From Roseburia sp. (GTDB lineage Bacteria > Bacillota > Clostridia > Lachnospirales > Lachnospiraceae), in the NCBI GenBank assembly GCA_023662875.1, contig JAMPIG010000014.1, forward strand, positions 1 through 51,614: DNA of 51,614 nucleotides, in the 5' to 3' direction. Below the pieces are notes generated by a model. It was not told where the DNA came from. It searched no databases and was given only the letters and a program-made list of their open reading frames with translations. The position numbers and the translations under genes are program-made. Shown here one piece after another: positions 1 through 51,614 of this stretch. Position 1 is the stretch's first letter; each line of letters begins with the position of its first letter.

Positions 1-533
1 GTTAAGTCTAACACAGAAAGACGCAGTTTGTCACTATAAACCGTATGATTTTTTATGTTCAGGAACTGATATGTCGCATAGAACTCAGGATATTTGGGAA
101 ATAAAGTAAAATCCAGCAGGCCAATTTGGACGACAGGCTTTACCTTGCTGTAATCCTCCCCGGAATTCAGGTTGCTGAAAGCGCGGCAGAGGTAGCTCAA
201 AGAGCGCTCCGGCCAATTGTATTCATTGATGACCTGCATTTCCAGATTGATAATGGCATTATTGTTCAAAATAACTTTGACATCGAGGATAAATGTCTTT
301 TCATCGATGGATTCTCCCAATTCTATGGGATTGGTGATGACGGCAGACTGAATCTGTTCGGGATTCATGCGAAGCAGTGAGCCGATCAGGCCTTTTAGAG
401 CCTTATTGCTACGTTGGAGCAGTGCCCGGAAGAGGTAGTCGTTGGTCATGCGTATTGCAATCGGGCCTGTGGCAGAATCCGGAAAGTTCGACGCAGGCAT
501 AGGGATAGAGACAGCATTAGTTTGTTTTTCCAT
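1..533 (-). CDS. Rpn-family PD-(D/E)XK nuclease (partial)
   Basis: The frame opens with ATG at 531-533 and stays open to the left edge, giving 177 N-terminal residues; the C-terminus lies outside the window. The stretch MTNDYLFRALLQ followed by D84 in FILDVKV and E98/Q100 in NLEMQ fits the D...ExQ core of the Rpn / PDDEXK_2 family, often labelled putative transposase. Members of this family are DNA endonucleases that promote RecA-independent recombination, and some are linked to phage defence. A TTTACA-17-TACAAT promoter lies about 130 bases upstream on the same strand. The visible part has no internal stop, so the gene may be intact. The family assignment comes from motif and layout only. 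A second, longer family member is at 14120-15133. Confidence 0.72.
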   Translation of the reverse strand, partial: MEKQTNAVSIPMPASNFPDSATGPIAIRMTNDYLFRALLQRSNKALKGLIGSLLRMNPEQIQSAVITNPIELGESIDEKTFILDVKVILNNNAIINLEMQVINEYNWPERSLSYLCRAFSNLNSGEDYSKVKPVVQIGLLDFTLFPKYPEFYATYQFLNIKNHTVYSDKLRLSVLDL

Positions 534-662
534 AGATTATTCCTTTCTTTTGTTGTGGTGTAACGGAATCAGTTGAACGATATACAATGAAAACAGAGAT
601 ACCAGAATACAGCGGCCGCTGTGCGTTTAAGCTGTGAAAGCTTATGCTTCTCGCTAACGTTT

Positions 663-691
663 ATTGTATCACAAAGAATGCGTCCTGTAAA
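663..691 (-). promoter_or_regulatory. Promoter of the left-edge Rpn gene
   Basis: On the minus strand a -35 box TTTACA (686-691) and a -10 box TACAAT (663-668) are separated by exactly 17 bases. Transcription would start near 656 and leave a leader of roughly 120 bases before the ATG at 533. The rest of the 534-759 stretch shows only a short hairpin (aagct/agctt near 630-645) and no gene. Confidence 0.55.
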
Positions 692-759
692 TTAAAAAAA
701 GGAATATTTTAGCTTAGTCTGCCAGGATAGTTTGTATGCTGTGAATTACCAGATATTGA

Positions 760-788
760 TTGTCTCCTGTGCAAAATCATGGTACAAT
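760..788 (+). promoter_or_regulatory. Promoter of the GyrI-like gene
   Basis: TTGTCT (760-765) and TACAAT (783-788) are 17 bases apart, and TGG directly before the -10 makes an extended -10. The phrase ATCATGGTACAAT recurs near 10234 and 10385, where it belongs to the repeat array upstream of pseB. The transcript would begin about 105 bases before the ATG at 900. Confidence 0.6.
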
Positions 789-899
789 TTGTTTCAGAAA
801 ACGCATCGATCAGGCGATCAGCGAATCGGAATAAGAAATGACAGGCGGAACGGAGGCGGTTGATCCGGAAACTGCTTTTATAGAGCTGGAGGTGTTCTC

Positions 900-1538
900 A
901 TGGCTTTTGATTTTAAGAAAGAGTATAAAGAATTTTATATGCCAAAAAGTACTCCCGGCATTATTGAAGTCCCTGAAATGAATTATATCGCGGTGAGAGG
1001 GACGGGAAATCCCAACGAGGAAAACGGAGATTATAAAAACACGATAGGTTTACTATACGGCATTGCCTATACAATCAAAATGAGCTACAAGGGAGCTCAT
1101 AAAATAGACGGCTTTTTTGAATATGTGGTACCGTCCCTGGAAGGCTTCTGGTGGCAGGATGGCGTAAACGGCGCGATTGATTATAATAACAAAGGCGCTC
1201 TGCACTTTATATCTGCTATCAGACTGCCGGATTTTGTGACAAAAGAAGATTTCGATTGGGCGCTGGCGGAAGCTGCGAATAAGAAAAAACAGGATTTTAC
1301 AAGGGTCGAATTCCTGACCTGTAACGAGGGAGTCTGCGTTCAATGTATGCACATCGGCAGTTATGATAACGAGCCTGCAACGGTTGGCCTCATGCACAAA
1401 TTCGCAAGGGAAAACGGGTATGAGCCGGACATAACAGATACAAGATTACATCACGAAATATATTTGAGCGATCCAAGAAAGTGTGACGCAGGCAAATTAA
1501 AGACAGTAATAAGACACCCGATCAAGAAGATACAGTAA
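900..1538 (+). CDS. GyrI-like small-molecule-binding domain protein
   Basis: This 212-residue protein is probably a stand-alone GyrI-like (SOUL/BacEffector type) domain of the kind found at the C-terminus of AraC or MerR regulators or alone as a small-molecule binding or hydrolysing protein. Recognisable family features are VPEMNYIAVRGTGNPNEE near residue 24, a central GFWW segment, LPDFVTKEDFDWAL, and a C-terminal HEIYLSDPRKCDAGKLKT segment. It has no DNA-binding domain, signal peptide or membrane segment, so it should be cytoplasmic. The ATG at 900 follows a good GGAGGTG site, and its own promoter lies at 760-788. It stands alone: the next genes run the other way. The ligand cannot be told from the sequence. 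Confidence 0.78.
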   Translation: MAFDFKKEYKEFYMPKSTPGIIEVPEMNYIAVRGTGNPNEENGDYKNTIGLLYGIAYTIKMSYKGAHKIDGFFEYVVPSLEGFWWQDGVNGAIDYNNKGALHFISAIRLPDFVTKEDFDWALAEAANKKKQDFTRVEFLTCNEGVCVQCMHIGSYDNEPATVGLMHKFARENGYEPDITDTRLHHEIYLSDPRKCDAGKLKTVIRHPIKKIQ

Positions 1539-1605
1539 TCCAGTTTCTGGCGCAAGCAGCGCGAAACGGAAACACACATAACCATTCATGCAAAATCGGA
1601 ACCTA

Positions 1606-1742
1606 GCCGCGTGCCGGCCTGTGCCCCCGCGAAGACTGTGCCGAACGTCGGCGCTTAGCGAGGTATTTTCGAGCTTAGCGCCCGTTACGTTCGGCCCCCA
1701 AGCGCAAGCGTGTCTGAGCGGGGGCACAGGCCGGCACGCGGC
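1606..1742 (-). repeat. Palindromic intergenic repeat, copy 1
   Basis: A perfect 25-bp inverted repeat (1606-1630 with 1718-1742) encloses a nested hairpin (1640-1648 with 1687-1695, and ggcgct 1650-1655 with agcgcc 1677-1682). Read on the minus strand the interior matches copy 2 at 5553-5760: an ACACGCT...GCTTGGGG block, CGAACG and CGTTCG arms around a TAAGC/GCTAAGC loop, then GCACAGTC. The outer arms differ between copies while each copy still pairs with itself. It lies between the ends of the GyrI gene and the ABC pair, where it could also act as a bidirectional terminator. Confidence 0.7.
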
Positions 1743-1771
1743 GTCCCACGTGAATATCCTATGTTCGATTT

Positions 1772-3547
1772 CTACGCCGTAACCTCATGATGAATCTGCA
1801 GCTCATAAAGCTTCTTATAGATCCCGTTCTGCGCCAGCAGCTCCTGATGCGTCCCCCGCTCGCGGATCTTCCCCTTATGCATGACCATAATACAGTCCGC
1901 GTGCTGGATCGTGGAGAGCCGATGCGCCACCATGATCGTCGTGCGCCCCTTCATCAGCTTTTCCAGGGCCTCCTGAATCAGCAGCTCCGTCTCCGTATCG
2001 ATGTTGGCGGTCGCCTCGTCCATAACCAGTATACTGGGCTTATGCGCCAGAGTCCTGGCAAAGGATAGTAGCTGCCGCTCCCCGGCGGAAAAGGTGGAAC
2101 CCCGCTCGGAAACCGGTTCCGCATACCCATTGGGCAGCTTCTCGATAAAATGCGAGGCATTGACATATTCCGCCGCCGCTTTTACCTCCTCCGCGGAAAT
2201 TTCGCTGTTGTATAGCCGGATATTGCTTTCGACCGTTCCCTCGAAGATAAAAACGTCCTGCTGCATCTGGCCGATCGCGCTTCTGAGCTGCTTCTTGCTC
2301 AGCTCCCGGATATCGACGCCGTCGATATAGATGTGTCCCTTCTGGATGTCATAGTACCGGCCGATCAGGTTCAGGATCGAGGATTTCCCAGCTCCCGTAG
2401 CGCCGACAAAGGCTATCTTCTGGCCGGGCTCGATCACAAAGGAAACGTCCCGCAGCACATAATTTTCATTGTCATAGGCGAACCAGACATGATCGAATTC
2501 AATCCGACCCCTGATTTCCGGGAGAACGACCGGCTCCGGCGATTCCGGAACCAGAGCGTCCTCATCCAGGATGGTAAAAATTTTCTCCGCGGAGGCCAGA
2601 GAGGACTGCAGGGTGGAAAACTGCTCCGCCAGCTCCTGAATTGGCTCGAAGAAGGACTGAATATATTGCGAGAAAACGTAAAGAGTACCGATAGAGATAA
2701 CGCTGCCCAATACCTCCCGGCTTCCCAGACCCAATACCACCATCAGGGACAGGACGCTGAGAATATAGATCAGGGGGCGGAAGACCGCAAAGACAATCAT
2801 CTCCCGGTAAAAGGCCCGGTACAGCTTATGGCTCTTGTCCGTGAATTCCTCATACTTGCGCTTTTCCCGGCCGAAAATCTGAATAATACGCATCCCGGAG
2901 ATATTTTCGGAGAGGAATGTATTCAGGTCGGTGAGCCTGGTGCGAGTGATGCGGTAGGTTTTCCGGGCGATCGTCCGGAAGACGACTGTGAGTACCGCGA
3001 CCACGGGCAGCAGCAGAAAAGACAACAGCGCCAGCTTATAATCCAACAGCAGCATGACGATAGCCAGGCCGATGATCTTGACGATATTGCGGAACAGGCG
3101 CACGAGGATGCCGGAGTACATTTCGTCCAGAGCCTCCACGTCGTTCGTGACCCGGGTGACCAGCTTTCCTACCGGGGTCAGGTCAAAATACCGGCTGCTG
3201 AGCGACTGGATGTGGGCGTAAAGCTCCTTGCGCACGGTGAGGATGATGCGCTGCCCGGTTTTCTGCAGTACCCAAGTCTGGGTAATATTGAAAACGAAGC
3301 TCAGAACCAGTATAACTCCGTACTTTGCGGCAGTACTGACAATGATGTCATAATCTCCCTGTTCCCCGAAGGCGTCGATGGCGTCGCCGATCAGCGTAGG
3401 CCGGTACAGGTCGAAGAAGGTCAGGGCCAGAACCAGAGCCAGACACAGGGTAAACTGTCCGATATAGGGCTTCATGTAGGTCAGGAGGCGAAGCAGGGCG
3501 CTTCCTTTGTAATTGGATTCTATTTTGTCGTCGGTCGATGCACTCAT
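1772..3547 (-). CDS. ABC exporter half-transporter, catalytic NBD (BmrD/YheH-like)
   Basis: This 591-residue type IV ABC exporter half has six membrane helices in residues 1-320 and a nucleotide-binding domain after about 345. The NBD shows Walker A GATGAGKSS, an ABC signature FSAGERQLLSF, Walker B ILVMDEAT with the catalytic glutamate present, and a switch histidine in AHRLST. The ATG at 3545-3547 follows AGGAAAGGAG. It begins 17 bases after the partner gene at 3565-5364, so the two are co-transcribed. Because the partner has an altered Walker B, the pair resembles heterodimeric multidrug exporters such as BmrC/BmrD, in which this subunit supplies the active-site glutamate. The substrate (drug, lipid or peptide) is not predictable. 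The gene ends next to the palindromic repeat at 1606-1742. Confidence 0.88.
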   Translation of the reverse strand: MSASTDDKIESNYKGSALLRLLTYMKPYIGQFTLCLALVLALTFFDLYRPTLIGDAIDAFGEQGDYDIIVSTAAKYGVILVLSFVFNITQTWVLQKTGQRIILTVRKELYAHIQSLSSRYFDLTPVGKLVTRVTNDVEALDEMYSGILVRLFRNIVKIIGLAIVMLLLDYKLALLSFLLLPVVAVLTVVFRTIARKTYRITRTRLTDLNTFLSENISGMRIIQIFGREKRKYEEFTDKSHKLYRAFYREMIVFAVFRPLIYILSVLSLMVVLGLGSREVLGSVISIGTLYVFSQYIQSFFEPIQELAEQFSTLQSSLASAEKIFTILDEDALVPESPEPVVLPEIRGRIEFDHVWFAYDNENYVLRDVSFVIEPGQKIAFVGATGAGKSSILNLIGRYYDIQKGHIYIDGVDIRELSKKQLRSAIGQMQQDVFIFEGTVESNIRLYNSEISAEEVKAAAEYVNASHFIEKLPNGYAEPVSERGSTFSAGERQLLSFARTLAHKPSILVMDEATANIDTETELLIQEALEKLMKGRTTIMVAHRLSTIQHADCIMVMHKGKIRERGTHQELLAQNGIYKKLYELQIHHEVTA

Positions 3548-3564
3548 GATATTCTCCTTTCCTC

Positions 3565-5364
3565 CTACAGATCCGCCAGCTGCTGTTCCAGCTGCTGCTT
3601 CTCGCTGATATGCGCGTAGAAACCGCCCAGCTTAACCAGATCCTCGTGGGTTCCGTATTCCGTCAGCCTGCCCTCGGTAAGCACGGCGATGTGATCCGCC
3701 TTTTCCAGCGTGGAGATCCGATGGGCAATTACAATCGTGGTCTTGCCCCTGCGCAGCTGCATCAGGTTTTCCAGAATTTGCTCCTCGGTATCGGTATCGA
3801 CCGCGGAAAGGGAGTCGTCCAGGATCAGTACCGCGGAGTCCTTCAGCAGAGCCCTGGCAATCGAGCTGCGCTGCTTCTGACCGCCGGAGAGGGTAACGCC
3901 CCGCTCGCCGACCAGGGTGAGATATTCCTCGGGAAAATCCATGATGTTATCATGGATACAGGCGTTTTTGGCCGCGCGACGGATGCCTTCCCGAATCTCG
4001 GGATGCTCCTGGATCCGCTCCTCCAGGCCGAAGGCGATATTTTCCTCCAGCGTATCGGAAAACAGGAAGTTGTCCTGCGGCACATAGGCCATATCCCGGT
4101 GCAGGACGGCCAGGGGAATCTCGTCGATCGGCTTTCCATCCAGGAGAAGCATTCCCTTTTTACAGTCGTAGACCCGCAGCAGCAGATCCGCAAGGGAAGA
4201 CTTTCCGCTTCCGGTGCGGCCCAGGATGCCCAGCATCTCGCCGGGGCGGATATGCAGATTGATATCCTCCAGGACAGGCGTTTCGCCGTCCGGATAGGTA
4301 AAGGTCAGATGCTCCAGGCGGATATCGCCGGTCAGGTGCAGGGCGTCGGGCGGGGAGGCGGTGTGCTCCGCCTCGGGACAGGGATCCACAATGTCCGGTT
4401 CGACCCGGAAGATCGCGGCGATTCGATGGTAAGCGGCGGCCGCCTGGCTGAAGGAATTAATACAGTCGCCGCAGGCGATCATGGGCCACACGAGCATACC
4501 GATGTAAGAGTTAAAGGCCACAAACTGGCCGATGGAAATCTGGCCGTTCAGCACCATCCGGCCTCCCAGAATCAGTGTCAGAAGAAGGCTGAAGCCGGTG
4601 ACGGCGTCGAGAGCCGGGCCGAAGATCGCGCGCAGCTTTACCACGGACAGATTTTTTTCCATGCTGTTTACGCTGGCCTCCTCGAAGGAAGCGAAATCCT
4701 TCTCCTCCTGCACAAAGGCCTTCAGAACGCGGATCCCGGCCAGGCTTTCCTGTACCTTATCGGAGAGGTGGGAAAAGGCTTCCTGCCTTTTCGTCTGGCG
4801 TTTTTTTGCCTCGATCCCGTAAAAATAACAGCCAAAGGCCACCAGGATCAGCGGTACAAACGCCAGTATCGTCAGTCGGAAATCAATGTCGCGGATCATC
4901 TTGACAAGCACCATTACCGTCATGACGACAGCGTCGAAGGTCGTGATGACCGCCATGCCGACGGCCATTCGGATCGCCTGTAGGTCATTGGTAAAATGAG
5001 CCATCAGATCGCCGGTCTTATGGCTGTTGAAAAAGCGGGCGGACAGGGTTTCCAGATGGGCGAAAAGGTCGTTGCGCATCCGGTACTCGATGCCCCGGGA
5101 GGCACCGATGATGCAATACCGCCAGCCGAAGCGCCCGAACATCATGACAAGTCCGGCGATCAGGATATTGAGAAGGATCGGTTTTACCTGTTCAAAGCCG
5201 AATCCGCTCCGGGAAAGTCCGTCGATAATTTCACCGGTATACTGCGGGATATAAAGGCTTGCCTGGTCTACCTGCCAGAGGATGATAATACCGATCAGGT
5301 AGTGCAGTCCATAGCGGAAAAGATAGGGAAGCAGAGAAAAATTCTTTTGTTTTTGTTCCTTCAT
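3565..5364 (-). CDS. ABC exporter half-transporter, degenerate NBD (BmrC/YheI-like)
   Basis: A 599-residue ABC exporter half with six transmembrane helices and an NBD with Walker A GRTGSGKSS, signature LSGGQKQRSS and Walker B LILDDSLSAVD. The residue after the Walker B aspartate is Asp where ATPase-active NBDs have Glu; this is the hallmark of the degenerate site in heterodimeric exporters such as BmrC/BmrD and TM287/288. An in-frame ATG exists at 5451, but the ATG at 5362-5364 (MKEQKQKN) follows GGAGG at proper spacing and removes an Arg-rich, non-membrane extension, so it is preferred. It is the first gene of a two-gene unit with 1772-3547. Upstream lies a divergent intergenic region with the promoter and repeat that lead into the DUF4358 gene. 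Confidence 0.88.
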   Translation of the reverse strand: MKEQKQKNFSLLPYLFRYGLHYLIGIIILWQVDQASLYIPQYTGEIIDGLSRSGFGFEQVKPILLNILIAGLVMMFGRFGWRYCIIGASRGIEYRMRNDLFAHLETLSARFFNSHKTGDLMAHFTNDLQAIRMAVGMAVITTFDAVVMTVMVLVKMIRDIDFRLTILAFVPLILVAFGCYFYGIEAKKRQTKRQEAFSHLSDKVQESLAGIRVLKAFVQEEKDFASFEEASVNSMEKNLSVVKLRAIFGPALDAVTGFSLLLTLILGGRMVLNGQISIGQFVAFNSYIGMLVWPMIACGDCINSFSQAAAAYHRIAAIFRVEPDIVDPCPEAEHTASPPDALHLTGDIRLEHLTFTYPDGETPVLEDINLHIRPGEMLGILGRTGSGKSSLADLLLRVYDCKKGMLLLDGKPIDEIPLAVLHRDMAYVPQDNFLFSDTLEENIAFGLEERIQEHPEIREGIRRAAKNACIHDNIMDFPEEYLTLVGERGVTLSGGQKQRSSIARALLKDSAVLILDDSLSAVDTDTEEQILENLMQLRRGKTTIVIAHRISTLEKADHIAVLTEGRLTEYGTHEDLVKLGGFYAHISEKQQLEQQLADL

Positions 5365-5478
5365 TGGATCCTCCATGCCGGAATTCCGTGGGCCAGACCT
5401 GCGGGCCGCAGAGGGTTCCGAGCGAATATGTTTCCTGCGGTGACGCCGCAACGCTTAGTATTTTATCATTCTTTGCGG

Positions 5479-5507
5479 TTGATGAAAATGGAGAATATTG
5501 TTATAAT
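5479..5507 (+). promoter_or_regulatory. Promoter of the DUF4358-MBOAT unit
   Basis: TTGATG (5479-5484) and TATAAT (5502-5507) are 17 bases apart. Transcription would start near 5514 and run through the palindromic repeat at 5553-5760, giving a structured leader of about 400 bases before the GTG at 5915. Confidence 0.6.
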
Positions 5508-5552
5508 GAATTTTCAGGGCGGCAGGGACTTGCAGCGAGGAATTTGCACGAC

Positions 5553-5760
5553 GGGACGGCGGCAGTCGGCGGCCTCCCCGTCGGACACGCTCTCGCTTGG
5601 GGCGAAACGCAGCGATGCGTAAGCAAGCAGAGTACGCTTGCTAAGCACCGGCGTTTCGCACAGTCCGCCGGGAAACATCCGCCGTCCGCCGCCTGCGCCG
5701 TTCGGGAGCAGTGACGGCGGCGGCAGGCATTCCCCGTCGGACGCGCTCACGCTTGGGGCG
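5553..5760 (+). repeat. Palindromic intergenic repeat, copy 2 plus partial copy 3
   Basis: The core (5576-5670) matches the minus-strand reading of copy 1 at 1606-1742. It holds ACACGCT...GCTTGGGG, GCGAAACGC (5602-5610) pairing with GCGTTTCGC (5651-5659), and an inner AGCAAGC/GCTTGCT hairpin followed by CACAGTC. GC-rich outer arms near 5553-5574 and 5668-5700 pair imperfectly. A third, partial copy of the 29-base head block is at 5732-5760 and differs from 5576-5604 at two positions. Copies 1 and 2 are in opposite orientations and bracket the ABC exporter pair. Copy 2 is in the leader of the DUF4358 transcript. Confidence 0.68.
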
Positions 5761-5914
5761 CGGAGGAGAAATCTGGCGGGGAAGCGAAAGACGGAAAAGA
5801 GCAGGGAAGCGTTGCGATAATTAGTTGCGGAAAGTTTACTTTTGCCGAAACAGGGAATACTCTAAGCGGTAATTCAGAAAAATGTATTCCGGGAATGCGG
5901 ATGGAGGTAGCATT

Positions 5915-6643
5915 GTGAAAAAGTTATTGGTATTGATGAGTGTGGGAATTCTGGCATTGGGAATCGCGGGCTGCGGCGGCTCGGGAAGCGGCAGCGGTCA
6001 GGAGAGCGGCAGTCAGCAGGGAATCAGCGGTCAGGAGAGCGGGAGCCAGCAGGGAAGCGGCGGTCAGGAGAGCGGGAGCCAGCAGGGAAGCGGCGGTCAG
6101 GAGAGCGGCAGCCAGCAGGGGAATGACGGGCAGATGAACCCGGGAGAAGGCGATTCCTCGGGTGGCATAGCGGACGGCGGCGATTATTCTGACGGCTGGT
6201 CGACGGAGATGCAGGGAGCGAAGGATGTCGCCGCAGAGGTTTTAGGAGAAAATTACTGGCCGGATATGATGCTTCAGCCGGAGGAGTTGGAGGTCTTTTT
6301 CGGCGTGTCCCCGGATATGTATGAGGATTATATGGCGGAGATGTGCATGATCAGCGCGAATGTGGATACTTTGATCGTGTTAAAGGCGGGAGAGGATCAG
6401 ATTCAGGCGGCGGAGGACGCCCTGAACGCTTATCGGGACGCGAAGGTCAGCGATACCATGCAGTATCCCATGAATCTGGGCAAGATTCAGGCGTCCGTTG
6501 TGGAGCGGCACGGCAGTTACGTTTATTTTGTGCAGCTGGGCGCGGATATGATGGATGTGGAGGTAGAGGAGGCGGTTACGCTTTGCCGGGAGGCAAATCA
6601 GTCTGTGATTCGCGCCTTGAATCAGTATTTCGGAGTGGAATAG
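5915..6643 (+). CDS. DUF4358 lipoprotein with QESGSQQG repeats
   Basis: The 242-residue product starts at a GTG (5915) six bases after GGAGGT; an ATG at 5882 lacks a ribosome site. A lysine-rich start and hydrophobic segment end in the lipobox GIAGC, so it should be a membrane-anchored lipoprotein. Next comes a low-complexity linker with four copies of GQESGSQQG encoded by 33-base DNA repeats (about 5997-6130). The C-terminal 140 residues resemble DUF4358, a family common in Lachnospiraceae and often beside MBOAT acyltransferase genes. The stop is one base before the MBOAT ATG, so the two are translationally coupled. An accessory role in extracellular glycan acylation is inferred from this coupling; no enzymatic residues are recognised. 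Confidence 0.75.
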   Translation: MKKLLVLMSVGILALGIAGCGGSGSGSGQESGSQQGISGQESGSQQGSGGQESGSQQGSGGQESGSQQGNDGQMNPGEGDSSGGIADGGDYSDGWSTEMQGAKDVAAEVLGENYWPDMMLQPEELEVFFGVSPDMYEDYMAEMCMISANVDTLIVLKAGEDQIQAAEDALNAYRDAKVSDTMQYPMNLGKIQASVVERHGSYVYFVQLGADMMDVEVEEAVTLCREANQSVIRALNQYFGVE

Positions 6644-6644
6644 T

Positions 6645-8054
6645 ATGGTATTCAGCAGCGTTATGTTCCTGTTCCGGTTTTTGCCGGTCTTTCTGATCTG
6701 TTATTATGTGTTCCCCGGGAGGATGAAAAATATCATCCTCTTTCTGGGGAGCCTGTTTTTTTATGCCTGGGGGGAACCGGTCTATGTGCTGCTGATGTTT
6801 TTTTCGACGGGAATTGATTATTTTCACGGCCGCATGATCGAGCGATACCGGGGTGGCGGAAAGGCGAAGGCTTTTCTGGTTTCTTCCGTCCTGATCAACC
6901 TGGCGCTTCTCTGCTTTTTCAAGTACGCGGACTTTCTGGTACAGACCGTGAACAGCCTGTTTGGGACAGCGGTTCCGCTGCTGAATCTGCGTCTCCCTAT
7001 CGGGATTTCCTTTTACACCTTCCAGACGATGTCCTATACAATAGACGTTTACCGGGGGGAGGCGAAGGTACAGAAAAACCTGCTGGATTTCGGCGTTTTT
7101 GTAGCCATGTTTCCCCAGCTCATCGCCGGGCCGATTGTAAAATACCGGGATGTGGAGGAGAAACTGCGCCTGCGGAGCATTGGGATCGAGGATGTCAGCC
7201 GCGGCATGAGGCGCTTCTGCGTCGGCCTGGCGAAGAAAGTGCTGCTGGCGAACAATATCGGTCTGCTCTGGTCGGAAATCTCAGGTCTGGAGGTTGGAGG
7301 GATCAGGGCGCTGACCGCCTGGATCGGACTTTTGGCTTATGCCTTTCAGATTTACTTTGATTTTTCCGGCTATTCCGACATGGCGATCGGACTGGGGGAG
7401 ATGCTGGGCTTTTCCTTCCCGGAGAACTTCCGGTATCCTTATATTTCCGCGTCGGTCACGGAATTTTGGAGAAGGTGGCATATTTCTTTGGGAAGCTGGT
7501 TTCGGGAGTATGTCTATATTCCGTTGGGCGGAAACCGGAAGGGACTGCCCAGACAGCTGGTCAATATCCTGGTCGTCTGGATGCTGACAGGAATCTGGCA
7601 TGGCGCAGGGTGGAATTTTCTGCTTTGGGGACTATGGTTTGCCTTGTTTCTGGCGCTGGAAAAGCTGTTCCTGGGAAAGCTTCTCAGGGCGCTTCCTTGG
7701 GTTTTCGGGTTTTTGTATAACAGTCTGATCGTGCTGCTGGGGTGGGTGCTCTTTGCGCTGGAGAAGCCGGGACAGATTTTGGGCTACCTGCGGGCTCTGT
7801 CCGGTGGCAGCGGGCTGTTGGATACCCAGGCGCTTTATCTGGGGAGGGAATATATGGTTTTACTGCTGATCGCCGCAGCGGCGGCTACGCCTCTCGGCGC
7901 AAGGCTGGCGGCGAAGCTGAAGCGTTCCGGGGGAGGTGCCGGACAGGCCTTATATCAGGCAGGGGAAAAGGTAATTCCGGCAGGCTTTTTGCTGCTTGCC
8001 GTGGCGGGGATTGTGGATGCGTCCTATAATCCCTTCTTATATTTCCGTTTCTAA
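6645..8054 (+). CDS. MBOAT-family O-acyltransferase (AlgI/DltB type)
   Basis: A 469-residue multi-pass membrane protein of the MBOAT family, which moves acyl groups across the membrane onto polysaccharides (AlgI, PatA, DltB). Visible signatures are LPIGISFYTFQTMSYTID, FPQLIAGPIV, FQIYFDFSGYSDMAIGLG, and the active-site region WRRWHISLGSWFREYVYIP with His near 279, followed by LTGIWHGAGWNF with the invariant His near 319. It follows the DUF4358 lipoprotein by one base and precedes a DHHW protein, an AlgI plus AlgX/AlgJ-like layout for O-acetylating a cell-surface glycan. Length is normal for the family. The acyl acceptor is unknown. A second, interrupted MBOAT gene is at 50619-51581. Confidence 0.92.
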   Translation: MVFSSVMFLFRFLPVFLICYYVFPGRMKNIILFLGSLFFYAWGEPVYVLLMFFSTGIDYFHGRMIERYRGGGKAKAFLVSSVLINLALLCFFKYADFLVQTVNSLFGTAVPLLNLRLPIGISFYTFQTMSYTIDVYRGEAKVQKNLLDFGVFVAMFPQLIAGPIVKYRDVEEKLRLRSIGIEDVSRGMRRFCVGLAKKVLLANNIGLLWSEISGLEVGGIRALTAWIGLLAYAFQIYFDFSGYSDMAIGLGEMLGFSFPENFRYPYISASVTEFWRRWHISLGSWFREYVYIPLGGNRKGLPRQLVNILVVWMLTGIWHGAGWNFLLWGLWFALFLALEKLFLGKLLRALPWVFGFLYNSLIVLLGWVLFALEKPGQILGYLRALSGGSGLLDTQALYLGREYMVLLLIAAAAATPLGARLAAKLKRSGGGAGQALYQAGEKVIPAGFLLLAVAGIVDASYNPFLYFRF

Positions 8055-8128
8055 ATAGGAAAGTAAACGATACTTGACGGTGCCGCGAGAGTTTTGGTTT
8101 GTTTTTTGCCAAAATCCGAGACAGCTGA

Positions 8129-8156
8129 CGCCCAAAAGCCGCTCTTTGGCGTTTTG
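8129..8156 (+). terminator. Possible weak terminator after the MBOAT gene
   Basis: An imperfect stem (cgcccaaaag pairing with ctttggcg) is followed by gttttg. It lies in the 231-base gap between the MBOAT and DHHW genes. The stem has bulges and the T-run is short, so it may only attenuate transcription. Nothing else is evident in the gap. Confidence 0.3.
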
Positions 8157-8285
8157 TGTGCATCGGCTTTGCTGCCATGCTGCGGCTTCCATGGCTGTTT
8201 GTGTCGGGAAGCGGCATGACGGGAGGAACGGATAGAATTATTGCCTGGAGAAATTCAGAATTTCGGGCGGAAAGGAGGCGCAGCC

Positions 8286-9398
8286 ATGAAGGAAAAGGGG
8301 AACGCGATTTTTACGGTCGCGCTTTTGTCCGCGATTGTCCTGATTTTTACGGCGGCGGACCTCGCCGGGGAGGACAGAATTTTTTCGGAGACCGAAAACA
8401 GGGTGCTGGCCTCCCGACCGGAGTTTTCGGCGGAAAGTCTGCGGAAGGGAGATTATGCCGGAGGCTATGAGACCTATATTACCGACCAGTTTGTCGGCCG
8501 GGATAAGTGGATTGCTTTAAAGACCGGCATGGATGTGCTTCTGCAGAAAAAGGAGATCAATGGGGTTTACCTCGGGCAGGACGGATACCTGCTGGAGCAG
8601 CATCTGCCGGAGGATTATCCCGAGGAAGAAGCGGAAAAAAAGCTGACGCTTTTGGAGAGGCTGGCTGAGGACTGGGATGCGGATGTGATGCTTGCGCCTA
8701 CCGCTGACAATATTCTGACGGACAGGCTGCCCGCGTGTGCGCCATATTTTCCTCAGGAGGAGTTTCTGGGCCGGGTGCGGGAGCGCGTTGGGCAGGAGCA
8801 TTATATTGATGTATTTGCCGCGCTTCAGGAGCATAGTGACGAGGAGATTTACTATCGTACCGACCATCATTGGACCAGCCTGGGAGCTTATTACAGTTAC
8901 CTGGCCTGGGCGGATTTTAAAGAACTGAATCCTGGCGGCTATGATCCGGAGGGAATGGAAGAGGTGACGGAGAGCTTCCTTGGCACACTGCATTCCAAAA
9001 TCAATCTATCATGGGAGCCCGACCGTATTTTATATTTTCCGGAGACGGAGGAGCGGCCGGTAAAGGTGACCTATGATTTTCAGAAAGAGACGGATTCCCT
9101 CTACGAGAGAAAGTACCTGGATACCAAAAACAAGTATGGCTTTTTCCTGGACGACAATCACGGATTTGTGGAAATCGAGACGGACAGCGGCTCGGGGAAG
9201 ACGCTTTTTCTGATCAAGGATTCCTATGCGAACTGCCTGATTCCCCTGCTGACGGTGCACTACGATCGGATTTATGTGCTGGATCTGCGCTATTTCCGGG
9301 GGCGGCTCTATCCGCTGCTGGAGCAGTATGCATCGGAGGCGGATGTGTTGGTTCTGTATAATTGTATTCACTTTTTGGAGGACTTTCAGTATATTTGA
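8286..9398 (+). CDS. DHHW-motif protein (AlgX/AlgJ-like SGNH fold)
   Basis: A 370-residue protein with one N-terminal membrane segment (about residues 8-24) and an extracytoplasmic domain carrying the DHHW motif (TDHHWTS, residues 192-198) that defines the family. DHHW proteins are distant relatives of the SGNH-fold acetyltransferases AlgJ/AlgX and are usually encoded next to MBOAT genes, where they are thought to complete acyl transfer onto the glycan outside the cell. The ATG at 8286 follows GGAGG by seven bases; an upstream in-frame ATG at 8241 has no such site. The segment ENRVLASRPEF near residue 38 is also typical. Together with 5915-8054 it forms a glycan acylation set. The HAD gene follows after 13 bases. 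Confidence 0.85.
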   Translation: MKEKGNAIFTVALLSAIVLIFTAADLAGEDRIFSETENRVLASRPEFSAESLRKGDYAGGYETYITDQFVGRDKWIALKTGMDVLLQKKEINGVYLGQDGYLLEQHLPEDYPEEEAEKKLTLLERLAEDWDADVMLAPTADNILTDRLPACAPYFPQEEFLGRVRERVGQEHYIDVFAALQEHSDEEIYYRTDHHWTSLGAYYSYLAWADFKELNPGGYDPEGMEEVTESFLGTLHSKINLSWEPDRILYFPETEERPVKVTYDFQKETDSLYERKYLDTKNKYGFFLDDNHGFVEIETDSGSGKTLFLIKDSYANCLIPLLTVHYDRIYVLDLRYFRGRLYPLLEQYASEADVLVLYNCIHFLEDFQYI

Positions 9399-9411
9399 CG
9401 GGAGGATGAGA

Positions 9412-10071
9412 ATGAACGCGGTAGTGTTTGATATGGACGGAGTGTTGTTTGACACGGAGAGACTCTGCCAGGACAGCTGGGTTACAACGGCGGAGAGGAA
9501 CGGCCTGCCGGATATGGAGATTATTTTTCCGCGCTGTATCGGGCTGAACGCCAATGACAGCAGGAAGATTGTGATGGATGCCTACGGGGCGGATTTCGAT
9601 TATGAAGGCTTCCGGCAGCAGGCCGCGGAATGGTTTTGGGATTACATAAAAAGGAACGGCCTGCCGATCAAGTTGGGCGTCTTTGAGCTGTTGGACTGGC
9701 TACGGGAAAAGGAATGGAAAATCGGCCTGGCGTCTTCCACCCGGCGCTCCTCTGTGATGAACCATCTGGAGCAGGCGGGGATCCGGGATCGCTTTTCCGT
9801 CATAGTGACGGGAGATATGGTCGAGCATTCCAAGCCGAAGCCGGATATTTACCTTCTGGCCTGCAGGGAACTGGGCGCGGAACCCTGCCTGAGCTTTGCG
9901 ATCGAGGACTCTCCCAACGGGATCCGTTCCGCCTTCGCTGCCGGTATGAGCCCGCTGATGGTGCCGGATATGATCGCGCCTGACGAGGAGATGCGGAGGC
10001 TCAGCAAGGGGATCTTTCAGAGCCTGGGGGAGGTGCTGGAGTATTTGAAGGGTATTCATAATAACGGGTAA
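9412..10071 (+). CDS. HAD-IA phosphatase / phosphomutase-like protein
   Basis: A 219-residue cytoplasmic haloacid-dehalogenase-like hydrolase. Motif I is VVFDMDGVLFDTE with nucleophile D7 and acid/base D9; motif II is GLASSTRR, the conserved Lys lies in HSKPKPDIYLLA, and motif IV is AIEDSPNG. A helical cap between motifs I and II places it in subfamily IA, with beta-phosphoglucomutase, phosphoglycolate phosphatase and 2-deoxyglucose-6-phosphatase as relatives. Start choice: ATG 9412 has GGAGG seven bases upstream, while ATG 9406 touches the GGAGG. It sits 13 bases after the DHHW gene, so it is probably in the same unit; supply of a sugar phosphate is possible but not shown. Confidence 0.85.
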   Translation: MNAVVFDMDGVLFDTERLCQDSWVTTAERNGLPDMEIIFPRCIGLNANDSRKIVMDAYGADFDYEGFRQQAAEWFWDYIKRNGLPIKLGVFELLDWLREKEWKIGLASSTRRSSVMNHLEQAGIRDRFSVIVTGDMVEHSKPKPDIYLLACRELGAEPCLSFAIEDSPNGIRSAFAAGMSPLMVPDMIAPDEEMRRLSKGIFQSLGEVLEYLKGIHNNG

Positions 10072-10145
10072 ACAGGGCGTTTGCCGAGTATCCTGCACGG
10101 CAGACGGCCGCGCAGGGGATTTTGAATATACGTGCCAGGTGCAAT

Positions 10146-10174
10146 TTGCTTTTTACGGGACAATATGGTACAAT
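10146..10174 (+). promoter_or_regulatory. First promoter of the pseB upstream array
   Basis: TTGCTT (10146-10151) and TACAAT (10169-10174) are 17 bases apart, with TGG before the -10. It is the first of four TRGTACART motifs in the 487-base gap between the HAD gene and pseB, which holds no credible gene. Confidence 0.5.
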
Positions 10175-10235
10175 AACCTTATTTGGGGCAGGAAACGGCC
10201 GAATGGCCATCCGTACCGTGATTGCAACGCAATCA

Positions 10236-10244
10236 TGGTACAAT
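10236..10244 (+). promoter_or_regulatory. Second extended -10 of the pseB upstream array
   Basis: TGGTACAAT follows a small hairpin (gattgc-aac-gcaatc, 10220-10234) and is followed by GTCCGCAAAGGG. The same GTCCGCAAAGGG follows the last motif of the array at 10522-10530. No good -35 box is present, so activity would rely on the extended -10. A strong imperfect hairpin (ccccggaaaacc with ggtttttcgggg, about 10334-10361) lies before the next motif. Confidence 0.4.
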
Positions 10245-10386
10245 GTCCGCAAAGGGCAGAGTCAAGTGGCTGAAGAAACAGCTGCCGTGCTTGCACGAGC
10301 AGATGATTCTTCGGGCATTTGACGAGCGAAGCGACCCCGGAAAACCAACGGTTTTTCGGGGCTCTGCCCGGGACTTGCAGAAATCA

Positions 10387-10530
10387 TGGTACAATGATTC
10401 TGCATTCGCAGAATTCAAGTCAGCTACGCTGCCTTGACGCCGCTTCCGCGGCGCATTGAACCTGGCAATCCATGGCTTGAAAATCAAATGTCCCTTCGGG
10501 ACGCTTGATTTTCGGCGCTCATAGTACAGT
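10387..10530 (+). repeat. Promoter-hairpin repeat module A
   Basis: A 144-base module bounded by TGGTACAAT (10387-10395) and TAGTACAGT (10522-10530). Inside are three hairpins: ATTCTGC/GCAGAAT (10397-10414), CGCCGC/GCGGCG (10438-10453), and GAAAATCAA (10479-10487) with TTGATTTTC (10505-10513) around a CCCTTCGGG tip. The whole module aligns with the minus-strand module at 19977-20122. It is directly upstream of pseB, so the terminal -10 could drive pseB with a leader of roughly 20 bases. Confidence 0.7.
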
Positions 10531-10558
10531 GTCCGCAAAGGGAAAGAGAGGAAAAGGA

Positions 10559-11554
10559 ATGTTAAATAATAAAGTTATTCTGGTGACTGGCGGGACGGGA
10601 AGCTTCGGAAAAGCATTTACCAGATATGTGTTGGAGCATTACGAGCCGAAAAAGATCATTATTTATTCCCGGGATGAATTCAAGCAGTTTCTCATGCAGA
10701 ACGAGTTCAGGGAGCACCAGAGCAAGCTCCGTTTTTTTATCGGCGATGTCAGGGACAAGGAGCGGTTAAAAAGGGCGCTGGAGGGTGTGGATTATGTGAT
10801 TCACGCGGCGGCGCTGAAGCAAGTACCGGCCTGCGAATATAATCCGGCTGAAGCCATTAAGACGAATATTCACGGCGCGCAGAATGTGATCGACGCCGCG
10901 CTGGACGTCGGCGTAAAAAAGGTGGTTGCGCTGTCTACGGATAAGGCGGTCAATCCCGTCAATCTTTACGGCGGGACAAAGCTGGTGTCGGACAAGCTTT
11001 TTATAGCGGCAAACGCTTATTCGGGGAGCAAGGATATCTGTTTTTCCATTGTTCGGTACGGGAATGTAGCGGGAAGCCGCGGCTCCGTTATCCCCTTCTT
11101 TCATAAGATGATTCAGAACGGTGAGACGGAGCTTCCGATTACGGATTTCAGGATGACAAGATTCTGGATCAGCCTGCGACAGGGGGTAGAGCTGGTAATC
11201 AAGGCGCTGGAGGAGGCGAAGGGCGGCGAGACCTTTATTTCCAAGATTCCTTCTTTTAAGATCACGGATCTTGCGGAGGCAATGCTTCCCGGCTGCGGAG
11301 TGCGGGAGGTCGGAATCCGTGAGGGGGAAAAGCTTCATGAGATTATGGTTACCGTTGAGGATTCCCTCAATACCTACGAATACGATAAGCACTATATCGT
11401 GTACCCGCAGATGGTCTGGAGCGAAAGCCGACGGGCTGTCCCGACAGGCAAAAAGGTGCCGGAAGGGTTTTCTTACAGCTCCGGCAATAATACGGTCTGG
11501 CTCAGCGTGGAGGAGATACGCGAGCGCCTGAGGGAGGTTGAACTGGAAAAGTAG
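10559..11554 (+). CDS. pseB: UDP-GlcNAc 4,6-dehydratase (inverting), PseB-type
   Basis: A 331-residue extended SDR enzyme. The nucleotide-binding loop is GGTGSFG (residues 11-17), followed by YSRDEFKQ, IGDVRDKERL, HAAALKQVPACEYNP, and the catalytic segment LSTDKAVNPVNLYGGTK with the Y-x-x-x-K pair. This pattern is characteristic of PseB/FlaA1, which converts UDP-GlcNAc to UDP-2-acetamido-2,6-dideoxy-L-arabino-hexos-4-ulose, the first step of pseudaminic acid synthesis. The length matches PseB. The ATG at 10559 follows AGGAAAAGG. The gene is a single unit, with a repeat-borne promoter array before it and a terminator hairpin at 11662-11713. pseC is 4 kb further on, which is unusual since pseB and pseC are normally adjacent. 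Confidence 0.9.
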   Translation: MLNNKVILVTGGTGSFGKAFTRYVLEHYEPKKIIIYSRDEFKQFLMQNEFREHQSKLRFFIGDVRDKERLKRALEGVDYVIHAAALKQVPACEYNPAEAIKTNIHGAQNVIDAALDVGVKKVVALSTDKAVNPVNLYGGTKLVSDKLFIAANAYSGSKDICFSIVRYGNVAGSRGSVIPFFHKMIQNGETELPITDFRMTRFWISLRQGVELVIKALEEAKGGETFISKIPSFKITDLAEAMLPGCGVREVGIREGEKLHEIMVTVEDSLNTYEYDKHYIVYPQMVWSESRRAVPTGKKVPEGFSYSSGNNTVWLSVEEIRERLREVELEK

Positions 11555-11661
11555 GGTGCAGCGGCCTTTTGGATGGAGCTCAGTGTTTTGCGGAAAAGTA
11601 TGTGCGGAAAGCCGCGGGATGCTTTTGGCTGTGGGCTTGAGAGTCAAAAGCGCTATGAAGA

Positions 11662-11713
11662 AGGGGTATTGCCCGATCATCTGTTTTGATGATTTCGCAA
11701 TACCCCTGTTTTA
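11662..11713 (+). terminator. Terminator downstream of pseB
   Basis: An 11-bp perfect stem (aggggtattgc 11662-11672, gcaatacccct 11697-11707) has a further inner ATCAT/GATGAT pairing and is followed by gttttat. It closes the pseB transcript. It may also act weakly on the converging BlaI operon, since the opposite side reads cttcttc. The 11555-11914 gap otherwise shows nothing convincing. Confidence 0.6.
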
Positions 11714-11914
11714 TAAGGATTTACATTGGAAGGCACAATTTCAAAAGAATGTCAGAGTACTAACAATAGGTCGCATTCGGAGGCATACATTAATCCGCCG
11801 GATAGATGGCATAACAATAGAATTTACGCTTTTCTGTGCATGTATGCAATTTCAACAGCAGAATGAAAAGAGGGAATGAAAGGTTTGTTTCATGTCGTTT
11901 GCTATAAACCAGTA

Positions 11915-12175
11915 TTAGGGTTTCTCAGACAAATCACAAACGAAAATCCAGTCCCCGATCCAGTTGCAGGTAGAGAAATTATACAATCGTTTGTACATTT
12001 TGTTGTCAATAATTGTAAAGCGATAGTGAATTATATCCATCATGGGTTCAGCAACAGTGTCAGGGGCGGTAGCAGCCTGAACAGGCAAACTGGAAGCCGG
12101 ACAGAGGAACGCGGAAAGTGAAAAACAAATAGCGCCTAAAAGAAAAATTAAGCGGGAACATTTCTTTTTAATCAT
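11915..12175 (-). CDS. Small secreted protein of the BlaI-M56 unit
   Basis: An 86-residue protein with a clear signal peptide: a KKK start, a hydrophobic stretch LIFLLGAICFSLSAFLC, and likely cleavage after VQA. The mature part is about 50 residues with the pattern HYRFTIIDNKMYKRLYN then WIGDWI, a short beta-rich motif seen in small exported Clostridia proteins. It has no catalytic residues I can identify. It begins 27 bases after the M56 peptidase gene and has GGAG upstream, so it is the third gene of the BlaI-M56 operon. It could be the exported partner or ligand of the M56 sensor, which is inference from position. It is too small for a firm family call. Confidence 0.6.
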   Translation of the reverse strand: MIKKKCSRLIFLLGAICFSLSAFLCPASSLPVQAATAPDTVAEPMMDIIHYRFTIIDNKMYKRLYNFSTCNWIGDWIFVCDLSEKP

Positions 12176-12202
12176 AATGTCATTTCTCCTTCGTTCAGTT
12201 GA

Positions 12203-13342
12203 TTATTTTGATTCAATAACTGTAATGTCATAATAGTATTCTATTGAGTCAACATGCTCTATTAACCAGCCGTCCCAATAAATGTCATACGTTCCATCAT
12301 CCAACAGAATAGCATACATCTCATCAGGGGTGACCTCTGTAGTTTTCAATTCATCCTGCTCCGCCACATAATATGCCTCAAACGTAAAGCAATAGGAACC
12401 GATAAACAACCCCAATACCAAAAGCAACAGCGACAAAAAGACCGGAAGAAAAGCCTTCTTGTAGTAAAAGATCATCTCCGCACGCCTCCTCAGATCGGCA
12501 ATGCTGCCGGTTGCCCTCGGCGCGGTGAGATAGGTCGGAGACGTTGGCTTTCCTGATGCGGACATTAGCTGTTCGCCGATCGTTTCAAGAACTTTGTAAT
12601 AAGCCGTCTGAACCTCCTGGTCTCCACCAGTCACCGCTTCGTCTACCCTTATTTCCTGCAGGAGATCCAGCTGTTTGGCCAGGATCCTGCAGAGAGGATT
12701 CCACCAGTAGATCGCAGAGAGAAGATTCATGCCCAGTTTGATCAGGAAATCGTGGTGTCGATAGTGAATGAACTCATGATACAGGGTATAATATAACTCC
12801 TCCTCTGACAGCTCCAGTTCCGCAGGAATCATGATACAGGGATGGATGGCTCCGCTTTGTCTGGCCGTATCCAGATTGGGAAGTCGGCATATCCTGAAAG
12901 TATTTTTGCGACCGTCGCATATGCGCGTCATGATTGAAGCATAAGGTTCCTTCTCTGTAACATTATCGCCGTATCGATTAATGAACCGAATGAGGAAAAT
13001 ATAGGACAGTATCATTCGGGTCACGCTATAAAGGATACCGCCATACCAGATGCATTCCAGTAAGAACCAGATGGAAATATTAAACTTCCCTATTGAGAAG
13101 AAGGTATGACGTATGCTTGAGACAGCTAAAGAAAGCGCTTTCGGCATCACGATGTTTCTGACGAAGGATACCTCAATCGGGCAGAGAAATCGTATCAGGG
13201 TCAGGACGATCAGAACCGCTAACAACTTATACCCGATTGAGAGAAATATCTTCCGGCTTCGAAGGCATATCGCAGTAATAACGATCAAAGCGGTGCTCGT
13301 TATGACAGTCATAAGGACGGTAGAAAACGAGTAGTGAATCAT
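12203..13342 (-). CDS. M56 (BlaR1/MecR1-like) membrane metallopeptidase, short form
   Basis: A 379-residue integral membrane protein with helices near residues 8-26, 37-52, 91-120 and about 303-325. The zinc motif HEFIH is at residues 189-193, preceded by LSEEELYYTLY, and the third-ligand region is QEIRVDEAV. This is the cytoplasmic protease domain of BlaR1/MecR1, which on sensing a signal cleaves the BlaI/MecI repressor. Canonical BlaR1 has about 250 further residues forming a beta-lactam-binding domain. Here only about 55 extracellular residues follow the last helix, so it cannot be a classical beta-lactam sensor. It starts 15 bases after the blaI-like gene and precedes the small secreted protein. 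Confidence 0.88.
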   Translation of the reverse strand: MIHYSFSTVLMTVITSTALIVITAICLRSRKIFLSIGYKLLAVLIVLTLIRFLCPIEVSFVRNIVMPKALSLAVSSIRHTFFSIGKFNISIWFLLECIWYGGILYSVTRMILSYIFLIRFINRYGDNVTEKEPYASIMTRICDGRKNTFRICRLPNLDTARQSGAIHPCIMIPAELELSEEELYYTLYHEFIHYRHHDFLIKLGMNLLSAIYWWNPLCRILAKQLDLLQEIRVDEAVTGGDQEVQTAYYKVLETIGEQLMSASGKPTSPTYLTAPRATGSIADLRRRAEMIFYYKKAFLPVFLSLLLLVLGLFIGSYCFTFEAYYVAEQDELKTTEVTPDEMYAILLDDGTYDIYWDGWLIEHVDSIEYYYDITVIESK

Positions 13343-13357
13343 AACGACCTCTTTGGT

Positions 13358-13750
13358 TTACATTTTTTTTTCAAAATCCGAGATGATATTTTTAAGCTTA
13401 TCAAGCTCGTTTTTCATTTTTTCCGGCGACTGATCTACATGAAGTATAGCAGCGCAGATATCGGATTTTGAGACAACGTTTTTAAAGTTCTTGTAATCGG
13501 TAGCAAAGTTATTCAGAATAACCTCTCTGGAAGCTTCGGTAGGACGATAGGTTCTGCTGAGCACCTTTCCGCTGTGCGTAACGCCGCAAACCTCGACAAG
13601 CTCGTCCTGCAGAAGCTTTCTCAGTACGGCGATTACTGTGCTTTGGGTCAGTCCCCTCATTTCGTTGACGATATCGGTAGAAGTCATAGCTTCCTCGGAC
13701 CTCCACAATATGTTTAGTACGTCAAGTTCTCTTGGATTTAATTGCGCCAT
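13358..13750 (-). CDS. BlaI/MecI/CopY-family transcriptional repressor
   Basis: A 130-residue winged-helix repressor. The N-terminal 75 residues carry LNPRELDVLNILWRSEEAMT and the recognition-helix region GLTQSTVIAVLRKL typical of BlaI/MecI (Penicillinase_R family); the C-terminal part is a helical dimerisation region. The ATG at 13748-13750 follows AAGGAGGT by eight bases, so the longer frame beginning at 13804 is rejected. A strong promoter lies just upstream. It is the first gene of a three-gene unit (repressor, M56 protease, small secreted protein), so autoregulation relieved by M56 cleavage is expected from the family. Targets beyond its own operon are unknown. Confidence 0.9.
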   Translation of the reverse strand: MAQLNPRELDVLNILWRSEEAMTSTDIVNEMRGLTQSTVIAVLRKLLQDELVEVCGVTHSGKVLSRTYRPTEASREVILNNFATDYKNFKNVVSKSDICAAILHVDQSPEKMKNELDKLKNIISDFEKKM

Positions 13751-13775
13751 GAATGTAACCTCCTTATATGAAAAG

Positions 13776-13804
13776 ATTATATTCGGAACGAGGCCGCAAG
13801 TCAA
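13776..13804 (-). promoter_or_regulatory. Promoter of the BlaI-M56 operon
   Basis: On the minus strand TTGACT (13799-13804) and TATAAT (13776-13781) are 17 bases apart, a near-consensus housekeeping promoter. Transcription would begin near 13769, about 20 bases before the BlaI ATG. Confidence 0.72.
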
Positions 13805-13841
13805 TAGAATTCAATGATGAAACGCATATTTTTCGTGTTTT

Positions 13842-13877
13842 TTGGCAAATGCAGACAAAAAAATGTAGAATTTTACA
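13842..13877 (+). promoter_or_regulatory. Possible divergent promoter overlapping a BlaI-like dyad
   Basis: TTGGCA (13842-13847) and TAGAAT (13866-13871) are 18 bases apart on the plus strand, and the -10 is part of an imperfect dyad TGTAGAATTTTACA (13864-13877). BlaI/MecI operators are TACA/TGTA dyads, so this could be a site where the repressor controls divergent transcription towards the Rpn gene at 14120. The dyad is imperfect and about 90 bases from the operon promoter, so this is tentative. Nothing else is evident in 13878-14119. Confidence 0.3.
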
Positions 13878-14119
13878 ATTAGGTATTGCCAGTTAAATTA
13901 AAATATGATACGCTGATTTCAGCAAGATACAACTCTGAAAGCAGGACATTCTTTTTGCCGTCTCGATAGAGCGGTGTGACTAAACATCTGATATTCTGAT
14001 ATCGAACATCCCTGCTTTATACCACAAAAATATAAGGGCAGGGAAAGGTATGGCGGCGCGGGGGCGGCTTGTGCTTTGGCGGCGCTGTATAATTTTAAGT
14101 CTCTGCGGGAAGGCGGAGA

Positions 14120-15133
14120 ATGGGAAGACCGAATAATGCGCTGAGCGTTTATATGAATCAATCTGACAGGATAGGCTCTGTGCTGGAATATTATATGGAA
14201 GAGAAGCTGCCGGAGGACTGGAGCTGCGAGGAAATCAGAGGACAGTATTCGGTCTGGGAGAGCGGGCAATCCGCGGAAGGTGCGCGTTCGGACTGCGACG
14301 GCAGATATCCTGATCAAAACGGCGGCGGTCGGTTATCCTTCCGGCAGCGGGATTACCTGGGCAAGGCCCATGCTTGGGGGACGGATTTCCTGCTGGGAAT
14401 TGAGAACCAACAGAAAATTAACCTGATTTTTCCCTGGAGACTTATGGAACTGGATTATTTGACTTACCGGCAGAAGATCGAGGAGAATCAGGCGGAAAAT
14501 GAACGGAGAAAGGTACGCTATGACAGGGACGATGATTTCCTTTACCGTTATCGCAAAGAGGATCGTGTGGAGCTCGTCTTAAACCTGGTGCTGTATTGGG
14601 GGAAAGAGAAATGGGAGACTCCGTTGACCTTGCGCGAGATGGCGGGGGATGTTTCAAAGCTGCCGGACAAATTGCTGCGGTTGGCCGGAGATTATAAAAC
14701 CAATGTGATTCATATGCGGAAGATCCCGGAGGATGCGATTAACAGGATGGACTCCGATTTAAAGTATGTGCTGGGGATGATGAAGCACGCGGACTCGCCT
14801 GAGGCCTGCAGTAGGTACATTCAGGAAAACAGGGATTATTTCAGTAGAATTCCGAGGAGCGCCTTCGACGTGATTGACGCATGTGTAAATGTCAGGGGAA
14901 TCAGGAAGGAATTGCAGTTTACGGCTAATCAGGAGACAAGGGAGGAGGAAGCGGATATGTGTAAGGCGCTGGTTGGAATTGAGAGGAATGCGGAACGAAG
15001 GGGGAAGCAGGAAGGAATACAGCAGGTCTGTGCGCTGATGAAGCGATTGCTGGCAGAGGGGCGGCAAGAAGAAATAATGAAGGCGGCGGAAGACGACACA
15101 TACCTGCAGAAGCTGCTGCTTGAATGCAACTGA
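14120..15133 (+). CDS. Rpn-family PD-(D/E)XK nuclease / putative transposase
   Basis: A 337-residue cytoplasmic protein. The segment AWGTDFLLGIENQQKINLIF (near residues 88-108) has the xExQ core motif of the Rpn / PDDEXK_2 family, followed by PWRLMELDYLTYRQKI, which commonly follows the nuclease core. The central part (RVELVLNLVLYWGKEKWETP) is the usual second half of this fold, and the C-terminal 90 residues are charged and helical, ending in repeated glutamine-rich helices typical of the family. A weak GGAG-type site precedes ATG 14120. It is unrelated in role to the glycan genes around it and separates the BlaI unit from pseC. It looks intact. A second family member is at the left edge. 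Confidence 0.75.
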   Translation: MGRPNNALSVYMNQSDRIGSVLEYYMEEKLPEDWSCEEIRGQYSVWESGQSAEGARSDCDGRYPDQNGGGRLSFRQRDYLGKAHAWGTDFLLGIENQQKINLIFPWRLMELDYLTYRQKIEENQAENERRKVRYDRDDDFLYRYRKEDRVELVLNLVLYWGKEKWETPLTLREMAGDVSKLPDKLLRLAGDYKTNVIHMRKIPEDAINRMDSDLKYVLGMMKHADSPEACSRYIQENRDYFSRIPRSAFDVIDACVNVRGIRKELQFTANQETREEEADMCKALVGIERNAERRGKQEGIQQVCALMKRLLAEGRQEEIMKAAEDDTYLQKLLLECN

Positions 15134-15190
15134 TCTTAGAACAATAGCAAAGAATAAAAAAATACACCATTAAAATATTATAAAAAACTG

Positions 15191-15219
15191 TTGCAAAATA
15201 ATTTTGAATGTGTTATAGT
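15191..15219 (+). promoter_or_regulatory. Promoter of the pseC operon
   Basis: TTGCAA (15191-15196) and TATAGT (15214-15219) are 17 bases apart in an AT-rich stretch. The predicted start near 15226 is only a few bases before a 21-bp imperfect stem and about 333 bases before the pseC ATG. Confidence 0.62.
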
Positions 15220-15228
15220 ATCTATCAA

Positions 15229-15351
15229 GAAGAGCCGCATTCAGGACAGAGAGAAGAAACACCTTTTACAAAAGATAAAGCTGTCCCTAATGTGGTTCTT
15301 CGTAGTTTTATTCATGACAATAGAATCCTCGCGAAGCGTGAATTCTATTGT
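15229..15351 (+). ncRNA. Structured 5' leader of the pseC mRNA
   Basis: Two hairpins open the predicted transcript. The first pairs 15229-15249 with 15281-15301 over 21 positions (17 Watson-Crick, with G-U wobble at two others) around a 31-base loop. The second pairs ACAATAGAAT (15317-15326) with ATTCTATTGT (15342-15351). Neither is followed by a good T-run, so this is more likely a leader element or a processed small RNA than a plain terminator. It matches no riboswitch class I can recognise. The rest of the leader (15352-15545) shows no gene. Confidence 0.45.
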
Positions 15352-15558
15352 TTGTGGATAAGCTGCTTACGGGCGTTTCCCTTTCTTTCTGTTCATCTTG
15401 CTATTCCTGCCGTATTCCGGGCAATTTTATCTTGTTGAAAGAGCCGAGAAGAAATCGAAAATCTGTCAGGATCAAAGGATTTTCTTGTAACTGTCCGCAT
15501 TTCCTGTTAAACTGTATTATTAAGAAGCAGAAGCAGTCATGATACAGGAGGTATTAAT

Positions 15559-16752
15559 ATGGAAAAACCGGCAATTGCCGGGGGAATCCCGGTCAGGAAG
15601 CTTCCCCTGGCTTATGGAAAGCAATACATTGACGAGGAGGATATCCGGGCGGTAACGGATGTTTTACGGGGAGATGTCCTGACGGGGGGGCCGGCTGTTG
15701 AAGCGCTGGAGAGGCGGCTGTGTGCGGTTACGGGTGCCAGGTATGCGGTAGCGGTGTCTAACGGTACGGCGGCGCTCCATCTTGCGGCGTTGGCGGCCGG
15801 TTTTGGAGAAGGAGACGAGGTGATCGTCAGCTCGATTACCTTTGCGGCGTCGGCTAATTGTGTCCTGTACTGCGGCGCAAAGCCGGTGTTTGCGGATATC
15901 CGGCCGGATACCTATAATATAGACCCTGAGTCGGTGCGCCGTCTGATTACTCCGCGGACAAAGGGCATTGTGGCGGTAGACTTTACCGGGCAGGCGGTAG
16001 AGCATGACGCGTTGGAGGCGATTTGCAGAGAGCATCGTCTGATGTTAATTGAGGACGCGGCGCATGCGATTGGTACGAGATATAGGGGAAAACCGGTCGG
16101 CAGCCTGGCCGATATGACCTGTTTCAGCTTTCATCCGGTGAAAACGGTCACCGGCGGGGAGGGAGGAGCGGTTACCACGAACGATGAGGGATTGTATCGC
16201 CGCCTGATGCGCCTGCGAACCCACGGAATCACGAGAAACCGGGAGGAGATGGTTCATCCGACGGATGCGGCCTGGTATAACGAGCAGGTGGAGCTGGGCT
16301 ATAACTATCGGATAACGGATTTTCAGGCGGCGTTGGTGAACAGCCAGTTGAATAAGCTGTCTTTATTTGCGGCGCGCAGAAAGGAGCTTGTGAATAAATA
16401 CAATGAGGCATTTTCCCGGATGCCTGAGATTTTCGTGCAGCGGGAAATACCGGAGTCAGATACGACCAGACACCTGTATATACTGCGGCTGAAGCCGGAG
16501 ACGCTGCGCTGTGACAGGCGTCAGTTCTTTGATGCGCTCTGGGCGGAGAATGTTCGCTCCCAAGTGCATTATCTGCCGGTTTATAGGCATTCTTATTATG
16601 AAAAGCTGGGATATCCGGCGGGGCTGTGTCCCAATGCGGAAAAATATTATGAGGAAGTGATGAGCCTTCCGCTCTTTTATTCGCTCTCCGACGAGGACGC
16701 GGAGGATGTAATACGCGCCGTGCAAAGGCTGGCGGAATATTATCGGAGATAA
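15559..16752 (+). CDS. pseC: UDP-4-keto-sugar aminotransferase, PseC-type
   Basis: A 397-residue PLP-dependent DegT/DnrJ/EryC1/StrS aminotransferase. The PLP lysine is K195 in SFHPVKTVTGGEGG; other family signatures are VAVSNGTAALHLAAL, SSITFAASANCVLYCG, DEDAAHA-like IEDAAHAIGTRY and the NYRITDFQAAL segment. The opening block (YGKQYIDEEDIRAV, then LTGGP) is diagnostic of PseC, which aminates the PseB product to UDP-4-amino-4,6-dideoxy-N-acetyl-L-altrosamine. AGGAGGT lies seven bases before ATG 15559. The PseH-like gene follows 57 bases later. The gene contains an in-frame G7 run near 15684-15690. Confidence 0.9.
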   Translation: MEKPAIAGGIPVRKLPLAYGKQYIDEEDIRAVTDVLRGDVLTGGPAVEALERRLCAVTGARYAVAVSNGTAALHLAALAAGFGEGDEVIVSSITFAASANCVLYCGAKPVFADIRPDTYNIDPESVRRLITPRTKGIVAVDFTGQAVEHDALEAICREHRLMLIEDAAHAIGTRYRGKPVGSLADMTCFSFHPVKTVTGGEGGAVTTNDEGLYRRLMRLRTHGITRNREEMVHPTDAAWYNEQVELGYNYRITDFQAALVNSQLNKLSLFAARRKELVNKYNEAFSRMPEIFVQREIPESDTTRHLYILRLKPETLRCDRRQFFDALWAENVRSQVHYLPVYRHSYYEKLGYPAGLCPNAEKYYEEVMSLPLFYSLSDEDAEDVIRAVQRLAEYYRR

Positions 16753-16809
16753 CGGCGGGAAAGAAGGGGATACAGGGATTCTCAGTTCAGGAAAGGAACG
16801 GATACATCG

Positions 16810-17343
16810 ATGAAGGATTATACAGACCGGGAGACCGGTATTTATCTGCGGCCCATGACCTGGGAGGATACAGATTTCATTGTGGCATGGCGGAATAGCG
16901 ACGCTGTGCGGAAGCGATTTATTTATCAGGAGTTATTCACCAGGGAGGGACACGAAAACTGGATCAGAACTATGGTGGAAACGGGGCGTGTGGTGCAGAT
17001 GATGATCTGTAGTCTGGAATCGGACGCGCCGCTGGGATCCGTATATATCAGGGATATCGACAGACAGCATAATAAGGCGGAGTACGGTATCTTTATCGGA
17101 GAGCCTCAGGCCAGAGGCCGGGGAATCGGTACGGCGGCCGCCGAGCTTATGCTGCGTTATTGTTTTGAAGAGGAGAAGCTGCACAGGGTTTTTCTGCGCG
17201 TTTTTGCGGATAATCTGCAGGCTGTCCGCAGCTATGAAAAGGCGGGTTTTCAAAAGGAAGGACTGCTTCGTGATGACGTCTGTATAGAAGGGCGGTATTA
17301 TGATATTATATGGATGGCGGCGATCAATCCGGAGAATTGCTGA
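16810..17343 (+). CDS. pseH: GNAT N-acetyltransferase, PseH-like
   Basis: A 177-residue GNAT-fold acetyltransferase. It begins with RPMTWEDTDFIVAWRNSD, carries the acetyl-CoA loop in EPQARGRGIGTAAAELML (near residues 98-115), and ends with FADNLQAVRSYEKAGFQKEG, the usual motif B region. Its place directly after pseC indicates that it N-acetylates the 4-amino group, the third step of pseudaminic acid synthesis. By sequence alone it could be a general GNAT, so the symbol rests partly on context. It is upstream of an ArnC-like glycosyltransferase in the same operon. Confidence 0.72.
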   Translation: MKDYTDRETGIYLRPMTWEDTDFIVAWRNSDAVRKRFIYQELFTREGHENWIRTMVETGRVVQMMICSLESDAPLGSVYIRDIDRQHNKAEYGIFIGEPQARGRGIGTAAAELMLRYCFEEEKLHRVFLRVFADNLQAVRSYEKAGFQKEGLLRDDVCIEGRYYDIIWMAAINPENC

Positions 17344-17485
17344 GGATCTGTGATGCCGATATGCGGCACGGAGAAGAGATTTCCGCCTGTAATTTATATT
17401 TGTGCCGGGCTTTGGCTGCATTGATGCGGAGCCTGATACGGGATTATGCGCTCCGGTTTTCGGACTGCGCGGAATGGAGAATGCT

Positions 17486-18490
17486 ATGAAAAAGATTACG
17501 TTTGTGATTCCCTGCTACCGTTCGGAGCGAACGCTGCCCCATGTGGTAGAAGAGATTCGGGAAAAGATGAAGGATATGGGGCAGTATGGCTATGATATTC
17601 TCCTGGTCAACGACTGTTCTCCGGACGGCACAGCGGAAACGATCCGAAGGCTGTGCCTCGAATATGAGAATGTTAAAGGCGTCAGCTTTGCAAAGAATTT
17701 CGGGCAGCACGCCGCTCTTATGGCTGGGCTTCGACATTCGGACGGGGATTATGTGGTCTGTCTGGACGACGACGGCCAGACGCCCGCGGATGAAGCGGAT
17801 AAGCTGATCGCGAAGCTGGAGGAGGGATATGACGCCGTCTATGCGAAATATGAGCATAAGCAGCATTCTCTCTTCCGCAATCTGGGCAGCAAGGTAAATG
17901 AATATATGACCAGGATTATGCTCGGGAAGCCTGCGGAGCTTTATCTTTCCAGCTATTTTGCGGTAAAGCGCTTTGTGGTCGAGGATATGATTCGGTATGA
18001 AAACTCTTACCCTTACGTGATCGGGCTGGTTCTGCGGGCTACCAGCCATATCGCTAATGTTACGGTCAGTCACAGGGAGAGAGAGGAAGGGACGTCCGGT
18101 TACACGCTGAAAAAGCTGCTTGGGCTTTGGTTTAACGGATTTACGGCGTTTTCGGTGAAGCCTCTTCGGATCGCCACAGGGCTGGGAGGGTTCAGTGCCC
18201 TGGTCGGCTTTCTGTACGGGATTTATACGGTCATCAAGCGGATTCTGAATCCTGATGTGCCGGTGGGATTCAGTTCTACCATGGCGGCGATCGTGTTTTT
18301 CGGCGGGATGATCATGGTGCTTTTGGGAATGATCGGGGAGTATATCGGGCGGATTTACATCAGCCTGAATAATTCTCCTCAGTATGTGATTCGGGAGACG
18401 ATGAATATCGGCTCAAGACCGGACGAAGAACGAGAGGAGCAAAGAAAGAGAGCGGAGTCGCGTAAGGAAAAGCGACCGCCGGAGGAATAA
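17486..18490 (+). CDS. GT2 polyprenyl-phosphate glycosyltransferase (ArnC/GtrB-like)
   Basis: A 334-residue GT2 enzyme with a cytoplasmic catalytic domain and two C-terminal helices (about residues 228-250 and 263-290). Visible motifs are FVIPCYRSERTL, LVNDCSPDGT, SFAKNFGQHAALMAGL and CLDDDGQTPADE, where ArnC has a DLQNPPEE-like segment. Enzymes of this class load a sugar from a nucleotide donor onto undecaprenyl phosphate. Start: ATG 17486 has GGAGA five bases upstream and is preferred over 17402 and 17474. The C-terminal tail is very charged (DEEREEQRKRAESRK). It ends the pseC-pseH operon, so the sugar it loads might be from that pathway, which is inference. Confidence 0.83.
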   Translation: MKKITFVIPCYRSERTLPHVVEEIREKMKDMGQYGYDILLVNDCSPDGTAETIRRLCLEYENVKGVSFAKNFGQHAALMAGLRHSDGDYVVCLDDDGQTPADEADKLIAKLEEGYDAVYAKYEHKQHSLFRNLGSKVNEYMTRIMLGKPAELYLSSYFAVKRFVVEDMIRYENSYPYVIGLVLRATSHIANVTVSHREREEGTSGYTLKKLLGLWFNGFTAFSVKPLRIATGLGGFSALVGFLYGIYTVIKRILNPDVPVGFSSTMAAIVFFGGMIMVLLGMIGEYIGRIYISLNNSPQYVIRETMNIGSRPDEEREEQRKRAESRKEKRPPEE

Positions 18491-18544
18491 CAGAATCCGG
18501 CGGAAGACCTCGAACGGTTGAAATTCAACGCGGCAGGAAGGAAA

Positions 18545-19939
18545 TTACCGGATCAGGGGAATGATATTTTGGGCGATCAGAAAGCGTCCGCCGGCGTTCG
18601 GATGAACCAGGTCAGGCAGAAGAAGTTCGCCGTATGTATCGGCGTCGATGCCCAGCGTATAGTAAAAATCCAGCACATCTACATCCAGCTCCTCGGCCAG
18701 CGCGAAAACCGCGTCCGCATAGTCCTGTAAACGGAGGCTTTCAGAATCGACGAACTCCCTCGGCACATAGGGGGAATAAGAAGGGGTACAGAGAATGATC
18801 TGCGAATCCGTAGATCTTTTCTTTATTTCCGCTACGGCAGCGCGGATGGCACCGGAATAAGTAGTGATATCCAGGGGATCCGCGGAAGAGATCGCAAATC
18901 CCCTGAAGTAGTCGTTTAGACCATAGTTGATGATAAAGCAGGTCTTTTGACCGGAATGGGAGGCTTCAAAATAGTCCGTAAAACCCTGATAGATCTGTCT
19001 GTCGGCGGGAATCAGGGAAAGATCCTCATCGAAAAAGGCCTTTGCGATACCGGGGAGGGAGATGGGGATATCATCCGCCATGGCGGCGCTGTTGCCGCCG
19101 TAGCCGCAGTTGTACACCGTGGCACCGGTCAGGGCGCGTACCGCGCCCGGAATCGACATGTCGTCCGTATAATTGCCAAAAACGCTGTCCCCGAAAAATA
19201 TCAGGTCATAATCGGCAAGATTCGGGTAGACGGGCGCGTCGCTGCGGAGGGAAGCGGTCAGCTCGTCCAGAGAGCGGCTCAGGTCGATGGCATTGTCCGA
19301 GGTTACCATGTAGGGATGCTTAAAATCACTGTTGGTGAAGAGAACCTCAGCGGCGTCTGCGTTGACGGAAAAGAAGCCGTCGTAAAGCGCGGGATTAGCG
19401 ATGAGCCATTCCTCGGCAGCGTAAAAATAGACTCTTATCCCGGGCGCGTCAGCGGCCTCTGTGAGAAAGCGCTGATAGCTTTTCAGGACGCGTTTATACT
19501 CGGATTCCGAGAGCGACTGCCAGTAAGCCGCGGAGGGATAAGAGAGAATCAATTCAAATGTCGCGGAGGGACAATACTGCTGCAGGGAGGAAAGCTGTTC
19601 TGTGGAAAGCCGGTCAGGGCGAATCCCCAGATAGACGCTTGTGACGGTCTGTCCGGAGGAGGCGATCCGCTTCAGATAGCTTTTCAGCTGGGAAAAACCG
19701 GTGATCACATGATCCGCCTTTAGCACAGTCATGCCGCGGTAATAAGAAAAGTCCGACACGGAGTAGTTGTCAATGGGATACATGGATAAGAATACGGTAT
19801 CATATTCTTCTGAAGAAATACGGCGGAAGTCATTGCGCTGCTGCGCGCCGCTGCGAAACGTCAGGATAAACGCGGCGACGGACAGGACAGCGAAGCATAC
19901 GGCAGCGGCGGACAAGACAGCTTTCTTTTTCTTTGCCAT
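18545..19939 (-). CDS. SGNH/GDSL hydrolase with N-terminal membrane anchor and extra domain
   Basis: A 464-residue protein with one N-terminal membrane segment (KKKKAVLSAAAVCFAVLSV), about 220 residues of unrecognised extracellular sequence, then an SGNH fold. The SGNH blocks are complete: FFGDSVFG (Ser near 251), CGYGGNSAA, YGLNDYF, and LLPDLVHPNAGG with the Asp/His pair near 444-447. Such enzymes remove or transfer acyl groups on surface glycans. The ATG at 19937-19939 follows AGGGAAAT; the longer frame to 20032 reads into the repeat module and is rejected. It is convergent with the GT2 gene and is driven by the repeat-borne promoters at 19977-20142. Two related proteins lie at 22756 and 30693. 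Confidence 0.82.
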   Translation of the reverse strand: MAKKKKAVLSAAAVCFAVLSVAAFILTFRSGAQQRNDFRRISSEEYDTVFLSMYPIDNYSVSDFSYYRGMTVLKADHVITGFSQLKSYLKRIASSGQTVTSVYLGIRPDRLSTEQLSSLQQYCPSATFELILSYPSAAYWQSLSESEYKRVLKSYQRFLTEAADAPGIRVYFYAAEEWLIANPALYDGFFSVNADAAEVLFTNSDFKHPYMVTSDNAIDLSRSLDELTASLRSDAPVYPNLADYDLIFFGDSVFGNYTDDMSIPGAVRALTGATVYNCGYGGNSAAMADDIPISLPGIAKAFFDEDLSLIPADRQIYQGFTDYFEASHSGQKTCFIINYGLNDYFRGFAISSADPLDITTYSGAIRAAVAEIKKRSTDSQIILCTPSYSPYVPREFVDSESLRLQDYADAVFALAEELDVDVLDFYYTLGIDADTYGELLLPDLVHPNAGGRFLIAQNIIPLIR

Positions 19940-19976
19940 GGTATTTCCCTTTCTTTTTTGGAACGGTTGCCCGGTT

Positions 19977-20122
19977 ATTATACCATGAGCGCAGAAAATC
20001 AAGCGGCTGCGAAGCAGACATTTGATTTTCAAGCCATGGATTGTCCGGTATAATGCGCCGCGAAGCGGCGACGAGACAGCTCATGCTGGCTCGGATTCTG
20101 CGAATGCAGAATCATTATACCA
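19977..20122 (-). repeat. Promoter-hairpin repeat module B
   Basis: On the minus strand this 146-base module starts with TGGTATAAT (20114-20122) and ends with TGGTATAAT (19977-19985). The hairpins are in the same order as in module A: ATTCTGC/GCAGAAT (20095-20112), CGCCGC/GCGGCG (20056-20070), and GAAAATCAA (19994-20002) with TTGATTTTC (20022-20030). The tip of the last hairpin differs (GGCTGCGAAGCAG rather than CCCTTCGGG). The tip and 3' arm are identical over 24 bases to the tandem repeat at 31982-32005. It lies between the SGNH gene and its promoter. Confidence 0.7.
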
Positions 20123-20142
20123 TGCTGGGAGAGGTTTGCCAA
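20114..20142 (-). promoter_or_regulatory. Main promoter of the SGNH gene at 18545-19939
   Basis: TTGGCA (20137-20142) and TATAAT (20114-20119) are 17 bases apart on the minus strand, with TGG before the -10. The -10 is the upstream edge of repeat module B. A second extended -10 (19977-19982) forms its downstream edge, about 38 bases before the gene. Confidence 0.65.
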
Positions 20143-20206
20143 GGCGGAACCAGCGGCGGGAATTATGATGTTTTCCTTAAATTTTCTTTAAAGCTTTGCG
20201 CTGTGT

Positions 20207-20235
20207 TTTACGAAACCGGGAAAATGTGGTAGAAT
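20207..20235 (+). promoter_or_regulatory. Promoter of the pglK-pseF operon
   Basis: TTTACG (20207-20212) and TAGAAT (20230-20235) are 17 bases apart, again with TGG directly before the -10. The ATG of the flippase gene is 48 bases downstream of the -10. The promoter is divergent from that of the SGNH gene. Confidence 0.5.
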
Positions 20236-20282
20236 GTCATTGGCGGAACGAATTGATATAATCGGTTACAAGGGCGGACGGA

Positions 20283-22040
20283 ATGGGACAGATATTAAAG
20301 AAACTGAATCTTTTACTGGATCGAAAACAGAAACGGACTATGGGCGGGCTGATTGTACTCATGATCATCGGTGCGGTGCTGCAGACGGCGGGCGTCGGAA
20401 TGCTGGTGCAGGTGGTGACGATCGTGATCGATCCGGCGGCCGTGGAGAAGAGCGGGCTGGTGAGGAGCGCGTATGAATTGCTGGGCTTTCAGGATTACGG
20501 CAGTTTTTCCATTGCGGTGATGGCTTCGCTGATCCTGGTTTTTGCGGTAAAAAATGTGTTTCTCTATCTCCAGCAGAAATTGACCTATTCCTTTGTTTAT
20601 ACGAATCAGTTTCGAACCTCGGAGCGGATGATGCGAAATTATCTGCGCCGGGGCTATGAATTTTATCTGAACGCGGATACGGCTGTGGTGCAGAGAAGTA
20701 TTACGTCGGATGTCAATAATATGTACGCGTTGATTCTGGCGCTGCTACAGCTGATGTCGGACGGGGCGGTGTCGCTGTTTGTGGTGTGCTACTGTCTCTC
20801 TAAAAGCGGAGTGATGACGATTCTGCTGGCGGCGGCCCTCCTTGTGTTGATGTATTTCATCAAGAAGGTGCTGAAGCCGGTGATGTATAAGGCGGGCAAG
20901 GACAATCAGGATTATTACAGCGGGCTTTTTAAATGGATTTCCCAGACGGTTCAGGGAATTAAGGAGGTAAAGGTAGCCGGTAAGGAGCGGTATTTTGTCG
21001 GCGAATATCAGAAGTGCGGAAAGGGATATGTAGACGCGGTGCGCAAGTACAGCCTTTATAATAACATCCCCAAGCTGCTGATTGAGACGGCCTGCGTGGC
21101 AGTGATGATAGGGTATATGATTTTCCTGACGGCGTCGGGAAGAACTGCAGGGGATATGCTGGAGATCTTAAGTACGCTGGCGGCAGCCGCCTTTGTATTG
21201 CTGCCCTGCGTAAACCGGATCAACAATCAGATTAATTCCATAGCCTATTTTGAACCCTTTTTTATGGGGGTCAGCGATAATCTGCAGGATGAAATCGCAG
21301 GGGAAAAGGTGGATATGTCCTTCGCCGCGGACGACGGGGAAAAGCTGCCGGTTGCCCGGTGCCTGGAGCTGAAGGGGATTACTTACGCCTATCCGAATAC
21401 GGACAAGCTGATTTTTGACCATGCGGACATGACGATTCCCGTCGGTGCCTCCGTAGGGATTGTAGGAACCTCTGGTGCCGGGAAAAGCACCCTTGTGGAT
21501 ATTCTGTTGGGTCTGCTGGAGGTAAAGGAGGGCAGCATCTGTGCGGACGGCGTGGATGTGCGGCAGAATTACAGAAGGTGGCTGAAGAATATCGGGTATA
21601 TTCCTCAGATGATTTTTATGCTGGACGACACGATACGAAAGAATGTGGCCTTCGGCGTGCCTGAGGACAGGATCGATGAGGAAAGGATCTGGGAGGTGTT
21701 GCGGGAAGCCCAGCTGGACGAATTTGTGAAGACTCTTCCGGATGGGCTGGATACCGGTATCGGGGAGCGCGGGATCCGGCTCTCCGGCGGCCAGCGCCAG
21801 AGGATTGGCATCGCCCGGGCCCTCTATCACGATCCGGAGATCCTGGTGCTGGATGAGGCCACCTCAGCCCTGGATAACGACACGGAAAAGGCGATTATGG
21901 GAGCGATCAACCGGCTTCACGGCAGGAAGACGCTGATTATTATCGCCCACCGGCTTCAGACCATTGAGAACTGCGATATGGTGTATCGGGTGGAGAACGG
22001 CAAAGTGTGCAAAGTTGAAAATCGGGAGGACGTTAGATGA
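20283..22040 (+). CDS. PglK-like ABC flippase for lipid-linked glycans
   Basis: A 585-residue single-chain ABC transporter half: six membrane helices in residues 15-320 and an NBD with Walker A GTSGAGKST (near 395), ABC signature LSGGQRQRIGIARAL, Walker B LVLDEATSALD and H-loop AHRLQT. The arrangement, the QTAGVGMLVQ motif in helix 1, and the ELKGITYAYPN start of the NBD resemble PglK/WlaB, which flips lipid-linked oligosaccharides in protein glycosylation. Its stop overlaps the pseF start by four bases (ATGA). It opens a ten-kilobase operon of glycan genes. General lipid or peptide export is possible, but context favours a glycolipid substrate. Confidence 0.82.
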   Translation: MGQILKKLNLLLDRKQKRTMGGLIVLMIIGAVLQTAGVGMLVQVVTIVIDPAAVEKSGLVRSAYELLGFQDYGSFSIAVMASLILVFAVKNVFLYLQQKLTYSFVYTNQFRTSERMMRNYLRRGYEFYLNADTAVVQRSITSDVNNMYALILALLQLMSDGAVSLFVVCYCLSKSGVMTILLAAALLVLMYFIKKVLKPVMYKAGKDNQDYYSGLFKWISQTVQGIKEVKVAGKERYFVGEYQKCGKGYVDAVRKYSLYNNIPKLLIETACVAVMIGYMIFLTASGRTAGDMLEILSTLAAAAFVLLPCVNRINNQINSIAYFEPFFMGVSDNLQDEIAGEKVDMSFAADDGEKLPVARCLELKGITYAYPNTDKLIFDHADMTIPVGASVGIVGTSGAGKSTLVDILLGLLEVKEGSICADGVDVRQNYRRWLKNIGYIPQMIFMLDDTIRKNVAFGVPEDRIDEERIWEVLREAQLDEFVKTLPDGLDTGIGERGIRLSGGQRQRIGIARALYHDPEILVLDEATSALDNDTEKAIMGAINRLHGRKTLIIIAHRLQTIENCDMVYRVENGKVCKVENREDVR

Positions 22041-22726
22041 GAAGTGTGGCGATCATTACGGCGCGGGGCGGAAGCAAGAGGATCCCGCGGAAGAATGTCA
22101 GAGAGTTCTGCGGGAAGCCTGTTATGGCTTATTCTGTGGAGGCGGCGGTGAAGTCCGGTCTTTTCGACGAAATTATGATATCTACGGACGACGGGGAGAT
22201 CGCGGAGATTGGGCGACAGTACGGCGCGAAGGTGCCGTTTTATCGGAGCGCGGAGACAGCGAATGATTTTGCGACGACCAGCGATGTCCTTCTGGAGGTG
22301 ATCGGGGAATACGAAAAGAGAGGGGAGCATTTTGACCTGGGATGCTGCATTTATCCTACAGCGCCCTTCGTGACGGCGGAGAAGCTGAAGACGGCTATGG
22401 AGCGGCTGATTGCCTCGGACGCGGACACCCTGATTCCGGTAGTCGCCTTTTCTTATCCGCCCCAGCGCGGTATGGCGATAAAAGAGGGACGGCTGGTTTT
22501 CGAGCATCCGGAGTATCTGGATACCCGATCTCAGGATCTGACGCCGTATTACCATGACGCAGGGCAGTTTTACTGCTTTCGGGTGGAAGCCTATAAGAGG
22601 AACCGGAGGCTGATGCGGGGAAGTGTCCTGCCTATGATAGTTCCGGAGATGGAAGTACAGGATATCGACAGCCTGACGGACTGGGAGATCGCGGAGATCA
22701 AGTATCGAATGATGCAGGGTGTATAA
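22037..22726 (+). CDS. pseF: CMP-sugar (pseudaminate) cytidylyltransferase, PseF-type
   Basis: A 229-residue member of the acylneuraminate cytidylyltransferase family. The diagnostic start is VAIITARGGSKRIPRKNVREFCGKP, whose residues bind CTP; further blocks are ISTDDGEIAEIGRQYGA and CCIYPTAPFVT. Full similarity to PseF includes YHDAGQFYCF and the ending IDSLTDWEIAEIKY. PseF activates pseudaminic acid as CMP-Pse. It overlaps the flippase gene by four bases. No PseG hydrolase or PseI synthase is in the window, so the substrate assignment depends on genes elsewhere; legionaminic-type acids are the alternative. Confidence 0.88.
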   Translation: MRSVAIITARGGSKRIPRKNVREFCGKPVMAYSVEAAVKSGLFDEIMISTDDGEIAEIGRQYGAKVPFYRSAETANDFATTSDVLLEVIGEYEKRGEHFDLGCCIYPTAPFVTAEKLKTAMERLIASDADTLIPVVAFSYPPQRGMAIKEGRLVFEHPEYLDTRSQDLTPYYHDAGQFYCFRVEAYKRNRRLMRGSVLPMIVPEMEVQDIDSLTDWEIAEIKYRMMQGV

Positions 22727-22755
22727 AGAGAAGGAATTTATGTCAGGAGGACAGG

Positions 22756-23601
22756 TTGGGAAGGAAAGTGCGGGGCAGGACAATTTTATATGCATTGCTT
22801 TCGGCGGTTCTTTTCGCGGCCTTTTTTCTGTCGCCCTGTTTTGCCGGAAGGACGGAGAAATATCCGGTGCAGATTGTTTTCTTCGGGGACAGCGTCTACG
22901 GGAATATCCGGGACGGCTCCGGGATACCGGATCAGGTGGGAGAGCTTCTGGGCAAGTCCGTTTACAACGCCGCCTTTGGGGGCACCTGTACCGGCAGAAA
23001 CCGGAATGACACAAGCCTGGATTTCTCCGGAGACTCTCTCTCCCTGGCAGCGTTGACAAAGGCGGTTTACGCGGATGACTTCGGGGTACAGCAGACGATT
23101 CAGCCCCAATGGGATATTACCGTTTACTTTCAGGAAGCGATAGACGGGCTGGAGCGGATCGATTTTTCCGGGGTGGAAACCGTGCTGATTGGGCACGGAC
23201 TGAACGATTATTACGGGGGCATCCCGCTGGAGGGCGAGGATCCGCTGGATGAATACACGTTTGCGGGAGCCTTGCGGAGATCCCTGATTTATCTTCAAAA
23301 GACGAATCCCGATATGCGGATTGTCCTGATCACGCCGACTTACAGCTGGCTGTTGAATACCGGCCAGACCTGTCAGGAATATAATATCGGATTCGGCGTT
23401 TTGGAGGATTATATCCGAAAGGAGCTGGAGGTAGCCGCGGAGCTGGACGTGGAGGTAATCGATCTGTACCATGATCTTTTTCCCCATGAGGGCTGGGAGG
23501 ATTGGCAGCTTTATACGACGGACGGCTTTCATCCCAATGAGGCCGGCAGGGCGTTGCTTGCCGGAAGGATAGCAGATTATTTGGAAGGAGAGACGGAATG
23601 A
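22756..23601 (+). CDS. SGNH/GDSL hydrolase, secreted or membrane-anchored
   Basis: A 281-residue protein starting at TTG 22756, five bases after AGGAGG; no ATG in frame lies nearby. An N-terminal hydrophobic stretch (LYALLSAVLFAAFFLSPCFA) is a signal peptide or anchor. The SGNH blocks are intact: FFGDSVYG (Ser46), AAFGGTCTG, GHGLNDYYGG, and TTDGFHPNEAG (Asp near 256, His near 259). Likely role: an acyl esterase or acyltransferase acting on the surface glycan. It overlaps the next gene by four bases (ATGA). It resembles the SGNH domain of 18545-19939 in the order DDY/F-rich central region, GLND and HPNEAG. Confidence 0.82.
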   Translation: MGRKVRGRTILYALLSAVLFAAFFLSPCFAGRTEKYPVQIVFFGDSVYGNIRDGSGIPDQVGELLGKSVYNAAFGGTCTGRNRNDTSLDFSGDSLSLAALTKAVYADDFGVQQTIQPQWDITVYFQEAIDGLERIDFSGVETVLIGHGLNDYYGGIPLEGEDPLDEYTFAGALRRSLIYLQKTNPDMRIVLITPTYSWLLNTGQTCQEYNIGFGVLEDYIRKELEVAAELDVEVIDLYHDLFPHEGWEDWQLYTTDGFHPNEAGRALLAGRIADYLEGETE

Positions 23602-25151
23602 TGTCTCCGACAGAGGTATTTCAGAAAATCATATCAAAAATCAGGCCGAAATGGCGGATTGCTTTTGTGACGGCCTTCGTTGCGGGGCTGCTGATCCATA
23701 TGCCGGCGCTTTTGTCGGATATTCCGAATCATGACGGACTGGACAGCCTTTATTTTGATCAGAACATGATTACGTCCGGAAGATGGTTTCTGATGATTGC
23801 CTGCGGGTTTTCGTCCTTCTATACGGTTCCCTGGGTGATCGGGCTGCTGGGGCTTTTATTCTTAAGCCTTGCGGCGGCGGCGCTGACAGAGCTGCTGGAG
23901 GTAGAAAAAACCTGGGCGGTTATGGCGGTCAGCGCTCTGCTTCCGGCTTTTCCGGCGCTGGCGTCTACCTTTGCCTATGTCTTTACCCTGGACGGTTATA
24001 TGCTGGCGCTGCTGCTGGCGGTGCTGGCGGTGCTGTTTACGAAAAAAAGGAGATACGGATTTCTGCCGGGAGCAGTCTGCCTGGCCCTCAGTCTGGGGAT
24101 CTACCAGGGCTATCTTGCCTTTGCCATGATACTCTCTTTTTTTTCGATCCTGCTGTTGGCGGCGGGAAGCGGAAGCGTAAGGGAAAAGGCTGCGGCTGCG
24201 GCAAGATACCTGTGCATGGGGGGTCTGGGCGCGGCGCTTTACTATGTTGTTTTGCAGATTCTGTTAAAGCTGCAGGGGAAGGAACTGGCTTCCTATCAGG
24301 GGATTGACAGTCTGGGTTCAGGCGCTGTTTCGGAAGGGCTTCCAGCCGTCCTGGCAAAAATGTACCGGGACTTTTTTGGGTTCAGCCTGAGAGGAAATGT
24401 CTTATATAATAACGGTATTTCGCTGGCGGCGTGCGTTTTGCTGGCGGTTGCGGCGGCTGTGACGCTGATTTCGCTGGCTGTGAAAAGAAAATGGTGGAAG
24501 AGTCTCTGGTTTTTCGGTATAATGGCTGTGACAGCCGCTGCGCTTCCGCTGGTGACAAATGTGATTTTGCTTATTTCTCCCGATGTAAACTATCATCTTC
24601 TGATGAGGTATCAGTGGGTGTTGTATTTGATCGGAGCGGTTGCCCTTGTCGGCGGGCGGCAGGAAACAGACTCCCGGCAGTGCGGCGCGGCGGAGTGGAT
24701 GGCGCTTGCGGCGGCGTTTGCGCTTGTGTTTTCCTACGGCGTGACGGACAATATCGGTTATGCCAATCTGCAGAAGCGTTATGAAAAGACTTATGCTTAT
24801 TGTGTGCGCCTGCTTGACCGGATCGAGCAGACGCCGGGATATTATCAGGGAATCCCTATCGCGATGATCGGCGTGGTGGGAGACGACGAGTTTCCGCCTA
24901 CGGATCTGACGCTCCCGGTTACCTCCAGCATGATCGGCCTGAACGGCGACATGCTGCTGTATACGGGGAAAAATTACCGGGAATTTATACAGAACTATCT
25001 GGGCGCGACCTTAAATATCCTGCCGGCGGAGGCTATGGCGGAAATGTATTACGATGAGGCTTATATGGCGATGGAGAGCTTCCCGGGGGAGAGCTCTATC
25101 CGTATTATGGACGGGATCATGTACATCAAGACAGAGAATGTGAGGGAGTAG
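23598..25151 (+). CDS. GT-C type glucosyltransferase domain membrane protein
   Basis: A 517-residue polytopic protein with about ten to twelve helices in residues 20-400 and a C-terminal extracytoplasmic domain of roughly 100 residues. The first outside loop reads DIPNHDGLDSLYFDQNMITSGRW; the D...GRWF pattern is typical of the Glucos_trans_II family (bacteriophage GtrC-like glucosyltransferases), which transfer sugars from polyprenyl phosphate to a glycan outside the membrane. It overlaps the SGNH gene upstream and is followed after one base by a GtrB-like gene, so the pair forms a donor-plus-transferase set. There is no GtrA-type flippase nearby. The acceptor is unknown. Confidence 0.8.
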   Translation: MMSPTEVFQKIISKIRPKWRIAFVTAFVAGLLIHMPALLSDIPNHDGLDSLYFDQNMITSGRWFLMIACGFSSFYTVPWVIGLLGLLFLSLAAAALTELLEVEKTWAVMAVSALLPAFPALASTFAYVFTLDGYMLALLLAVLAVLFTKKRRYGFLPGAVCLALSLGIYQGYLAFAMILSFFSILLLAAGSGSVREKAAAAARYLCMGGLGAALYYVVLQILLKLQGKELASYQGIDSLGSGAVSEGLPAVLAKMYRDFFGFSLRGNVLYNNGISLAACVLLAVAAAVTLISLAVKRKWWKSLWFFGIMAVTAAALPLVTNVILLISPDVNYHLLMRYQWVLYLIGAVALVGGRQETDSRQCGAAEWMALAAAFALVFSYGVTDNIGYANLQKRYEKTYAYCVRLLDRIEQTPGYYQGIPIAMIGVVGDDEFPPTDLTLPVTSSMIGLNGDMLLYTGKNYREFIQNYLGATLNILPAEAMAEMYYDEAYMAMESFPGESSIRIMDGIMYIKTENVRE

Positions 25152-25152
25152 T

Positions 25153-26190
25153 ATGGCGCTGTTATCGATTGTTCTTCCGGCTTACAATGAGGAACAGAAT
25201 ATAGCGAATACGGCGAAGGTATTGTCGGAGCTGCTTTCGACGGAGGGAATCGAGTATGAGCTGGTGTTTATCAGCGACGGTTCCCGGGACGGAACCTATG
25301 CGGAGATTGTCCGGGCCGCCGCAGAGAACCCCCGGATCCGGGGGGCGGAGTTCAGCCGGAACTTCGGAAAGGAGGCCGGAATCTTCGCAGGGCTGGAGCT
25401 GGCGACGGGGGACGCTGTGATCGTGATGGACTGTGACCTCCAGCATCCGCCCGAGGTAATCCCGAAGATGTGGAAGCTCTGGCGGGAGGGAGCGGAGGTC
25501 GTGGAGGGAATCAAGTCTGACCGGGGCCGCGAGAGTCTGGGCTATAAGCTGTCAGCCGGTCTGTTTTATAAGGTCATGAGCAAGCTGATCCAGATAGACA
25601 TGAGCGCTTCCTCGGATTTCAAGCTGTTGGATCGGAAGGTGGTAAATGTGCTGCTATCTCTGTCGGAGCGGAACACCTTTTTCCGGGCCCTGAGCTTCTG
25701 GGCGGGGTTCAGCACGGAGAAGGTGGAGTACGAGGTACAGGAGAGGCAGTTCGGCGAGAGCAAGTGGTCCTTCCGGGGGCTGATGAAATATGCGGTTTCC
25801 AACGCGACCTCCTTCAGCACTATGCCGCTTCAGCTGGTGACGGTGATGGGGACGGTATCGATCCTGTTCAGCGTGATACTGATGATTCAGACACTGGCCA
25901 GATTCCTCGCCGGGAATTCGGTGGAGGGATTTACGACGGTGATTCTGCTGATCCTGATTATCGGCGGGTTCCTGATGCTGAGCCTGGGAATTATCGGACA
26001 TTATATCGCCAGGATTTACGAGGAAGTAAAGGGAAGGCCCCGTTATATTATCAGCCGGGTTACGGAAAGCGTAAAAGAAGCGCCTGCGGAGGCGGATAAG
26101 CGATGTCCGCTGGAGCGCGCAATGGGGTATCAGGAGGAAGAAATGCGCAAAGGCCGGCGAGGGAACAAGGAGGAAGAGAGGAATGATTAA
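25153..26190 (+). CDS. GtrB-like polyprenyl-phosphate glycosyltransferase
   Basis: A 345-residue GT2 enzyme. The N-terminal catalytic domain has SIVLPAYNEEQNI, VFISDGSRDGT, FSRNFGKEAGIFAGL and MDCDLQHPPEVIP, the last being the DLQHPPE signature of GtrB and DPM1-like enzymes; RQFGESKWSF is the later acceptor loop. Two C-terminal helices (about residues 230-255 and 265-290) anchor it, with the tail in the cytoplasm. It would make undecaprenyl-phosphate-sugar for the adjacent GT-C protein. It ends in a charged tail (EEEMRKGRRGNKEEERND) and overlaps the wecE start by eight bases. It is a paralogue of the ArnC-like enzyme at 17486-18490 but keeps the canonical DLQHPPE. Confidence 0.9.
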   Translation: MALLSIVLPAYNEEQNIANTAKVLSELLSTEGIEYELVFISDGSRDGTYAEIVRAAAENPRIRGAEFSRNFGKEAGIFAGLELATGDAVIVMDCDLQHPPEVIPKMWKLWREGAEVVEGIKSDRGRESLGYKLSAGLFYKVMSKLIQIDMSASSDFKLLDRKVVNVLLSLSERNTFFRALSFWAGFSTEKVEYEVQERQFGESKWSFRGLMKYAVSNATSFSTMPLQLVTVMGTVSILFSVILMIQTLARFLAGNSVEGFTTVILLILIIGGFLMLSLGIIGHYIARIYEEVKGRPRYIISRVTESVKEAPAEADKRCPLERAMGYQEEEMRKGRRGNKEEERND

Positions 26191-27304
26191 TTTTAATGTG
26201 CCGCCCTGCGGGGAGAAGGCGATGGAGTATATTCAGGAGTGCGTCAGGAACCAGAAGATCTGCGGGGACGGGGCATATACCAGGAAGTGCAGTCAGTGGA
26301 TCGAAGAGAGGACGGGGACGGCGAAATGCCTTATGACGACCTCCTGTACTCACGCCACAGAGCTGGCGGCTCTGCTCTGCGATATCCAGCCGGGGGATGA
26401 GGTTATCATGCCGGCCTATACGTTCGTATCTACAGCGGACGCCTTTGTACTCAGGGGTGCGACGCCTGTGTTTGTGGATATCCGTCCGGATACCATGAAT
26501 ATCGACGAGAAGCTGATTGAGGACGCGATAACGGAAAAGACGAGGGCGATCGTGCCGGTTCATTACGCCGGAGTGGCGTGCGAGATGGATGAGATTATGG
26601 CGATCGCGGACAGGCATCATCTGGCGGTAATCGAGGATGCGGCGCAGGGGATTATGGCCTTCTATAAGGGAAAGGCTCTGGGAACCTTCGGCAATTTCGG
26701 TGCGTTCAGCTTCCACGAGACCAAGAATTACAGTATGGGCGAGGGCGGCGCGCTTTTGATCCGGGATGAGAAGGATGTGGAAAATGCGGAGATTATCCGG
26801 GAAAAAGGCACCAACAGGAGCAAGTTTTATCGGGGGCAGATCGATAAATATACATGGGTGAATTACGGCTCCTCCTATTTGCCCAGCGATATGAACGCGG
26901 CCTATCTTTACGCGCAGCTGGAGATGGCGGATGAGATCAACGGGGCAAGGCTTGCGCTCTGGAACCATTATTACGAGAGACTGCTGCCCCTGGCGGAGGC
27001 GGGAAAGATCGAGCTGCCGACGGTGCCGAAGGAGTGTACGCATAACGCGCATATGTTTTATATCAAGGCAAGAGACATCGAGGAGAGGACGGCCAGGATC
27101 GCGCACCTGAAGGAAAACGGGATTCTGTCCGTGTTCCATTATATCCCGCTGCACACAGCGCCGGCCGGCGTAAGGTTCGGACGCTTCCACGGGGAGGATA
27201 AATATACGACGGCCGAGAGTGAAAAGCTGATGCGTCTCCCGATGTATTATGGGCTGATGATGGAAGAGGTGGATCATATCTGCGATACGATTCTTCGATT
27301 TTAA
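26183..27304 (+). CDS. wecE: dTDP-4-amino-4,6-dideoxygalactose transaminase
   Basis: A 373-residue DegT-family aminotransferase that closely follows E. coli WecE (RffA) from end to end: FNVPPCGEKAMEYIQ, GDGAYTRKCSQW, PGDEVIMPAYTFVSTADAF, PVHYAGVACEMDEIM, FSFHETKNYSMGEGG with the PLP lysine at 181, then YTWVNYGSSYLPSD and VFHYIPLHTAPAG. WecE converts dTDP-4-keto-6-deoxyglucose and glutamate to dTDP-Fuc4N. The substrate would come from RmlA and RmlB, encoded 9-10 kb downstream. Its ATG overlaps the GtrB-like gene by eight bases. Fuc4N is best known from enterobacterial common antigen, so a clostridial use is worth noting. Confidence 0.92.
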   Translation: MINFNVPPCGEKAMEYIQECVRNQKICGDGAYTRKCSQWIEERTGTAKCLMTTSCTHATELAALLCDIQPGDEVIMPAYTFVSTADAFVLRGATPVFVDIRPDTMNIDEKLIEDAITEKTRAIVPVHYAGVACEMDEIMAIADRHHLAVIEDAAQGIMAFYKGKALGTFGNFGAFSFHETKNYSMGEGGALLIRDEKDVENAEIIREKGTNRSKFYRGQIDKYTWVNYGSSYLPSDMNAAYLYAQLEMADEINGARLALWNHYYERLLPLAEAGKIELPTVPKECTHNAHMFYIKARDIEERTARIAHLKENGILSVFHYIPLHTAPAGVRFGRFHGEDKYTTAESEKLMRLPMYYGLMMEEVDHICDTILRF

Positions 27305-27339
27305 GTATGAAGGATTTGTGCGGCAGCGTGGAGGATGGA

Positions 27340-28677
27340 ATGAAAAAGGCAGCGGGAGCCGCAGGGGCGATTCTGAGAGGAATATTGTGGATGGGTTTCG
27401 GGATTCAGGCGGTTCTGGGTTTTCTTTGGATGTGCTGCAATATCCGCAGTCCCCGTGAGTTCGCGGGAGACTGGGGCGCGCTTTACCGGTGGATTCAGGG
27501 AATTACCGGGGGGACGGTTCTTAGCGCGATACAGCTGGGAATCGGTTTTTACGCGGGTTATTGCTTTTTACAGGCGCTTTGCCCGGGCCGGGGAAAATGG
27601 AGACTGCTGGGCAGTCTGGCGTTTCTGACGTTTCCTATGGCGATGCAGTGTCATCTGTCGGTTGCGCCATATTCTCTGATCAGCTCGCTCTTTTTGCTGG
27701 AGCTGGCGGCGTTGATTCCGGGGCTGCGACAGAAAAAGGACGGGGAGAAGCCGGAAGAACGGGGCGCAGACGCTTTTTTCAGGGGACTGGCAGGCGGCGG
27801 AGCCTGTTGGTTCCTTCTGACGCTGTTGCTGCCGGAATATTTATTGCTGGGTGCCATACCGATGGTATTGGCGCTGCTTTTCGCGCTGCGGGATCTGATA
27901 AAAAAACCGCGCGTACTGGCGTTGGCTGTGCTGCTGTTGGCGGCCTGGGGCGGGATAACGGCTGGGGCGGGAGCGTTGGCGGGGGACGGAAAGTATCTGC
28001 CGGATCGCGAGGCGGCAGCTTACGCATTGTTTCACAGAGCTGTCTGGCCAACGCTATGGGAGGATCAGGTGCAGTGGCCGGAGGAGGTTCGCGAGGCGAC
28101 GGGAGATGATATGCTGTGGACGGCATCCCGCCGTGTCGATGCGCCGGAAGAATATTTCAGGCCCAGGATGCTGGAGCGGTTTGGCGACGAGGGGGCGGCA
28201 GGGTATTATCTGGAGCTTTCGAAAATTTCCTGGAGTCTGCACAAGGCCTGGACTGTCCGCCAGATTGCGGGGGATGCGCTGGGCTATTGCGCTACGCCGC
28301 CGATTCTGTCGCTGCAGCTGTCGGGAAGGGGATATGACTCCTGCTCCGGAAGAAACTATGAATTTATGGCTATTTATGCGCCGAGGCTGACGAAGTGTTA
28401 TGTCAGGTATAGCGGCCGCTGGTTTGTCGTTATGATTGGGGTATCGGCGCTGCTGACGGTCGCGGCTCTTTTGGAGGGAAGCGTAAGGTTAAGCGGGACG
28501 GGGCTTCGGATTCTTGTCCTCTGCCTTTTTTGGGCGGGGGCGGTAACGGCCTTCTATACCCTGCGGAGAGCGGGAGGAATGGATTATAAAGCCTCTGTGG
28601 GGGTAAATCTTTTGTGGCTGGCAGGCGCGTTGTCAGTGTTTTTGCTTTCGAAGCGACGCCCCGGGGGAAACAGTTGA
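27340..28677 (+). CDS. Polytopic membrane protein of the glycan operon
   Basis: A 445-residue protein I do not recognise at family level. It has about ten hydrophobic helices, including two near the N-terminus (residues 10-30 and 55-85), and a loop of about 110 residues between helices 8 and 9 that contains WEDQVQWPEEVREATGDD and many charged and aromatic residues. That layout is common for GT-C glycosyltransferases and for membrane partners of the kind encoded alongside them. ATG 27340 has GGAGG five bases upstream; an ATG at 27307 directly after the wecE stop has no ribosome site. It lies between wecE and another membrane gene in the long operon. Confidence 0.62.
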   Translation: MKKAAGAAGAILRGILWMGFGIQAVLGFLWMCCNIRSPREFAGDWGALYRWIQGITGGTVLSAIQLGIGFYAGYCFLQALCPGRGKWRLLGSLAFLTFPMAMQCHLSVAPYSLISSLFLLELAALIPGLRQKKDGEKPEERGADAFFRGLAGGGACWFLLTLLLPEYLLLGAIPMVLALLFALRDLIKKPRVLALAVLLLAAWGGITAGAGALAGDGKYLPDREAAAYALFHRAVWPTLWEDQVQWPEEVREATGDDMLWTASRRVDAPEEYFRPRMLERFGDEGAAGYYLELSKISWSLHKAWTVRQIAGDALGYCATPPILSLQLSGRGYDSCSGRNYEFMAIYAPRLTKCYVRYSGRWFVVMIGVSALLTVAALLEGSVRLSGTGLRILVLCLFWAGAVTAFYTLRRAGGMDYKASVGVNLLWLAGALSVFLLSKRRPGGNS

Positions 28678-28724
28678 CGGAATGTGCGGACAGAATCTGC
28701 CGTCGATAGAAGGAGTATGGTTTT

Positions 28725-29801
28725 ATGATTATGCAAATATTGATTTTGTCGCTGCTTCTGTTTGCGCTTCCGGTTCTGGTGGGAGGAAGCTTTTCGGAAG
28801 CAGCGGGAAAGAGCGCTCCTTTCAGCAGCCTGGTCTTCCGCTGGGTCAGCGGACAGATGTGTCTTTGGACGGGGTTTCTTGCCATCTGCCTCCCGATGAT
28901 CCTGTTGGAAAGAGAGGATGGGTTTGCCCGGGTAATCCGGATGAACGGTCTGTTTGCGGCGGCCATGCTGCTGTTTTCGCTGGGAAGGGGAATCAAAAGG
29001 CGGGCGGGCACGCCCGGCAGGCGTATTCCTGCGGGAAAAAGGGAGGGGAGGGATCCCCTGACGGTGGTTCTGGGACTTGCGGCGGTTATTCTCCTGGCGC
29101 TGCAGCTGGCGCTTGCGGCGGCGCTGGCCTACGAGGAGGGGGACGATGCTTTTTATGTGGCGGTTTCTTCAGTCACCAATGAATCCGGAACCATGTATAA
29201 AATATTGCCCTACACGGGAGGAGGAACCAGCCTGGATATCAGGCATGGTCTGGCTCCCTTCCCGATCTGGGTGGCCTTGCTGGCCCGGGTATCCGGGATG
29301 CATGCGGCGACCGTGGCGCAGGTTGTGCTGCCGGTAACGCTGATCCTGATGGCCTACGGGGTATTTTACCTGATGGGCGGACAGCTGTTCCGGGAGGAGC
29401 CCCGGAAACGGATTCTGTTTCTGCTGTTGATCGAGCTGATGGTTTTATTCGGCGGCCAATCCCGTTATACGGCGGAAAATTTTCTTCTGGTAAGAACCGC
29501 TCAGGGGAAGGCGGTTCTGGCGGCGCTGGTGATTCCGTTCCTTTTTCTGCTGCTGATGATTCTGGCGGAAAAGCTGAAGGAGGGAAAGAAGACAACCGCC
29601 GGTTTTTGGATGCTGATGGAGCTGACCTTATTGGCAGGCTGCCTGTGCAGTACTCAGGGAACTGTGTTGACCGGCGTCTTTTTCGGGGCGGGGGCGCTCT
29701 GCGTAACCGCGGGCTACCGCAAATGGAAGCTGCTGCTGCCTTCCGCCGCCTGTTGTCTTCTGCCGGCTGTGATTGTCGTCCTTTATTTTGTTTTGAGTTA
29801 A
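28725..29801 (+). CDS. Polytopic membrane protein, probable N-terminal half of a split gene
   Basis: A 358-residue hydrophobic protein with helices spread through its length and one larger outside loop, EEGDDAFYVAVSSVTNESGTMYK (near residues 140-165), which resembles the acidic first loop of GT-C-like proteins. Family unknown to me; it may belong to the DUF6077 group common in Lachnospiraceae. The frame stops at 29799-29801, but a protein-like stretch continues in another frame (about 29798-29880) and then the original frame resumes as the next gene. This suggests that this and 29871-30626 were one protein of about 635 residues, split by two small compensating indels. AAGGAG lies upstream of ATG 28725. 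Confidence 0.55.
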   Translation: MIMQILILSLLLFALPVLVGGSFSEAAGKSAPFSSLVFRWVSGQMCLWTGFLAICLPMILLEREDGFARVIRMNGLFAAAMLLFSLGRGIKRRAGTPGRRIPAGKREGRDPLTVVLGLAAVILLALQLALAAALAYEEGDDAFYVAVSSVTNESGTMYKILPYTGGGTSLDIRHGLAPFPIWVALLARVSGMHAATVAQVVLPVTLILMAYGVFYLMGGQLFREEPRKRILFLLLIELMVLFGGQSRYTAENFLLVRTAQGKAVLAALVIPFLFLLLMILAEKLKEGKKTTAGFWMLMELTLLAGCLCSTQGTVLTGVFFGAGALCVTAGYRKWKLLLPSAACCLLPAVIVVLYFVLS

Positions 29802-29870
29802 AGAGAGGCATGGAAGCAAACCTTCCTGCGATTGAATTTATGTCCGCCGAGGCGAACGTGAGGTATAGGT

Positions 29871-30626
29871 ATGTGGAAGAATATGGCGCAGATTTTTCAG
29901 AATTATATGGGAACAGGACTGGCTATGATTTGGTTCCTCGCGGCGGTAATCTATCTTTTTCTCAGCGAAAAGCGAAAGGACAGGCGGATTCTTTTTGTCT
30001 ATTTTCCGATTCTGATCCTGCTTTTGTTTTTTAATCCTCTGTTTGCCGGATTGTTTTTCGCGACGCTGGGGGCGGAGGTATATTTCCGCGTCTGCTGGCT
30101 GCTGCCGGTGACGACTGTGACGGCTTATGCCGCAATAAGCATCCGGGAGAGACTGAGCGGAGTGCGGAAAGGAATTTTTACGGTTGCGGCAGTTTTGATG
30201 ATTGTGTTGTCGGGAAGGCCGGTGTATGACAATCCGCTATACAGCGTGGCGGAAAATTGTTACCATGTGCCGGACAGCGTAGTACATCTTTGCGACGCCA
30301 TCGTGACGCCGGGCAGGGAGGTGATGGCAGTCTTTCCGCGGGAGCTGCTGCTTTATGTAAGGCAGTACAGCCCCCTGGTCTGTATGCCTTACGGCCGGGA
30401 TCACTATGACATCGCCGGATCTGATCTGCGCGAGGTGATGGAGAAGGAGCCTCTGAATCTGGAGGAGGCGACTCCTCTGGCGAACGGCAGCGGATGCCAT
30501 TACATTATTTTGAAGGAGGGCCGGGAGACGCTGCAGGATCCTCAGGATTACGGTTGGGAGCTGTACGGTCAGATGGACGGATATCTTATCTATAGAAATA
30601 CGGAAGTAGAGCTGATTGTGCCATAA
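29871..30626 (+). CDS. Membrane protein, probable C-terminal half of a split gene
   Basis: 251 residues: four hydrophobic segments in residues 15-115 and a soluble C-terminal domain of about 130 residues. Its first residues (MWKNMAQIFQNYMGTG) join smoothly to the frame-shifted stretch upstream, where YRYVEEY leads into AQIFQNYMGTG after dropping one base near 29882. The ATG at 29871 has only a weak GAGG site, which also argues that it is not a natural start. It is the last gene of the operon, and a strong terminator follows at 30654. No catalytic motif is recognised. Confidence 0.5.
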   Translation: MWKNMAQIFQNYMGTGLAMIWFLAAVIYLFLSEKRKDRRILFVYFPILILLLFFNPLFAGLFFATLGAEVYFRVCWLLPVTTVTAYAAISIRERLSGVRKGIFTVAAVLMIVLSGRPVYDNPLYSVAENCYHVPDSVVHLCDAIVTPGREVMAVFPRELLLYVRQYSPLVCMPYGRDHYDIAGSDLREVMEKEPLNLEEATPLANGSGCHYIILKEGRETLQDPQDYGWELYGQMDGYLIYRNTEVELIVP

Positions 30627-30653
30627 AGCATAAAAGCAGTTTCGATAAAACGA

Positions 30654-30694
30654 CTCCCCCCCGCCAGCGAAATGGATGGCAGGGGGAGCTTTTT
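30654..30694 (+). terminator. Intrinsic terminator of the pglK-pseF operon
   Basis: A GC-rich stem (ctccccc..gcca with tggc..gggggag, 30654-30688) is followed by CTTTTT. The T-run overlaps the stop codon of the convergent SGNH-like gene. On the other strand the stem is followed by TCGTTTTATC, so it may work for both operons. Confidence 0.78.
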
Positions 30695-31811
30695 AATCCT
30701 CTGAGTTATAACAATTCATTGCTTCGATAAAGCGCCGGGCCACCAGCTTGCGGCCGTCTATATTCAGATGGCGGTTGTCCGACAGGTAATCCAGGGCGTT
30801 ATCCTCATGAACAGTACCGTACAGATTATCGATAAAGGTAACCTGTCGGAGGGAGCATGAGGAGCCCTCCATGACAACGTAAGAGGAGAGGGCATCATAG
30901 CCGTTATAGCGCACCATGCCGCTGCTGACGTAATTCCCGTTTTCATCCAGCTCGTCCGAAAAGGCGTAGGTGGGAGACAGGACGATGATCCGGATATGCG
31001 GAAAAGCGAACTGAAGATACCAGATAGCGGATTCCAGATTTCCGGTAAAGGTGGTAAGGTCTGTCGCGTCCCCCAGGTTTATGACGGGGCGTCCCAACAG
31101 GTAATCATAGGCGTCATACATGATGGCGATCACATCAACGGTGCTGAAATCAATAGTGCCCAGCAGGTCGGTCGCCTGCTGCGCGTCCTCCGGAATATTT
31201 TCTCCCAGCGCGGAGGCGGCTTCCTGAAACATAGAGGGCTCCGCGGCACCGGTTGCGGAGGCGGCCATCCAAAACAGCGAATAAGCGTCCATTGGCTTTT
31301 CCTCCGCCCTGAAAGTAGATCTTTCACAGGCCATATAGCTGTCGCCGATGGAGCAGTTGTATACGGTCGCGCCTGTCAGATCGCCGATGATGTTGACCAG
31401 GTTGTCTTTTGAGTCCCGATCATCGGCGAAGGGAGCGTTTCCGAAGAAGACGATGGAGAGCCCGTCCTCTGTGTTCAGGGGAATCATCCTGCCGTCGTCG
31501 CCGACAAGGGGAACCGTGAGATCCAGAGTATCCGAGTAACCGCCTTCGATATTGTCCCGGATTTCATTCTGGCTGATAAATTTTCCCCAATTCAGAAAGC
31601 GAAGCAGGATGATGCAGGGAACAAGGACAATGGTGATTGCCAGGACGATGTGGAGATTGATGCGGAACCGTTTTTTTGGCGCTTCACCAGAAGGATCTGG
31701 CGCTTCATCGATCTCCGGAGAATCGATATTTTCCTCAAAATCAATCACTTCGATATCAGGTATTTTTCTCTGCGGCATTTCCTGTTCGGAAAAGGATTCG
31801 TCTTTTTTCAA
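30693..31811 (-). CDS. SGNH-like membrane protein lacking the catalytic serine
   Basis: A 372-residue protein starting at TTG (31809-31811), six bases after GGGAGGT. It has an acidic N-terminal cytoplasmic tail of about 50 residues, one membrane helix (INLHIVLAITIVLVPCIILL, near 52-71), and an extracellular SGNH-like domain. The fold cues match the SGNH proteins at 18545 and 22756: SIVFFGNAPFADD, TGATVYNCSIGDSYM, FSTVDVIAIMYDAYDYL, SPTYAFSDE, and SDNRHLNIDG. The GDS serine is replaced (GNA) and the GxND block reads YDAYD, while the C-terminal D-x-x-H remains. It is therefore probably inactive as a hydrolase and may bind glycan or a partner. It has its own promoter. Confidence 0.78.
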   Translation of the reverse strand: MKKDESFSEQEMPQRKIPDIEVIDFEENIDSPEIDEAPDPSGEAPKKRFRINLHIVLAITIVLVPCIILLRFLNWGKFISQNEIRDNIEGGYSDTLDLTVPLVGDDGRMIPLNTEDGLSIVFFGNAPFADDRDSKDNLVNIIGDLTGATVYNCSIGDSYMACERSTFRAEEKPMDAYSLFWMAASATGAAEPSMFQEAASALGENIPEDAQQATDLLGTIDFSTVDVIAIMYDAYDYLLGRPVINLGDATDLTTFTGNLESAIWYLQFAFPHIRIIVLSPTYAFSDELDENGNYVSSGMVRYNGYDALSSYVVMEGSSCSLRQVTFIDNLYGTVHEDNALDYLSDNRHLNIDGRKLVARRFIEAMNCYNSED

Positions 31812-31851
31812 TCATTTACCTCCCTGGGCGTTTAGCGGCCCTGATAGCTTT

Positions 31852-31880
31852 ATTTTACTATTATGGAGCCGGAAAGTCCA
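31852..31880 (-). promoter_or_regulatory. Promoter of the SGNH-like gene at 30693-31811
   Basis: TGGACT (31875-31880) and TAAAAT (31852-31857) are 17 bases apart on the minus strand, about 40 bases before the TTG start. Confidence 0.45.
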
Positions 31881-31936
31881 CTTTATTAAGCAGAATTAAA
31901 AAGATTTAAGAAATTATGAAGAAATTCTCCCTATCC

Positions 31937-31965
31937 TTGAAGAAACAGGTACGCGATGATATAAT
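31937..31965 (+). promoter_or_regulatory. Promoter of the large GH25 gene
   Basis: TTGAAG (31937-31942) and TATAAT (31960-31965) are 17 bases apart. The start near 31972 coincides with the first base of the tandem 118-bp repeat, so the 283-base leader is almost entirely repeat. Confidence 0.62.
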
Positions 31966-31970
31966 GACGC

Positions 31971-32230
31971 CAGGGAAAAACAAGCGGCTGCGAAGCAGAC
32001 ATTTGTTTTTCGGGCGTCATTAACGAGCAAGCAGCCGATGAAATCGGCGCGGGAGCGCGCAGCGCGGGCTTGCGAGTATAAGCGGGGCCAGGGAAAAACA
32101 AGCGGCTGCGAAGCAGACATTTGTTTTTCGGGCGTCATTAACGAGCAAGCAGCCGATGAAATCGGCGCGGGAGCGCGCAGCGCGGGCTTGCGAGTATAAG
32201 CGGGGCCAGGGAAAACAAGCGGCTGCGAAG
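31971..32230 (+). repeat. Tandem 118-bp repeat in the GH25 gene leader
   Basis: Two identical 118-base units (31971-32088 and 32089-32206) and a 24-base start of a third (32207-32230, one A shorter). Each unit holds a hairpin GAAAAACAA/TTGTTTTTC (31975-31983 with 32003-32011) with a GGCTGCGAAGCAG tip, and then GCAAGC...GCTTGC closing over a GCCGAT-gaa-ATCGGC hairpin and a GC-rich arm. In the first unit, ATGACGCC/GGCGTCAT extends the first stem. The tip and 3' arm are identical over 24 bases to repeat module B (20001-20024). Units end in GAGTATAAGC. Confidence 0.85.
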
Positions 32231-32254
32231 CCGCCGGGAGAAAGGGTTGACAGC

Positions 32255-35200
32255 ATGAAGAAACTGTTTCATCATACCAAGCAGCCGTTGGAGAAGTGGT
32301 TTGAATACGAGGATGAGAACTACGAGGCGAGCTATGAGGAGGACGGCGAAGACTACGCGGACGAACCGTCTTATGAGGAGCCGGAAGACTACGCGGACGA
32401 ACCGCCTTATGAGGAGCCGGAAGATTACGCGGACGAACCGCCTTATGAGGAGCCGGAAGACTGCGCGGACGAATCGTCCTGTGAGGAGCCGGAAGACTAC
32501 GCGGACGAATCGTCTTATGAGGAGATGGAAGACTACTCGGGCGAATCGTCATATGTGGAAGATGGCGAATATGAAGAGGATGGCGGGGACGGTCAGGCTT
32601 ATGAGGGCGGGCCGGACAGCGTGGAGGAAGAGTTTTCCGGGGATGTGCAGGTCGATCAGGATGAGATAGGCTACACAGAGGAAGAGGAGGAATATGCCGG
32701 GGACTTTGAGGGCGAGATCAGCTATGCGGAGGAGTCCTATGAGGATGGCGGGGACTTTGAGGGCGAGATCATTTACACAGAAGAGCCGGAAGACTACATT
32801 GGAGAGGAAGAATACGCGGAGAGCGACGGGGATGAAGCGGCGGAGCCTGTTTATGAGGAATATGCCGGGGACTTTGAGGGCGAGGGCGACTATGCGGAGG
32901 AATCCTGCGAGGATGCTGAGGACGAAGCTGCGGCTGGACTGCGGGGGATGTCCGTGATCGACCGTCTGATCGCGTTTACGGGGGTTGCGGTATTGGTGCT
33001 TGCTCTGATTACGGGCGGCGTCTTTATCAGCGGCAGAATAAAGCAGGGCCAGGTGAAAGAGTTTGTCAGCGTCGGTGCGCAGCTGGAGGATATCTCCGTG
33101 ATAGGGGAGGCGGGGCTTCTGGCGGTGGCGGATGCCCGGAAGGCGCAGATTGCAGCTTCTGTGATCGTTGAGGAAAACCGGGAAGAAGAAAACGAGGAAA
33201 ATAAAGCGTATGAGGAGTATGAGGAGACGGACTATTCCCGCCAGGTTACGGTGAAGATGGATATGTCGTCGATTCAGAAGGATCTGAAGATCAAGTTTAC
33301 CAACCAGAAGACGGGAAAGCTGATTGCAAACGTCCCCTTTTCTGTGACGGTAAAGGATCCGGACGGGAAAACCAGTATCTGGTCGGACGACGATATGGAC
33401 GGTATCATCTATAAGAAGGATATAACGGCGGGATCCTACGAGGTGGCGATGGAGAAGCTGACGGATGAGCAATACAGCAAATATTCCATAGACACCGATA
33501 AAAAGAAGGTAAAGGTTAAGAAGGAGATTGCCTACGAAAAGGTAGATGTTGCCAACGAGGTCAAGAAGGAAAGCGAGGTCGACGCGAAGACCGAGGATAC
33601 CGCAAAGAAAGAGGTTGCGGTAGAGTCCGTCATGCAGGACACGGTGGCCTGGGTGGAGAGCAAGGAGGTTGGGAATGTCTATACGGAAGTGACGAAGGAC
33701 ACGATTCCCAATCCGCTGACGCTGGCTTCCCTGCCGAAGAGCTTTCTGCGGATGGATACGCAGGCTGCAATTTCACCGGCTGCGCTGGAGCTGGAGCCGG
33801 GTAAGACAGGGGCGCTGACGGTTGGGGCGTTTGCGCCGTCCCTGAACCAGGGCGAACTTTCTGTAAAAGAAACCGGAAGGGACGTCGAGTGGAGCTCGAA
33901 TCAGAATGCCGTGGCGACGGTCGATCAAAACGGCGTGGTGACGGCGGCGGCGGAGGGCACCGCGACGATCACTTATGCCGCGACGGTAACCTACGAAGTA
34001 CAGAAAACGGATTCGTCTGTCTCTGCGTCCGATCCGGCGGCGGTGACGACGGAAACCAGGACGGAAAAGGTTACCGGTACTTGTGTGGTAACGGTAAAGG
34101 CGGCGAGAGGGGCGCTTTCGCTGACGGTTGATAAGAAGAATGCGACGGTTGTAGTCGGGGGAAGCGCGACGGCGCAGGCCGCGGCGTCCGGCGCGGCGGA
34201 AGGGCAGGAGCTTATTTTCGCGGCGAAGTCGGATCAGGAGACGATAGCGACGGCGGTCGTCGATAACGCCGGAAAGATCACGATTACGGGTGTCGCTGCA
34301 GGTACGGCAAGGATTACGGTTACGGTAAATTATAAGGAGGGGGCGGCGGAGACCGCAGGGACTGCGGTGATTGACGTGGTCGTAGGGGGCAACAAGACAG
34401 TCGCGCTGGAGAAGCAGACCTGTACGGCTTATGTGGCGAATCTTGTCCTGCTGAACGCAACTATCGGAAACGTCTTGGAGCCGGAAGCGTCCGTGACGGC
34501 GGTATCCTCCGACGCAAGTATTCTGAAAGTAACGCTGGGGACGATGAAAACGGAAAACGGCGTTACGACGGTGCCTGTTACGCTGGAGGGATTGAAGGAA
34601 GGCAGTGTCGTATTGACCGTCAAGTGCGTGGAGAACGGCGAAGAGGTACAGGCGGAGTGCGTCGTTACGGTCAAACCCGATCCCAAGCAGGACGTTAAGA
34701 CCGAGCTGAAGGATCAGGACGGAATGCAGGTGTATGTCGTTGAGAACAACGAGTATCGAAAGGCGTTTTACGCAGATTACTTCAAGTTTGAAAAGTTTTA
34801 TATCAGTACCGGAAAAAAGTACACCGGCTGGCAGACTATCGACGGAAAGGTATATTACTTTAACGCTGACGGAGAAAAGCTGACCGGGGAGCAGGTCATC
34901 CAGGGCGCAAAGTATAATTTCGCAAGCGACGGGGCGCTGATTCAGGGGAACGGACTGCCGGGTATCGATGTCTCGAAATGGAACGGGACGATCGACTGGG
35001 CGGCGGTTAAGAATTCCGGCGTGGATTATGTGATCATTCGCTGCGGCTACAGGGGCTCTTCGGCGGGGAAGCTGGTGGAGGATCCCAAGTTTACAACCAA
35101 TATCAAGGGGGCGACGGCAGCAGGACTGAAGGTCGGCATCTACTTTTTCACCCAGGCGGTGGACGAGAGAGAGGCGGTGGAAGAGGCCTCGATGGTGCTG

Positions 35201-35545
35201 GAGCAGATCAGGAATTATAAGATATCCTACCCGGTGTTTTTGGACGTCGAATCCAGCGGCGGCCGTGCAGACTCGATCAGTAAGGAGACAAGAACGGCCG
35301 TCTGCAAGGCGTTTTGCCAGACTATCCAGAACGCGGGTTATACAGCGGGCATCTACGCCAACAAGCATTGGCTGGAGACCAAAATCAACGCCGGGGAGCT
35401 GAACGCTTATAAGATCTGGCTGGCGCAGTACGCGACGCGGCCTACCTACACCGGGAAATACGACATCTGGCAGTACCGCTCCACCGGTAAGGTAACCGGT
35501 ATCAGCGGGAATGTGGATTTGAACCTGAGTTATATGGGATATTAG
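32255..35545 (+). CDS. Membrane-anchored GH25 muramidase with Ig-like and wall-binding repeats
   Basis: A 1096-residue modular protein. Residues 1-230 are very acidic with repeats of EEPEDYADE; one helix follows (about 235-258, LIAFTGVAVLVLALITGG), so the acidic part should be cytoplasmic. Outside come a prealbumin-like domain (about 330-425), bacterial Ig-like (BIG_2 type) domains (about 505-810), two choline/glucan-binding-type repeats (TGWQTIDGKVYYFNADGEKL, about 845-890), and a C-terminal GH25 domain from [15 protein letters not shown]25 catalytic cues FLDVE and GNVDLN are present, so it should cut peptidoglycan as a lysozyme. ATG 32255 is chosen because the longer frame reads into the repeat. 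A shorter paralogue is at 37746. Confidence 0.87.
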   Translation: MKKLFHHTKQPLEKWFEYEDENYEASYEEDGEDYADEPSYEEPEDYADEPPYEEPEDYADEPPYEEPEDCADESSCEEPEDYADESSYEEMEDYSGESSYVEDGEYEEDGGDGQAYEGGPDSVEEEFSGDVQVDQDEIGYTEEEEEYAGDFEGEISYAEESYEDGGDFEGEIIYTEEPEDYIGEEEYAESDGDEAAEPVYEEYAGDFEGEGDYAEESCEDAEDEAAAGLRGMSVIDRLIAFTGVAVLVLALITGGVFISGRIKQGQVKEFVSVGAQLEDISVIGEAGLLAVADARKAQIAASVIVEENREEENEENKAYEEYEETDYSRQVTVKMDMSSIQKDLKIKFTNQKTGKLIANVPFSVTVKDPDGKTSIWSDDDMDGIIYKKDITAGSYEVAMEKLTDEQYSKYSIDTDKKKVKVKKEIAYEKVDVANEVKKESEVDAKTEDTAKKEVAVESVMQDTVAWVESKEVGNVYTEVTKDTIPNPLTLASLPKSFLRMDTQAAISPAALELEPGKTGALTVGAFAPSLNQGELSVKETGRDVEWSSNQNAVATVDQNGVVTAAAEGTATITYAATVTYEVQKTDSSVSASDPAAVTTETRTEKVTGTCVVTVKAARGALSLTVDKKNATVVVGGSATAQAAASGAAEGQELIFAAKSDQETIATAVVDNAGKITITGVAAGTARITVTVNYKEGAAETAGTAVIDVVVGGNKTVALEKQTCTAYVANLVLLNATIGNVLEPEASVTAVSSDASILKVTLGTMKTENGVTTVPVTLEGLKEGSVVLTVKCVENGEEVQAECVVTVKPDPKQDVKTELKDQDGMQVYVVENNEYRKAFYADYFKFEKFYISTGKKYTGWQTIDGKVYYFNADGEKLTGEQVIQGAKYNFASDGALIQGNGLPGIDVSKWNGTIDWAAVKNSGVDYVIIRCGYRGSSAGKLVEDPKFTTNIKGATAAGLKVGIYFFTQAVDEREAVEEASMVLEQIRNYKISYPVFLDVESSGGRADSISKETRTAVCKAFCQTIQNAGYTAGIYANKHWLETKINAGELNAYKIWLAQYATRPTYTGKYDIWQYRSTGKVTGISGNVDLNLSYMGY

Positions 35546-35597
35546 TGTTGATCGGTTGTCTTAAGGAATACACAATGTTTTTTAAGAATAAAAGTGT

Positions 35598-35626
35598 TTG
35601 GAAATACGTGGAAAGTGTGATATGAT
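35598..35626 (+). promoter_or_regulatory. Promoter of the rmlB operon
   Basis: TTGGAA (35598-35603) and TATGAT (35621-35626) are 17 bases apart. The leader up to the ATG at 35720 contains a GC-rich hairpin closed by CCGCAT (about 35636) and ATGCGG (about 35687). Confidence 0.62.
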
Positions 35627-35719
35627 AGAAACAACCGCATCCGGCTCCCGCCGGCGGGGGTAACTTCGGCGGAAAACAGGCGGATAATGCGGAAATACTG
35701 CTTAAGAGAGGTTTCTTCT

Positions 35720-36805
35720 ATGAGAACTTATCTGGTAACCGGAGGCGCGGGCTTTATCGGCTCCAATTATATTCATTATATGTTTCGGAAGTACGGCGAT
35801 GAGATTCGGATCATCAATGTGGACGCGCTGACCTACGCGGGAAACCTGGAAAATCTGAAGGATATTGAAAAACGTCCGAATTACAGCTTTGTCAGGGCGA
35901 ACATCTGCGACAAGGAAGCGATCCAGGCGGTCTTTAGGGAAAACGATATCGACCGGGTCGTCCACTTTGCCGCGGAAAGCCATGTGGACAGGAGCATCCG
36001 GGAACCGGAGGTTTTCGTGAGGACGAACGTGCTGGGGACGGCGGTTATGCTGAACTGCGCCAGAGAGGCCTGGGAGCTGCCGGACGGAAGCTACCGGCCG
36101 GACAAAAAATTCCTGCATGTCTCCACGGACGAGGTTTACGGTTCTCTGCCGGAGGATGACAACGCCTTCTTTTACGAGACGTCGCCCTATTCGCCCCACA
36201 GTCCTTATTCCGCCAGCAAGGCCGGGGCGGATATGCTGGTGAAGGCTTATATGGATACCTATCATTTCCCGGCGAATATTACGAACTGCTCCAATAATTA
36301 CGGCCCTTATCAGTTCCCGGAGAAGCTGATCCCGCTGATTATCAACAATGCGCTTCAGGGAAAGAAGCTTCCGGTCTATGGCGACGGGAAAAACGTCAGG
36401 GACTGGCTGTATGTGGAGGATCACGCGAAGGCCATCGACATGGTACAGGAGCAGGGAAGGCTGTTTGAGACCTATAACGTAGGCGGCCATAACGAAAAAC
36501 AGAATATAGAGATCGTTCGGACGATTCTGGAGGTTTTACAGGAGGTGCTGCCGGAGGGGGATCCCAGAAAAGCGGCAGTCAACGAGGACTTGATTACCTA
36601 CGTGGAGGATCGGAAGGGGCACGACAGGAGATACGCTATCGCGCCGGACAAGATCCGGAAGGAAATCGGCTGGGAGCCGGAGACCATGTTCCGGGAGGGA
36701 ATCCGCAAGACGATCCGCTGGTATTTCGAGCATGAGGAATGGATGAAAAACATGACAAGCGGCGACTACCAGAAATATTACAGCGAGATGTATGAAAACA
36801 GATAA
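35720..36805 (+). CDS. rmlB: dTDP-glucose 4,6-dehydratase
   Basis: A 361-residue extended SDR enzyme. NAD-binding TGGAGFIGSN is at residues 7-16, then NVDALTYAGNLENL, HFAAESHVDRSI, HVSTDEVYG with the catalytic T-D-E, SPYSASKAGAD with the Y-x-x-x-K pair, and NNYGPYQFPEKLIPL. This is RmlB/RfbB, which turns dTDP-glucose into dTDP-4-keto-6-deoxyglucose. ATG 35720 follows GAGAGG; an ATG at 35687 lacks a site. It leads a unit with rmlA, a GH25 gene and rmlC. Its product is shared by RmlC and WecE. A stem-loop separates it from rmlA. Confidence 0.95.
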   Translation: MRTYLVTGGAGFIGSNYIHYMFRKYGDEIRIINVDALTYAGNLENLKDIEKRPNYSFVRANICDKEAIQAVFRENDIDRVVHFAAESHVDRSIREPEVFVRTNVLGTAVMLNCAREAWELPDGSYRPDKKFLHVSTDEVYGSLPEDDNAFFYETSPYSPHSPYSASKAGADMLVKAYMDTYHFPANITNCSNNYGPYQFPEKLIPLIINNALQGKKLPVYGDGKNVRDWLYVEDHAKAIDMVQEQGRLFETYNVGGHNEKQNIEIVRTILEVLQEVLPEGDPRKAAVNEDLITYVEDRKGHDRRYAIAPDKIRKEIGWEPETMFREGIRKTIRWYFEHEEWMKNMTSGDYQKYYSEMYENR

Positions 36806-36815
36806 GAAACCGAAA

Positions 36816-36843
36816 AATGGGAACGATGTAAGTCGTTCCCATT
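36816..36843 (+). promoter_or_regulatory. Stem-loop between rmlB and rmlA
   Basis: A perfect 11-bp stem (aatgggaacga 36816-36826, tcgttcccatt 36833-36843) has a 6-base loop. No T-run follows, so it is more likely an mRNA processing or stability element than a terminator. Confidence 0.45.
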
Positions 36844-36886
36844 CGGTGTGCAAAGAGGACGGACTTTTTGCGGAAAGAGAGGGTTT

Positions 36887-37756
36887 ATGAAGGGTATTAT
36901 TTTAGCCGGAGGCTCCGGGACAAGACTGTATCCGCTGACAAAGGCGATTTCCAAGCAGATCATGCCGATCTATGATAAGCCGATGATCTATTATCCACTT
37001 TCCACGCTGATGCTGGCAGGGATTCGGGAGATTCTGATTATCTCCACGCCCAGGGATCTGCCTGTGTTCGAGGAACTGCTGGGGGACGGCGCTCAGCTGG
37101 GGATGGAGTTTTCCTACGCGGTACAGGAGAGTCCCAGGGGTCTGGCGGACGCGTTTATTATCGGCGCGGATTTTATCGGCAATGACCGGGTTGCGCTGGT
37201 GCTGGGGGACAATATTTTTTACGGACAGAGCTTTTCCAGAGTGCTGAGGGAGGTGGCGTCCAGAGAGAGCGGGGCTACGATTTTCGGCTATTATGTGCGG
37301 GATCCCAGGGAGTACGGCGTAGTGGAATTCGATGAAAACGGGAAGGCTGTCTCTATTGAGGAGAAGCCGGAGCGGCCGAAGAGCAATTACGCGGTGCCGG
37401 GGCTGTACTTTTACGACAACGATGTAGTGGAGATCGCCCGGAACGTAAAGCCCTCCGCCCGGGGCGAGATTGAGATTACTTCCGTAAACAACGAGTATCT
37501 TGAGAGGGGCTCGCTTTATGTGGAGACGCTGGGGCGGGGCTTTGCCTGGCTGGATACGGGGAACCATGACGCTCTGTTGGACGCGGCGGATTTTGTGGCG
37601 GCCTTCCAGAAGAGGCAGGGGCTGTATATTTCCTGTATCGAGGAGATTGCGTACAAGGGAGGCTTTATCGATCGGGAGCAGCTGCTGAAGCTGGCGGAGC
37701 CGTTGATGAAGACAAATTACGGGAAGTATCTGGTAGAGGTGGCGAATGGACTCTAG
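36887..37756 (+). CDS. rmlA: Glucose-1-phosphate thymidylyltransferase
   Basis: A 289-residue nucleotidyltransferase, the usual RmlA length. The active-site start is [17 protein letters not shown], then [64 protein letters not shown], and [15 protein letters not shown]. It makes dTDP-glucose from dTTP and glucose-1-phosphate, the entry step for RmlB. ATG 36887 is chosen over 36848 because RmlA proteins start at MKG and AGAGGG lies just upstream. The last 11 bases overlap the start of the GH25 gene. Confidence 0.95.
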
Positions 37757-38999
37757 GCTGCGCAGATTGACAATTTTGTCCTGCATGGCGGGAATCCTTC
37801 TGGTGGCGCTGCTGGTTCTTTATATCAACCGTGAGGAGGACAGGTCTCCCCGGGAGACGGAAAGCCCGGAGGAGAGCGGGCCGACGGAAGAGGCGGAAAC
37901 GAGGGAGGATGGGCAGATCGGGGATGACCTGTCGGCATTTTTAAAGGACAATACCTTTTTTGATCAGGAAATCAATCCGATTCTGGAGGCCAGGGAAGAG
38001 GCGTCCAGACTTTCTCTGGTAGTGACGTCCGTGGAGAAGGATCTGCGGATCCAGATTGTGAACCCGGAGGGGGAGCCGGTGACCGGGGAGAGCTTTTTTG
38101 TCAGGCTGGACGGAGTTGGCGAGTACAAGGATCTGGATAAGGACGGAGTGATTTACATCGGCGATCTGTCGGCGGGAGAGTACTATGTAGAGCTTCTGCC
38201 GTTAGAGGGCTATCGCGTGCCGGTGAATGAGACCAGGGTTCGGGTTAAGGATAAGGTAGAGTACCTTGCCATCGACGATATTTCCCTGCTGTTGAAGACC
38301 GAGGCGGATATCGACGCGGAGGCGGAGGATACCGCTGTGGCGGACGCGCTGTCCGACGCGGATAAATCGGAGATCAAGAAGATGCAGACGACCACGGGAA
38401 ATTCCAGGCTGGGGATCGATGTGTCAAAGTGGAACGGAGAGATCGACTGGGATAAGGTTCGCAACGCGGGAGTGGAGTACGCTATCGTCCGCGCGGGCTA
38501 CCGGGGGTCTGTGACGGGAAGTCTGGTGGAGGATCCCTTCTTTGCCGCCAATATGAAGGGGGCGGCAGCCAGCGGCGTACAGACGGGAGTCTATTTTTTT
38601 ACACAGGCTGTAAACGAAGTGGAAGCCGTCGAGGAGGCCTCCGCGGTGATTCAGCTGGTGCGGGAGTATAAGCTGGATTTTCCGATTTTCATCGATACGG
38701 AAGGGGCGGGAGGAAACGGCCGGGCGGACGATCTGGACGCGGATACCAGGACGCTGGTCTGCGAGGCTTTCTGCCGAACGATTGAGAACGCCGGGTATGA
38801 GGCGGGCGTATATGCCAGCCGCAACTGGTATAACAACCGTCTGCACACGGACAGACTGGATAACGATTACTGCATCTGGCTCGCGGAGTACCGCAGCGTT
38901 CCCCTGTATCAGGGTTATTACCAGATCTGGCAGTATACGTCGAAGGGAAAGGTAGACGGTATCTCCGGGAATGTGGATATGAATATAAGCTACTACTAG
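37746..38999 (+). CDS. Membrane-anchored GH25 muramidase, short form
   Basis: A 417-residue protein with an N-terminal membrane anchor (about residues 8-27), an acidic linker, a prealbumin-like domain (about 85-165, [18 protein letters not shown]...[21 protein letters not shown]), and a C-terminal GH25 domain from [13 protein letters not shown] (about 220-417). Cues FIDTE and GNVDMN fit the GH25 active site. Domain order matches the C-terminal half of the 1096-residue protein at 32255 without Ig-like and wall-binding repeats, so the two are paralogues. The ATG overlaps rmlA by 11 bases, and rmlC follows after 86 bases, so a muramidase is co-expressed with sugar-nucleotide genes. Confidence 0.87.
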
Positions 39000-39085
39000 A
39001 AAATCAAGAGGGTAGCAGCTTGGCGAAAAATCAGGGAGCGCGAAGCGCGGAAAAGATTTGCGGCGGAAGAGAGGAGAGGGATAAG

Positions 39086-39634
39086 ATGGGGAAAATAACA
39101 GTGGAAACCTGCGAGATAGAGGGGCTGAAAGTGATTACGCCCGTCGTTCATGGAGACGCCAGGGGATATTTTTATGAATCTTATCACTATGAAGCCTATA
39201 AGGAGGCTGGAATTTCGGATGTCTTTGTGCAGGACAACCAGTCTGCGTCGAAAAGAGGGGTGCTGAGGGGGCTCCATTTTCAGATCGAGCATCCCCAGGC
39301 GAAGCTGGTACGGGTGATTAAGGGAGAGGTGTTCGATGTGGCGGTGGATCTGCGGAAGGGCTCTGCTACCTACGGAAAGTGGCATGGAGTTCTGCTCTCG
39401 GAGGAGAATAAAAAGCAGTTTTATGTGCCGAAGAATTTTGCCCACGGTTTCCTGGTGCTTTCGGACTACGCGGAATTCTGTTATAAGTGTACGGATTTTT
39501 ATCATCCGGGCGACGAGGGCGGAATTATTTACAACGATCCGGCCATCGGCGTGGAGTGGCCGATTCCGGAGGGGATGGAGCTGATCTTCTCCGAGCGGGA
39601 CACGAAATGGGGCGGAATCGACGGCCTGATGTAA
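39086..39634 (+). CDS. rmlC: dTDP-4-dehydrorhamnose 3,5-epimerase
   Basis: A 182-residue cupin-fold epimerase of normal length. Diagnostic blocks are HGDARGYFYESYHYEAY, FVQDNQSASKRGVLRGLHFQ with the catalytic-region histidine, KLVRVIKGEVFDVAVDLR, FYVPKNFAHGFLVLSD and YKCTDFYHPGDEGGI. It epimerises C3 and C5 of dTDP-4-keto-6-deoxyglucose. ATG 39086 follows GAGGAGAGGG, and the extension from 39020 is rejected. The last step to dTDP-rhamnose needs RmlD, which is absent from the window. Confidence 0.95.
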   Translation: MGKITVETCEIEGLKVITPVVHGDARGYFYESYHYEAYKEAGISDVFVQDNQSASKRGVLRGLHFQIEHPQAKLVRVIKGEVFDVAVDLRKGSATYGKWHGVLLSEENKKQFYVPKNFAHGFLVLSDYAEFCYKCTDFYHPGDEGGIIYNDPAIGVEWPIPEGMELIFSERDTKWGGIDGLM

Positions 39635-39753
39635 GAAAGCGAGTTTTCCTGCGGGGGAAAGCTTCCTGATCGAGGAAATGTTTGGGAGGCGAATACTGAA
39701 TGGATGCCCAAGAGGGGTGTTTACACACCCTCTTATGAAGCGGGCAGGGGGTA

Positions 39754-39778
39754 TAAGAATCTGTCAAACAGGTTCTTA
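39754..39778 (+). promoter_or_regulatory. Stem-loops between rmlC and wzm
   Basis: An 11-bp stem (taagaatctgt 39754-39764, acaggttctta 39768-39778, one G-U pair) has a 3-base loop. A shorter AAGAGGG/CCCTCTT hairpin lies just before it (about 39709-39733). No T-run follows either one. They may mark an mRNA processing point; no promoter is clear in the 193-base gap. Confidence 0.4.
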
Positions 39779-39827
39779 TGGATCGCTGCAGTACGCGGGA
39801 CAGCTGTGAAAAGAAACGGGGAGTAGC

Positions 39828-40814
39828 ATGAAGATAAGCAGGAAGGGCGGAACTGCCATATTTTCCCTCATGGGACTGGCGCTGGCGGTCATGATCATCA
39901 TACATCAGAATCCGGGGCCGGATGTGGATCCGCAGCTGGAGCTGGTCAAGAAAATCATATCCTGCGCGGCGATTCTGGCCGCCTGCCTCATCTTTGCGAA
40001 GTGGTACGAAAAGTTCACGACGCTTCCGGCGGAATTGTTCCAGAACAGGCATCTGATCTGGAAGTTGGCAAAGAATGATTTCAAAAAGCGCTATGCCGGT
40101 TCTTATATGGGGGCAGTGTGGGCCATGGTTCAGCCGGTGGTAACGGTTGCCATGTATTATATTGTCTTTGACAAGATCATGGGAAACGGGATCAACCGGG
40201 GGACGGGGGACGTTCCCTTCGTGCTCTTTCTGACTGCGGGCTTGGTACCCTGGTTTTACTTCAGCGAGGCGCTGAACAACGGGACGAACGCCATGCTGGA
40301 GTACAATTATCTGGTCAAGAAGGTCGTCTTTAAGATCAGTATCCTGCCGATTATCAAGATTATCGCGGCCACCTTCATCCATGTGTTTTTTGTCCTTGTG
40401 ATGCTGATCGTTGCGGCGTGCTACGGCTACTATCCCACGGTTTATACGCTTCAGATCTTTTATTACAGCGCCTGTCTGTTTATTTTTGTTCTGGCGCTCT
40501 GCTATACGACCTGCTCCATTGTGGTTTTTTTCAGGGATTTATCCCAGATTATCAATATCGCGCTGCAGATCGGTATGTGGGCGACTCCCATACTCTGGAA
40601 TATAGACAATCTGAGCGCAAAGTGGGTGGTGATTTTGAAGCTGAACCCGCTGGTGTATATCGTGAACGGGTATCGGAGCGCAATCTGCGAAAAGCAGTGG
40701 TTTTTCCAGGACTTTTTCTCCACCATGTATTTTTGGATTGTCACGGTGATTCTGTTCGGGCTGGGCGCGGCGGTGTTTAAGAGGCTGAAGGTACATTTTG
40801 CGGATGTGCTGTAA
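39828..40814 (+). CDS. wzm: ABC-2 polysaccharide export permease (Wzm/TagG-like)
   Basis: A 328-residue permease. The canonical part begins near residue 75 with LIWKLAKNDFKKRYAGSYMG and continues with AVWAMVQPVVTVAMYYIVF, FLTAGLVPWFYFSEALNNG, LVKKVVFKISILP and a last block FKRLKVHFADVL, as in Wzm and TagG. These export complete lipid-linked polysaccharide or teichoic acid with an ATPase partner (the wzt-like gene at 42385). An N-terminal extension of about 75 residues adds two extra helices (about 10-27 and 41-58) not found in standard Wzm. GGGGAG lies five bases before ATG 39828. Gene order wzm, GT-C gene, wzt is unusual because wzm and wzt normally touch. Confidence 0.87.
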   Translation: MKISRKGGTAIFSLMGLALAVMIIIHQNPGPDVDPQLELVKKIISCAAILAACLIFAKWYEKFTTLPAELFQNRHLIWKLAKNDFKKRYAGSYMGAVWAMVQPVVTVAMYYIVFDKIMGNGINRGTGDVPFVLFLTAGLVPWFYFSEALNNGTNAMLEYNYLVKKVVFKISILPIIKIIAATFIHVFFVLVMLIVAACYGYYPTVYTLQIFYYSACLFIFVLALCYTTCSIVVFFRDLSQIINIALQIGMWATPILWNIDNLSAKWVVILKLNPLVYIVNGYRSAICEKQWFFQDFFSTMYFWIVTVILFGLGAAVFKRLKVHFADVL

Positions 40815-40826
40815 GGAAGGGGCGTT

Positions 40827-42324
40827 ATGGGAAAAATGAAAAAGGTGATAAACTGGAAGCCGGATATGCGTCTGGTGGCGGGGCTCGCAGTGGCTGCGCT
40901 CCTGTTGCTGCTGATTCCGCTGCTGCGGATATCGCTCTATACGGCGCCGTATTATGACGATTATATACAGGGAAGGATTGTAAAAAGCCTTTTAGGAGAG
41001 GAAAACAGTCTGAGGAGCGTCTGGCGGGGAGCTGTGTATAATGTGCGGACGTCCTGGTATGCGTGGCAGGGGACATATTCAGCGACTTTCTTTAATTCTC
41101 TCGTGCCCGTTGTATGGGGAGAGCAGTATTATTTTCTGGGTGCTGTTTTTCTGATTTTGCTCCTTCCGGCGTCTGTTTTTGTGCTGGTGGGAGTGCTGGT
41201 CAGGAGCGTGCTGAAGGCAGATCGGGTATCCTGCGTCGCTATGCAGGCTGTTACGGCGGCGATGGTTGTGGTGCTGCTTTATTCGCCGCAGCAGGGCTTT
41301 TATTGGTATGTGGGGGGGATATGTTATGTGGGAATGCACTCTTTCCTGATGCTGACGACTGCCGCATGGGTCAAACTGTTGACGGGGGCAGGTAAGGTAA
41401 AGACAGCGTTGCTGTTTTTATGGACATTGCTGGGAGCGCTGCTGGCGGGAGGCGCTAATTTTGTGACCGGTCTGCAGGGAATTTTGATCTGTCTGGGACT
41501 GGTTGTGTTGGGGGGGGGCATTTCTTCGCCGAAAACGCACCTGGCTGTTGGTTCCGTCTCTTTTGGTTTACGGAGCCGGTTTCTATATGAATATATCCGC
41601 GCCCGGAAATCAGGTCAGGGCTGCTCACTATGTGGGTTGGGGCTATCCGCCTGTGGAGGCTGTCCTGCGTTCCTTTCTGGAGGCGTTCTTGCATCTGGGA
41701 GAATTTTCCGGATGGATCACGGTGGCGGTGATGGCGCTCTTTGTCCCGATTATCTGGTATATGCTGGGGAAAACAGAATTTTCTTTCCGTTTTCCGGCGC
41801 TTGTGCTTGTTGTCTCCTTCTGCCTGTACGCGACGGGGTTCACGCCGACTCTTTACGCTATGGGGCATGGCGGGTACGGCAGAGTTTTGAATTGTGTAAA
41901 AATCACTTATCAGATTCTCCTGATCCTGAACGAGGTCTATTGTCTGGGGTGGCTCAGGGGCTATCTTGCGAAGAGAGGGAAAAAAGATTTCCGGGAGGGT
42001 GCGCCCTGGTGGTTTTACGGACTGGTCGGGGCGGGAATGCTGGTCATCTTTGCCTTTTTTTCGCGCAGTCAGGCAGGGTGTTATTCTTCTTACGGGGCGT
42101 ACTATTTTGTGCATACGGGAGAGGCGTATAATTTCTATCAGGAGTATTTAAACAGGATAGAGACGATTGTAAACGGCGGGGAGGATGTGGTCGTGGAGCC
42201 GTATTACTATAGGCCCTGGTTCCTTTGCATAGAGGATCTGAGCGCGGATCCCAGCGCGGAGAAAAACCAGGCTATGGCGCAGTGGTACGGTAAAAACTCT
42301 ATCACCTGTGTGGCACCGGAGTAG
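40827..42324 (+). pseudogene. GT-C-like (DUF6056-type) membrane protein, frameshifted at a G9 tract
   Basis: Read as one gene this encodes about 498 residues: a polytopic protein with an early acidic outside loop (TAPYYDDYIQG), about ten helices, and a C-terminal tail ending in NSITCVAPE. The first frame (from ATG 40827) is protein-like up to LVVLGGG at the run of nine Gs (41510-41518), then turns into unrelated sequence. The downstream membrane sequence (RTWLLVPSLLVYGAGFYMN) is in the next frame, open to 42324. Eight Gs would restore one frame. This is a slipped-strand OFF state, a true pseudogene or a homopolymer sequencing error. A sugar-transferring role is inferred from the topology and DD loop. 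Confidence 0.75.
41510..41518 (+). repeat. Poly-G tract (G9) at the frameshift
   Basis: Nine consecutive Gs within a coding region at the exact point where the reading frame breaks; G8 or G11 gives a full-length protein. Another G7 run is in frame at 41312-41318 in the same gene. Confidence 0.85.
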
Positions 42325-42384
42325 GGAGGATGTATTGGATTCGGCATGAGAGATTTTGCTGAATATTGAGGCTTGAGGGTTGGA

Positions 42385-43914
42385 TTGAAAAGCAGAGGTA
42401 AACCTGCGTTTTTCGCCGTCGGGAACCCGCAGGCTGCGGAAAGGCATGGTATTAGTGTGATTCGAGCGAAAGTGCGTGAGATTGATGTGCCTGCCATTGA
42501 GGTTTTAGACGTGGTAAAGGTTTATAAGCTGTATGACAAGCCGCGGGACAGGGTAAAGGAAGCCTTCGGGTTCGGGAAAAGGCAGATGTATAAGCCGCAT
42601 TATGCCTTAAACGGCGTCAGTATGTGTATTTTTCGGGGAGAGACGGTAGGAATCATCGGAACCAACGGCTCGGGGAAATCCACGATTCTGAAGATCATTA
42701 CGGGAGTCCTGACGCCGACCTCGGGGACGGTAAATGTGGACGGACGGATCTCGGCGCTTCTGGAGCTGGGAGCAGGATTTAATCAGGAGTATAACGGGAT
42801 TGAAAATATATATCTGAACGGCACAATGATGGGATTTTCCGAAAAGGAGATTGACGAAAGACTTCCGGACATTCTGGAGTTTGCCGATATCGGAGATTAT
42901 GTCTATCAGCCGGTGAAAACCTATTCCAGCGGTATGTTCGTGCGGCTTGCGTTCGCGGTAGCCATCAATATCGATCCGGAAATCCTGATCGTGGACGAGG
43001 CACTTTCCGTGGGGGATGTCTTTTTTCAGGCAAAATGCTATCACAAATTTGAGGAGTTTAAGAAGCTGGGAAAGACGATTGTCTTTGTCAGTCATGACTT
43101 GAGCAGCATCAGCAAATACTGCGACAGGGTTTTCCTGCTAAACAAAGGGACGCTTTTGGGCGAGGGATCGCCGAAGGAGATGATTGACGCCTATAAGAGA
43201 GTGCTGGTGGGACAGTATGAGACGCCGGATGAGCAGGAGAGCGGCGGCCTGCTGGAGGATCCGCAGCTGCGCCGGGCGGCCGGGAGCGGCAGAGGGCAAA
43301 AGGCCGGAAATCCTGCGGAAAACACAGCGGAGGGGAACGCGGATCCTGCGGGCGGAAAAGGCAGAGGGCAAAAGGCCGGAAGCCCTGCGGGGAGGAACAC
43401 GGATTTTGCGGACAAAGGACGGAAGCCGTGGAGCGTTGCGGACGGCGTGGAGCGGAAAAACCCGGACGCGCTGGAGTACGGAACAGGTCAGGCGAGGATT
43501 GAGGAGTACTATGTGACGGATGACCGCGGCGTGCGGACGGCGGCGGTCATCAAGGGAAGCGAGTTCACATTGCACATGCGGGTGAAATTCCTGGATTCCA
43601 TACCGGCTCCGATTTTTGCCTTTTCCGTGAAAAATGCAATCGGTACGGAGATCACGGGAACAAACACGATGATCGAGAAAGCTTTTTTGGAGAGTGTGGA
43701 GCCAGGACAGGAAAAGGATGTTACCTTTACGCAGAGGATGAGTCTTCAGGGCGGAGAATATCTGCTGTCGCTGGGCGTGACCGGCTACAACGGCGATACG
43801 TTTGAGGTATATCACAGACTTTACGACGTCCTGAATATCACGGTGATTTCGGATAAAAATACGGTGGGGTATTACGATATGGATTCCGTGGTGAAGGTCA
43901 CGGATGCGAGGTAG
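42385..43914 (+). CDS. wzt: Polysaccharide export ATPase with C-terminal cargo domain (Wzt-like)
   Basis: About 509 residues. The NBD has Walker A GTNGSGKST (near 92), Q-loop region LELGAGFNQEYNGIENIYLNG, signature YSSGMFVRLAFA, Walker B ILIVDEALSVGD and H-loop VSHD, all typical of Wzt/TagH. A glycine- and alanine-rich linker (about 290-365) contains a 72-base repeat giving GRGQKAG twice. The last 140 residues (RIEEYYVTDDRG...EYLLSLGVTGYNGDTFEVYHRLYD) resemble the Wzt C-terminal carbohydrate-binding domain, which recognises the capped polymer end. The start is uncertain: TTG 42385 has GAGGG five bases upstream, TTG 42373 has no spacing, and GTG codons near 42457-42472 would be closer to the usual N-terminus. 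Confidence 0.87.
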   Translation: MKSRGKPAFFAVGNPQAAERHGISVIRAKVREIDVPAIEVLDVVKVYKLYDKPRDRVKEAFGFGKRQMYKPHYALNGVSMCIFRGETVGIIGTNGSGKSTILKIITGVLTPTSGTVNVDGRISALLELGAGFNQEYNGIENIYLNGTMMGFSEKEIDERLPDILEFADIGDYVYQPVKTYSSGMFVRLAFAVAINIDPEILIVDEALSVGDVFFQAKCYHKFEEFKKLGKTIVFVSHDLSSISKYCDRVFLLNKGTLLGEGSPKEMIDAYKRVLVGQYETPDEQESGGLLEDPQLRRAAGSGRGQKAGNPAENTAEGNADPAGGKGRGQKAGSPAGRNTDFADKGRKPWSVADGVERKNPDALEYGTGQARIEEYYVTDDRGVRTAAVIKGSEFTLHMRVKFLDSIPAPIFAFSVKNAIGTEITGTNTMIEKAFLESVEPGQEKDVTFTQRMSLQGGEYLLSLGVTGYNGDTFEVYHRLYDVLNITVISDKNTVGYYDMDSVVKVTDAR

Positions 43915-43917
43915 TTT

Positions 43918-45972
43918 ATGGCGGAAGAGATTGGCGGGGTAAAACTGGATTACAGCAGATATCCGGAAAAGGATTTTTACAGCGACGGGAGTGTGGAGGA
44001 TGAGATTCTGGAGATTGTGAAAGCGCATTCCCCTTCGGAGTATGCAGGGGTGATAGAGGAGCGGAAGAGTTGGCCGGTTCTCTATCATTTGTCGCCTCTT
44101 CGGGAGAATATTGTGGACTGGCTCCCTATGAAAAAAACGGACAGGGTGTTGGAGGTCGGCAGCGGCTGCGGCGCGATCACAGGGGCTCTCGCGCGGAAGG
44201 CGGGGAGCGTGACCTGCGTGGAGCTTTCGAAGAAGAGAAGTCTGATTAACGCGTACAGGCACAAAGACTGCGATAACATCACGATTCATGTCGGGAATTT
44301 TAAAGATATTGAACCGGAGCTTGCGAAGGACTATGATTACATTTGTCTGATCGGGGTTTTTGAATATGCGCAGAGCTATATCGGCGGAGAGACGCCGTTC
44401 CATGATTTTATCAAGATTCTGCTTCCGCATCTGGCGGAGGGCGGCAGGCTTGTCATTGCCATCGAAAATAAGTATGGACTGAAATATTTCGCGGGCTGTA
44501 AGGAGGATCATCTGGGCAGTTGGTTTTCCGGTATCGAGAACTATGCGGGCGGCGGGGGCGTCCGCACCTTCAGCCGCAGGGGGCTGGAAAAGATATTCCA
44601 AAGCTGCGGAATAAAGGAAACACATTTTTATTACCCGTACCCGGATTATAAGTTTATGACGTCGCTGTACAGCGACGCTTATCTGCCCGGAAAAGGTGAG
44701 CTTACGAATAATCTCCGCAACTTTGACAGGGACAGGATGCTTTTGTTCGACGAGAGCAGCGCGTTCGACGGGATTCTGGAGGACGAGCTTTTCCCGGTGT
44801 TCTCCAATTCCTTTTTGGCGGTAATCGGAGGTAATCTGGAGGTCAAATATGTGAAGTACTCCAATGACAGAGCTTCCGAGTATTCCGTAAAAACGGAAAT
44901 CGGCAGAGATGCGAAAAGGGAAATCTTTGTCCGAAAATATCCGATGAGCGAGGCGGCCAGGGAGCATGTGCGCGGAATGGCGCTGGCGTATGAGAGGCTT
45001 CTGGAGAAATACGCGGGGGGCAGACTGGAAATCAATCAGTGCAGGCTGATTGAGGAGGGGGAAAGCATTTTTGCCCAGTTCCCGTATGTGTACGGAACCC
45101 CGCTTTCCGAATTGATGGATAAGTGCCTGGAGAAGGGCGACCGGGAGGGATTTTATGAATATTTTCGGGAATATGTAGAGCGCATCGGGTATAACGGCGA
45201 TTATCCGGCGGCGGATTTTGACCCGATTTTTTCGAACATTCTTGTAAATAAAGACAAATGGACGCTGATTGATTACGAATGGACCTTCGGCAAGCCTATC
45301 AAAACGGAAGAGCTCGCGTTTCGGGCGGTCTATTGTTACCTTTTGGAAAATCCCGCAAGGGAAAAGATAAATCTTGATTTGATCTTAAAGGAATTGGGTT
45401 TATCGGAGGAGGCGGCGGAGAACTATCGGAATCAGGAACGGGATTTCCAGCAGTTTGTCACCGGAAACCGTGTGCCCATGACGAAAATGCGGGATTTGCT
45501 GGGATATCGCATGATGGTTCCGCAAAAGTGGATCGAGAGGTATACGGATTCCGCGGATGTGAACCGTGTGCAGATTTATGAGGACAGGGGGAGCGGTTTT
45601 TCGGAGGAAGAGTCCTATTTTATCCCTGAGGCGTATCAGGGGGAAAACAGGATAGAGCTGAAGCTTCCGGTCAGCGGGGAGGTTCAGGCGTTGCGGATTG
45701 ATCCCTCTTTTGCCAGCTGCGTGGTAAGGATCGAGGAGATGACCTTTAACGGGGAAGCGGTGCCCTTCGACAAAAAGAAAGTATTACAGGTCAACGGCAG
45801 GATCGCTCGGCCTGCCACGCTGATTTTTCCGACTGCAGACCCGAATATCTGTCTTTCCCTGCGGGAGCTGAACAGGCAGGCTGAAAATATGCTTTATGCG
45901 CGTATGGAGATCACGCGGCTTGCCCCTGCCATGGCGCAGGAGCTGGCGAACGCGGTGAAAAAGCTGATCTGA
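43918..45972 (+). CDS. SAM methyltransferase fused to a kinase-like domain (WbdD-like)
   Basis: A 684-residue soluble protein. The N-terminal third is a class I methyltransferase: motif I is VLEVGSGCGAITGAL (near 78-92), then CVELSKKRS, and LIGVFEYAQSYIGG as motif IV. After about residue 310 comes a kinase-like region of the aminoglycoside/LPS-kinase type: a possible ATP-binding lysine in EIFVRKYP, then DFDPIFSNILVNKDKWTLIDYEW (near 433-456) with D-x-x-x-x-N and D-x-E metal-binding cues. A methyltransferase-kinase beside wzm/wzt is the design of WbdD, which caps O9a O-antigen with methyl phosphate and stops growth. It starts three bases after wzt and is followed by two polymer GT2 enzymes. 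Function is by analogy. Confidence 0.72.
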   Translation: MAEEIGGVKLDYSRYPEKDFYSDGSVEDEILEIVKAHSPSEYAGVIEERKSWPVLYHLSPLRENIVDWLPMKKTDRVLEVGSGCGAITGALARKAGSVTCVELSKKRSLINAYRHKDCDNITIHVGNFKDIEPELAKDYDYICLIGVFEYAQSYIGGETPFHDFIKILLPHLAEGGRLVIAIENKYGLKYFAGCKEDHLGSWFSGIENYAGGGGVRTFSRRGLEKIFQSCGIKETHFYYPYPDYKFMTSLYSDAYLPGKGELTNNLRNFDRDRMLLFDESSAFDGILEDELFPVFSNSFLAVIGGNLEVKYVKYSNDRASEYSVKTEIGRDAKREIFVRKYPMSEAAREHVRGMALAYERLLEKYAGGRLEINQCRLIEEGESIFAQFPYVYGTPLSELMDKCLEKGDREGFYEYFREYVERIGYNGDYPAADFDPIFSNILVNKDKWTLIDYEWTFGKPIKTEELAFRAVYCYLLENPAREKINLDLILKELGLSEEAAENYRNQERDFQQFVTGNRVPMTKMRDLLGYRMMVPQKWIERYTDSADVNRVQIYEDRGSGFSEEESYFIPEAYQGENRIELKLPVSGEVQALRIDPSFASCVVRIEEMTFNGEAVPFDKKKVLQVNGRIARPATLIFPTADPNICLSLRELNRQAENMLYARMEITRLAPAMAQELANAVKKLI

Positions 45973-45985
45973 ACAGGAGTGAGCG

Positions 45986-48475
45986 GTGGGAATAAAAGAG
46001 CGGATAAAACAGGCGCTGACGGAAAAAGAGGACAGGAGATATGGTCGGCTGCTGGCGGCCAGGCAGGGAACCTACGAGACATGGCTTGCCGCGCAGGAAA
46101 AGCTCTGGGCGGGAGAGAATGGGGAAGATCGGAGCGGCCCGGACAAAGCAGGGAGCGCGGACAGGCAGGGCCAGGCTTCGGAAGAGTTTGTGCTGATTCA
46201 GGCCTGCGGCGGAGTCGTTGCTCCTTGGGCCAAGAGAAATATCGAGCGTTATTTTAATAAGAATCCGGAGGTTCAGGCAGTATACTGTGACGAGGATGTC
46301 AGGACGGCGGAGGGCGAGTCCTGTTTTCCCTGGTTTAAGCCGGACTGGTCCCCCGATTTTCTGGACAGCTGCCTGTACTTTGGAGGGCTTGTGGCAGTGC
46401 GGCGCAGCCGGTGGGAGATGACGGAAAGCTTTTATGAGAGTGCCGGTTCCGGGGAGCAGCAGTCGTGTTTTGAGAAAAAAGAAAACGGATGTTATTTTGT
46501 GAACGACAGGGAAGCCTATGAAGAATGGCTGCATCGCTGCGTTGAGGATGGCTATAAAAGGAGCAGTGTTTCGATCGGACACATCCCGCAGATTTTGTTT
46601 CACGCCGAAGGCCGGGAGGAGCAGGAGCGTTTTCTGGAGGAGTCGGAGTATCTGAAGAGAAGGAGGAAGAAGCTTCTGGCGGACTTTTGCGGCTGCTATG
46701 CGGGCGCGTGCAGAGTGCAGATGGACGGGCCGCAGACGGGCAGCCTGGGCGCGGACGGAGTGCAGACGGACGGATCGCAGGCGGGCAGCCTGGGCGCGGA
46801 CGGAGTGCAGACGGACGGATCGCAGGCGGGCAGCCTGGGCGCAGATGAACCGCAGACGGACAGACCGCAGGTGGGCAGTCGGGGCGCAGATGAATCGCAG
46901 GCGGGTGAACCGGCGGTGTCGGTGGTGATTCCGTCCAAAGATCACCCGGATCTTCTGCGGCAGTGTGTGGAAAGCGTGAAGGTATCCGGCAAGGGTATTC
47001 CGTTGGAAATCATTGTCATGGATAACGGGAGCGGAGCCGACAACAGAGAAAAGATAGAAAAGATGCTGCGGGAAGAGGCGGGAGGCGGCGCAGCAGGCAG
47101 CAGCTCGGACGAAGCGCGATTATCGATTCAGTATGTGTATCAGCCTATGGTCTTTCACTTTTCCCGAATGTGTAATCTGGGCGCGGAAAAGGCAAGAGGA
47201 GAGCTTCTGTTATTTTTAAACGATGACGTTGTATTAAGGGACTCCTGTATTCGGGAGATGGCGGCCCGGGCGGCCCGAGACTATACGGGAGCGGTGGGTT
47301 TAAAGCTTTTGTATCCGGAGACGGAGCGGATTCAACACGCGGGAATTACGAATCTTCCGATGGGGCCGGTACACAAGCTGCAGTCCCTGCCGGACGACAG
47401 AGATTATTACGGGAAGGCAAATAACGGCTGCCGGAATTTTCTGGCGGTGACGGCGGCCTGCCTGATGGTGGAGAAGAAGAAATTTGCGGAGGCGGGAGGC
47501 TTCTGCGAGGAGCTGCCGGTGGCGTTTAACGATGTGGCGCTTTGCTTTCGGTTATACGAATTGGGATATCATAACGTATGCCTGAACGATATTTTCGCTT
47601 ATCATTATGAGTCCGCAAGCCGCGGGGACGACGAATCGCCCGAAAAGCTGAGACGGCTGCTGGGAGAGAAAAAGAAGCTGTACGAGCTTTATCCCGGGCT
47701 GGAAGGAAGGGATCCCTATTATTCCGTTTTCCTGAACAGGGAGGGGCTGGACGTGAGGATCGAGCCTTCCTACAGGACGGCGGGGAACAGAGCGCAGGAG
47801 GCAGGTTCGCTGAAGCAGGAGACAGAATTGTCAAAATACAGGCAGGATGAGTGTCTGCTGGTGCGGGTGGAGGATATCCGCGGGGAGAGCGTTGTCGGTT
47901 GGAGCGTCGTGCTGGGGGACGATAACGCATGTTATGATAAGCGATTTTTGCTGTTGCCGTTAGGGGAGAGGACAGAAGAGCAAAAGATAGAAGAACAAGG
48001 CTCGGAAGAGCAAAAGACAGAAGAGCAAAAGACAGAAGAGCAAAAGACAGAAGAGCAAAAGACAGAAGAGCAAAAGCCAGAAGAACAAGGCTCGGAAGAG
48101 CAAAGGCTGGAAGAGCAAAGGCCGGACGAACAGAAATTGGAAGAATATCGTCTGGAAGGGCGGAGAGCAGAAGGACAGAAACTGGAGACCCAGGGATTGG
48201 AAGGACAAAGATTGGGAAAAGGGCAGGAACGCGCAGGGAAAAACGGCGAAGAGAAAAGCGACGGCATTGTCTACGGCATTGCTCTGAAAGGGCAGCTTCG
48301 TCCGGATCTGGAGGAAAATATGCCGGATCAGAAAAATGTGGCGTTGAGCGGATTCTGGTTAAGACTGTCCGCAGATGCCGTACCTCCCGGCAACTATCGG
48401 ATCGGGATAAGCGCCCGCAATCGGGTGACGGGACTGAGGCTGGTAAACTGGAGCAACAGGACAATAGAGGTATAG
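45986..48475 (+). CDS. Large GT2 glycosyltransferase with repeat-rich inserts
   Basis: An 829-residue protein starting at GTG 45986, after AGGAG. The N-terminal third holds an eroded GT2-like segment (AVYCDEDVR...FPWFKPDWSPDFLDSCLYFGGLVAVRRS) without a complete donor-binding start. A linker of 15-residue repeats (DGVQTDGSQAGSLGA) follows, then a full GT2 domain (VSVVIPSKDHPDLLRQCVESV near 310, LLLFLNDDVVL as the DxD region, AVTAACLMVEKKKF, and ELPVAFNDVALCFRLYELGY). A second insert of EEQKT units (about 660-760) precedes a C-terminal beta-rich domain that may bind glycan. It pairs with the complete tandem GT2 next door and probably builds the exported chain. Confidence 0.8.
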   Translation: MGIKERIKQALTEKEDRRYGRLLAARQGTYETWLAAQEKLWAGENGEDRSGPDKAGSADRQGQASEEFVLIQACGGVVAPWAKRNIERYFNKNPEVQAVYCDEDVRTAEGESCFPWFKPDWSPDFLDSCLYFGGLVAVRRSRWEMTESFYESAGSGEQQSCFEKKENGCYFVNDREAYEEWLHRCVEDGYKRSSVSIGHIPQILFHAEGREEQERFLEESEYLKRRRKKLLADFCGCYAGACRVQMDGPQTGSLGADGVQTDGSQAGSLGADGVQTDGSQAGSLGADEPQTDRPQVGSRGADESQAGEPAVSVVIPSKDHPDLLRQCVESVKVSGKGIPLEIIVMDNGSGADNREKIEKMLREEAGGGAAGSSSDEARLSIQYVYQPMVFHFSRMCNLGAEKARGELLLFLNDDVVLRDSCIREMAARAARDYTGAVGLKLLYPETERIQHAGITNLPMGPVHKLQSLPDDRDYYGKANNGCRNFLAVTAACLMVEKKKFAEAGGFCEELPVAFNDVALCFRLYELGYHNVCLNDIFAYHYESASRGDDESPEKLRRLLGEKKKLYELYPGLEGRDPYYSVFLNREGLDVRIEPSYRTAGNRAQEAGSLKQETELSKYRQDECLLVRVEDIRGESVVGWSVVLGDDNACYDKRFLLLPLGERTEEQKIEEQGSEEQKTEEQKTEEQKTEEQKTEEQKPEEQGSEEQRLEEQRPDEQKLEEYRLEGRRAEGQKLETQGLEGQRLGKGQERAGKNGEEKSDGIVYGIALKGQLRPDLEENMPDQKNVALSGFWLRLSADAVPPGNYRIGISARNRVTGLRLVNWSNRTIEV
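46726..46917 (+). repeat. 45-bp in-frame minisatellite
   Basis: Two near-identical 45-base units (46741-46785, 46786-46830), a diverged third (46831-46875) and partial ends, encoding 15-residue blocks around QTDGSQAGSLGA. Length change would keep the frame. Confidence 0.8.
47971..48130 (+). repeat. 15-bp in-frame minisatellite
   Basis: Four exact tandem copies of gacagaagagcaaaa (48016-48075) are flanked by diverged copies. A block giving EEQGSEEQ occurs twice, 90 bases apart (near 47990 and 48080). The region encodes a highly charged EEQ-rich linker. Confidence 0.85.
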
Positions 48476-48548
48476 CGCCGCGAACCGGGGATGCCGCTGG
48501 GGATACAGGCCGGAATCGGCTCGTCAGCGGGTCTGAAGCGAAACCGAC

Positions 48549-48564
48549 GGATGCGAAAGCATCC
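48549..48564 (+). promoter_or_regulatory. Small hairpin with GAAA tetraloop before the second GT2 gene
   Basis: GGATGC-gaaa-GCATCC forms a perfect 6-bp stem with a GNRA-type loop in the 118-base gap between the two GT2 genes. No T-run follows. It may stabilise or mark processing of the mRNA. Confidence 0.35.
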
Positions 48565-48593
48565 GCCCGGTTGGAAATTAGACAGGAGAGAGC

Positions 48594-50609
48594 ATGGAGC
48601 AGACAGATTACAGGGAAGAATACGAGAGAGAACACCTGAAATGCGCGGAGCTGGCGGGACGTGTCGCCGATTTGGAGGCGAAAAACGAGGAGCTGGAGTG
48701 GAAGCTGAACCGCATTAAAAAGAATCCGCTCTGGAAAGCGAGTAAACCGGCGCGGAATGCGCTTCACTGGGTGATCCGGCAGCGTGACAGGCTGAAAAAC
48801 TGCGGCGGCCCGAGGGGCGTGCTTCGCAAGCTGGATTACAAAAAGCGGGAAAGGGAGGCTATGAAGCAGTTCGGGACGGAAAGCTTCCCGGACGAGGCGC
48901 AGGCGGCCCGAGAGCGGGAGACCGTGTTCCCAAGGATGGTAAAGATCAGTATCCTTGTGCCCCTTTGGAACAATCAGCGGCAGTTTCAGACGGAAATGCT
49001 GGATTCCGTGATGAACCAGACCTATCAGAACTGGGAGCTTTGCCTGGCGGACGGCTCGGACGATGAGCACGCCTATATCGGCGAGATCTGCCGGGAGTAC
49101 GCGCAGAAGGCGGGCGGTCGTGTCGTCTACCGGCGTCTGGCGAAAAACGAAGGGATTTCCGGCAATACCAACGCGTGTCTTGCCATGGCTACAGGGGAGT
49201 ACGTCGGCCTGCTGGATCAGGACGATATTCTGCATCCCAGCGTCCTTTACGAGTATGTAAAGGCGATTAACGAGCAGGGAGCGGATTATTTATACTGCGA
49301 TGAAACCACCTTTAAGGGCGGCGATATCAATCATATGCTGACCATGCATTTTAAGCCGGATTACGCGCCGGATAATCTCCGGGCAAATAATTACATCTGT
49401 CATTTCAGCGTTTTCCGGCGCACCCTGTTGGAGGGGAACGAGCTGTTCCGAACAAAGTATGACGGCAGCCAGGATCATGATATGATCCTGCGGCTTACGG
49501 ACAATGCGGAAAAGATCGTACATGTGCCCAGGCTGATGTACTATTGGAGGAGTCATTCCGGCAGCGTGGCGGCAGGCATTGAGGCGAAGCCCTATGCCAT
49601 TGAAGCGGCCAAGTCGGCGGTGGCGGAGCATCTTCGCAAGCACGGCTTCGAGCATTTTAAGATTGAGAGTACCAGGGCCTTTGAGACGATCTTTCGGATT
49701 CGCTATCAGATTATCGGGACGCCGAAGATCTCCATTGTGATCGCAAACAGGGATCATGCGGCGGATCTGCGCCGCTGCGTCTCCTCGATTCTGGAAAAGT
49801 CAACCTACGACAATTATGAGATTGTCATTGTGGAAAACAACAGCGCCACGAAGGAGATTCGGGATTATTACGGCGAGCTGCTGGGGGAGGAGTACCGGGG
49901 AGCGGAGGAGAGTATACAGCACAGCACGGATAATAAAATAACAATCGTCACTTATAAGGGAGATTTCAATTACTCGGCGGTGAACAATCTGGGAGTGCGA
50001 TATTCTACGGGAGAGTACATTCTGCTTTTAAATAATGACACGGAAGTCATTACCGTAAACTGGCTGGAGGAGCTTCTGATGTATGCCCAGCGGGAGGATG
50101 TGGGAGCGGTTGGTGCCAAGCTGTATTACGAGGACAGAACAATCCAGCACGCTGGCGTGGTGATCGGACTGGGTGCCCACAGGACGGCGGGACATACGCA
50201 TTACAAGCAGCATCGTCAGAATCTGGGATATATGGGAAGGTTGTGCTATGCTCAAAACGTAACAGCTGTTACCGGAGCCTGCCTGATGGTAAAAAAGAGT
50301 CTGTATGAGGCGGTGGGAGGACTGGACGAGGAGTTTGCCGTCGCGCTGAACGACGTGGATTTCTGTCTGAAGCTGCGGGAACGCGGACTTTTGAATATCT
50401 TTACGCCATTCGCGGAGCTTTATCATTACGAGTCCGCCTCCAGAGGCTCGGATATTAATGGGGGAGGAAACGCGGAGCGCTATGACCGGGAGAGCGGAAA
50501 ATTCCGGGAGAAGTGGAAGAAGCAGCTGGAGGCGGGCGACCCGTATTATAACCGCAATTTTTCTCTTGACAGAAGCGATTTTTCGTTGAAGGTGACTGAC
50601 CGGAAATAG
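48594..50609 (+). CDS. Tandem-domain GT2 glycosyltransferase
   Basis: A 671-residue cytoplasmic protein. Residues 1-50 form a heptad-like coiled coil (LAGRVADLEAKNEELEWKL). The first GT2 domain begins at ISILVPLWNNQRQFQTEML (near 120), with LLDQDDILHPSV as the DxD region and YYWRSHSGSV. The second begins at ISIVIANRDHAADLRRCVSSI (near 375), with LLLNNDTEVIT, AVTGACLMVKKSLYE and FAVALNDVDFCLKLRERGL. Two-domain GT2 enzymes of this type polymerise or extend surface glycans such as rhamnans and O-antigens. ATG 48594 follows ACAGGAGAG. It lies between the repeat-rich GT2 and the interrupted MBOAT gene. Sugar specificity is not predictable. Confidence 0.87.
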   Translation: MEQTDYREEYEREHLKCAELAGRVADLEAKNEELEWKLNRIKKNPLWKASKPARNALHWVIRQRDRLKNCGGPRGVLRKLDYKKREREAMKQFGTESFPDEAQAARERETVFPRMVKISILVPLWNNQRQFQTEMLDSVMNQTYQNWELCLADGSDDEHAYIGEICREYAQKAGGRVVYRRLAKNEGISGNTNACLAMATGEYVGLLDQDDILHPSVLYEYVKAINEQGADYLYCDETTFKGGDINHMLTMHFKPDYAPDNLRANNYICHFSVFRRTLLEGNELFRTKYDGSQDHDMILRLTDNAEKIVHVPRLMYYWRSHSGSVAAGIEAKPYAIEAAKSAVAEHLRKHGFEHFKIESTRAFETIFRIRYQIIGTPKISIVIANRDHAADLRRCVSSILEKSTYDNYEIVIVENNSATKEIRDYYGELLGEEYRGAEESIQHSTDNKITIVTYKGDFNYSAVNNLGVRYSTGEYILLLNNDTEVITVNWLEELLMYAQREDVGAVGAKLYYEDRTIQHAGVVIGLGAHRTAGHTHYKQHRQNLGYMGRLCYAQNVTAVTGACLMVKKSLYEAVGGLDEEFAVALNDVDFCLKLRERGLLNIFTPFAELYHYESASRGSDINGGGNAERYDRESGKFREKWKKQLEAGDPYYNRNFSLDRSDFSLKVTDRK

Positions 50610-50618
50610 GAGAGGGCC

Positions 50619-51581
50619 ATGCTTTTTAATTCTTATGTGTTTATTTTATTCTTCCTGCCGCTGGCTCTCCTTCTGTATTATGGCCTGAATCGTTATGCCC
50701 GATATGAGCTGGCTAAGGCTGCGCTGATCCTGATGTCCTTATGGTTTTACGCCTTTTTTCATTGGAGCTATGTTTTTATTTTGCTGGCAAGTATCCTGGT
50801 GAATTACGGCATATCCGTATGGATGTTGAAAAAGGCGGGAAATCATGGTTTTCGCAGGTTTCTGCTGATCGCCGGTATTGTTTTGAATCTGGGAGTGATT
50901 GGCTATTATAAGTATCTGGATTTTATGTTCGGCAGTATTAACGATTTCTTCGGTACGCAGCTTCCGCTTCTCCGTGTTTTGATGCCGCTGGGGATCAGTT
51001 TTTTTACCTTTCAGCAGATTTCCTGGCTGGTAGACTCCTGGCGGGGAGAGATCAGGCCGTGTTCTTTTACGGATTATGCTCTTTTTGTGACCTTTTTTCC
51101 ACAGCTTGTGGCGGGGCCGATTGTAACCGGTCAGGAGATGCTGTCGCAGTTTTCAGATCCGGGGAGAAAGCGGTTCGGCCAGGAGGAAATGGCCAGAGGA
51201 ATTTATCTGTTTTCAGTCGGATTGTTCAAGAAGGTAATTCTGGCGGATACTCTGGGGGCGGGCGTTGATTGGGGATTTGCCGTGCTGACAAGCCTGTCCT
51301 GTGCGGATACCTTGGTGGTCGCGCTATTATATACGCTGCAGCTTTATTTTGATTTCAGCGGCTATTGCGATATGGCCTGCGGCATTGCCGCAATGTTTCA
51401 TATGGATCTGCCCGTCAATTTTAATTCTCCCTATAAAGCGGTATCGGTGGCGGATTTTTGGAAGAGATGGCATATGTCGCTGACCCGGTTCCTTACAAGA
51501 TATATTTATTATCCCCTTGGAGGCAGTCAGCGCGGGAGAATAAGGACATTTTGCAATATTTTACTCAAACTTCGCACTTAA
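50619..51581 (+). pseudogene. MBOAT O-acyltransferase interrupted by an insertion
   Basis: The first 315 or so residues are a normal MBOAT protein: LMPLGISFFTFQQISWLVDSW, FFPQLVAGPIVTG, LQLYFDFSGYCDMACGI, FWKRWHMSLTRFLTRYIYYPLGG with the first active-site His. The next expected block is the second invariant histidine (GLWHG-like), but after FCNILL the frame reads KLRT and stops at 51579-51581. The break falls just after TTAC (51561-51564), where a different sequence with an IS200/IS605-like hairpin begins. The protein should therefore be inactive unless the element leaves. AGGAG precedes ATG 50619. It is the second MBOAT gene in the window; the intact one is at 6645. Confidence 0.85.
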
Positions 51582-51614
51582 ATAAGTGCCTATGTACCTT
51601 AAAAATTTAATAAT
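51565..51614. mobile_element. Left end of an IS200/IS605-like element (partial)
   Basis: Directly after TTAC (51561-51564) in the MBOAT gene, foreign AT-rich sequence starts and holds a 7-bp hairpin, GCACTTA-aa-TAAGTGC (51574-51589). IS200/IS605 elements insert 3' of a short fixed target (TTAC for IS608), make no target duplication, and have hairpins close to each end, so this fits. Only 50 bases are visible, and no transposase is seen. A group II intron is the main alternative. Confidence 0.6.

Follow-up and report, generated by a model that had tools for sequence, protein, structure and literature searches.

The locus analyzed here raised the question of what a methyltransferase-kinase does beside a polysaccharide ABC transporter, and whether it would cap the exported polymer. 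The window, that is, the whole stretch of 51,614 nucleotides under analysis, was contig C55 of a 3.7 Mb assembly of 151 contigs, about 92% complete. The host was considered to be probably a Gram-positive gut bacterium, because 67 of the 80 related loci were titled Lachnospiraceae or Acetatifactor. The first-pass annotation had placed a permease, an ATPase with a Wzt-type C-terminal domain and a methyltransferase fused to a kinase-like domain in one operon, and all three genes were recovered where it had put them, with matches to PF01061, to the Wzt_C family PF14524 and, at the N-terminus of the third protein, to the methyltransferase family PF13489.

All features described below were located on the forward strand. 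The gene order from position 39020 was rmlC, wzm, a DUF6056 gene with a broken frame, wzt, the methyltransferase-kinase gene, GT2a, GT2b and an MBOAT gene, which was the last of the run and ended close to the contig end. The wzm gene (39828..40814; PF01061, E 2.4e-15) encoded a permease that shared 28% identity with the E. coli HS O9 Wzm. The product of wzt (42373..43914) matched PF00005 and PF14524, both above the cut-off, and its carbohydrate-binding domain (residues 367-503; PF14524, E 3.4e-40) was the single Wzt_C match in the whole genome. When compared with the O9 Wzt of E. coli HS, it showed 34% identity with the C-terminal domain within the alignment; identity to the Pseudomonas asturiensis Wzt was 35%. 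The true start of wzt is probably some 35-40 codons downstream of the first (listed) TTG, because the homology with the O9 Wzt starts at residue 41. The DUF6056 membrane protein gene (40827..42324; PF19528 on the 3' piece), missing from the earlier gene reading, consisted of two overlapping ORFs, 40827-42131 and 41503-42324; a relative of 509 aa, with which each piece was compared separately, was intact in locus L002. Only 3 bp separated wzt from the methyltransferase-kinase gene, followed by gaps of 13 bp to GT2a and 118 bp to GT2b.

Upstream of the exporter were found a dTDP-glucose 4,6-dehydratase (35687..36805; PF16363, E 2e-92) and a nucleotidyltransferase (36848..37756; PF00483, E 3e-77), called rmlB-like and rmlA-like after the gene set, and the dTDP-4-dehydrorhamnose 3,5-epimerase rmlC (39020..39634; PF00908, E 8e-71). 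An rmlC homologue was also close to wzm in loci L095, L096, L098 and L107. The best RmlD-family match in the genome was on a different contig (C63), and on contig C73 a PF02397 initiating sugar-phosphate transferase adjoined a PF03816 LCP protein.

The predicted chain terminator (43918..45972; 684 aa) was divided by Pfam, alignment and models into a methyltransferase (about residues 1-303; PF13489 and other families), a kinase (about 304-548) and a beta-rich C-terminal domain (about 549-668), after which the 684-aa model showed one short helix at the end. The kinase escaped family searches: neither Pfam nor NCBIfam detected one in the protein, Pfam gave no match for residues 304-684 at a cut-off of E 0.1, and no glycosyltransferase family was found by Pfam. 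The annotations of the relatives examined name only a methyltransferase or a glycosyltransferase because of this missing Pfam match. In a phmmer search with the single protein, none of the 36 sequences with E values up to 10 was named a kinase, and the leading hits were methyltransferases (best E 0.0015). Weak protein-kinase matches in the PDB were obtained with the 57-row profile (profile positions about 304-451; E 0.0084 and 0.019) and with its kinase part alone (E 0.0068). Since the fold search with the whole-protein model gave methyltransferases alone among the best 50 of 1996 and the best 50 of 1000, the kinase part was folded separately. The resulting model of residues 304-548 had a pLDDT of 86.7, and the best 50 of at least 2000 Foldseek matches were, by title, kinases, kinase-fold phosphotransferases or complexes with one, save for one row, 7cz2, with an uninformative title. 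The model thus predicts a kinase fold for residues 304-548, and the kinase-like domain of the first-pass annotation was borne out by the model together with the weak profile matches.

The predicted catalytic residues of the kinase domain (44827..45561), K340, D435, N440 and D452 within the motif DPIFSN...IDYEW, were invariant in all 57 rows of the alignment A1, which comprised the window and 56 of the 80 loci. The other 24 loci were omitted by hand without a preset rule, among them L002 (the closest one), L060 (split) and L049 (fused). When all 80 loci and the window were counted, the same four residues belonged to the positions conserved in 95% or more of the 81 sequences. The motif D-x4-N...(D/E)-x-EW was retained in 23 of 24 ORFs with a kinase-profile match, even where the kinase was encoded by a stand-alone gene or joined to another enzyme.

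The association of the enzyme with Wzt was investigated in loci and in genome samples. Scanning genome contigs yielded 452 relatives, of which 80 were retained as loci; one of these, L021, is carried by Acetatifactor muris DSM 23669. Wzt was encoded within 2 kb upstream of the enzyme in 77 of the 80, and in 75 the distance was under 400 bp; in the remaining three, Wzt was 3.7 kb upstream (two loci) or the contig began at the enzyme (one locus). A chance neighborhood was ruled out by these 77 loci. The order sample of 147 genomes, our own included, contained 25 with an enzyme-profile match, 35 with Wzt_C and 22 with both; hence Wzt_C was present in 22 of 25 genomes with the enzyme and in 13 of 122 without it, kinship being ignored. 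The enzyme was present in each of the 22 genomes whose Wzt_C matches were strongest (at least 134 bits) and in none of the 13 with weaker matches only (at most 117 bits). In the phylum sample of 348 genomes, again with kinship ignored, Wzt_C occurred in 8 of 11 genomes with a profile match and in 30 of 337 without; 5 of these 38 Wzt_C genomes were below the curated cut-off. The two samples overlapped in some genomes and shared our own. The enzyme-Wzt_C association is far beyond chance, and the co-occurrence anticipated by the first-pass annotation was thereby supported.

The Wzt_C subtypes were compared in a hand-picked selection of 15 of 16 loci from one set (L108 omitted), 15 Wzt_C sites remote from the enzyme, 10 order-sample and 10 phylum-sample loci with the enzyme, L082, L113, L114 and the window. 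At the 15 remote sites, neither the methyltransferase nor the kinase profile matched any ORF. The Wzt ATPase domain divided along the same lines as the Wzt_C subtype; the association is thus due in part to common descent of the operon, and co-inheritance of the whole operon could account for the subtype match. Two of the 25 genomes, G052 (L105) and G084 (L106), had methyltransferase and kinase beside a short Wzt without Wzt_C, which argues against cap reading there; in G014 (L108), no Wzt was present within the 7 kb examined.

The terminator was followed by two glycosyltransferases, GT2a (45986..48475; PF00535, E 1e-15), a candidate chain builder, and the tandem GT2-GT2 protein GT2b (48594..50609; two stretches of PF00535), encoded two genes downstream of the terminator with GT2a in between. 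GT2b shared 36% identity with the GT2-GT2 section at the C-terminus of the O7-ORF6-like P. asturiensis protein. In locus L049, terminator and GT2b formed a single 1366-aa frame, in which residues 3-691 matched residues 1-678 of the window enzyme and 707-1364 matched 7-667 of GT2b. A separate GT2b-like gene was found within 3.5 kb downstream in 56 of the 80 loci, 61 of which had room for it. Methyltransferase and kinase were separate genes in L095, L096, L097, L101, L105, L106, L137 and L140, while the kinase was joined to a GT2 in L095, L097 and L137 and to RgpF in L093, L094 and L101. In L093 and L094 the kinase was present and no methyltransferase of the same family was found; none was detected in genomes G103 and G133 by a profile search at E 1e-20 or in the 13 kb examined.

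A coiled coil was not found in the window terminator, where the best home-made score was 0.29 against 0.48 for the WbdD control, and a candidate coil was located at residues 7-44 of GT2b. At a score of 0.35 one of eight negatives (hisD) was positive. This score was reached by 16 of 79 terminators, mostly at the kinase helix near residue 485, and by 51 of 54 GT2b N-termini, 13 of which reached 0.42. The wider relatives L095, L097, L101, L103, L105 and P. asturiensis L113 also reached 0.35; L093, L102 and L114 stayed below it in the full run. The coil on GT2b is only suggestive, because the home-made score was positive in negatives and terminators as well, and its function as a chain-length ruler is weakly indicated. 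The chain-length logic proposed by the first-pass annotation was well supported as a general idea; the coiled-coil ruler of WbdD was not seen in the window protein. We tentatively propose, as a reading we hold possible yet doubtful, that Lachnospiraceae and their relatives carry a modular, reshuffled terminator family read by one Wzt_C subtype, with methyl-phosphate-capping forms in a single chain (window) or in split genes (L096, L101, L105, L140), and with kinase-GT2 (L095, L097, L137), kinase-RgpF (L093, L094, L101) and kinase-only forms (L093, L094), the last of which would make a bare phosphate cap, and with the length ruler shifted from terminator to polymerase.

A tblastn search of plasmids revealed two relatives, from P. 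asturiensis (1457 aa) and Citrobacter braakii (649 aa), both adjoining a permease and a Wzt_C ATPase, the latter also near rml genes; when the Citrobacter gene was searched by blastn against E. coli genomes, no match was obtained. The better of the two, P. asturiensis WP_024686765.1 (L113:9920-14293), contains both halves in one chain and is annotated as a glycosyltransferase only. The profile aligned with it over 554 columns (probability 100, E 4e-40) that spanned methyltransferase and kinase and extended into the beta-rich domain; identity to the window protein was 26%. The O7 ORF6 of Klebsiella pneumoniae was compared through this protein and published residue numbers. The P. asturiensis residues Y28, Y66, G91, G93, E112 and Y158 occur at the numbers published for SAM binding in ORF6, and all of them were matched in the window by way of the P. 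asturiensis protein. Window D435 aligned with P. asturiensis D443, two positions off D441 of ORF6, the equivalence with ORF6 being by residue number. Counting against the O7 relationship, the window kinase is distant from the proteobacterial ones (91.7 for the kinase alone), and in two proteobacterial relatives K340 is replaced by H and R and D452 appears as D and E. Since no coiled coil was seen in the same polypeptide, the protein was filed as a putative O7-ORF6-type terminator divided between two proteins, in a host that is probably Gram-positive, rather than as a full member.

Assays, NMR and mutants showed that ORF6 attaches first a phosphate and then a methyl group to the terminal rhamnose at O3; in the D441A mutant, chains build up without being exported (PMC11231755). 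We consider it fairly likely that the window protein is a glycan chain terminator of this kind, capping a polymer for Wzt-read export. GT2a and GT2b would build a lipid-linked surface chain, the kinase domain would phosphorylate its non-reducing end, and the methyltransferase domain would then methylate the end phosphate. The methyl-phosphate cap would stop chain growth and be bound by Wzt_C, upon which Wzm/Wzt would export the chain; an LCP protein may attach it to the cell wall, a step with faint indications. The proposal builds on the observed domains, conserved catalytic residues, operon and conserved neighborhood and on the predicted fold; methyl-phosphate chemistry, terminal position and cap reading are suggested by homology. 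The rmlB-, rmlA- and rmlC-like genes upstream, the RmlD-family gene elsewhere and the relatives fused to RgpF hint at rhamnose in the polymer; a rhamnan is not certain, because no RgpF match was found in the genome (assembly about 92% complete). To our knowledge, no member of the methyltransferase-kinase terminator family has been assayed in any Gram-positive.

Several other explanations were weighed. The first-pass annotation had called the enzyme WbdD-like, and a true WbdD orthologue of the E. coli O9a type would imply a coiled-coil ruler and mannan. Gene order (wzm-wzt-terminator-glycosyltransferases) and domain order were as in E. coli HS O9, and the 34% identity of Wzt points the same way. 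Nevertheless, in hhalign the match of the profile to the E. coli HS WbdD, a single sequence, was confined to 83 methyltransferase columns (probability 47), and that of the kinase part to the same single sequence was next to nil (probability 0.35), compared with the 554 columns of the O7-ORF6-like protein. The E. coli HS protein is annotated merely as a methyltransferase and was taken as WbdD from its position and its 708 aa. The missing coil and the rml-like genes directly upstream also oppose this explanation, which we regard as highly improbable. WbdD was dropped as the nearest relative and, on this single-sequence comparison, appears to be an analogue of the window protein. The lack of WbdD entries among the best 50 of 1996, of at least 2000, of 1000 and of 1000 fold-search matches, and among the best 60 of 92 and the best 60 of 64 PDB profile matches, is no evidence of difference. 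Of the terminator, tag and Wzt reader that the first-pass annotation had proposed for one operon, the kinase fold and the Wzt_C co-occurrence held, the close kinship with WbdD was given up, and the role is a predicted one.

The phosphate or methyl-phosphate might instead decorate internal or side-chain residues and affect neither chain length nor export. Fold and residues are equally compatible with a terminal and an internal acceptor, and the G052 and G084 enzymes adjoin a Wzt lacking the C-terminal domain. We nonetheless judge decoration unlikely, as the homologous O7 enzyme acts on the rhamnose at the non-reducing end and chains stay unexported when its kinase is mutated (PMC11231755), and as the enzyme is tightly coupled to Wzt_C and fused to polymerases. 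Less probable still is a plain methyl ether cap added by the methyltransferase alone, of the kind proposed for Geobacillus WsaE and described for the E. coli O8 WbdD, with the kinase as an inactive scaffold. The methyl cap with Wzm/Wzt was the sole cap found with a Gram-positive precedent (PMC2943079), but an inactive kinase is at odds with the conservation of its four residues and with the motif retained in separate or otherwise joined kinases, and a methyl-only cap with the kinases of L093 and L094.

If the capping of the polymer by the O7-type terminator is true, phosphate-capped, quality-controlled export, a route of Gram-negative O antigens, is also used by Gram-positive gut bacteria, and a terminal methyl-phosphate or phosphate detectable by 31P NMR is predicted. 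Comparing the naturally split and fused forms of the pathway would directly test whether chain length can be set only when a coil links terminator and polymerase. Should the family prove modular, capped wall polysaccharides would be widespread among gut Lachnospiraceae. The idea of capped export in a Gram-positive has been raised before, for Geobacillus stearothermophilus WsaE with Wzm/Wzt and a plain methyl cap (PMC2943079). No title or opening of an abstract on methyltransferase-kinase terminators in Firmicutes was found among the open-licence papers listed, which is not proof of absence.

Among known systems, WsaE, from a Gram-positive with a rhamnose polymer, resembles the window, whose host is probably Gram-positive and whose polymer may contain rhamnose, also in a cap-type terminator gene beside the ABC transporter and a cap proposed to be Wzt-read, but caps by 2-O-methylation, with two glycosyltransferase domains in the same chain and no kinase in the account given by PMC2943079; the window protein has a predicted kinase fold in place of the fused glycosyltransferase domains. 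The WbdD of E. coli O9a and K. pneumoniae O3 (PMC3482155) is likewise a methyltransferase-kinase beside Wzm and a Wzt with C-terminal domain, in the same gene order. It differs in acting on mannan, in a C-terminal coiled coil, the corresponding end of the window protein being a beta-rich domain, and in a kinase without recognizable sequence relation to the window kinase in the single-sequence comparison. In ORF6, methyltransferase, kinase, CBM, coil and two GT2 domains follow each other in a single polypeptide; the orthologues named in the consulted portion of PMC11231755 are from alpha- and gammaproteobacteria and cyanobacteria, with a homologue in Methanoculleus and no mention there of Firmicutes. 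The P. asturiensis protein likewise joins terminator and GT2-GT2 in one 1457-aa polypeptide, whereas the window, known from its sequence, has two proteins with another GT2 gene between, no coil seen in the terminator and a probable Gram-positive host; its third domain, recognized only by beta strands at residues 551-667 of the model, may correspond to the Ig-like CBM after the ORF6 kinase. The likeness to O7 ORF6 lies in the collinear methyltransferase, kinase and beta-rich domain, the SAM residues and catalytic Asp matched via P. asturiensis, the adjoining wzm and wzt, and the GT2-GT2 polymerase part in the cluster.

An exception to the cap-reader pattern, in which the methyltransferase-kinase (43918-45972) is paired with a Wzt bearing the proposed cap-binding C-terminal domain (Wzt_C), was presented by two related loci, L105 and L106 (genomes G052 and G084). 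There, the methyltransferase and the kinase of this family were encoded by separate genes adjoining a short Wzt that had no C-terminal domain. The translated L105 kinase carried a long, repeated, helix-like C-terminal tail. At two further loci, L093 and L094 (genomes G103 and G133), the kinase was joined to RgpF and a HAD-like part, and a search for a methyltransferase of the enzyme's family in these two did not find one. It is possible that this fusion acts as a bare-phosphate terminator.

The enzyme's beta-rich C-terminal domain recurred in other proteins as well (L121:5332-6663, L126:7711-9189 and L149:936-2579), which adjoined Wzt_C genes at places where the enzyme was absent. It was regarded as a putative shared carbohydrate-related module.

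Between wzm and wzt of the window, a DUF6056 membrane gene (40827-42324) was split into two overlapping frames, while that of the close locus L002 was unbroken (509 aa); the break may be an assembly error or real. Two GH25 lysozyme-like proteins were encoded in the window, one (37746-38999) within the rml group upstream of wzm and the other (32156-35545) with a choline-binding-type repeat as well as a long stretch of acidic repeats.

At 17402-18490 and 23598-26190, a GtrII-type glucosyltransferase gene (PF14264) adjoining a GT2 gene, and a second GT2 gene of similar build, appear to make up a side-chain glucosylation module acting on an exported polymer. The DegT aminotransferase, GNAT acetyltransferase and cytidylyltransferase genes (15559-17343 and 22037-22726) suggest a pathway to CMP-nonulosonic acid, as we infer its name. 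Two MBOAT genes were observed, at 6645-9398, followed by a DHHW/AlgX-like protein, and at the contig end (50619-51581); these MBOAT genes and the DHHW/AlgX-like protein probably serve O-acylation of a surface polysaccharide.
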